From a virus: a stretch of DNA of 34,846 bases. Of the stretch, positions 1 through 34,846 are shown piece by piece; position 1 is the first letter of the stretch, and each line of letters opens with the position of its first letter. Location of the stretch: the IMG/VR virus record IMGVR_UViG_3300040801_000993, positions 1-34,846 of that record; one strand, written 5' to 3'. The position numbers and the translations under genes were made by a program. Below the pieces are notes generated by a model. That model saw only the letters and a program-made list of their open reading frames with translations. It was not told the DNA's origin and ran no database searches.

Positions 1-185
1 ACCCAGACAGAGACATTCGTATCCTGTTCCACAAGGACAACACGATCTCTCGGAATAGCAAGACTAGGTATTCGACGTGGTGCAAGCGGCGTAACATCAA
101 GTACGCCATCGGCGACCGGGTACCGGAGGAGTGGATCGAGGAGTTCAAGTCCGGTAAACAGAAGACGAAAGAGGAGATAGAGTAG
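1..185 (+). CDS. Endonuclease I (T7 gp3-like Holliday junction resolvase), C-terminal part
   Basis: The first 60 codons read open from the left edge (codons begin at base 3) and stop with TAG at 183-185, so only the C-terminus is present. The peptide starts PDRDIRILF and continues through TRYSTWCKRRNIKYAIGD to VPEEWIEEF. This matches the end of T7 endonuclease I in order and spacing: a DIRI-VF strand, a Y-x-x-(F/W)-C-x-x-x-x-I-K-(F/Y)-A segment, then a P-x-E-W-I-x-E motif. The T7 enzyme is a homodimer that resolves branched DNA and degrades host DNA. The catalytic acidic residues are N-terminal and lie outside the window. The stop codon overlaps the GTG start of the next gene by one base. Confidence 0.82.
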   Translation, partial: PDRDIRILFHKDNTISRNSKTRYSTWCKRRNIKYAIGDRVPEEWIEEFKSGKQKTKEEIE

Positions 186-394
186 TGGATAAGTTATTTA
201 AGAGTTGGTTTGGCAGGTTCATCTTCTTTTTCGGTTACATGATCTTGGGTATAGCTGCCGTGGCGGCTACGATAGCGGTGCTGATGGCGTTAGTAGGTTT
301 TATATTCGGTACACTCATGTTTGGTGTAGACAGCCTGTTCCTTTTCATCGTGGTGGTGCTGGCGGCAATACTCGCCTCGATCACCAAGGAGTAA
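185..394 (+). CDS. Small two-helix membrane protein (unknown; holin candidate)
   Basis: This 69-residue protein is almost entirely hydrophobic from residue 11 to 66, with two predicted membrane segments (about 12-33 and 38-64) and charged ends (MDKLFK and TKE). The start is GTG, supported by a GAGGAG ribosome site 10-15 bases upstream and by the one-base overlap with the preceding stop codon. It is followed after 3 bases by another small hydrophobic gene. Two short tandem two-helix proteins could be a holin pair or other inner-membrane effectors, but no lysis enzyme is nearby to support this. No family was recognised. Confidence 0.6.
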   Translation: MDKLFKSWFGRFIFFFGYMILGIAAVAATIAVLMALVGFIFGTLMFGVDSLFLFIVVVLAAILASITKE

Positions 395-397
395 ACT

Positions 398-616
398 ATG
401 ACTATTCTTGACAGATTCTTTAGCTGGCTAGTAGACACCACCCTACTTAAGGGTACAGCCGCATTCTTATCCCTATGCTTGGGCGTAACGGCGTCCATCA
501 TAGGCTTTGTTTATGTTATGTCGTTCCTTGGTCCGGCCTCCGGGGTAGTAGGAATGATGCTTACGCTACTCGTCATAGCCACGGTAGTTGTAGCCGCTAT
601 GCAAGGGAGGTTTTAA
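398..616 (+). CDS. Small two-helix membrane protein, tandem with the previous one
   Basis: A 72-residue protein with a short amphipathic N-terminus and two hydrophobic stretches (about residues 18-45 and 50-67), ending in the basic tail QGRF. An AAGGAG ribosome site overlaps the stop of the gene before it, so the pair is probably translated together. It has no clear sequence identity to its neighbour, but size and topology are alike. Roles that would fit are holin or antiholin, superinfection exclusion, or membrane remodelling; none can be chosen from sequence. The following HD-domain gene starts one base after its stop. Confidence 0.6.
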   Translation: MTILDRFFSWLVDTTLLKGTAAFLSLCLGVTASIIGFVYVMSFLGPASGVVGMMLTLLVIATVVVAAMQGRF

Positions 617-617
617 T

Positions 618-1355
618 ATGAGTAACAAAGCAACTAAAGGAGGGGAGCTTCGAGTTCCCGGAGTGCTGCGAACTTTGGCCGGTCGCTACGTCGACCTGAA
701 CGAGTTCACTCCTGACCAGATCCACATCGAGGATATCGCGTGGGGTCTCGGTCGTACCCTCCGCTACGGAGGACACATCAAGCAGGACTACCACGTTGCT
801 ACTCACTGCATCGTGATGTCCTACGCCGTGCCCGAGGAGCACGCGCTGGAGGCCCTGCTGCACGACGCAGCAGAGGCGTACATGGGAGATATTATCTGGC
901 CGGTGAAGGCACTGTTCCCACAGGTCAGCGAGTTTGAGGACCACCTACTGCATGTTATCATGGAGAAGTTCGGAGTGGAGCACCAGACGGTTTCTGTGAT
1001 GGGAGGGGAACCCCTCTATTACAAGCGTCCGGTCATTGCCAACTTTGATAACAAGCTTATGGAGCACGAGTGCTTCAGCTTTGGCAGGCCGGGTGTTTGG
1101 CACAACGACGTCGAACGTGCGTGGCTTAAGGCTGCGGACGTACACGAGCAGTGGTGGTTCTCACCTACGTACGCATATCTGGAACGGTTCTCGCAGCTCA
1201 CCAGCTACGAGTTTGATCTGGACATGCTGACAGAACTCTGGTTCCCTAGCGACAAGGTATCAGAGCAGGTGGTGGCTGAGGCGGAGCGTGTCGTAGCCCA
1301 GATGGGCGACATGCTGGTGTCCAGTGTTGGTGGGGAAAAGAAAGATGAAGGATAA
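618..1355 (+). CDS. HD-domain phosphohydrolase (YfbR/DatZ-like nucleotide hydrolase)
   Basis: A 245-residue protein with the signature of small HD-superfamily nucleotide hydrolases. GGHIKQDYHVATHC supplies the first histidine (H63 likely), LLHDAAEAYMGDI the HD pair (H82-D83) with the conserved EAYxGD motif, and NFDNKLMEHE the later aspartate (D144). These residues bind a divalent metal, and known relatives remove phosphate from deoxynucleotides (YfbR acts on dNMPs, DatZ on dATP). The extra 90 residues at the C-terminus are not recognised. The start is ATG with a GGGAGG site 8 bases upstream. The gene overlaps the dNMP kinase that follows by 11 bases, which points to a shared role in the deoxynucleotide pool. 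The exact substrate is not predictable. Confidence 0.78.
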   Translation: MSNKATKGGELRVPGVLRTLAGRYVDLNEFTPDQIHIEDIAWGLGRTLRYGGHIKQDYHVATHCIVMSYAVPEEHALEALLHDAAEAYMGDIIWPVKALFPQVSEFEDHLLHVIMEKFGVEHQTVSVMGGEPLYYKRPVIANFDNKLMEHECFSFGRPGVWHNDVERAWLKAADVHEQWWFSPTYAYLERFSQLTSYEFDLDMLTELWFPSDKVSEQVVAEAERVVAQMGDMLVSSVGGEKKDEG

Positions 1356-1983
1356 CATCTTTCTCTTAGGCGTGTGTGGTAAGGCTCGCAGCGGTAAGGA
1401 CACCGCTGCGGCCATGATGACTGGAACGTTGAGCCACCTGCTTAGTAATAGGGTACACCGCATGAGTCTGGCCGAGCCTATCAAGCTGATGCTACAGGGC
1501 TTGATGTCTTACTCAGGCATTGCCAACCCGCTGGACTACTTGCACGGGGACGAGAAAGAAACCCCACTACCGCAGTTTGGCGGAGTGACAGCCCGTCACC
1601 TGATGCAGACCCTAGGTACTGAGTGGGGCAGGGACGACGTGACTCAGAACCTGTGGATGCAGCTGCTCGTGGCCAGAGCACGTACGTACTGGCCGGAGAC
1701 TGACTTCTTCACAGTTGTGGTTATCCCGGACATTCGCTTCGACGACGAAGCTAAGGAATGTGATCTGGTGGTAGAGATCACGCGGCCCGGCACTGATCCC
1801 GTGAGGGAACACGTGTCGGAAAAAGGCATTACGGATAACCTTAAGGACTTCATCATCGTTAACAACAAGACGACTCGTGACCTACACGAGGCACTGACGG
1901 AGGTGATTAACAGGGTCCTTGAAGAAGAGGAGCGTTACTATGGACGAGCTGACCTGTGGCCGGGCGGCCCTTCTGGCAATTAG
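1345..1983 (+). CDS. Deoxynucleoside monophosphate kinase (T4 gp1-like)
   Basis: This 212-residue cytoplasmic enzyme should transfer phosphate from ATP to dNMPs to make dNDPs for phage DNA synthesis. Visible motifs are a P-loop near the N-terminus (GKARSGKDT, residues 12-20), the segment RHLMQTLGTEWGRD typical of phage dNMP kinases, and PDIRFDDEA, which matches their conserved D-(V/I)-R-F-x-x-E-A motif. An in-frame GTG exists at 1324, but ATG 1345 is preferred because a GGGG/AAAGAAAG purine tract lies just upstream and the P-loop then sits at the usual distance from the start. Its start overlaps the end of the HD hydrolase gene. Confidence 0.85.
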   Translation: MKDNIFLLGVCGKARSGKDTAAAMMTGTLSHLLSNRVHRMSLAEPIKLMLQGLMSYSGIANPLDYLHGDEKETPLPQFGGVTARHLMQTLGTEWGRDDVTQNLWMQLLVARARTYWPETDFFTVVVIPDIRFDDEAKECDLVVEITRPGTDPVREHVSEKGITDNLKDFIIVNNKTTRDLHEALTEVINRVLEEEERYYGRADLWPGGPSGN

Positions 1984-2158
1984 GGATGCGCTCGACATGG
2001 CCCTCACCGAGCTGGAGGATGTGGATGGCAGCGATGCTATCGAGCCAGTACGGGACGCCATCGAGCTTATCGACGAGTTGCTAGACGACGACTACGGAGA
2101 ATACGAAGAAGATGAGTATGAAGACCTTAAGCAAACGACTTCTGAACTACGTTTCTAA
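1940..2158 (+). CDS. Small highly acidic protein (unknown)
   Basis: A 72-residue protein with about 25 Asp/Glu against 5 Lys/Arg. Residues 1-50 look like two amphipathic helices, and residues 48-62 are an acidic run (LLDDDYGEYEEDEYED). A TTG at 1919 is in frame, but ATG 1940 has an AGGAG site 8 bases upstream and is preferred. It overlaps the kinase gene by 44 bases and the exonuclease gene by 47 bases, both in other frames. No family was recognised. Such acidic phage proteins sometimes mimic DNA or bind a host protein, but this is only a possibility. Confidence 0.6.
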   Translation: MDELTCGRAALLAIRDALDMALTELEDVDGSDAIEPVRDAIELIDELLDDDYGEYEEDEYEDLKQTTSELRF

Positions 2159-3122
2159 TGAGGGCAAGTACGACGAGGCGGCAGTTATAGCCGCCCGTCT
2201 TGCCACTGGAAGTAACAAGAAGGCAGCAGCAGAGTTAGGCATACCTCGCCGTACAGTTGACCGCATGGTTAACCGAGTGGTGGACCGCGCACTTAACCAC
2301 GGGGACATGGTAACAGTAGAAACCCCGAACGTCCTAGTCATGGACATCGAGACGGCCCCCATACTTGGGTACATGTGGCACTTCTGGAAAGGCGGCACCT
2401 CTCCCACCATGATGGAGAGGGACTCGTACATCCTGTCATGGGCAGCGAAGTGGTTAGGTGAGGACGAAGTAATGGCAGACGCCATCTGCTACAACGATGG
2501 CTACAGTGCAGGAGATGAAGATGACACACGCATGTTGGCAGGAATCTGGAATTTGTTGGACGAAGCTGATTTTGTCGTCGCCCACAACGGAGACAGGTTT
2601 GACATTAAACGGCTCAACACGGGGTTCTTACTGGCGCATATGTTTCCCCCCAGCCCGTATCGCCCGATTGATACCCTTAAGATTGCTAAGCGAGTCTTTG
2701 GCTTTAGCTCCAACCGACTGGACTACATACTCCAGCTACTGGAAGGACGTGGCAAGCATGACTCCGGAGGATTTGAAACTTGGCGAGCGTGCATGGCAGG
2801 CGACATGGAAGCTTGGGACAATCTCATTGCATACAATAAGCAGGATGTCCAAGACTTGGAGGACGTGTACCTCAAGATCCGAGCATGGGACACCCAGCAC
2901 CCATCAGCAGCAACCCACGGGCCAAGCACAGGTAAACCCGTTTGCACAGTATGTGGCTCAGAAGACGTTAGAGCACGTTACAAAGAAGACGGGTCCCGTA
3001 AAACCGTAAGCACCGGAGTATCTGTATTCCCGCTCTACACGTGTAACGACTGCGGTCACCACATGAGAAGCAGGGAGTCCCTGATCCGGGGCAACAAAGC
3101 AATCTTTACCAATGCTAAATAA
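2112..3122 (+). CDS. DEDDy-type 3'-5' exonuclease with N-terminal helix-turn-helix and C-terminal zinc ribbon
   Basis: A 336-residue protein of the RNase H-like DnaQ superfamily. Exo I is VMDIETAP (D78, E80), Exo II is VVAHNGDRFD (N159, D164), and Exo III is YNKQDV (Y241, D245), giving the DEDDy set that uses two metal ions to remove nucleotides from 3' ends. Residues about 34-56 (NKKAAAELGIPRRTVDRMV) read as a helix-turn-helix, and residues 278-314 hold two CxxC pairs (C278/C281, C311/C314) that form a likely zinc ribbon. The two flanking modules suggest targeting to a specific DNA or protein site. The gene overlaps both neighbours and sits among replication genes. ATG 2118 is an alternative start. 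Confidence 0.8.
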   Translation: MSMKTLSKRLLNYVSNEGKYDEAAVIAARLATGSNKKAAAELGIPRRTVDRMVNRVVDRALNHGDMVTVETPNVLVMDIETAPILGYMWHFWKGGTSPTMMERDSYILSWAAKWLGEDEVMADAICYNDGYSAGDEDDTRMLAGIWNLLDEADFVVAHNGDRFDIKRLNTGFLLAHMFPPSPYRPIDTLKIAKRVFGFSSNRLDYILQLLEGRGKHDSGGFETWRACMAGDMEAWDNLIAYNKQDVQDLEDVYLKIRAWDTQHPSAATHGPSTGKPVCTVCGSEDVRARYKEDGSRKTVSTGVSVFPLYTCNDCGHHMRSRESLIRGNKAIFTNAK

Positions 3123-3309
3123 CAGCGGAGTACATCCAAAGTTTGTTCAGCGGTTAGCGTCTGAGTACTTTCGTAGATACAAAGACGAAGGTTCTCAGTC
3201 CGCTGCTCGCATGGCGGGACGGCTCATCGAGCCGGACTCCGCTTTGCAGAAGGAAGTGAAGCACGAGGTGGCCGAACTGATTCGGCACAACTTACGAGGA
3301 GGTAAGTAG
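3112..3309 (+). CDS. Small basic helical protein (unknown)
   Basis: A 65-residue protein with no recognised family. It is predicted helical, with a basic central segment (YFRRYKDEG) and a basic C-terminus (RHNLRGGK). The ATG lies inside the last codons of the exonuclease gene (11-base overlap), and no good ribosome site is visible, so it is probably translated by reinitiation. The tight packing and the strong ribosome site for the next gene within its own end support it as a real gene. Confidence 0.55.
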   Translation: MLNNSGVHPKFVQRLASEYFRRYKDEGSQSAARMAGRLIEPDSALQKEVKHEVAELIRHNLRGGK

Positions 3310-3310
3310 T

Positions 3311-3514
3311 ATGAACAAAGACCCGTACAAGATGACAGACGAGGAGGTCGAGCTGGCGCAGACAGTAGAGTGGGGTAACTGGGAAGAGACTGATCACGAG
3401 TTGTTTAAGGAGCTGTGCCAGCGCATGCTTGCTCTCAGTGTCGATGAGTACCGTGAGTACTTGGACCAGATGGAGGAGGCTGAAGAGGATTGCAAGCAGC
3501 TATGCCTCGTCTAA
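3311..3514 (+). CDS. Small acidic protein (unknown)
   Basis: A 67-residue acidic protein (many Glu and Asp, with a helical C-terminal half ending EEAEEDCKQLCLV). The start ATG 3311 follows a strong GAGGAGG ribosome site and comes one base after the preceding stop. No family was recognised. It overlaps the start of the next gene by 13 bases. Confidence 0.6.
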   Translation: MNKDPYKMTDEEVELAQTVEWGNWEETDHELFKELCQRMLALSVDEYREYLDQMEEAEEDCKQLCLV

Positions 3515-3936
3515 CACCAGCCGAAGCAGTCAAGCTGTACGAAAAGGAAGACCCTCCTGAGAGGGTCTTTCGCTTTGACGATATTGAAGATCTGACAGAG
3601 GACAAGCTGGGTCAGATACATGACCTAGCTACAGGACTGATAGGTGCCATGCTCAAGCTGGAACTCCAAAGTCTGTCAGGCCCAGAGATCGGCAGCGAGC
3701 TGCCGCTCGTTGTCAGCAACGTGAAGGACGACGTGATCAGGATCTTCATTTCTCCAATCGTAATAGAAGAAGGGCAGGACTACATAGTAATCTCTGCCCT
3801 TAATTACGAGGGTGATCGTATGGTATTGGATACCAGAGAGATGCTGTCTAATAACCCATACGGTTTTATTCTGGAGATACTGCCCAAGCTCGACGATCTA
3901 ACTACTTATCATCAACAACAGGCTTCACTGGGATAG
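3502..3936 (+). CDS. Unknown protein, faint resemblance to a peptide deformylase fold
   Basis: A 144-residue protein, last of the rightward block. Residues in the middle (LSGPEIGSELPLVV, then IRIFISPIVIEE) loosely recall the segment G-x-G-L-A-A-x-Q-x-G...(I/F)-x-N-P of peptide deformylases. The catalytic EGCLS and HExxH motifs are absent, so enzymatic deformylase activity is not supported and the likeness may be chance. TTG 3490 is in frame, but ATG 3502 is preferred as a normal start codon. A perfect 9-bp hairpin lies 46 bases into the gene, and its last 35 bases overlap the end of the opposing leftward gene. Confidence 0.55.
   Translation: MPRLTPAEAVKLYEKEDPPERVFRFDDIEDLTEDKLGQIHDLATGLIGAMLKLELQSLSGPEIGSELPLVVSNVKDDVIRIFISPIVIEEGQDYIVISALNYEGDRMVLDTREMLSNNPYGFILEILPKLDDLTTYHQQQASLG
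3548..3569. terminator. Bidirectional terminator-like hairpin between converging blocks
   Basis: AAGACCCTC and GAGGGTCTT form a perfect 9-bp stem around a 4-base CTGA loop. It is flanked by A-rich sequence on the left (GAAAAGG) and TTTCGCTTT on the right, so either strand shows a stem followed by a T-rich stretch. For leftward transcripts it lies about 330 bases beyond the last stop codon (3902). For rightward transcripts it lies inside the 5' end of the last gene. The T-tracts are short and interrupted, so strength is uncertain. Confidence 0.55.
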
Positions 3937-4699
3937 TGTAGTCGTTAGCCCCGCCCGCACCCCCGCGTAATGGTCCGCGGTTGCCCCACCTGTCGTAGTA
4001 CGTACGCCCGCTAGGGCCGGTAGGAGTACCGTAGAAGGGAGAGCTTCCCAGCCTTCGGTATTGCATCGGCTCTATCGGGCTTTGTTGTGGTGGGTACATC
4101 TCGTCGTTAGTTACTGGACCTAGCCCCGGCTGCGGGGCATCGTCCGGTATAGGACTCTGCCACTGGTGAGTACGCCAATACCAATCCTGCACCTTCTTCG
4201 CTAGCCATCCCATTCCGGGGATTCCACTCAGCCATCCCAAGGCACTAACAGCTAGCACCCCATTCTCGGCAAGAAACTGTTCAAGCTTAGACGGGTCTGA
4301 ACCCTTCAAGCCTTCCGGAAATTCCTTATTCAAGCGAGACATAAACTCCTGACCAGCATCCACCGGGTTAACTCCCGGAGCTGGCTGCGGTATGTCTCGG
4401 ATAGGCGACCCAGCGTTCTGGTTACGCAGGGCCTGCTCGCCAGCGTTACCGCCTGCCTGTTGGTTAGGATCTCTGGTAGAGGTTTGTGCTGGCTCACCGA
4501 CAGCCTCGGCGGGAGGAGTCACTACTCCACCCCCGGTGAACTGTTGCGTAGGTGCGGTTGCTCCGCCACCCGGCAAGTACCTAGAGTTATCTACCCCGTT
4601 CTCCAAGAAGTCCTTGTAGATAGCACCCCACTCGCTATTATCCCGCGTCGATGGAGTAGGCGGAGCTATCGTGTAGCCAAATTCGTAGTCTTGCGGCAT
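3902..4699 (-). CDS. Proline/glycine-rich virion-associated protein (unknown)
   Basis: A 265-residue protein, last gene of the leftward virion block. The first 125 residues are low-complexity, rich in Pro, Gly, Gln and Thr. Around residues 145-165 is a hydrophobic segment (GVLAVSALGWLSGIPGMGWLAKKV) that could touch a membrane. The C-terminal third is again Pro/Gly/Tyr-rich (RTYYDRWGNRGPL). No family was recognised. Its position directly after the giant protein suggests a virion or ejection role. It starts two bases after the preceding gene and ends overlapping the converging rightward gene by 35 bases. Confidence 0.6.
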   Translation of the reverse strand: MPQDYEFGYTIAPPTPSTRDNSEWGAIYKDFLENGVDNSRYLPGGGATAPTQQFTGGGVVTPPAEAVGEPAQTSTRDPNQQAGGNAGEQALRNQNAGSPIRDIPQPAPGVNPVDAGQEFMSRLNKEFPEGLKGSDPSKLEQFLAENGVLAVSALGWLSGIPGMGWLAKKVQDWYWRTHQWQSPIPDDAPQPGLGPVTNDEMYPPQQSPIEPMQYRRLGSSPFYGTPTGPSGRTYYDRWGNRGPLRGGAGGANDYTIPVKPVVDDK

Positions 4700-4701
4700 C
4701 T

Positions 4702-4995
4702 CTAGTTCCTCTTCATAGACAGGACATTGGGGGCCATAGCTGCCTGCGCCGGTGTGGCAACACCCGCCTGCTCATTAGGTTTGTTGCGTAAGAAGTTTTG
4801 GTAGGCCGTGCCTTGGTCCTGCCTAGGTTTGTTGTTGGCCCTGAAGTTCTGGCTACCGGCCACTGCGTTGGCGGCCTGCCCGTATGCGTTGTAGTCCAGC
4901 CCCGGAGTGTTACGACGGTTGTCCGACTGCTTGCCGAGGAACTTCTGGAACTCTCCACGCATACGTGGGTCCCTAAAGAATGAGTTGTTATTCAT
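4702..4995 (-). CDS. Small Asn/Gln-rich protein (unknown)
   Basis: A 97-residue polar protein rich in Asn, Gln, Arg and Ala, starting MNNNSFFRDPRMRGEF and probably largely disordered. Its ATG overlaps the end of the giant protein gene by 8 bases and its stop is two bases from the next ATG, so it is part of the same transcript. No family was recognised. A short linker or cofactor of the giant protein would fit the position, but this is inference. Confidence 0.6.
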   Translation of the reverse strand: MNNNSFFRDPRMRGEFQKFLGKQSDNRRNTPGLDYNAYGQAANAVAGSQNFRANNKPRQDQGTAYQNFLRNKPNEQAGVATPAQAAMAPNVLSMKRN

Positions 4996-7900
4996 AGTAC
5001 GTAAGCTTCTCCTCGCCAGCCTCTATAATGGCACGCTGATACCACGCAAATAGCTGGTCCATCCTCTCTTCTTTATCAGGCATATTGACAAACCGCTGGT
5101 TCTTTTGGAACATGCTTTCCCACCTATCGCGCACACGCTTAAGTGCTGGCGGGTGATATGTTCCTTCGTGTATCTCTCCTAAGTTGAACCCGGCCACGTT
5201 CATATCTACGAAGCCTTCCTTCAAAGCCGCGATAAGGTCAGAGTCTTCCTGACCTAAGCGGCCCCCGCCTACTCGTAACGTCTCGAATACATCCCTGAAC
5301 GCCTCTCGCCTGTAGTAGTTGTACACATCGAAGCTGTGCTTGAACTCCTCGTAGCTCTCAGCCCCGCCATACACTAGGCCCTTGAGCATGATGTCCTCCT
5401 TGTTGCCGAGAGCGCTCATCCTGCTCTTGACCATAGGAACCCAGTCATCTTTGATGTTATACTGGGTCTGCTTAAGGCCTGCAACGTGGCTCAGGGCACG
5501 CACTACCGTCTCCGTCCAGTCCCGCTCTCCGGGGCTAAGCTTCTCTTGTTCGGCAAACTCAATCAGGTAGTCCCTAAGCTGGGTAGCCTGCGCCACCACC
5601 TCAGGCAGGAACACTGACTCCAGCGCAGCTCCAGCCCCGGCAGCAGACCACTTCTCAAACCAGTTGCTATCCTCGTCAGCAATGAAATCCTGAACACGGT
5701 CAGCCCACTTCTCCAAGAGACGGTCGTCATCAAGACTTTCAGTATCAGGCGTTCTGTTTAGCCGCTCATTAAACGTGCTGAACAGAACCTCGTCTTGTGT
5801 GAACGGGCTGGACAACGTGTTCCACACAGCCTTTGCGCTGGCCGTCATGACCGACTCTTCCCCAGAGTTTATAGCATCCCGCAACCTAGCCACTGCTTCT
5901 CGGAGCGAGTTCTGCCACGCGCCCGTAGGGTCTAGGTAATCAAGGGACATCATAGTCCACTCGCCCAGCTCTTGATTAACATTGCTGATAACAGCCATGC
6001 TATCTTCTGCCCACCAAGGCTTGAGCATGCGGTCTTCTTTCTGCTGCTCCAGATCGCCGAGACGAGCCATGGCGTTACCCTCTAACAAACCGGGAGCCTC
6101 GTCGTCGTCACCAGCAAACAGAGCAGCCATCCCACCAGCGGCGATAGCTTGCGTAGCAGCCGAGGTAGCCGTCCACATGGCAGTTAAACCGGACAGCTTG
6201 ACACTGGCAAGGGCCAGAGCTTTAGCCCGGCCGCTGCTGCTAAGCTTGGTACCGTCAAGCATGGTGCCAGTAGCGAAGCCGTGCATCAAGGAAGCAGAAT
6301 AACCAACAGTGTTGGCGGAAGTCCTGATGATCTCGTAGCTAAACGACGGGAAAGCTCCGAGCACCGGGGAACGAGACACAGCCTTAGTAAGGCGAGACGT
6401 GTTAGAGAACGTGGGGTAGGTGTTGCTCACCACGTTGGCTGCCCAGTCTAGCGCCTTGGTTACGGCTGCGCTCTCGGCCTCTGTCATCTTGTTGCCGTTG
6501 AGCCACTTATCCAACAGCTTGTGCTTACTGCCTGTCAACTCTAGGTAGTTGGCCGCTTCCATAAGGAAGCCTGTTGCCTTGACCGATTCGTCCTCCAGAC
6601 GGAACAGCTCGTCGGCTATGTACTTAGCACGCTTGACGCCCATCCCAAGGAAGTGTGCTGCCTTGGTAGGCGAGAAGCTAAGGGAGTTGAGGCTCTGCAC
6701 GTAGGTGTTGGCACCGGTGGTGCCCATCGTATTCTTCAGCACGTCGTACAAAGCACCAGCTCTGCCGCCGTCAAAGTACAGACCGCGCAGAGTCATGGCC
6801 TCCTCTAGCCTGCGGACATCATCCCGCTTTCCGTACTCTACTCGGGCTTCCCAGCCACTACCAAAAGAAGCAACGATCTGATCGAACGTGGACAGTAGCC
6901 CAAGCTTCCTAGCCCTGCCCATACCAAACCCCAGAGCGTTGTTCTTCCAGTGGATGATACGAGTAGACACTACGTTACGCGCATGCGCCAGCGGGCTAGC
7001 GACGATCTTCTGGTACTTGGTTATCGCCGACGCCCACAGCGTCGTGCTCACGATCTTACCTACCAGCTTGCCGGGATCGCCCTTAACATCAGCGCCGAAC
7101 GCGTCGGCTACCCATTCCGCTACGTAAGGATCGACCCGGATCTGGCTGCCAGTAATGAACTGCTTGCTGCCCGGAATGTGTAACGTGGCATCGCCAAGCG
7201 CGGTACCAACAGCAGCCATAGGCTGCCAAGAACCCTGCTCGCTTACCTCGCCTCGTCCCACGCGTGCCCAGCCGCCAGCCTGACCCAGCGACAGCGCGTG
7301 GGTAAGGAACGCTGAAGAGAACGTAGTCTTAGCCAGCTGCTCAACCGTTCGAGCCGCCAGCGTCTCCGTGTCTGTGATCTCGTTCAAGGCATCGCGCATG
7401 CCTTTGTTAAAGGCAACGTACGACCCTGCCCGCTTAACGTCCTCGCTAGACAGCCCCAGATCTACCGTAGCTTTCTTGAAGAACTGGGAGACCGTCATGG
7501 AGTCGATCATCGTGGCGTTGTCTTTCATGTACTTGGCAACTAGACTACGCTTTTCCTTGGACACGCTTGACAGGATGTACTTCATCGAGTCGTGGATCAG
7601 CTCAGCGTTTGACTTAAGCAAGTTACGCTGCTGCTGGATAGAGCGAGCAGCGCCAAGACCCCGCCCAGCATTACCCAAGCTCTCTAAACCACTAAGCATG
7701 TCGGAAGCCATACCCTCTACGGCACCCTCAAAGTCCTTGGGTAGCGGGAGGGTAGCTTTCACTGCGTCCCGCAGAGAATCGGTGAACGCTGCCAAAGACT
7801 CCTCGTCGCTAAACATCTCTTGTATCTGTTTAACCGAGGGCTTGCCGTTTACACCAGTACCCAGATCAATAACCTTGCCACCTCCGTTGAACTGAAGCAC

Positions 7901-10900
7901 GTTGCTTGCCGTGCTCCACTCACTACTGGTGTCGTCGTTCTTGGCTGGCGCTATGTACCGGCTCCACAAGCCGTGCGTATCATTGCGTAGCAGGTTTACC
8001 AAGCTGTTCAATCCCAGCTTGTCCACCTGTTCTGGAGTGGTAGGCACGTTCCACACGTCACGAGCACGCTTCGCCAGCTTCGGAAGATGCTTCTTCAGCA
8101 GTACTTCCTTAGTCTTTTCAGTCTGTCCCACTGTCTTGGACAGGTAAGGACGGCCGTTGATGATTGCACCGCGAACGTTCTCGCCTCGCCATGCACCATA
8201 CTCGTCGCCCAACATACCCAGATCTTTCACGTAGGACTTGAACATGTTGAGGTGCTTCATAGCAGCTGAGCTAATGTCCACTCCGTATGTAGCGCGTACG
8301 TTAGACGCACTAACACCCTCAAGGTAGGCATTAACAGCCTCTTCCCACGTCTTGTCTAGCCTGCGCCACCCGTTCTTTTTAAGCTCCCGACGAGCCAGCA
8401 CCCACTCGGCACGAGACAAGTTGATGGCCCGCTGTATGTTGCCGAGCATCTTCTTGTGCTCGGCCACCAATGCCCGCTTAGTCTTAGCTGCAAACTTAGC
8501 CTCCTTGCTGTAGAGAAACGGTATCCTGACCAGCGGGTTGTACAACCCTGCATACTTGGACTGCACCAAGTACTTGAGAACTTTGGGGGCACTCGCTGCC
8601 CTGCCCAACCAAGCTATAGGATTGTTCGATAGCAGGGAGTTAGCAAACAGTGTCTGCTTGACTGGGTTGGCGTCATTAAGATTGAGTACGGCCGTGTTGC
8701 TGGAGATGAGTCCGCGATTCATGCGGCCCTTCGGGGCCTTGCCGATGTTATCGTCGGACTGACCCGGAGGCAAGAAGGACTGGCGATACTCCTTAGAGTT
8801 AGCCAGCTCCACCACTCCGTCCAGTATGTCTTTCCTTACCAGCTCTATGAAGGTAGGATCTTCCATAAACGGACGGTTAACAGCAACCGCACCATCCCAC
8901 CACGGCAGGTTGTAGACGATCTCTTCAGCCATCTCCTTGGATTCAGGAGACAGCCTCTTCTGCTCTATTACTTCCTCTACCTTACGCCACGTGCCGTCTG
9001 GAGCCTGCTCGTACTCAGACGTGGGGGGCTTGCCCTCACGCAAGGCTTCGATTCTCGCACGCTCTGCGTCAGCTTCCTCTTTCGTTACACCAAGAACACG
9101 CGCCTTGTCTCGGGCCACCATGATGCGGTAGGCCTCGTACTGGATAGCGTTTTCCTCGCTGTCATTATTAAGCCACGCGTCCTTAAGCTGTTGCTCCTCG
9201 ACCTCCAGCGCACGGCGCAGTACCTCAGCTTCCTGCTCAAGCCGCGCTCTTTCCATTACGTTCTCGGCCACTTGCCCAGCAGTCTTGGCGGTCTTACCCT
9301 TGGCTACCTGTGCGATAGTGCGCAGGCGAGCAAGTTTCTTTATCCTAGCGACGGCCTCCGGGGACATAGCCAGCTCGCCCTTAGCCATCTCCTCGGCCAA
9401 GAACTTATTAATCGCCTCAATGTACGCCCGCTCTTCCGCGCCCTTGGCCCAGTCTTCTTCTAACCACTGCTCGACCTTTTCCTTTGTCAAGCTGACGGAG
9501 GACTCTAGCGCGGCATCCAACTCCTCGTTAGTAGGCACGCGAGCGGCTGGAGTAGGCCTGTCCCGCTCGGTCAGTTGCTCTTCAGGCGTAGCAGTTACCC
9601 TATTGTAACGGATATCCTGTGCCGTCAGGTACCGGTCGATGGTCTCCATGAGAGCTGGCCGTACCTCGTTGGTCACTGCATCCAGAACCTTCAGGTCCAG
9701 CTCGCCCTGCTCGCTTTCCTCAGCCTCCTTAATAATCTTACCTGCGTCAGTCCCACGGTAGGTGCGGTACAGCTCTTCAGCCAGAGGGGCTATGTGCTCC
9801 CGCTCTACCTTGGGGTTGTGCATAACAATGTAGTTAGCAATTACTTGTGAAGACTTGAGGACCTCAGATATCGGGTCGCCGCTATTAAGCATGCGATCTA
9901 CAATAGCAGAGGTTAGCATACGTTGACGCTGCCCCCTCGGCGTGAACTGGATCATCTCTCCGCGCTCAAGCACCGAACTTCCGCTAGTGCTATCCCTGCG
10001 TACTCGCTCTCCCAACCACTCCTGAAATACTTCCGGCGTTACCGAGGAGTCGACCTTTAGTCCAGCCTTGCTAAGCTGTAGCTTCGTTTCACGCAGCATC
10101 TCTTTAGCGAACTGCTCCGGTGCCATCTTGAAGGCCTCTACCCAGAGAGGGCTGTCCTCAAGTATGTTATCCAGTACAGTAGCGTATTGGGAGTTGCCTG
10201 TGTTCTCAAACACCAGATCAAGCCTATCCATGATCCTCTGCTTGAGGAGAGCTTTGGCAGCTTGTGCTTCGTACAAGCTATCCAAGTACTGCTCACGACG
10301 AATGACCTCACCCTCTACCACAGGGGCATAGCGCCCGCCAATGATGATAAGAGTGAGCGCGTTCAGCTCTTGTTTGGTCGGCTCCTTACCGAACACCCGG
10401 CGGCGCTCCTGAAGGATGCGCCCTGCAATATCCCTAGCTTTCTTTGCGCCAACTCCCTCTGCCTCACGCAGCATACGCTGTCTTTTGTTGTACCAAGTCC
10501 ACAGTTCCCCGACAGTCAGTGGGTCTTTACGGCTGTCCCTGACTAGCGGCAGTGCGTCGGCCGGAACCACGGCCTCGGTGACGCTGTTAAGGTCCTGCTT
10601 AAATGTAAGGGGCCTAGTCAGCCTGTCGCTGAGTACGGCCTTATCAAAGCGACTAACAAAGTCGTCGGCAGCGATAGCCTTTTCGACCTCGGCCGCCGTC
10701 TTACCGATGACTTGCCGGTCACGGGTGTTGTTGCGGGGCCAAGCAATCCACACGCCGGATTCCTTAGCAGCGTAGAACTCGCGTCCATCCTTAACAAAGG
10801 TACGGGTGTACGTGTTAGTCGGCGTGTCGTCAGCCAGCTTAACGCGCATCTCCTCTTCCTTGCGGGTAAGCAACTGCTCGCCCCGATCACGTCGAGGTTT

Positions 10901-13900
10901 GGTGGGGAGCGTGAGGTTAGGATCTGTGAACTCGCCCAGCGGCTCTCCTCTATCCTTGCCCAGCTCCAGTTCTCCCTGCGGGCCGCGCTCTACTATGGTG
11001 CCCCAGTCGTACCCCCTGCGCAGTCCCTCACGTACGCCCTCCATAAGGCCCACGCCTCGTGGGTCTATCCCCTTGGACACCACGCCCATGAGGGTTTCGA
11101 GGTTCCTAGCTACGGGTATGGCTTGATCAGAGGGAATGCCCTTGGGCCACAACATCCACAGTGGGGGAGTATTCTCATCAGGCTTACGCTTCTCTGCGTA
11201 GAACTCGGTGCCCTCGATGATGAGTTCGCGTATAGGCTTACCGCCCTCTGGAGACATCTCGTCGGCTACGCGTACGGTATCAGTAAGCTCCGTTCCAGCC
11301 GAGATAGTTCCTGTGGCAGCAGCCACATCCTCGACGGCGGCTGCCCACTCGTCTACCTTCTTCTCTTCCTTGGGCTTTTTGGCAGGTTTAGCAGGCTTGT
11401 CGTCCTCGTCTATCTTACGCTGCCGAGCGTCGATCTCTTTTTCCTGCTCACGCAGGGCGTTCTGTCGGGCCAGAACCTCCTCTGCCTTAGCCTCCGCCTT
11501 CTTTTCGTCGCTTAGTTTGGCCTTTTGCCTAGCACGCAGAACACCAAACTTCTTGTCAATAGTTTTTCCGGGAAGAGACTCGAACAGGCCTCGCACATCC
11601 TTGACGATCCTAGCCTTGAAGGACCCTATGTACTTGTCGTTGATTAGCTTGCGGTCGTTGATCTCCACGATAAACATATCGTAGCCATTCAACTCCTCGT
11701 TGAGTCTGGCTCGGATTACACGCACGTCCCCCTCGGGGGTAAGCTGGTACGCCCGACCCTCGGGCACGCGCCCGAAGCGCAAGTCGTCTAGGACCTGCCG
11801 GTCTATGATGGTCTGTACCTTAGCGTCCCCGTCCTCCAGCAGGGGTTTAACCTGCGGGAAGTCTACTGGGTTCTCTATGCTTTCTTCGATAACCCCCAGC
11901 GCACGCTCAGTCTCTTTGCGTCGCTCTATCTTGAACTGTTCGATGAACTCTGCTTCGTTCTCTTCGGTACGCAGATGGGTTTGGTTGCGCGTATCGTAAC
12001 GGAACTGACGAGCGGCCTCCTGCTCAATCGCCCGGTCAGCCAAGGCGGAGTCCCGTACCCCAGCGAAGATAGCTAGGTTGTTCTTCTCGGCAGCCTGCAC
12101 ATCCTTAAGCAGGATGTCAGGATTACCGTACCTACGCGCAGACTGAGCGGTAGTGTTAATCTCTTCCAGCTGGGTCTGGCCAAACCCGTAGTTGTTTTCC
12201 GTGGTGCCCTTACTCTTGGCCGTAAACTTGGCGTGGTTGATGGTGCCGTCCGCGTTGCGGAGCATGGAGTGACGCCAGTTGTACTCAGCCGTGTCTGCTC
12301 CCTTGCTGTCAGGACGTGGCTTGTAGTACGGGCGCGGCAGGGACTGGCCCGGACGCCACGTATAGTGCACTATGCCTGTGGGAGTTATGTAGTCTACCCA
12401 GATACGGTTACTGTACGGGTCGTATCCAGTAACTTCGTACCTGTCTCTCTTGCCCTTGCCAAGAGACTTGAGGTTGTCTGTAGTGGCCCACCTAGCCCAC
12501 GTTCTGGTGTCCTCGTTCTTAAGACCCTCCAGCTCTATGTCCCGCTGCACCTTAGCAGCGAAGGCGTCAGGGTCTACGGCCCCTTCATTGCCCTGTTGTA
12601 CTAGGGTCTCCGCATAATCAGAGTAGTCTTGCATCTCATCAAGGGAGAGGCTAGAGGGGTCGCCAGACGTACGACGAGCAAACGGCAGCTTAGCCCACAT
12701 CTCATCTTCCTGAGCGCGAACTTCGTCAAGCCTGTTGTTAAAGGCCTCCCACTCAGCCTGTTGTTCTGGAGACAGGTTAGCAGCAACAGAGTTAGCGTCT
12801 ATCCACTCACGACTGTCTCTAGTCCTAGTGGCCGGGTCTGCCCAGCGATCTATCAAACGCTCCGTGGTAGCCGGGTCTGGCTGTGCAGGGTACTGCGTGG
12901 TCTGGGGGGCAGGCTCTTGTTCCACGGGGGCCTGCTCCGGTACTGGAGGCATGTTGAGCCACGACTCGGCCGGTGCCGTAGTCGGTTCAGTAGTCTGGCC
13001 CGGCTGGTTGATGCCTGCCGTGCCGCCGTCTATGTCTAGTCCGCCGGTCTCACCGTCTGGCAAGGCTTGTCCGCGCTTACCCGGCTGGCCTAGGTACAGG
13101 CCGCCAGCTTCCTGCGGGACATCGAGTGGTATTGTTTGGTTCTGCTGATTGGGGTCTAAGGCCTCTGCCGCACGAGCCGCGTACCACTGCTCACGCTCAG
13201 CCATAGCCTGCTCAGCAGCAGTGCGTTGGCGTTCTGCCTTACGGGCACCGGGAACATTGGCCGTAGCGATACCCTTACCTAACAGGTAACCTACAGCGCC
13301 TGCGTGCAGTACGCGCTTACCAATAGCCCCCCAGTCGGCATTGCCTGCCCTATCTGCTAGTGTGAGCAAGTAGCCCCACGGATTGGTTACTGTACCATAA
13401 GCGTCCTTTGCTTCACCAGCATCCTTAAAGGCCTCCTCACCCCGCAAGAGTTCTTCCATAAGGGTGGTGGTCTCGGTACCAATCTCCGAAGCCGCCTCGC
13501 GCAGACTAGTCTTAATCACGTCGCCAACAGTAGTGGCTCCTAGGGCCTTGTCCCACACGCCGAAGACTTTTTCCCAACCCAGCTCGTGTGCAACAGCGGT
13601 CCACGATCTAACCATCGCGTCTTCGTTGGACAGCCCCTGAGCTTTGGCCTCCTCATACTTACCGCCAAACACGGGCAGGCCCATCATGGCCAGCGCTGCG
13701 TTGGGATTACGTGCATACATACCGACAGCAATAGAGGGCAACATAATGCCGAGTGCCGTACCAGAGTCGTATAAAAGACCGCCTGCCCAGTTATCAGGCC
13801 GCCCCTTCTGGGCGGCTGCTAAGTCCTCTTCAGACAGTGACCGCATAGACTCCTTGAAGCCATCTAGGTCCAACCCCTCAAACAGAGGGGGAGTCTCTTC

Positions 13901-14284
13901 GGTAGGCCGCAAGGTCTCGTCCCGCTTAAAGGAATCCCACAAGCCGGTCAGGCCTGCTGCGATGTTGGACCTGCCAAAGCGTTGGTGAGCCTGTTCCTGC
14001 GTAGCATAGTCGTCGGCCTTATCTTGCGCTGCCTGCATAGTACCAGCCGCGCCGATAGCAAGCCCCCCACGAACACCGCGAAGTGCTCCCTCTACCGTCC
14101 CCACCTCCGGCCCGGTGTCGTAGTCCATGCCATGCTTGCCGATCAGGTACTCTAGGATCTCTTCGTCGGTAACGCCATCAGCCATAGCAGCGGAATAATT
14201 GAAGCCGTGCTTTTCTGACAGGTACGCGTTAATCTCGCTAGGAGTAGCGCCGTCAGCCAAGGCTGCTTGCCAATCAAATGCCAT
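4988..14284 (-). CDS. Giant (3098-residue) internal virion / ejection-type protein
   Basis: One uninterrupted frame of 3098 codons, last large gene of the virion block, in the place where podoviruses keep internal or ejected proteins. Residues 3-54 are two tandem copies of a 26-residue motif with core AALADG/AAMADG...EI..YL..KHG. Residues 170-240 hold a Gly/Ala-rich hydrophobic stretch (TALGIMLPSIAVGMY, then GGKYEEAKAQG) often seen in giant phage proteins. Residues 380-470 are a Pro/Gln-rich linker, 915-990 a charged coiled coil, and about 1017-1072 and 1158-1206 are a duplicated motif. Around residues 2620-2740 is SPVLGAFPSFSYEIIRTSANT followed by a hydrophobic stretch, resembling the C-terminal region of large polyvalent phage proteins (LPD38-like, from memory). 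The likely job is crossing the host envelope with the DNA. No RNA polymerase or lysozyme motif was convincing. Confidence 0.75.
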   Translation of the reverse strand: MAFDWQAALADGATPSEINAYLSEKHGFNYSAAMADGVTDEEILEYLIGKHGMDYDTGPEVGTVEGALRGVRGGLAIGAAGTMQAAQDKADDYATQEQAHQRFGRSNIAAGLTGLWDSFKRDETLRPTEETPPLFEGLDLDGFKESMRSLSEEDLAAAQKGRPDNWAGGLLYDSGTALGIMLPSIAVGMYARNPNAALAMMGLPVFGGKYEEAKAQGLSNEDAMVRSWTAVAHELGWEKVFGVWDKALGATTVGDVIKTSLREAASEIGTETTTLMEELLRGEEAFKDAGEAKDAYGTVTNPWGYLLTLADRAGNADWGAIGKRVLHAGAVGYLLGKGIATANVPGARKAERQRTAAEQAMAEREQWYAARAAEALDPNQQNQTIPLDVPQEAGGLYLGQPGKRGQALPDGETGGLDIDGGTAGINQPGQTTEPTTAPAESWLNMPPVPEQAPVEQEPAPQTTQYPAQPDPATTERLIDRWADPATRTRDSREWIDANSVAANLSPEQQAEWEAFNNRLDEVRAQEDEMWAKLPFARRTSGDPSSLSLDEMQDYSDYAETLVQQGNEGAVDPDAFAAKVQRDIELEGLKNEDTRTWARWATTDNLKSLGKGKRDRYEVTGYDPYSNRIWVDYITPTGIVHYTWRPGQSLPRPYYKPRPDSKGADTAEYNWRHSMLRNADGTINHAKFTAKSKGTTENNYGFGQTQLEEINTTAQSARRYGNPDILLKDVQAAEKNNLAIFAGVRDSALADRAIEQEAARQFRYDTRNQTHLRTEENEAEFIEQFKIERRKETERALGVIEESIENPVDFPQVKPLLEDGDAKVQTIIDRQVLDDLRFGRVPEGRAYQLTPEGDVRVIRARLNEELNGYDMFIVEINDRKLINDKYIGSFKARIVKDVRGLFESLPGKTIDKKFGVLRARQKAKLSDEKKAEAKAEEVLARQNALREQEKEIDARQRKIDEDDKPAKPAKKPKEEKKVDEWAAAVEDVAAATGTISAGTELTDTVRVADEMSPEGGKPIRELIIEGTEFYAEKRKPDENTPPLWMLWPKGIPSDQAIPVARNLETLMGVVSKGIDPRGVGLMEGVREGLRRGYDWGTIVERGPQGELELGKDRGEPLGEFTDPNLTLPTKPRRDRGEQLLTRKEEEMRVKLADDTPTNTYTRTFVKDGREFYAAKESGVWIAWPRNNTRDRQVIGKTAAEVEKAIAADDFVSRFDKAVLSDRLTRPLTFKQDLNSVTEAVVPADALPLVRDSRKDPLTVGELWTWYNKRQRMLREAEGVGAKKARDIAGRILQERRRVFGKEPTKQELNALTLIIIGGRYAPVVEGEVIRREQYLDSLYEAQAAKALLKQRIMDRLDLVFENTGNSQYATVLDNILEDSPLWVEAFKMAPEQFAKEMLRETKLQLSKAGLKVDSSVTPEVFQEWLGERVRRDSTSGSSVLERGEMIQFTPRGQRQRMLTSAIVDRMLNSGDPISEVLKSSQVIANYIVMHNPKVEREHIAPLAEELYRTYRGTDAGKIIKEAEESEQGELDLKVLDAVTNEVRPALMETIDRYLTAQDIRYNRVTATPEEQLTERDRPTPAARVPTNEELDAALESSVSLTKEKVEQWLEEDWAKGAEERAYIEAINKFLAEEMAKGELAMSPEAVARIKKLARLRTIAQVAKGKTAKTAGQVAENVMERARLEQEAEVLRRALEVEEQQLKDAWLNNDSEENAIQYEAYRIMVARDKARVLGVTKEEADAERARIEALREGKPPTSEYEQAPDGTWRKVEEVIEQKRLSPESKEMAEEIVYNLPWWDGAVAVNRPFMEDPTFIELVRKDILDGVVELANSKEYRQSFLPPGQSDDNIGKAPKGRMNRGLISSNTAVLNLNDANPVKQTLFANSLLSNNPIAWLGRAASAPKVLKYLVQSKYAGLYNPLVRIPFLYSKEAKFAAKTKRALVAEHKKMLGNIQRAINLSRAEWVLARRELKKNGWRRLDKTWEEAVNAYLEGVSASNVRATYGVDISSAAMKHLNMFKSYVKDLGMLGDEYGAWRGENVRGAIINGRPYLSKTVGQTEKTKEVLLKKHLPKLAKRARDVWNVPTTPEQVDKLGLNSLVNLLRNDTHGLWSRYIAPAKNDDTSSEWSTASNVLQFNGGGKVIDLGTGVNGKPSVKQIQEMFSDEESLAAFTDSLRDAVKATLPLPKDFEGAVEGMASDMLSGLESLGNAGRGLGAARSIQQQRNLLKSNAELIHDSMKYILSSVSKEKRSLVAKYMKDNATMIDSMTVSQFFKKATVDLGLSSEDVKRAGSYVAFNKGMRDALNEITDTETLAARTVEQLAKTTFSSAFLTHALSLGQAGGWARVGRGEVSEQGSWQPMAAVGTALGDATLHIPGSKQFITGSQIRVDPYVAEWVADAFGADVKGDPGKLVGKIVSTTLWASAITKYQKIVASPLAHARNVVSTRIIHWKNNALGFGMGRARKLGLLSTFDQIVASFGSGWEARVEYGKRDDVRRLEEAMTLRGLYFDGGRAGALYDVLKNTMGTTGANTYVQSLNSLSFSPTKAAHFLGMGVKRAKYIADELFRLEDESVKATGFLMEAANYLELTGSKHKLLDKWLNGNKMTEAESAAVTKALDWAANVVSNTYPTFSNTSRLTKAVSRSPVLGAFPSFSYEIIRTSANTVGYSASLMHGFATGTMLDGTKLSSSGRAKALALASVKLSGLTAMWTATSAATQAIAAGGMAALFAGDDDEAPGLLEGNAMARLGDLEQQKEDRMLKPWWAEDSMAVISNVNQELGEWTMMSLDYLDPTGAWQNSLREAVARLRDAINSGEESVMTASAKAVWNTLSSPFTQDEVLFSTFNERLNRTPDTESLDDDRLLEKWADRVQDFIADEDSNWFEKWSAAGAGAALESVFLPEVVAQATQLRDYLIEFAEQEKLSPGERDWTETVVRALSHVAGLKQTQYNIKDDWVPMVKSRMSALGNKEDIMLKGLVYGGAESYEEFKHSFDVYNYYRREAFRDVFETLRVGGGRLGQEDSDLIAALKEGFVDMNVAGFNLGEIHEGTYHPPALKRVRDRWESMFQKNQRFVNMPDKEERMDQLFAWYQRAIIEAGEEKLTYYE
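10667..11236 (-). repeat. Duplicated ~50-residue motif in the giant protein
   Basis: Two segments, about residues 1017-1072 and 1158-1206, share the pattern (I/F)-(I/V)-x-(E/D)-G-x-E-F-Y-A-x-K-x...W-(M/I)-x-W-P followed by a helix with ETL or EVEKAI. Roughly 85 residues separate them. The conserved EFYA and W-x-x-WP positions suggest a small beta-rich domain present twice. It was found by eye and a profile comparison has not been done. Confidence 0.55.
14123..14278 (-). repeat. Tandem 26-residue N-terminal repeat in the giant protein
   Basis: Residues 3-28 and 29-54 of the giant protein align without large gaps: (F/N)-(D)-(W/Y)-x-A-A-(L/M)-A-D-G-x-T-x-x-E-I-x-x-Y-L-x-x-K-H-G. The DNA copies have diverged, so this is an old duplication preserved at protein level. 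Such short helical repeats could be a docking tag at the N-terminus of an internal virion protein. Confidence 0.7.
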
Positions 14285-14302
14285 CTGGTTTGTGCCCCCG
14301 GC

Positions 14303-15004
14303 TTAGTCGTTCAGGTCGTATTTAGACAGGTCCCGCGCCGCGCCGCCCGCTGGAGGAGGCGGAGTCTGAGTTGCTGTTGGTGCTAGCGGCTCTAAGATTT
14401 TAAACATCTGCTCGTACCAACCAGCTGCGTCGGCGTACGTGGCGGTAGGATTGAACCCAATGGTCAGGTAACCTTGGATGTGGGACTGCATGGACGCTGC
14501 CGCCTGCTTAGCTTCCTGAGTAGCTTTGGGGTCGTCCACCACAGTTTGTAGTTTGTCCATGTACATGCGGGCTACGCCCTGCTTTTCTTTGTCCGGCAAG
14601 GTTTGCCAGCTCTGGGCGTTTTTATCTTTTAAGTCTGGGAACATCTTCTCCAAGACAGGGATGGTGGCCTCAAACAAGGCGTCTTTCTGCCCCTGCGTGA
14701 GCGGCTTGTTAGGATCTCTTCCAGCAGATTCTGCGGCCAGCTCCATCTGCTGCTCCAGAATGTCGTAGTACCTGCTGGTGTTCTGGATTCTAAGGTACTC
14801 TATAGCAGTCCGCTGATCAGCTATGTCCCGGTTAGCGTCTATCTCCATCTCCGTCGTGATACGACGCTGCTGTGCGGCGTACTGCTCCAGAGACATCTTG
14901 TTGGCGTAGTCCCGTTGGGCCTTGTGGTCGTCCTGAATACGAGCGTCCATAGCGGCGGTGCCGCCCATAAGACCGGATAACAAACCTCTACTCAGAGAAC
15001 TCAT
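14303..15004 (-). CDS. Helical internal virion-type protein (unknown)
   Basis: A 233-residue protein, predicted mostly helical with coiled-coil character between residues about 25 and 95 (AAQQRRITTEMEIDANRDIA and following). The C-terminus is Thr/Pro-rich (TATQTPPPPAGG). It lies immediately before the giant protein and one base after its upstream neighbour, in the run of genes expected to encode internal or ejected proteins. No family was recognised; role inferred from position and composition. Confidence 0.65.
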   Translation of the reverse strand: MSSLSRGLLSGLMGGTAAMDARIQDDHKAQRDYANKMSLEQYAAQQRRITTEMEIDANRDIADQRTAIEYLRIQNTSRYYDILEQQMELAAESAGRDPNKPLTQGQKDALFEATIPVLEKMFPDLKDKNAQSWQTLPDKEKQGVARMYMDKLQTVVDDPKATQEAKQAAASMQSHIQGYLTIGFNPTATYADAAGWYEQMFKILEPLAPTATQTPPPPAGGAARDLSKYDLND

Positions 15005-15005
15005 A

Positions 15006-15617
15006 CTATACTCCCAGCAAGCCTTTGATGTCTGCCGACATCTTGTTCATCTTCGGGCCTTCCTTCTTGCCACCTATCTTCTCAGGCGTGGACATCTCCC
15101 CGTCCTCTCCAGTCATAAGTGTCTCGGTCCCAAAGCGGACGGCCTCCTTACGGGCCTCTTCGTCCCCCATCTCTAAGATGTGCTCGCCTACAGCCTTGTA
15201 CAGTCCCATCGTGGCCGCGGCCAGCTGGTCCTGATTATCAGTACCCGGCACCCCCATCTGCTCCGCAATCTCGAAGAGCATGGGCGGTGTCTGTTGAATC
15301 AGGCCGTTCTCGCCGAACCAGATGGACGGGTCCGCGTTGGGCATCTCCCCGTGCACGCGCTCCAGCGCGAGCTTCCCAACCTCTGGAATAATCTCGAACA
15401 GCTCTCTGCTATCCTGATTGAACACGTTAGCCACAGCTGCCATGCCAGCCTCGGAGTACAGCCAGTTACGCAGCTTAACGGTGGCTTGCAACAGCTGCTT
15501 CTCTTCTTCAGGGGAGGCATCTTCAGTACCAGTCATTCCCGCAATCTGCGGGTCCTGCAGCAGCTCCGGGCTATCAGGGAGCATCTCCTCTTGCATACCT
15601 AGTAAGTTCTGTTCCAT
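15006..15617 (-). CDS. Acidic helical virion-associated protein (unknown)
   Basis: A 203-residue acidic protein rich in Glu, Met and Leu (start MEQNLLGMQEEMLPDSPELL). Most of it should be helical, and the C-terminus is basic (GGKKEGPKMNKMSADIKG). Genes on both sides are one base away, so it is co-translated within the internal protein run. No domain was recognised. A partner of the membrane-active or giant proteins would fit the position. Confidence 0.62.
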   Translation of the reverse strand: MEQNLLGMQEEMLPDSPELLQDPQIAGMTGTEDASPEEEKQLLQATVKLRNWLYSEAGMAAVANVFNQDSRELFEIIPEVGKLALERVHGEMPNADPSIWFGENGLIQQTPPMLFEIAEQMGVPGTDNQDQLAAATMGLYKAVGEHILEMGDEEARKEAVRFGTETLMTGEDGEMSTPEKIGGKKEGPKMNKMSADIKGLLGV

Positions 15618-15618
15618 C

Positions 15619-16638
15619 CTACGCTACTCCCAAGTTCTGAGGAATGCCCAACAAGCTACGGCCCTGCGGATCTACCGGAGGCCGGTTAGTCGGGGGCGGC
15701 TGGGTGGGTTGTGGCATCTGTGCGTTAGCCGCACGCTGTGCCTGCTGCTGCCCTTGGGGCTGCATGGCCAGCATATTGCTCTGTCCGAAGGTCTGCTCTG
15801 CCGTAGGTGCCTGCTCTTGTTGACGCATCGCAGCCTCTTCCTGCGGGGTCTGGGCAAACACGTCGCTCTGGGCCTGCTTCCGTGGGCTAAGCAGCGAAAG
15901 CCCCTCCCCCGTACCACCAAAGGCCGGGCCACCCCATACGGTACGGTTGCGGAAGTAGAACTCTTGGCGCTTACGATCCTTCTCGTCGAAGTATCCTGCG
16001 ATACCGGACACCACTGCGTTGCGGGCAAACGTACCTCCCAAGGAGTTGGAGGTGAAGAGCTTGCCGATCTTGCTGAGGAATCCGCCAGCCTTAGCTAGAG
16101 AACCTGTGGCCTCTACGGTACCACCCATAGCCTTAAAGTTAGCTAGCATATCAGCAGTCGATACTACAGGAGAGCCTGAAGAAGTAACTCCACTAAGGAT
16201 TGCGGGGTCGGTTAATCCACCGGCCTTCATGGCCGCGCTGGTAGTTACCTCAGAGATACCTCCAGCAGCCGCCTCGGTGCCCCCAGTCATTGACACGGTT
16301 TCTGCTGCCGGGCCAATGCCACCAACTGACTCTGCGGTAGTTGCGGCAGCTGGGCCAAGCGCCTCGCCTCCAGTAGCGCCTAAGCCAAAGCCTTGTCCAG
16401 TGGCGAAGTTGGCTATAGCCGTCCAGCCGTTGGCCATAGTCTGGCCTACCGCCCCAAAGAAGCTACCTACCCCGCTGACACCGCTGAAAGCGGCGAACCC
16501 TCCTGCGGCTACGCCAGCCGTAAACAGGCTGAGAGCTACGATAGCAACCACCTTAAACCAGTCGCTCTTAACGACCCGCTTAACGAACTTGGTTACCTTC
16601 TTGAATACCTTTTTAACTGCTTTGACTACGAAGGACAT
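15619..16638 (-). CDS. Internal virion-type protein with basic amphipathic N-terminus and hydrophobic Gly/Ala segment
   Basis: From ATG 16638 the protein has 339 residues; GTG 16647 is an upstream alternative. Residues 1-25 are strongly basic (VKAVKKVFKKVTKFVKRVVK), then residues about 28-50 form a hydrophobic membrane-type segment (VVAIVALSLFTAGVAAGGFAAF), followed by a Gly/Ala/Thr-rich region to about residue 190. The C-terminal 100 residues are Gln/Pro-rich. A cationic helix followed by a membrane segment suits a protein that enters the host membrane during DNA entry. It overlaps the acetyltransferase gene by 26 bases. Confidence 0.65.
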   Translation of the reverse strand: MSFVVKAVKKVFKKVTKFVKRVVKSDWFKVVAIVALSLFTAGVAAGGFAAFSGVSGVGSFFGAVGQTMANGWTAIANFATGQGFGLGATGGEALGPAAATTAESVGGIGPAAETVSMTGGTEAAAGGISEVTTSAAMKAGGLTDPAILSGVTSSGSPVVSTADMLANFKAMGGTVEATGSLAKAGGFLSKIGKLFTSNSLGGTFARNAVVSGIAGYFDEKDRKRQEFYFRNRTVWGGPAFGGTGEGLSLLSPRKQAQSDVFAQTPQEEAAMRQQEQAPTAEQTFGQSNMLAMQPQGQQQAQRAANAQMPQPTQPPPTNRPPVDPQGRSLLGIPQNLGVA

Positions 16639-17053
16639 ACATTCCACCCGTGTTGGTCATGCCAAGGGCCTCTAATAGCTGGCCTGCTCTGGCGTCCTCT
16701 GAGCTTACGCCCATCATCAGGCGCTCAGCTCCGTGATAGAACGCCCACTCCTTGAATTTGCGCCACATCTGGGGACCTCCTCCCCCAGTACTGATGAATA
16801 GGATATCAGTAGCGTAGCTTTTCTTGCGGTTAAAGAAGAACGGTTCCAGCGTCCCAAACAGAACTCCCTTGAGTTCCCCTTCCGCGTAGGCTACAAGCCC
16901 TAGAGTGTCCTTGACGGACAATACGTAGTCTACGATCTTGGCGCAGGACCTGCGGTCAAAGGGTATGTCCGACAGGTTGCTGGTCTCGTGGTACTTCTCC
17001 AAAAAATCTAGGATGTTCTTGACATCCGTAAAGCGTGCCTCCCTTACTTCCAT
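16613..17053 (-). CDS. GNAT-family N-acetyltransferase
   Basis: A 146-residue protein of the GNAT fold. An N-terminal strand (MEVREARFTDVKNI) is followed by AYAEGELKGVLFGTLEP (strands 3-4), then ATDILFISTGGGGPQMWRKF, where S88-P94 sit where GNAT enzymes hold the acetyl-CoA pyrophosphate, and a last helix-strand LLEALGMTNTGGMYVL. Such enzymes move an acetyl group to an amine; the substrate is unknown. The usual Q/R-x-x-G-x-G/A motif is not exact. TTG 17071 is in frame, but ATG 17053 is chosen because AAGGAGG lies 6 bases upstream. It is embedded among virion genes, so it may modify a virion or host protein. Confidence 0.7.
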   Translation of the reverse strand: MEVREARFTDVKNILDFLEKYHETSNLSDIPFDRRSCAKIVDYVLSVKDTLGLVAYAEGELKGVLFGTLEPFFFNRKKSYATDILFISTGGGGPQMWRKFKEWAFYHGAERLMMGVSSEDARAGQLLEALGMTNTGGMYVLRSQSS

Positions 17054-17072
17054 TGGTAACCTCCTTACCAAT
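17052..17072 (-). promoter_or_regulatory. Hairpin presenting the Shine-Dalgarno of the acetyltransferase in its loop
   Basis: On the transcript, AUUGGUAA and UUACCAAU form a perfect 8-bp stem around the 5-base loop GGAGG, which is the ribosome site of the GNAT gene. The 5' arm contains the UAA stop of the preceding gene (17065-17067), and the 3' arm contains the first two bases of the GNAT AUG. A ribosome finishing the upstream gene would open the stem, which suggests translational coupling. Confidence 0.65.
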
Positions 17073-18222
17073 CAAATACAATGGGATCTAACTCAGGATA
17101 TAGGCTATTGAGCAGTGAGTACGAGGACTTGGCCCCTTCTGTAATGCTGGCAATGGCCCTCTCCCTAGCAGCGTCGTCCATCTCCATACCATTTAACGCC
17201 GCAATGCGGTCCAAGTAACCTTGGTACAATCCTGTAGCAGATGTGGTGTAGTTGGTCTCGCGCTGCATAGCGTTGACCTGCTCCTGCTGCGCCAAGTTAT
17301 ACTCTCCCATGACCTGAGTATTGGCCATGTTGTACTCACCCTGCATCTGCGTCTGGGCAAGCCTGCCAGAAACTTCCATGTCAGTGAGTATCTTGTTGTA
17401 CTCAAACTGGTTCTTGGCCAAGCGGGCCTGAATGGCCCCCTGCATCTGAGTAATCTTCTGCTTAGTCTCGCTGTCAAGCCAAGCGATGTCCCTCTGAGCC
17501 GCAGTCTGCAAGCGGGTTTGCGCCAGACTGGCGCTGGCCGAGATGTTAGCAGTCATCACGCGGGTGTTGCTATCCATCTCACCGAGAGCCAGCTGTGTAG
17601 CACGCTGGTGGTTCAACTGAGAGAACTGATTCAGCGCCTGCATGTTCTCGCTGGCCACCTTGGTGAAGGTAGCAGCATCCTGCTGGGCAATCGGCAAGGC
17701 CGCTCGAAGAGCGGACGTCATAGAAGCTCCGGTACCTACGGTCCCGCCAAGCCCACCAAGGGCGTTGGCCTGCTCCAGTCCCTGCCGACGTGCGTCCTGC
17801 ATGTACTTGCTGTTGGAGTTAAGCAGGTTGGACAACTGGTTCTGCACCAGCTCCGGCTCGGTAACATCTCTGGTGTGCGGCTGGGCGTTCTCATCTTCGA
17901 TATTACCAGCTCTTATCTGGCCGCCCTCGTAGTAGCTGACGTTCGGGTCTCCCTGCATACCAGTAATAGGACCACCGACATCCCAGTCGCTCTCGAAGTC
18001 AGGGCTACCCTGAGTAACAGGACCCTCCGAGGAGCTTGCATCAGCGACTCCCTGCTGCTTAACGATGTTTGACCCGCCAGTGTTTAACAGATACTTCTCC
18101 GCTACCTGCTTCTGGCGCGTGGTATCGCCCTTAGCACCAGCCTGATTATAGGACTTAGCCGCTTGCGGGTCCTTATTCTGCGGGTCGATAACCGAAGTCT
18201 TGCCGTAGTTTAATAGTGCCAT
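17065..18222 (-). CDS. Helical internal virion / ejection-type protein (unknown)
   Basis: A 385-residue protein, disordered in the first 110 residues and then mostly helical with long Gln/Ala/Met-rich coiled-coil segments (residues about 195-330, for example TQMQGEYNMANTQVMGEYN with near-repeats of Q-M/V-x-GEYN). Composition and position downstream of the tail gene match podoviral internal core or ejection proteins such as the T7 gp14 class, although no sequence identity to these was recognised. The stop codon lies within the hairpin that controls the next gene. Confidence 0.65.
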   Translation of the reverse strand: MALLNYGKTSVIDPQNKDPQAAKSYNQAGAKGDTTRQKQVAEKYLLNTGGSNIVKQQGVADASSSEGPVTQGSPDFESDWDVGGPITGMQGDPNVSYYEGGQIRAGNIEDENAQPHTRDVTEPELVQNQLSNLLNSNSKYMQDARRQGLEQANALGGLGGTVGTGASMTSALRAALPIAQQDAATFTKVASENMQALNQFSQLNHQRATQLALGEMDSNTRVMTANISASASLAQTRLQTAAQRDIAWLDSETKQKITQMQGAIQARLAKNQFEYNKILTDMEVSGRLAQTQMQGEYNMANTQVMGEYNLAQQEQVNAMQRETNYTTSATGLYQGYLDRIAALNGMEMDDAARERAIASITEGAKSSYSLLNSLYPELDPIVFDW

Positions 18223-18230
18223 GTCTAGTC

Positions 18231-21200
18231 CTATGGGTCAGAGCCATCCCACGTCGGGGAGGTCTCGTCAAAGGTGATGTCTGTCTGGTCGAAGGTCCAG
18301 ATGTCTGGGGCTAGGGTGACGGTACCGGTGTTGCCAGCCGCCGTTGCGGTGGCGGTAGTGCCATTGAATACCATGTTCATAGTAACCGTACCAGTGTTGC
18401 CTGTGGCAACGGCCGTTCCAGTGGCCCCAACCACCAGAATATCCTCGGGTACGATGCCCTCATCCACCGCGTAATCCCTGTCCTCGTCTATCCGGTTGCG
18501 GCGATCAGCCTTAACCTCGGCGTGGAACAGGAGATTGTTGATGCGGGTAGGTACAGCACCGTCGCCTCCAAATTTGGACAGCCGTATAGCCAGTCCATCG
18601 GTACGGGTGTTTATATACCACGTCATGTAATCATCCACCAGCGTGCCGGGGAAGTCGCTGAACTCTCCTACCGTGGTGGTGTTACCGATGCACGTGTCAG
18701 GATTGTCCGGGTCTGGTACCTCGGTGAACTTGTCGTAGTTCTTACCGGACAGGTGGTTCAGGCGGGTGTAGCCCGCGTGCTCTAGGTACAGCTCCAGACT
18801 TTTGTAGTCCACCAAGGCGGACGGGTCTGGTGCGTGGAGCGGGTTGAAGTCCAAGTACTTGAAGAACTTCCAAGTGGACAAGGTGTCTCTCCGCTCCGGC
18901 TGGTCCGTACGCTTGTCGGCGTACGACAGCACGTCCATGTACTTCGGGTCGATGCGCATCACATGACCCAGCTGAGTACCCATCACAATGCTTTCGTCTC
19001 CGTTGGACAGGACCGAAGAGTCGATTGCCGTGGGTGCGAACGTGGCCTCGTAGCCACGCTGCCCGCCCTCTTGGTACGCCGTGTAGTTCTGGCGGGTAAA
19101 CTGCAAGGGCTGTGAGGGGTCATCAGGGAAGGTCGCTACGATGATCTCCCCATTAGCTAAGTATACTCGATATTGGTTCTTTTTGCGAACCGGAATAGCA
19201 GCTACAATGCGGTTACCGGCAATGATATCAAGAGCATTGCTACCAAGCAAACGGCGAAGTAGCGTACGTATGTGCGCCGAGCGTCGTCCAATTTCAAACC
19301 CTCCGAATTTGTCCGAGATGTCTGCCGTAGTGATACCTGCGTAGTCCACGAACACGTTACCCAGCAGGTTGGTGATCGTGTAGGGCAGGGCACCGCTATT
19401 GTCGGTGACGATCTTCAGGTTGAACGGGTCCTGCCCAGAGGCTGCGCTACCAGCGAAGCCGTGTATGGAGTCCTCGCACACCACCATAGTGGTGCCGTTG
19501 GCAGCAGCCGCTAGTCCAGTGATGGTATCCTTCGGGTTCCACGAAGTGGCCCCGTCATACGTGTTGAAGTTGTTCGGTGCCCCGATAGAGGACGCCATGA
19601 AGTGTGTGTTTAGGGCCAGCAGCAGGTGGTTCCTGTGGAACTCTACGTACCTAGGCTTGTCCTTATCCCTGTCAATCGGTAGGCGGATAAAGGAGAACCT
19701 GTCATCCTTGTCCAGCATGAAGGCCGGACTGGCACCAGTAGCGGCGTACAAAGTAGCCGCATCGTCGTCGCCAGAGAAGGTGGCAACCCGAGATTGGTAG
19801 ATGGCGTTGGCCGACTCCATCTCTTCGGTGCTGGGGAGCAGGTTCTTGCTGACGGTACGCGTGTACGCGATCAGGTCACCGGTACCACCAGCACCCGTAC
19901 GTATCTCTAGGCCCGGAATAATCAAGGAAGCTGAGGGGGAACCGGTAGGTAGCTGTATCGTCATCCACCCTTCGGCGTCGTCAGTGCTCCAGTCTCCGTC
20001 GAACACTTGATAAGCGTACAAAAAGGCCTCGTTAACGTCTCCAGACCCATCGTAGAAGTAAACCTGCTGGCCGGTGACTGCATAATGGACCTTAACCAAT
20101 ACCTCGTCCACGTTTACGACTTTGGACGCCCCAGAGACGTCCTCAAACTGTATGTCGACGTAGTAATTGTCGTCCTGTAGCACGTCGGGGTCGATTACGT
20201 CCAGCTCCCACGTGTCCAACTGGCCTCCGTACACGTATTGGGTGCCCGGAGTGTTGGTCAGGAAGTCCCTGTCGCCTCTGTTGGAGGACAGGTACTGGCC
20301 CGAGCCGCTTTCGTTGCGCAACTGGACCTTGTTGATGACAACGTGGCTGCCTGCTGTGGTGCAGTGGGCCGTAACCCGCACTTCCAGACCCAAAACCTTG
20401 TAGTTGCCGGGTATTTGGGACCCGTTAATCTGCAAAGACATGAATCGGGACTTGTCGTTGGCCAGTACGGTAGTAGAAGCGTACGAACCGGGGGTACCAG
20501 ACGTCACATTGCCCAGATTTGTCCACGCAGAGTACGTTCCGGTGGTCGGATACTGGGTAGCGGGGCTAAAGAAGTCGATAAATCCAGTATCAGTGACGGA
20601 ATCTACTGCATCTGACGTGATAAGAGGGGCGTTGGCGGCCTTGGGGGCCACCTTGCCAGCCCTAAAGGACAGCGAATAGCCCAGATCTACGTACTTCCAA
20701 CCGCCTTGGCGGTCGTTTACGTCTCTTTTCCAGAGCAATCCCTTATTTTGGTACTGACGATTGCCGTCTGCAAGAGTGCTGCCAAGAGTGTTCCCAGTAG
20801 TATTGTTCGTGATCGTCGTGCTAACGTCCCAATTATCGACATAAGACATCTCCAGTGTGGTGCTGGACGACGGATACAGGTACAGATAGCCCTCTGCATC
20901 GCCTCCCTCCCAGCTACCGTCGGTTAATTCGTACCCAGCAACCAGCGCAGTAAAGGTTCCGTCTGCCGAGCCGTAGTCAACCTCTACCTCGTCGCCGATA
21001 GACGGCTCTTCAGCGCCGTCCTCGAAGCGTCCGCCGAAGAAATCCCGCACCGCGTACGTAGAATCGCGGTACTGGAACACCCCGGAGATGCCCTGTACCC
21101 CCAAGGGGTCGGGCTTGAACTGGTCCCACGTAGCGTCTGCTTCGCGCTGTGCGGTAGACAGCGCTCCAAGAAAGCGGGGACCCTTGTAATCTGCCCAAGA

Positions 21201-21683
21201 CAGGCCCAGCCTGCTCTGGTAGATGAAGAAGTCCGAGCTTCCGGTGTATTGAATGGTGGCCCCGTTGCTGGTGTAGAACGACGTGGCCCGTCGCGGAGAG
21301 ATACCAGCCACCTTGTCCAGCGTGATGTACAGCGTGGACACGCCGATCTCCACGTAGTACATACGCCCGGACCCAGCTACGGTTACGCCGTCGTTGGCAT
21401 ACCAGTAGAGCAGGTCTCCCTGCACCAGCGTACCTGTGGTGATACAGTCGGATACGTCTACGGCCGCGTGCCAGAAATCATCCAGTCCCTCCGACAGGGT
21501 GGGTCCGACGATAGTCAGGCCCTGCGATTCCTCGTATGCGCCGTTTACAACTTCCCAGTTGCGCACGCCAGTAAGCGACCCAACCGGAGCGGTCAACCTT
21601 GAGGGGTTGAGCCACAGCCCTTGGCCTGCTGGGATGCTTAGAGGACCGGGGTCCTTAAATGCTTCGACAAGCGTTACTGGCAT
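18231..21683 (-). CDS. Large tail protein (nozzle / tail-tube B-like)
   Basis: A 1150-residue, Thr/Ser/Gly/Tyr-rich, beta-strand-rich protein starting TAATG-coupled to the adaptor gene (one-base overlap). The first 650 residues contain a series of Trp- and Gly-rich beta domains. Residues about 690-900 (RFSFIRLPIDRDKDKPRYVEF, then HLLLALN and MVVCEDSIHGF) read like the propeller-type core of podoviral nozzle proteins, which form the distal part of the short tail. The C-terminal 65 residues contain two near-repeats. Assignment rests on gene order (directly after the adaptor), size and composition; it is larger than T7 gp12 (about 790), so extra decoration domains are likely. Confidence 0.6.
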   Translation of the reverse strand: MPVTLVEAFKDPGPLSIPAGQGLWLNPSRLTAPVGSLTGVRNWEVVNGAYEESQGLTIVGPTLSEGLDDFWHAAVDVSDCITTGTLVQGDLLYWYANDGVTVAGSGRMYYVEIGVSTLYITLDKVAGISPRRATSFYTSNGATIQYTGSSDFFIYQSRLGLSWADYKGPRFLGALSTAQREADATWDQFKPDPLGVQGISGVFQYRDSTYAVRDFFGGRFEDGAEEPSIGDEVEVDYGSADGTFTALVAGYELTDGSWEGGDAEGYLYLYPSSSTTLEMSYVDNWDVSTTITNNTTGNTLGSTLADGNRQYQNKGLLWKRDVNDRQGGWKYVDLGYSLSFRAGKVAPKAANAPLITSDAVDSVTDTGFIDFFSPATQYPTTGTYSAWTNLGNVTSGTPGSYASTTVLANDKSRFMSLQINGSQIPGNYKVLGLEVRVTAHCTTAGSHVVINKVQLRNESGSGQYLSSNRGDRDFLTNTPGTQYVYGGQLDTWELDVIDPDVLQDDNYYVDIQFEDVSGASKVVNVDEVLVKVHYAVTGQQVYFYDGSGDVNEAFLYAYQVFDGDWSTDDAEGWMTIQLPTGSPSASLIIPGLEIRTGAGGTGDLIAYTRTVSKNLLPSTEEMESANAIYQSRVATFSGDDDAATLYAATGASPAFMLDKDDRFSFIRLPIDRDKDKPRYVEFHRNHLLLALNTHFMASSIGAPNNFNTYDGATSWNPKDTITGLAAAANGTTMVVCEDSIHGFAGSAASGQDPFNLKIVTDNSGALPYTITNLLGNVFVDYAGITTADISDKFGGFEIGRRSAHIRTLLRRLLGSNALDIIAGNRIVAAIPVRKKNQYRVYLANGEIIVATFPDDPSQPLQFTRQNYTAYQEGGQRGYEATFAPTAIDSSVLSNGDESIVMGTQLGHVMRIDPKYMDVLSYADKRTDQPERRDTLSTWKFFKYLDFNPLHAPDPSALVDYKSLELYLEHAGYTRLNHLSGKNYDKFTEVPDPDNPDTCIGNTTTVGEFSDFPGTLVDDYMTWYINTRTDGLAIRLSKFGGDGAVPTRINNLLFHAEVKADRRNRIDEDRDYAVDEGIVPEDILVVGATGTAVATGNTGTVTMNMVFNGTTATATAAGNTGTVTLAPDIWTFDQTDITFDETSPTWDGSDP
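18316..18427 (-). repeat. Imperfect ~46-bp tandem repeat at the 3' end of the large tail gene
   Basis: Segments 18316-18362 and 18382-18427 share GGTACCGGTGTTGCC-like and GT-GC-rich blocks. The encoded pattern is T-A-x-A-(T/A)-x-G-N-T-G-T-V-T, once as TAVATGNTGTVT and once as TATATAAGNTGTVT. This looks like a short beta-hairpin unit duplicated near the C-terminus. Confidence 0.6.
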
Positions 21684-22816
21684 TACCAGTATCTCCTAGC
21701 TCTCCAAGACCACCCGGTAAGCACGCCGGGGCGAACGTAGATCGGCGGCGTCTGCTTCTCAGACAGCCGCGCTCTCTGCGCAAGGTACTTGTTCTGCATC
21801 TTCTGGATGCCTTCCGCATCCTCGTGGTCCTCGTAGAAACGACGACACGCGTCGTACACGATTACCCAGTGGAAGCGGTCAGGAAGCAGCGTACCCCCAG
21901 ACACGTTAGATCCGGGGGTATCTGCGTCTACAGTCATTTCGTCTATTTCCCACACGCCGTCAAAACGCAGGGTGTAGGGCTTGTCAGGTACCGGCCAGAC
22001 TTGAAGAACTCCGTCGGGACGCTCCACGATATACTCGGGGCGCGACGCTGAGGTCTCAAGCGTGTCCTTGACCGTCCTCCACGTCTCATAAGACATCTTA
22101 GTGACGGGAGTCTCGTCCTGTTTAGCCGTCTCGTAGACGGTAACGGTGCGGTAGTTGATTGTCTCCAGACCAGTGGGCATGTTGTATTCGTCTCCGCTGC
22201 CCAGTGGGTTTGTAGTTGACAGGTACACGTTGCTGATGCTAGTTAGGTATCCAACCCTGTCGTTTTCAAACCCTATGGTATCAGTAGTCGTGGCCCCAGT
22301 AGTAAACGTGTACGTGTATGTACCGCCGTCTAAAATACGACCAAGCATGCTACCGTCAGCGTACACATCTAAAAACTCTCTATCCGGGGATGGAATAGTA
22401 TTGTGCACTACGGTCAGGTAGTAGGTAGTATTAGGCGACAACGTTTGGTCTATCTCTATCATTCCGCCTAGCCCAGAGTCGTCGCTGACTAGGTTACCGC
22501 CAGTAAACGACCACAGCCCCGACGCATCAGTGTACGTAATACCGCTGCCCGTCATGTTAGGGTCTGGGTAGATATTAAGAGCTATCAGATCTGACGTATC
22601 CGGAGTGGCACTATAGGCAGGGTGCACAATCATGGTTTGGTCTAGCTTTTGGCGAAACCACCAGTTCGGAGTCTCCTCCTGCAGCTCGCGCCACGCGTCT
22701 CCCACGTATTCCTTGAAAGACAGCGCAGCGTCTACCGCGCCAGACAGCGTGGTCGGCACGCCCGAGCGGACCTTGGCCCGCTTCATGGCAGTTTGTACCA
22801 GTTCCAGATACGTCAT
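21683..22816 (-). CDS. Head-to-tail adaptor (tail tube A-like) with an inserted domain
   Basis: A 377-residue protein. The N-terminus (TYLELVQTAMKRAKV...ALSFKEYVGDAWRELQEETPNWWF) is the helical start of podoviral adaptors that sit under the portal, and the segment from about residue 208 (DEYNMPTGLETINYRTVTVYE) to ACRRFYEDHEDAEG fits the adaptor core. Between residues about 78 and 207 lies a Gly/Thr/Asp-rich beta-type block (SGITYTDASGLWSFTGGNLV to ISNVYLSTTN) that is not expected in adaptors and looks like an inserted beta-sandwich. Usual adaptors are near 200-270 residues, so the extra length matches the insert. Located between the capsid genes and the nozzle gene. Confidence 0.68.
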   Translation of the reverse strand: MTYLELVQTAMKRAKVRSGVPTTLSGAVDAALSFKEYVGDAWRELQEETPNWWFRQKLDQTMIVHPAYSATPDTSDLIALNIYPDPNMTGSGITYTDASGLWSFTGGNLVSDDSGLGGMIEIDQTLSPNTTYYLTVVHNTIPSPDREFLDVYADGSMLGRILDGGTYTYTFTTGATTTDTIGFENDRVGYLTSISNVYLSTTNPLGSGDEYNMPTGLETINYRTVTVYETAKQDETPVTKMSYETWRTVKDTLETSASRPEYIVERPDGVLQVWPVPDKPYTLRFDGVWEIDEMTVDADTPGSNVSGGTLLPDRFHWVIVYDACRRFYEDHEDAEGIQKMQNKYLAQRARLSEKQTPPIYVRPGVLTGWSWRARRYW

Positions 22817-22827
22817 CTTCTACTCCG

Positions 22828-23319
22828 TTATCTGTTGTCGACCAGAAGGCTGAACGGATACTTATGCTGGTCCGTCCAATCCAACGTCTCGTCCCCATGA
22901 TCGTCCCGGCCCACGAAGTAGCGCCGCTCCACGGCGTCTTCGAGGCATGCCATCCAGCGGCCCGGCATGATCACTTCCTTGTTAACGGGGATCGACGCCA
23001 TCTTGAAGTTCAGGCCAACGATAATCGGACGCTTGTTAGGATTGTAGTCTCCGGGGGAGACCTTGATCTTAACGTAGCCCGGCGGGACCTGCGTCGTGGT
23101 ATCGCCTGCCTTCACTACCTTCATCTCGGTGTTACCCTTGAACGTGCGGGTAGCGCTGAGAATCTGGTCGATCATCTCTCGCCGATCCTGTTGCTCAGGG
23201 ACGAGGTTAAGGTTGTACATCGCAAAGGCGAACTTTGCCAGTTCGTCCTTCTTCATCTTCTCTAGGGTAGCCCTAGAAATAACACTGTCCCCTTCGTTGG
23301 GAGTGGCCTGATCCGCCAT
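22828..23319 (-). CDS. Capsid-proximal virion protein (unknown)
   Basis: From ATG 23319 the product has 163 residues; TTG 23334 is in frame, but GGAGG lies 7 bases before ATG 23319. Residues about 15-60 are helical (LEKMKKDELAKFAFAMYNL) and could form a small SAP/Rho-N-like fold. The remainder is beta-rich (GYVKIKVSPGDYN, then KEVIMPGRWMACLEDAVERRYF). It is separated from the upstream decoration gene by a strong hairpin. Its place between capsid and adaptor suggests a head completion or minor capsid role; no family was recognised with confidence. Confidence 0.6.
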   Translation of the reverse strand: MADQATPNEGDSVISRATLEKMKKDELAKFAFAMYNLNLVPEQQDRREMIDQILSATRTFKGNTEMKVVKAGDTTTQVPPGYVKIKVSPGDYNPNKRPIIVGLNFKMASIPVNKEVIMPGRWMACLEDAVERRYFVGRDDHGDETLDWTDQHKYPFSLLVDNR

Positions 23320-23340
23320 AGTGTTTTCCTCCAAGTTGGT

Positions 23341-23368
23341 GAGAGGGGGAGCCGAAGCTCCCCGTCTC
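23341..23368 (-). terminator. Strong C(UUCG)G hairpin downstream of the capsid genes
   Basis: On the transcript GAGA-C-GGGGAGC pairs with GCUCCCC-C-UCUC, giving 11 base pairs with one C-C mismatch, closed by the extra-stable C(UUCG)G tetraloop. It lies 12 bases after the stop of the decoration-like gene and 21 bases before the next start codon. No T-run follows, so a factor-independent terminator is doubtful. It may be a partial terminator for a phage polymerase or an mRNA-stabilising or processing site. Confidence 0.7.
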
Positions 23369-23380
23369 GGTTGCTAAAGA

Positions 23381-23872
23381 TTAGACTGCGGCAGCATTAG
23401 CGCTGGAACGGTCAGCAAGGACCAGACACAGCTTAATGGTACCAGCAGCGGCAGTGGCCGGAGCCGCGATAACCGTGCCGTAGACGGTGTAATCCGCCAC
23501 CATAGCAAGGTTAGTCACAACAGCCGTACCGATACCGGCAGTCAACACCAGATTGGCAGGACCGCCTCCAGAGATCACACCGCTGTTAAGCAGCGCGTCC
23601 GGGTCGGTAGTCGTGCCGTCCTTCAAGCCAATATCGAACTCGAAGGTAGCAGTGGCGTGGGAATCCAGCTCGTCGAACTCAACCCAACCACCAAGAATAA
23701 CGGTGCTATCGTTAAGCTTGATAAAGTTGAAGGTGTTGTTCAGGACCAGCTGGGCGGCAGTAACTTCAAGTTCGATGCACTCCATGCGGATGCCGTTGTA
23801 ACCGGCACCAAACACATCAACATCACCACCGGGGTTACTGCCCTTAGCTTTCGGATGATAATAAGTAGCCAT
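23381..23872 (-). CDS. Head decoration-like protein (unknown)
   Basis: A 163-residue, Gly/Ala/Thr-rich, beta-strand-rich protein directly after the major capsid gene (13-base gap) with an AAGGAGG ribosome site. Hydrophobic strands alternate with Asp/Gly turns (FNFIKLNDSTVILGGWVEFDEL), and the C-terminus is Ala-rich. Size, composition and position match capsid decoration or head fiber proteins, although no sequence family was recognised. Confidence 0.6.
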   Translation of the reverse strand: MATYYHPKAKGSNPGGDVDVFGAGYNGIRMECIELEVTAAQLVLNNTFNFIKLNDSTVILGGWVEFDELDSHATATFEFDIGLKDGTTTDPDALLNSGVISGGGPANLVLTAGIGTAVVTNLAMVADYTVYGTVIAAPATAAAGTIKLCLVLADRSSANAAAV

Positions 23873-23885
23873 TATCTATTCCTCC

Positions 23886-24890
23886 TTATGCCAGTGACGT
23901 AACGCCGACTTCGATGCGCTGCACCCAAGCCTCGTTAAGGATAAGAGCCGCGAAATACATCTTCCAGCCCACGTAACCACGCTGACCGAGGATGTCGCTC
24001 TTGTCGATGCGGTCGGGGGTAACGACACGCGGAGACATCGAGCCAGCACCCTTCAGGGGAACCGTGGCGTACGAGTTCTTGGAGACCATTACGACGGGGT
24101 ACACGTCAACGTTGCCGCCCGTGGTGACACAGCCGTTGGCCGTGCCAGAACCAGCGCCGGTAAACGGCTCCAGAACCGGGGACAGGATGAAGCGGGTCTG
24201 TTCGACCTTACCACACTCGTGGTCAGAGACGGGCTGGAACGAACCATACCGCTCAACCGGAGTGAAACCGTCCATATCTCGCAGATCCTGCTCAACGTCG
24301 GTATGCGCGAAAGCGATGAACGCCGGAGCGACAGCTTCCGTAGCATACTTCGGAGAAGCAGAGACCATGCTCGTGATGGTTTTAGCACGCTGCTGTTTCA
24401 AGTTACGGATCGCGTTACGCAGCAAAGCCAGCGTAATGACGTCGTTGACGTCGGTGCGAGCAGCCGGGGTGCCAGTGCCGCTGTAAGCGACGTTGGTACC
24501 AGCGCGGAGCACGCCCCACATGATCAGCTCCTTGGTTTCAGCAGCCTGTTCGCCTGCAAGCATAGCAGCATCGCGAAGCACCGGGTCTTCAGCCATGTCG
24601 GCCACGCGATCAGAAATCTCGATCACGTCACCGTACTGGCCCATAGACACCGATACATCTTCATACTGCATCTGCTTCGGCACGGGAGTCACGCCCTCAA
24701 CCAACTGGGACGTAGACACGTTATAGGGGATCGGACGACGGAACTTTACGTTATCCGCAGTATTCTTCGGCAGAGGCTTGGTTTGCGCGAACTTCTCCAA
24801 AACAAGGATAGGCTCGGCATGCTCAAGCATCGTCTTTTCTGCGTAAGCCGCCGTACGTTGGTTGATGTCCCCATATTTAGTAGCAGCCAT
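23886..24890 (-). CDS. Major capsid protein (N4 gp56 family)
   Basis: A 334-residue protein. The N-terminus ATKYGDINQRTAAYAE with EPILVLEKFAQTKPLP, the middle segment YEDVSVSMGQYGDVIEISDRV with ETKELIMWGVLRAGT, and the C-terminal GQRGYVGWKMYFAALILNE are hallmarks of the N4-gp56 family of major capsid proteins, which build the icosahedral shell with an HK97-type fold. It is shorter than N4 gp56 itself. It lies directly after the scaffold gene with an AAGGAG ribosome site, as expected for a highly expressed coat protein. This is one of the firmest calls in the window. Confidence 0.88.
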   Translation of the reverse strand: MAATKYGDINQRTAAYAEKTMLEHAEPILVLEKFAQTKPLPKNTADNVKFRRPIPYNVSTSQLVEGVTPVPKQMQYEDVSVSMGQYGDVIEISDRVADMAEDPVLRDAAMLAGEQAAETKELIMWGVLRAGTNVAYSGTGTPAARTDVNDVITLALLRNAIRNLKQQRAKTITSMVSASPKYATEAVAPAFIAFAHTDVEQDLRDMDGFTPVERYGSFQPVSDHECGKVEQTRFILSPVLEPFTGAGSGTANGCVTTGGNVDVYPVVMVSKNSYATVPLKGAGSMSPRVVTPDRIDKSDILGQRGYVGWKMYFAALILNEAWVQRIEVGVTSLA

Positions 24891-24919
24891 TTAAGGACTC
24901 CTTTTGATTTATGGGTTGA

Positions 24920-25939
24920 TTACTCGCCGCCTGAAGCAAAGTGGTCGAACCAATCCTCGTAGGAACCTTGTCCCGGTTTGTTGGTTAGTTCGGCACTCTT
25001 GGACCGGGGGGTTGCCCCCTTCCGGGCCTGCTGCCTGCGGGCGGCAGTTTGATCAGCGGACCGTGTATCGGCCTTCTGGGTACTTTCTTCCTCGGCGTCC
25101 GCCGGGATCTGAGCTGCGACCTGAGCTTCTGCGTAACGTGCGAAGTCTTCTAACACCTTGCTTGCTGCGTCTACAGATTCGGCAGTACTTGCGAACTGCC
25201 TGTACTCGGCTGGTTGCTCGTTGACCCACTCGCGGAAGGCGTTACTCGAAAGTACGTCATCAAGATCGATTCCGGTCTCAACCGTGTTGAAGATACGTTC
25301 TGCTTCCATGCGGAGGCGCTGACGGCGCTCCATGAGATCCTGTTGGAGGCGTTGCTGCTCTAGGGGTTGCACCCGTCGAGTAAGCTCCTCTTCCAGTCTC
25401 CTATCGATAAGCTTTTGTACGTTCTTACCAACGGAGGGAAACTCCTCCAAGAACTCCTCCAGCTCCACGTCGTTCATATCTTCGAGTTTCTTATCACCAG
25501 CCGCGGCGGTAGCGGAGGCCTGTGATACGGTACGCTCCCGAGCTTCCTGCTCGCTTCGTACCTCGTCGAGTTGGCGGCGCAAGGCGGCCACTCTTCCTTT
25601 TTGGGAACGTTCGCTATGAACGATCTTCTCTACTTCCTTGCGTAAGTCCTCGTCTAGCGCTCCCATCCAATCGTATGGGTACTCGGTCTCACGGTTGTCC
25701 GTAGAGTCGCCCTCTGCCGAGGCTGCCGAAGTATCGGTAGCGTCGTCTTCTGGGTCTTCGTTGTCGGGGTCAGGTTCCTCGGTCTCCTCGGAAGGGCTAG
25801 AATCTTCCTCGTCTACCGTTTCCTCTTCTGCCGACTGGTCTTCGTCGTCTTCGTCCCCGTCTTCGAACCAGCTATCCAGCTCGTCGTCCAGCGAGGTCTC
25901 CTCGACTTCTACCTCATCAATGTTGTCACGTTCTGACAT
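24920..25939 (-). CDS. Capsid scaffolding protein
   Basis: A 339-residue protein placed just before the major capsid gene. Residues 1-90 are extremely acidic (DELDSWFEDGDEDDEDQSAEEE and more), residues about 110-230 are charged coiled coil (VEKIVHSERSQKGRVAALRRQLDEVRSEQ), and the C-terminus is basic with an aromatic end (SYEDWFDHFASGGE). This layout is typical of podoviral scaffolding proteins, which organise procapsid assembly and then leave the head. No protease motif is seen. The ribosome site is a strong AGGAGG 6 bases upstream, in a 17-base block almost identical to the one before the terminase ATPase gene. Confidence 0.8.
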   Translation of the reverse strand: MSERDNIDEVEVEETSLDDELDSWFEDGDEDDEDQSAEEETVDEEDSSPSEETEEPDPDNEDPEDDATDTSAASAEGDSTDNRETEYPYDWMGALDEDLRKEVEKIVHSERSQKGRVAALRRQLDEVRSEQEARERTVSQASATAAAGDKKLEDMNDVELEEFLEEFPSVGKNVQKLIDRRLEEELTRRVQPLEQQRLQQDLMERRQRLRMEAERIFNTVETGIDLDDVLSSNAFREWVNEQPAEYRQFASTAESVDAASKVLEDFARYAEAQVAAQIPADAEEESTQKADTRSADQTAARRQQARKGATPRSKSAELTNKPGQGSYEDWFDHFASGGE

Positions 25940-25976
25940 ACTATCCTCCTAGTTGCGGGGCCTTTCGGCGCAGCAG

Positions 25977-26189
25977 TTATAGTGATGTGTGATCGTATCC
26001 AAGCGTAGTACGCAGGATCTTAATGATCTCCTCTGTTGCTTGTACCTTTCCACGGGCCATGTGTAGATCGGCGTCCGTGTAGTCTCTCCCTCTTATCAGC
26101 TCCTTAAGGCGCTTGTCGCCGTAGTCGCCGATAACCTCTTCGATGGTCTCAAAGACCTCGTATACTGTGCCCGGTGCCTCTCCCGACAT
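25977..26189 (-). CDS. Small protein between portal and scaffold (unknown)
   Basis: A 70-residue, mostly helical protein (FETIEEVIGDYGDKRLKELI, then ARGKVQATEEIIKILRTTL) between the portal and scaffold genes. Its start follows the portal stop by two bases. No family was recognised; helical bundles at this place in other phages are often small head-assembly proteins, but that is position-based. The 37-base gap after it contains a small GAAA-looped hairpin and the scaffold ribosome site. Confidence 0.6.
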   Translation of the reverse strand: MSGEAPGTVYEVFETIEEVIGDYGDKRLKELIRGRDYTDADLHMARGKVQATEEIIKILRTTLGYDHTSL

Positions 26190-26191
26190 AA

Positions 26192-28450
26192 TTAGATACC
26201 CGTCCCGTATTCTTCTTTAACCTGAATCTCCCGCTCCATCTGAGCGAAGTCGATCTCCTTGAGCTGTAGCTTCATCTGCTGCTCCATGTCCTTGAGCTGG
26301 AGCTGCTTCTGCAAGTCGGCTACACTAAGTTCTTTTTCGAGAGCCATCTTGGCGAGACCAAGCTGGTACTGTAGTGCTGCCTCGTTCTGTCGGGCCTGTG
26401 CCTCGGCAACGAAGCTCTGGTACCTAGCCTGCGCCTCAACAGCGGCCTGTTCCTGCTTAGCGTTCTGTGCCTGTGCATTAGCTCGTGCCTCCTCCATGCG
26501 AGCGTTAGCGGTGATGAGCGCGGCCTGTGCCTTGATGGCTTCTGGATCTTGCTGCTCCTGTGCTGCCTGCTGAGCCTGCTGCTGAAGCTGGGCAACCTCT
26601 TCCTCGCTGCGCAGCAAGTCTCCGGTGCGCGTGTTGTCCACGAGCGCCCGGAAGGCTTTACCCGGATCAATGTGCATCATGAACTCTTCGTTGGAGCCAG
26701 CCAGACCCAGCATCCGCTCGATCTCCTGTGCCCGGATCTGGGCCTCGATGCGCTCGGTAGCGCCACCGACTTCGATCTCGTAATCGCCCTTGATGGAGTC
26801 GTCTTCCCCGTGCTGCATTTCGTAGTGGTAGAAGCGATTCACCAGCGGCTTGGTAACGTAGTCGTCCCAGTTCATGCTGGCGGCCTTCTGCATGATGTTC
26901 GTTGCCGACATCACCATAGCCAGTCCGGTAGTGGTGTTGTTACCGGAGGGCATCTCCCCCTGCTGCATCAGCGGGGTGGAGGACTCCACGTCAGCGAACT
27001 GCATGGCAGTGTCGATGATCTGCGCAATCCCTTCCATCTGGGCCGGGATGTTGACAAACTGCATGGCCTCGCTGACGTTAGCGCCGTACTCGGTCAGGAA
27101 CCAGACCTTCATCGGCTCGATGCCATAGTCCTCGTCCCGCGTAGCGGGTTCGATCATTTCCTTGTTGAGTACGATCTGCGGACCCGATGTAAGGCTGGCG
27201 TTATCCAGCAGCATCAGGTACGCGTTGTTGACTGTGCGTTGCGCGTCACGCAACAGGAAGGGCACGCCGTGACCGAACACTGAGTTCGGGTCCTTCTCGT
27301 ATACGGCCACGCTGTAAGGCAGGCCGTCTTCTCCGTCGATGTGCGAAAAGCTGATACGGATAATGGTCTTGTTGACGTACCACACCTCGCCCGTCGGGCG
27401 GAACAGGTTGTCTTCCAAGTCCTCTTCGGTGATCATGCCCGCCTCGAACAGGACGTGCTTGTCCAGCGGACCGTGGTACTCGCGTACCCAGTAGCGGTTG
27501 TTGACCGCGTTGTTGGACTTCTCCCGAGACGTGCGCTGCACGATGTCGGGGATGTCGCTGGTGTCTGGCTCGGTGTCTAAGGCTCTGGAGATCTGCCCTG
27601 CCATGAAGGCGGGGTTCTTGGCCAGCTCGATGAGGTCCTTACGGCTCATCGGGTGCAGCTCAAAGCTGTCGTTGATTTCATCAGGGAGCCGGGCAGAGGG
27701 GTCGGGGAAGAACAGGAGCGGATCTACGCGCTCTACGCTAGGCTCTGGTACAAACACCTCTCGAAGTTCCTGTATGGGACGTCCGTCAGACGTAATTGCG
27801 CCCTCGTACCGACGGTACTTCTTGTCCTGAATGGTGGGTCCTTTAATTACCACCGTTCCTTTTACGCACAGGTCTTCGATACCTAATCGAGCCTTCTTGC
27901 CGTAGTTAGCCGCAATCATACGGCTCCTGAGCTGGCGCTCCATAGCGGGACAACGGGTCTCGTTCGCGGTCTGGATGGACTGTACCATCTCCTTCGGCGA
28001 CGGAACCTGATCGGTGGGCATCCCCACCTCCGCTGCTTGCAGTTGCATAGCCCCTGTAGGCTCTGTCTGCTTAAGCGCCTCCCTCTGCTCCGGCGTTAAA
28101 TCGGCCGGGCGCAGATAGAAATTAAAGTCCCCGCCCGTCGGGAACTGAATGTCCTTCATGCGGGCGATGGCGACGTTGGTCTTAGGTCTAGTGATGTTTA
28201 CTGAGATGGGGTCGTTGGAGCTACCGCCCATCGACAGGGCGTACTCGACCTTCTTCAGATCGTCGTTGTCCCACTCCCCCTCGTACTGCTTGATAGCCCG
28301 CTCCCACTCCCGCTCTTTGTCGTACCTAGCGGATTTGTAGTCGTGGAACTTGCGGCACATGGAGGCACCCATGGCTACCAGCATGGCGTCTAGTTTCTTA
28401 CCCTCATCCGTCTTGAGATCGGGGGCGTCGAAGTGTTGGCTAAGGATCAT
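26192..28450 (-). CDS. Portal protein
   Basis: From ATG 28450 the product has 752 residues; TTG 28498 would add 16 residues but would overlap the terminase gene by 47 bases. The N-terminal half (SARYDKEREWERAIKQYEG, NITRPKTNVAIARMKDIQFP, FFPDPSARLPDEINDSFEL) is typical of large podoviral portal proteins, which form the dodecameric DNA gate at one capsid vertex. The middle includes EDGLPYSVAVYEKDPNSVFGHGVPFLLRDAQRTVNNAYLMLLDNA, a recognisable portal core. Residues about 610-740 are a long Gln/Ala-rich coiled coil, the expected C-terminal barrel region. Gene order terminase-portal-scaffold-capsid supports the call. Confidence 0.85.
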   Translation of the reverse strand: MILSQHFDAPDLKTDEGKKLDAMLVAMGASMCRKFHDYKSARYDKEREWERAIKQYEGEWDNDDLKKVEYALSMGGSSNDPISVNITRPKTNVAIARMKDIQFPTGGDFNFYLRPADLTPEQREALKQTEPTGAMQLQAAEVGMPTDQVPSPKEMVQSIQTANETRCPAMERQLRSRMIAANYGKKARLGIEDLCVKGTVVIKGPTIQDKKYRRYEGAITSDGRPIQELREVFVPEPSVERVDPLLFFPDPSARLPDEINDSFELHPMSRKDLIELAKNPAFMAGQISRALDTEPDTSDIPDIVQRTSREKSNNAVNNRYWVREYHGPLDKHVLFEAGMITEEDLEDNLFRPTGEVWYVNKTIIRISFSHIDGEDGLPYSVAVYEKDPNSVFGHGVPFLLRDAQRTVNNAYLMLLDNASLTSGPQIVLNKEMIEPATRDEDYGIEPMKVWFLTEYGANVSEAMQFVNIPAQMEGIAQIIDTAMQFADVESSTPLMQQGEMPSGNNTTTGLAMVMSATNIMQKAASMNWDDYVTKPLVNRFYHYEMQHGEDDSIKGDYEIEVGGATERIEAQIRAQEIERMLGLAGSNEEFMMHIDPGKAFRALVDNTRTGDLLRSEEEVAQLQQQAQQAAQEQQDPEAIKAQAALITANARMEEARANAQAQNAKQEQAAVEAQARYQSFVAEAQARQNEAALQYQLGLAKMALEKELSVADLQKQLQLKDMEQQMKLQLKEIDFAQMEREIQVKEEYGTGI

Positions 28451-28451
28451 A

Positions 28452-29174
28452 TTAGAAGTACCTTCTTCCGCCAGCGTTGCGTACCTGCTTGACAACAATA
28501 GGCTTAGCGATCTTGATTCCCGTCATAACGTAGTAACGCAGGGCGTCCATGTAGTGGTCGTTTTCCTTTACTATCCGTCCCAACTCGTCTCGCCGATAGA
28601 GCCTGTATTCGTCGAAGATGTCGGTAAGGTGCTTTGCTATCTTCAGCCGTCCTGTTGACAGGCGGCTGTACACTTCTTGGATGCCCGCCTCGCGGGCGTT
28701 GTCCGCCGGTACTAGCCGGAGGCCCTCTTTTCGGTACAGCTCAAGGAGCTTTCTTCCGTCTGATTGTCCGCTTGCTCTTGCTGCCGGGTCGACGGTTCCG
28801 GGGAGGGTGAATTTATTGGGATACCTCTTGCGAACAGCAGCTGCATGAACCTCTGGTTCTGCTTGTCCTCGCTTGTATCCGTCGTAGATGTAGGCGATGT
28901 CGTGGTCGGGGTCGTAGGCACCGAACACAATCGCGGTTGAGTTCCAACCCACATCCATTCCATACGAGCGTCGGAACCACGCGGGGATTTCCATGATGTC
29001 ATACTGAATCTCCTCCTCCGGGATCGGGTAGATTGCGCCGGAACCCAGACTTGGTATTCCCTTCGAGCGGCTATCGCGGAGGTGCGGGGGCGTACCAGCC
29101 AGCATCTCCTTCTTTGCTTCTTCGGTCAGGTGGGGGACGTCATCCCACCCTGCCATGACTACGCTCTTGCTCAT
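28452..29174 (-). CDS. terL: Terminase large subunit, nuclease half (separate gene)
   Basis: A 240-residue protein with only the C-terminal RNase H-like nuclease of a packaging terminase. GMDVGWN (D74) is the first acidic position, TVDPAARASGQSDG (D129) the second, and ENDHYMDALRYY (D206/D210) the last, with the usual spacing. The N-terminus WDDVPHLTEEAKKEML and RSKGIPSLGSGAIYP is the linker normally found between the ATPase and nuclease domains of a single protein. The gene starts with an ATGA overlap with the ATPase gene upstream, so the two products (245 + 240 residues) together equal one ordinary large terminase. It cuts concatemeric DNA at the start and end of packaging. Confidence 0.85.
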   Translation of the reverse strand: MSKSVVMAGWDDVPHLTEEAKKEMLAGTPPHLRDSRSKGIPSLGSGAIYPIPEEEIQYDIMEIPAWFRRSYGMDVGWNSTAIVFGAYDPDHDIAYIYDGYKRGQAEPEVHAAAVRKRYPNKFTLPGTVDPAARASGQSDGRKLLELYRKEGLRLVPADNAREAGIQEVYSRLSTGRLKIAKHLTDIFDEYRLYRRDELGRIVKENDHYMDALRYYVMTGIKIAKPIVVKQVRNAGGRRYF

Positions 29175-29908
29175 ATCCTCATTCCCTCTTCCATAGACTG
29201 GCGGTGCGCGTCCTTAAGGAAGTCCTGAATAAACATCGTCATGCCTGAGAGGGGAGTGAAGGTTACGTACACGACCCCGTTGGTCGTCATAGTACGCAAT
29301 AGACACTCGTTGTACACGTCCTGCGGACACTCCTCGTCAAGCCAAATGACGTCTTTACCAGTACCTTGGAATGAGCGCCTTCCTTGGTCGTACGACTTGA
29401 ACCCTACGATACTTTCCCCACCAGATACGTGCTTTACTCGCACGGTATCGAACGCGTCGGGGATACCTGCTCTGCGGCGCACCTGAGTTATCAGGCGGCC
29501 CGGAACCATTCCAGATCCCAGCACCCCGGTAGGATATCCAAACAGTACATCTTGGATAATGTCTCGGGTCGTCTGGCCTGTGTCGCCAGCCGCCCAACAA
29601 TCTACCGGACGGTCAAATCGTTTCCCGTTCCACCACTCGGGATACATCCCTGTAAGGTGGCAGGTCATCTCAAACCCACCGGCCACCGACTTACCTACTC
29701 GGTTAGCGGCCATGAATAGCCGCTCTCTGTAGTCACCCCCAAGCTCGAAGAACTGCATGTGCTTGGGGTACTTGTCGTGCGAGTAGGGTCCCGACATCGG
29801 GAACCACCGTACCAAGTGGCCTCCCTCTTCTACCCTCCTGACCTGCTCCTCAAGAGCGGCCTTCAGAGTTTCTAGCTCTGCATACGAGAGCTTGGTAGGT
29901 TGTGTCAT
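29171..29908 (-). CDS. terL: Terminase large subunit, ATPase half (separate gene)
   Basis: A 245-residue protein with the packaging motor ATPase only. The P-loop is MAANRVGKS (K73), Walker B with catalytic acid is VIWLDEE (D191-E192), and the coupling motif is YVTFTPLSG (residues 214-222). This domain converts ATP hydrolysis into DNA movement through the portal. The frame ends EGMRI then TGA, and the nuclease half restarts in the -1 frame with ATG sharing the bases ATGA. An AGGAGG site precedes its ATG 29908. The 78-base gap upstream contains two short hairpins. Confidence 0.87.
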   Translation of the reverse strand: MTQPTKLSYAELETLKAALEEQVRRVEEGGHLVRWFPMSGPYSHDKYPKHMQFFELGGDYRERLFMAANRVGKSVAGGFEMTCHLTGMYPEWWNGKRFDRPVDCWAAGDTGQTTRDIIQDVLFGYPTGVLGSGMVPGRLITQVRRRAGIPDAFDTVRVKHVSGGESIVGFKSYDQGRRSFQGTGKDVIWLDEECPQDVYNECLLRTMTTNGVVYVTFTPLSGMTMFIQDFLKDAHRQSMEEGMRI

Positions 29909-29930
29909 ACTTGCCTCCTAGTATGAGCGG

Positions 29931-29967
29931 TGGGCCGAGGGCCTCGGAGGGAGGCACCGTAAAACGG
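29931..29967 (-). promoter_or_regulatory. Two stem-loops in the terminase intergenic gap
   Basis: Within the 78-base gap between the small and large terminase genes the transcript can form CCGU-UUU-ACGG (29957-29967) and CCGAGG-C-CCUCGG (29935-29947), the second ending about 26 bases before the ATPase start codon. Neither is followed by a T-run. They may protect or structure the mRNA ahead of the motor gene; the role is inferred. Confidence 0.4.
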
Positions 29968-29986
29968 CAAGGCCCCCGGCGCACCT

Positions 29987-30418
29987 TTAACCTTGAATGT
30001 TACCAGTCTTAGTCGACCCTTCCAGTTTCGCCGACAGCTCCTTGATCGTGCGGAACAGGTCGTCGTCGTTCAGGTTGCTGAAGTCCAGCCTTGTCATAGA
30101 CTGCTCGGTCTTATCCGACCAACCGAAGTGGTTGCTCATCATGGACTTGTACAGCGCGGTGTTGAACTTCGAATTGTTGAGGTTCTTACGCCCTTGGGTC
30201 TCCCACCAAGCGGCGCTGAATGCCCGGCCGATCTCTACTACCTCGCTGAACTCCCTGTAGTTCGGTGACTCGGTGAGCACCCGCCACATCTCCGGGGTCA
30301 GGTCCAGCTCCCGCATAACCTCTCGGTCAAAGGCACCCTGATCGTACAGGTTAAGGGCCTCACGACGCCAGTCGTGTTCCCGTGCTCCAAGCTTGTCGAG
30401 GATTGCGTTGAGTTCCAT
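29987..30418 (-). CDS. terS: Terminase small subunit
   Basis: A 143-residue helical protein two genes before the portal. The segment WWETQGRKNLNNSKFNTALYKSMMSNHFGWSDKTEQ is characteristic of small terminases of many podoviruses and siphoviruses, where an aromatic-rich helix and FGW-(S/R)-D/E-K end the DNA-binding oligomer domain. The small subunit recognises the packaging start on the phage DNA and recruits the large subunit. The start ATG 30418 overlaps nothing, with the stop of the preceding gene two bases upstream. Confidence 0.78.
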   Translation of the reverse strand: MELNAILDKLGAREHDWRREALNLYDQGAFDREVMRELDLTPEMWRVLTESPNYREFSEVVEIGRAFSAAWWETQGRKNLNNSKFNTALYKSMMSNHFGWSDKTEQSMTRLDFSNLNDDDLFRTIKELSAKLEGSTKTGNIQG

Positions 30419-30420
30419 AG

Positions 30421-30690
30421 TTACGGCAGCTTGTTGGCCGCGTCTTCACCAGCCTGATTGACCTCTGCGCGTACTGCGGCAGCCTTACGGCGCTCGCCGT
30501 TAGCCCGCATGCGCTGACGGATCAGCTGCTTGGTCTTGGCCAAGAACATTGTAGCCAAATCTGCGTTGGATGTACCCTGCCCAACCACGTTGAGGTACTC
30601 CTCAATGGCGGGAATGATTACGCTGGCGTCGAGATCGTCGTCCCAAAGGTTGTCGATCACTAGCTTAGCTCGTTGTACTGCTGTTGCCAT
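30421..30690 (-). CDS. Small helical protein upstream of the terminase (unknown)
   Basis: An 89-residue protein rich in Ala, Arg, Leu and Asn, with the helix TMFLAKTKQLIRQRMRANGERRKAAAVRAEV carrying many basic residues. It follows the fiber-type gene 30691-31239 without a gap and leads into the small terminase after two bases. No family was recognised; a DNA- or virion-binding accessory is possible. Confidence 0.6.
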   Translation of the reverse strand: MATAVQRAKLVIDNLWDDDLDASVIIPAIEEYLNVVGQGTSNADLATMFLAKTKQLIRQRMRANGERRKAAAVRAEVNQAGEDAANKLP

Positions 30691-31239
30691 TTATCCAAAA
30701 CTCCCTAATTGAATTGCTCCGCCCGGAGGGGCCTCGCTCCACGTAACAGTCATTCTCATGCGCTTGATACCCATGGTGTAGCTGTTCTGGCCACTCTGCA
30801 CATAAAACTGCATATTACCGAAGCTGTATGAAGTAGCCAGTATCGAGGTGAGCGCCTGCGCGTTAGATACTCCCCAGTAAGTTAAGTCCCCGCTCAGGTC
30901 TATACCAACTTCAAGAGAGTCGCTCTTGACATTACCCGGAAAGGCTATCCTGAACTTGCCGGATTGGTAGTATGCCCAGTACGTAGCCCCAGACTGGGCG
31001 CTACCGTCTATGGTGATGTTCTCAATAACAGCGTTGTTAGGTATAAACGAACGGCCTTGCCAGTTATAGAAGTATACGGCGTCAGTGATCTCGTAGTCTG
31101 GATACCCCGCCAGACTATTAGACGTGGCCGCTGTGCCCGTATCGGTGAGCATGTTAGAGACATTAGTCCAAGGGTCGTCGCCAGACCCAACGGCGTTGTA
31201 CAGGTTAGACCATTCGTAGGGACCAGTTACAGTGCTCAT
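30691..31239 (-). CDS. Beta-rich virion appendage protein (unknown)
   Basis: A 182-residue protein, Ser/Thr/Tyr/Gly-rich with many short strands (FYNWQGRSFIPNNAVIENITIDGS and GIKRMRMTVTWSEAPP). It looks like a stand-alone beta-sandwich domain as found in phage fibers or spikes. It belongs to a run of five or six such genes before the terminase. No specific family was recognised; host-surface binding is inferred. Confidence 0.6.
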   Translation of the reverse strand: MSTVTGPYEWSNLYNAVGSGDDPWTNVSNMLTDTGTAATSNSLAGYPDYEITDAVYFYNWQGRSFIPNNAVIENITIDGSAQSGATYWAYYQSGKFRIAFPGNVKSDSLEVGIDLSGDLTYWGVSNAQALTSILATSYSFGNMQFYVQSGQNSYTMGIKRMRMTVTWSEAPPGGAIQLGSFG

Positions 31240-31242
31240 AGC

Positions 31243-32205
31243 TTATGCGTCGTTAACCCACTCGGCCCACATGAAATCCGTGGTGCCGTCGTCAAACCAT
31301 TCCCACACCAACACTGCGTACTCGCCATTAGCTGACGGGGCCGTTCCTTTGGGGAATGTACCAATGGTAGTGCCTGCGTCTGTAGTGACGGTCAGTCCGC
31401 TGTAGGCTCCGTTCATCTTGACAAACACTTTACCAGCCAGCTTAACGTCTGCCAGCCCGCGCTCTGGGAGCGACAGGGCCGGTACGTCCAGATTGATGGT
31501 AACGCTGTTACCGCCGATAGGCAGGTAGACGCTAGGCTCGTTCTCGCAGTCGATGTTCTCCGTGCCAGAAGCACGGGCGGCCTTGGTGCTATGCGTTACA
31601 AACGGGGTGGACTCGGTAGCAGGAACGCTGCGCTCCATAGCGTCAGCCTCCTCCAGTGTGTTAGTAATCCACGCCGAACCGTTCCACTTGAGCAGATCGC
31701 CAGAAGCGAGGCTGCCGCCAATCGTAACGTCGTCTAGGTCCGAGACCGTCAGGGCCTTCATCGGAATCTCTGCAAGATTCCAGTCCCCAGATGCCCGCAG
31801 AACCAACAGGGCCATATAGCCCGGAGACAGCGTGTATGCCACGCCAGCCCCGAGCGTTGCCCCCTCGAAAAAGATTTCTTCGGAGCCATTGGGATCAATG
31901 GTTACGTTAGAGTTCGTGTCGAAGTTACACACCATGATGTGGTTGTAATCGTCCGTCACGATGGCCGTAGCCGCTGGCAGGGTCTTGGTAATGCCCGCGT
32001 GCGAGGTGCACATGCACTGCTCGCCCAGAGCCAGCGTAGCTGTTGTGTTGTCTATCTCCCACTGGCGAGACGCCAGCTCGTTGATGGCGTTTTCGATGGC
32101 GGTGTTGTTGGAGTTGATACTTCCGCCACCAGTACGGGCCGGATCTCCGGTGCCATCACCCGGCGCTGCGCCGATGCCAATGTCTGTAAGGGTAAGCTTA
32201 GCCAT
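31243..32205 (-). CDS. Tail fiber / appendage protein
   Basis: A 320-residue protein. The N-terminus LTLTDIGIGAAPGDGTGDPARTGGGSINSN is close to a common start of phage fiber proteins (a G-x-G-x-x-x-N-D-G-T-G-D-P-x-R-T-type motif) that anchors the fiber. The middle TVSDLDDVTIGGSLASGDLLKWNG resembles repeats found in fiber shafts, and the C-terminus FDDGTTDFMWAEWVNDA ends in aromatic residues. It carries an AAGGAG ribosome site. The role is probably contact with the host surface. Confidence 0.68.
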   Translation of the reverse strand: MAKLTLTDIGIGAAPGDGTGDPARTGGGSINSNNTAIENAINELASRQWEIDNTTATLALGEQCMCTSHAGITKTLPAATAIVTDDYNHIMVCNFDTNSNVTIDPNGSEEIFFEGATLGAGVAYTLSPGYMALLVLRASGDWNLAEIPMKALTVSDLDDVTIGGSLASGDLLKWNGSAWITNTLEEADAMERSVPATESTPFVTHSTKAARASGTENIDCENEPSVYLPIGGNSVTINLDVPALSLPERGLADVKLAGKVFVKMNGAYSGLTVTTDAGTTIGTFPKGTAPSANGEYAVLVWEWFDDGTTDFMWAEWVNDA

Positions 32206-32215
32206 TAGTCACTCC

Positions 32216-32698
32216 TTACGTAGAGCACGTGATGGTTAGAGCCGGAGAACCCATAGTCAGGGAAAGCTCACCAGTCGTCATGTCGCTGTCGGAACCCAGA
32301 TCAAAGAAGTACATACAATCCTTGTTGGTGGTGCTATCGTCGTAGAAGATGGCCCACCGGGCGTTGGTCGGATTCGAGGCGTCCTGTGCCCAAGAGGCTG
32401 GGTTGCCGTGATCCAGCTCGATAACGTTGCTGTTGAGCGTGGTACCCGGAGCTGCGACCGAGACACCTCCGGCGCTGTAAGAGCCGCCGGGGGTTACCTC
32501 TGCGGCAGACAGGTCGGTACTACCACCAGCTCCCCACGTAGGGTAGGCGTCCGTGACCGAGGGGTCGTGTCCGCCGTTAGCCGCGCTCTTGATGAGAGCG
32601 CACTTGATTGTGTTTGGCGTGGCTCCCCAGTCCGCTTCTCCGAAATCGAAGACGCGCTCAAGGTAGGCCGCAAACCATTTAGTGTCACCTGCTGCCAT
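32216..32698 (-). CDS. Phage structural protein, beta-rich (fiber-associated)
   Basis: A 160-residue protein of a type frequent next to fiber genes: an N-terminal KWFAAYLERVFDFGEADWGATPNTIKCALI followed by the segment YPTWGAGGSTDLSAAEVTPGGSYSAGGVSVAAPG and a closing strand GELSLTMGSPALTITCST. The pattern of I-K-x-(A/M)-L near residues 30-38 and Y-x-x-GG-x-x-(L/V) near the middle is common to such proteins. It has a TAGGAG site 8 bases upstream. The virion role is inferred from neighbours. Confidence 0.62.
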   Translation of the reverse strand: MAAGDTKWFAAYLERVFDFGEADWGATPNTIKCALIKSAANGGHDPSVTDAYPTWGAGGSTDLSAAEVTPGGSYSAGGVSVAAPGTTLNSNVIELDHGNPASWAQDASNPTNARWAIFYDDSTTNKDCMYFFDLGSDSDMTTGELSLTMGSPALTITCST

Positions 32699-32710
32699 GC
32701 TATTCTCCTA

Positions 32711-33052
32711 TTAGGCGGAGATCATGTCAACGACAGACTGCGCCATGTTCTTGATGATCTTCGTCTTACGGGACGAGCTGAACGCGCAGTTCGTTACGTG
32801 CGTCTTGATGTCGTACGAGGTGTCGTCGTTATCAATCGCCGTCCGAAGCCCGGCGAACAGCGAGCGGAAAGCCTGCTCGTCTGCTGCGCTGACCTTACCA
32901 GCAAGGGTGCGGTTAACCACCGACCGGCTGATCGTAGCGGATGTGGAGGGATCTGCTGCCGTTTCGGCCAAGCCGAACAGACGGCGGATAACACCTTTGG
33001 CGTCGGTGCCCCACTCTTGACTTCTGTTTAAGGGTTTGTAGTTAACTGCCAT
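32711..33052 (-). CDS. Small protein in the appendage cluster (unknown)
   Basis: A 113-residue helical protein (VIRRLFGLAETAADPSTSAT, then FRSLFAGLRTAIDND and KIIKNMAQSVVDMI) between fiber-type genes. No family was recognised. The start is weakly supported (CAGG upstream), but the reading frame and compact spacing support a real gene. An assembly helper or minor virion protein is possible. Confidence 0.55.
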   Translation of the reverse strand: MAVNYKPLNRSQEWGTDAKGVIRRLFGLAETAADPSTSATISRSVVNRTLAGKVSAADEQAFRSLFAGLRTAIDNDDTSYDIKTHVTNCAFSSSRKTKIIKNMAQSVVDMISA

Positions 33053-33082
33053 TTTGTTTACCTGCTGTGGTTAGGGTGTGGT

Positions 33083-34378
33083 TTAGCTGCTTTCGGCGAT
33101 GCCCAAGCTACCGTGGAGGTTGCCGGACTCGTCAGCGACGAAGGTCAACACGTCTACGCCGTTGGCCGTAGTGGTGAGGGTCGGGGCCGTAGCGCCTGCC
33201 CACTTGAACACCGCGTTCCACGTGACCGTACGACTTCCCGTAGCGTCCTGCTTGAGGAGCAGGATGTAAGTGTAGCCGGGGCGGACGTCGGTCGGGGCCG
33301 CAATAGTGCGGTTACCTCCAAGCGTCAGGCTATACACGTTGGACGTGTTCATATTCCAAGACACCGTGGCACCGTCCGTAAGGGTGGTGATGCTGGAGCC
33401 TTGGGCCTTCTTGTATACGTTGTTACGCGACAGACGTGCATAGTCCGAGGTATCTACCGCAGTCACACCCGTCTGATACTGGATGTTGTCTAGGTAGAAG
33501 GAAAGCGTCTGGCCAGTGGCCGCAGCTACCTGAATACGCAGGCGATTAATCGTCGAGCCATCCGGTATGAAGTTACCCACCGGGATAGCAATCGTCTGAT
33601 ACTCGGCCGTGTTGCGGCCGTCAAAGCCATAGCTTCCATGCCGCAGATCAACCCAGTTGGATACGCGGGTGTCGTTGTAATACCACGCCATGCGGATACG
33701 GTTACGGCTGCTATCGCCGTAGGACACGTTCTTGATGCGGAATAACAGGCTGTCCATGTCGGCGGGATTAACCGTGCCACTTGAGGTCAGCAGTACTCGA
33801 TCCCCGTTATCCGCCTGCGAGAAGGCGATGGCCTTCGTCCCGGCGTACGGGTCGGTCGTGTCGTCGGCCGCTACGTTGCCCACAACGGAGCTGGTCCACT
33901 CGGTGTCTTCCTTATAGATGTCCGTGTTGGCTACGCTGGAGGGCGCGGTGGCCCCGGAGGCCACAGTAACGAAGGTTACTTCGACCTGCTCGTCAGCGTC
34001 GATCTCAGGTTTAACTGGATCTGCAGCAGCCGTACCTGCAACCACCTCTACTGTGCCATCCTTGTTGACTACAATGACATCAATGCGGGGGTGCGTGGCG
34101 TCTGCGGTACCGAGGGTAACGGTCGTCTCAAGGGACTTGTAGATCTTGCCGTCGATGACGAAGGTGCACGGGGTGACCAGAAAGTCCAAGTCCTGCAGCC
34201 AGACGGCACCGCCTTCTAGGAGCTGGTTGGACTCGTAGTTCACGTCAGTGAAGTCCGCGATAAGATCGAGGCCCTCGTCGATGGCCTGAACAAGCTGGCG
34301 CATGATGCGCTTCTGGGCCAAGCTAAAGGTGTCGCCGCGATTGATCGAGCGTGTTACATTTTTATAGTCAAGTGACAT
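33083..34378 (-). CDS. Tail fiber / receptor-binding-type protein with carbohydrate-binding-like domain
   Basis: A 431-residue protein with a modular layout. Residues 1-150 (LTPC-type strand FLVTPCTFVIDGKIYKS and DATHPRIDVIVVNKDGTVEVV) are like attachment domains of tail or baseplate proteins. Residues about 160-310 (FSQADNGDRVLLTSSGTVN, FRIKNVSYGD, NRLRIQVAAATGQTLSFYLDNI) read as a jelly-roll sugar-binding domain. The last 95 residues (LTLGGNRTIAAPTDVRPGYTYILLLKQD to GVDVLTFVADESGNLHG) are a head or tip domain common in phage fibers. A GAGGAG site precedes ATG 34378. The function is probably host-surface recognition. Confidence 0.7.
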   Translation of the reverse strand: MSLDYKNVTRSINRGDTFSLAQKRIMRQLVQAIDEGLDLIADFTDVNYESNQLLEGGAVWLQDLDFLVTPCTFVIDGKIYKSLETTVTLGTADATHPRIDVIVVNKDGTVEVVAGTAAADPVKPEIDADEQVEVTFVTVASGATAPSSVANTDIYKEDTEWTSSVVGNVAADDTTDPYAGTKAIAFSQADNGDRVLLTSSGTVNPADMDSLLFRIKNVSYGDSSRNRIRMAWYYNDTRVSNWVDLRHGSYGFDGRNTAEYQTIAIPVGNFIPDGSTINRLRIQVAAATGQTLSFYLDNIQYQTGVTAVDTSDYARLSRNNVYKKAQGSSITTLTDGATVSWNMNTSNVYSLTLGGNRTIAAPTDVRPGYTYILLLKQDATGSRTVTWNAVFKWAGATAPTLTTTANGVDVLTFVADESGNLHGSLGIAESS

Positions 34379-34406
34379 AGTTCTAGTTTCTCCTCAACGA
34401 CCTCTA

Positions 34407-34415
34407 TGGGCCGAG
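34407..34415 (-). other. 9-base element TGGGCCGAG shared with the terminase gap
   Basis: TGGGCCGAG (+ strand) lies 29 bases upstream of the fiber gene start at 34378, and the same 9 bases occur at 29931-29939, 23 bases upstream of the terminase ATPase start. These are the two longest non-coding gaps of the virion block. Chance agreement is possible (roughly one in 40 for two gaps of this size). No sigma-70-type promoter is visible beside either copy. Confidence 0.25.
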
Positions 34416-34470
34416 TCTCTGGTTACTTCTTAGTGTGTCTACCCTCTTCGTAGAGTGCGTGGCATTGCCT

Positions 34471-34846
34471 TTAAGCTGCACCGATCACGAACGAGACAGC
34501 TAATTCCCACGAATCAAACCGATTATCCCATGTCCTAGTGCCTGTTGCGCCACTGGAACTGAGTTCCTCGTATGCCACACCCATGCCAACGTCAGCCGCA
34601 TCTATATATTCGCTTTCGATCATCGTCATTCCAGACGGTGCCGTCAAGGTTCCGAACGATGGGTCATAAACCGTTGCGTGAACACAGCACAGCATGTCCC
34701 CAGCATTGCCTGTCACGCTCGGGCTGTCTCTGGTATTTGCTGTTGCATCTAACACGTCGATGTTGTCGGCGTCTCGAAAAGCCGCGCAGACAATGATTTG
34801 TCCATCAGTTCCGGCGTCCGTGATGTCCAGACTATAGGTTGACGCG
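34471..34846 (-). CDS. Beta-rich appendage protein, N-terminus outside the window
   Basis: The frame is open from the right edge (codons begin one base inside) to the stop at 34471-34473, giving 124 residues beginning ASTYSLDITDAGTDGQIIVC. The GTG at 34755 is internal, because the upstream codons continue without a stop, so a start there is unlikely. Alternating strands and a final FDSWELAVSFVIGAA suggest a beta-sandwich virion domain like its neighbours. It is the first visible gene of the leftward virion block and is followed by a 92-base gap. Confidence 0.6.
   Translation of the reverse strand, partial: ASTYSLDITDAGTDGQIIVCAAFRDADNIDVLDATANTRDSPSVTGNAGDMLCCVHATVYDPSFGTLTAPSGMTMIESEYIDAADVGMGVAYEELSSSGATGTRTWDNRFDSWELAVSFVIGAA

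Follow-up and report, generated by a model that had tools for sequence, protein, structure and literature searches.

The terminase locus and its two genes

The window is the whole stretch of DNA analysed, 34,846 nt, corresponding to positions 1 to 34,846 of the IMG/VR record IMGVR_UViG_3300040801_000993; the feature under study lies at 28452-29908. Searches of the window ORFs against PHROG and Pfam gave the minus-strand gene order small terminase (TerS), ATPase, nuclease and portal, with the large terminase (TerL) pair between the TerS and portal genes as in P22-like large terminases (PHROG). The parts of the locus are as follows.

29987..30418, minus strand: small terminase (TerS), upstream neighbour (PHROG 309, 1.4e-6)
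29914..29919, minus strand: Shine-Dalgarno AGGAGG for the ATPase gene (sequence)
29171..29908, minus strand: TerL-A, free-standing packaging ATPase, 245 aa (Pfam Terminase_6N, PHROG 31467, AlphaFold/Foldseek)
29687..29710, minus strand: Walker A, AANRVGKS (N69, R70, G72 and K73 invariant in alignment A1)
29330..29347, minus strand: Walker B and catalytic Glu, IWLDEE (D191, E192 and E193 invariant)
29252..29263, minus strand: coupling motif, TFTP (T216-P219 invariant)
29184..29189, minus strand: SD-like AGAGGG, inside the ATPase gene and upstream of the nuclease start (sequence)
29171..29174, minus strand: ATGA stop/start overlap, the seam (sequence)
28452..29174, minus strand: TerL-N, free-standing RNase H-like packaging nuclease, 240 aa (Pfam Terminase_6C, profile match to 4DKW)
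28953..28955, minus strand: nuclease acidic residue D74 (DVGW), invariant in alignment A2
28788..28790, minus strand: nuclease acidic residue D129 (VDPAA), invariant in A2
28545..28559, minus strand: nuclease acidic residues D206/D210 (DHYMD), invariant in A2
26192..28450, minus strand: portal protein, start codon 1 nt past the nuclease stop (PHROG 332/1216; sequence)

The ATPase ORF (29908..29171) and the nuclease ORF (29174..28452) share the ATGA at 29174..29171, and the nuclease is in the -1 frame, exactly as the first-pass annotation had described. The ATPase half matched Pfam Terminase_6N over residues 64-238 (E=3.7e-20), and the nuclease half matched Terminase_6C (E=7e-10). Walker A, Walker B and the coupling motif, which the annotation had called intact, were all present and near-invariant across homologues (alignment A1). 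The catalytic aspartates that it had noted in the nuclease, D74, D129, D206 and D210, were invariant in the 11 rows of alignment A2, and a profile of the nuclease matched the structure of the P22 nuclease domain, 4DKW, with E=4e-36. The ATPase also matched PHROG 31467 at 4.3e-68, an ATPase-only family annotated 'unknown function'. Because the free-standing ATPase matches a family labelled in this way, terL-based classification will miss or miscount such phages.

The AlphaFold model of the ATPase (pLDDT 88) has a helix and a short tail at its C-terminal end, and matched the D6E TerL ATPase by fold (Foldseek). For comparison with relatives, TerL loci were collected from scans of IMG/VR and GTDB genomes and given L-numbers. 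For a fused relative, L006, the AlphaFold model places the seam in a lower-confidence linker (pLDDT about 75-82) joining the last ATPase helix to the first nuclease strand, which agrees with the proposed break in the interdomain linker. The two products sum to 245+240=485 aa, a normal length, as had been stated, since fused relatives are about 475-510 aa long. Between window relatives pN was 0.14-0.20 in both halves, with synonymous sites near saturation and dN far below dS, and almost every split locus had one ATPase and one nuclease copy.

Each half is intact and under purifying selection, and the two are kept as separate ORFs at the same seam in the window's clade and in many others; the two-part terminase of the first-pass annotation is thereby confirmed as an observation. 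Folds, motifs and gene order make this TerL P22-like, but it lacks one defining feature of that type, the single polypeptide: its two domains are encoded by separate ORFs.

Several other features of the window were recorded. The interval between TerS and ATPase (29909-29986) is GC-rich with partly complementary runs, and a hairpin or packaging site is possible there. On the plus strand, at 618-1983, a 5'-deoxynucleotidase-like gene (PHROG 318, 6e-41) overlaps a deoxynucleotide monophosphate kinase gene (PF21448, 6.9e-19), and a DNA polymerase exonuclease subunit follows at 2112-3122; a role in nucleotide or modified-base metabolism is possible. One minus-strand ORF of 3098 aa (4988-14284) takes up 27% of the window and gave a marginal PHROG virion-protein match and no Pfam match. 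A 1150-aa minus-strand ORF in the structural region (18231-21683) gave no match in Pfam and PHROG searches.

Split loci and the contents of the seam

Both domains were present at 261 loci from the scans, of which 107 were split and 154 fused, some contigs being counted twice. In the non-redundant set (n=160) 71 loci were split and 89 fused, or about 44% split, so that 'uncommon', the word used in the first-pass annotation, is wrong for this TerL family. Split loci made up 35 of 77 in bacterial genomes, and split prophages were present in cultured bacteria including Vibrio galatheae, Azospirillum cavernae, Halomonas, Acidovorax and Sphingomonas (among them Sphingomonas melonis). Lysogens with a split locus include Vibrio galatheae S2757, which carries L137, Halomonas sp. 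McH1-25 with L149 and Sphingomonas melonis AS2.3 with L202. The window falls in a nine-row clade (first tree, support 96) whose eight other rows are all split as well, and the possibility that its relatives all carry a fused gene therefore fails.

Relatives of the window at 70-80% identity had varied junctions. L025, with halves 72/77% identical to those of the window, has the same ATGA; L001, L002 and L051 have TAATG, L027 an 8-nt overlap, and L026 two small genes between the halves (+394 nt). Over the family the distance from ATPase to nuclease ranged from overlap up to 7.5 kb (L108), with some loci at 1-7.5 kb, and ATGA was the junction in 19 of 84 split loci, L025 and L003/L137 included. 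One GenBank record, MW202785 (L048), has the split unremarked, both parts being labelled 'large terminase protein'. The position of the nuclease start relative to its WDD motif was -9 residues in 48 loci, -14 in 21 and elsewhere in 6 (n=93, of which 18 were unmatched by the motif pattern used). Most splits have their seam at one linker site, 9 or 14 residues ahead of WDD.

Some candidate splits were rejected. The named phages PaP3, Bjorn, MJing1, RHph_N3_2 and JB8 all proved to be fused. Escherichia phage vB_EcoP_HC-25922, with terL annotated in two pieces of 1260 and 294 nt, is a different case, with its break inside the nuclease region; the Kuravirus HC-25922 terL in OQ555404.1 (L050, 2197-3739) is annotated as two overlapping ORFs, and an indel in the record is likely. 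The script counted L038 as split, but its ATPase stops short of the coupling motif; the locus resembles a frameshift error and is absent from the second tree. Separately, the fused TerL ORF of L116 (6679-9096), at 806 aa, exceeds its relatives by about 300 aa, possibly through an intein or fusion to a neighbour.

The seam gene of L100 encodes HNH_3 and AP2 domains, those of L148 and L156 HNH, and those of L225 and L279 NUMOD4 and HNH_3, architectures characteristic of phage homing endonucleases, putative in the present loci. The L048 seam holds a 46-aa ORF similar to the AP2 tail encoded by the L100 seam gene; the score of 67 was reached in 0 of 5000 shuffles. An HNH-type homing-endonuclease-like gene or remnant occurred at the seam in four clades, with scar-only or fused sisters. 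The sisters of L100 (support 99) were L151, with ATGA, and the fused L287, which is 61-70% identical to L100/L151; the window itself has no fused close relative. Loci with ATGA likewise grouped with L225/L279 (L270, support 99), with L145/L156 (L207, support 98) and with L148 (L117, L157, L150 and L181, support 99). In two such comparisons, of L148 with its sister L117 and of L145/L156 with L207, the ATGA that starts the nuclease in the sister is where the inserted gene begins, and the nuclease restarts with an ATG downstream.

The break in the window, a 4-nt seam, contains no endonuclease gene, and none was found in the window's clade. No convincing similarity to endonucleases was detected for the seam ORFs of L026, L098, L107, L145 and L235, that of L098 being borderline against the L100 endonuclease (24 of 500 shuffles). 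Most split loci have no endonuclease at the seam, the endonuclease count being biased by the use of seam genes as queries, and much of the cargo is unrelated (tail-fibre-like or unknown genes). Because other loci carry unrelated genes there, the seam also acts as an ordinary gene boundary. The seams of L041, L108, L161, L165, L175 and L227, of 1.8-7.5 kb, hold several small or structural-looking genes. In L257 an HNH/AP2-like endonuclease ORF (8566-9205) lies just downstream of a fused TerL gene.

Origin of the split and alternative explanations

We think it very probable that the locus is a genuine two-gene large terminase, giving two proteins by coupled translation and a two-part motor, through a fission that homing endonucleases plausibly helped to seed. 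The alternative that survives best accepts the two genes as real and differs over their history: the split would be ancestral to large parts of the family, fused genes would be later re-fusions, and endonucleases would merely exploit the boundary. The first tree implied 21 or more changes of the split/fused label, with starred branches forcing 11 of these. The second tree, of 191 family rows and 5 outgroup rows, required at least 26, and 12 once branches below 95 were collapsed. Since at least 21-26 label changes are needed, 11-12 of them forced by strong branches, the split is old but labile. An ancestral split would fit with seam cargo that is mostly not endonucleases. It would also fit with L138 and L141, fused TerLs of Cupriavidus prophages that group with split L159 (support 99); their linker resembles the split class II nuclease start minus its Met, a possible re-fusion. 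Against it, the outgroup TerLs are all fused, there are two distinct seam positions (-9 and -14), and parsimony gave 27 fission events without re-fusion versus 34-38 for re-fusion only, on a weak rooting. LP7, the outgroup row of P22 type, was placed within the tree on a very long branch, and the direction of fission or re-fusion is therefore weakly supported. On balance we regard an ancestral split as rather unlikely.

Much less probable is splicing, in which a group I intron or split intein would join the halves, as in ICP1 terL or Mic1 TerL. Introns and inteins are indeed known in terL (ICP1, IBB_35 and Mic1; PMC10448857, PMC3322345, PMC7156551), and some relatives have endonucleases at the seam. 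Yet Rfam searches of the window and of 14 loci carrying seam inserts found no intron, and seam genes are flanked on both sides by 4-nt overlaps, which leaves no room for an intron. The ATPase stops about 25 residues past the coupling motif, with no intein-sized extension, and Pfam detected no intein domains in the window halves, its matches covering terminase domains only.

Programmed ribosomal frameshifting, which would yield a fused TerL with or without the separate halves, seems equally improbable. It would suit the window, L025, L001 and L051, in which the nuclease lies in the -1 frame with respect to the ATPase. However, as the first-pass annotation had noted, the window has no slippery heptamer (no in-frame X XXY YYZ over the final 150 nt of the ATPase ORF), and frameshifting is impossible where genes lie between the halves. 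L027 and L026, in the same clade as the window, differ in relative frame, and this change within the clade contradicts conserved programmed frameshifting. The varying frame, together with the kilobases separating the halves in other relatives, upholds the earlier preference for coupled reinitiation over frameshifting.

Error in sequencing or assembly, or decay of the gene, whereby a one-base indel had broken a normal fused TerL, is the least credible alternative, refuted for the clade and with a negligible chance of being correct: a small indel near the overlap of this single contig could in principle split one frame, but the split is shared by independent contigs with the same or other junctions, some with whole genes inserted, it occurs at 35/77 bacterial-genome loci, and both halves are under purifying selection.

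A proposed two-protein motor and its relation to known systems

In the two-gene terminase that we favour, a cut at the interdomain linker of a P22-like TerL would have produced two free proteins, the ATPase TerL-A and the nuclease TerL-N. The nuclease would be made by termination-reinitiation or local initiation at the ATGA, from the SD-like site inside the ATPase gene, and such coupled translation would supply the two proteins in coupled amounts. At overlapping junctions SD-like 4-mers precede the nuclease start with a frequency of 50%, versus 25% at random positions in ATPase genes, an enrichment that fits termination-reinitiation or internal initiation. Two polypeptides are the most likely product of the split locus. 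A portal-bound ATPase ring would then pump DNA, and the nuclease would dock non-covalently and cut at the start and end of packaging. At the level of the family, at least some splits may arise or persist through homing-endonuclease genes inserting at the linker ('genes in pieces'), a step not visible in the window, with decay or loss of the endonuclease gene leaving an ATGA scar. Because most splits have no endonuclease and much of the cargo is unrelated, the endonuclease may instead have settled in a boundary that already existed, without having caused the split.

Whether the nuclease domain and hinge contribute to pushing DNA is a point on which models of the packaging motor differ. When the T4 ATPase and nuclease domains are made apart without the hinge, enzymatic activities are kept and DNA translocation is lost (review PMC9958956), so that the mechanism in the split family would have to differ. 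Nature appears, from these gene arrangements, to run in halves a motor that in T4 must stay joined. The P22 nuclease domain, when isolated, is less active or inactive (PMC7617512). The D6E nuclease reaches the ATPase site through a C-terminal arm (PMC5727402), and by analogy an arm of this type is a possible docking route without a hinge. We give an even chance to the fuller proposal that a free ATPase ring translocates while a separate, dissociable nuclease cuts, that the T4-type hinge is dispensable, and that fission recurred at one linker, partly by linker-targeting homing endonucleases. Taken as a whole, the first-pass interpretation is partly supported; the recurrence of the split at one seam and the homing-endonuclease-like genes found there were beyond its view.

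A family with many fissions would provide natural separated motors in cultured lysogens, in which ATPase-nuclease coupling, stoichiometry and docking would be open to direct tests. It also presents an essential gene in which the boundary between domains serves, in addition, as a site where mobile and accessory genes insert. Introns and inteins of terL and enzymes from genes in pieces were already known; in the open-access literature we found no description of TerL as separate ATPase and nuclease genes.

The closest known systems are the P22 gp2-type TerLs (also D6E, P74-26/G20c and Sf6), which share the ATPase and RNase H-like nuclease folds and motifs seen here; the fused-relative model superposes on P22 4DKW at 1.9 A rmsd with 34% identity. 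The P22 gp2-type TerL is one polypeptide, whereas the window TerL is two genes. Friedrich et al., in PNAS in 2007, reportedly described nrdA of Aeromonas phage Aeh1 as 'genes-in-pieces', an essential gene turned into two functional ORFs by insertion of a homing endonuclease. The window TerL halves resemble such pieces, both being intact and under selection. In Aeh1, however, the enzyme is a ribonucleotide reductase and the case a single one, whereas the TerL split affects a packaging motor, recurs at a domain seam and often has no endonuclease. ICP1 also has an interrupted terL, and homing endonucleases in its genome; its terL intron, with a neighbouring T5orf172 endonuclease, is spliced from the RNA to give a single protein, as established by RNA-seq and RT-PCR (PMC10448857), whereas no intron was found in the window TerL. 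The OM43 phages MEP401/402 have a DNA polymerase split into two ORFs with a small unknown ORF between them (PMC10580990), likewise a core phage enzyme in two ORFs, although not a packaging motor. Finally, the packaging ATPase phi29 gp16 translocates with no working nuclease; it keeps a vestigial nuclease domain covalently attached (PMC7672431), whereas the split TerL described here has a separate nuclease gene.
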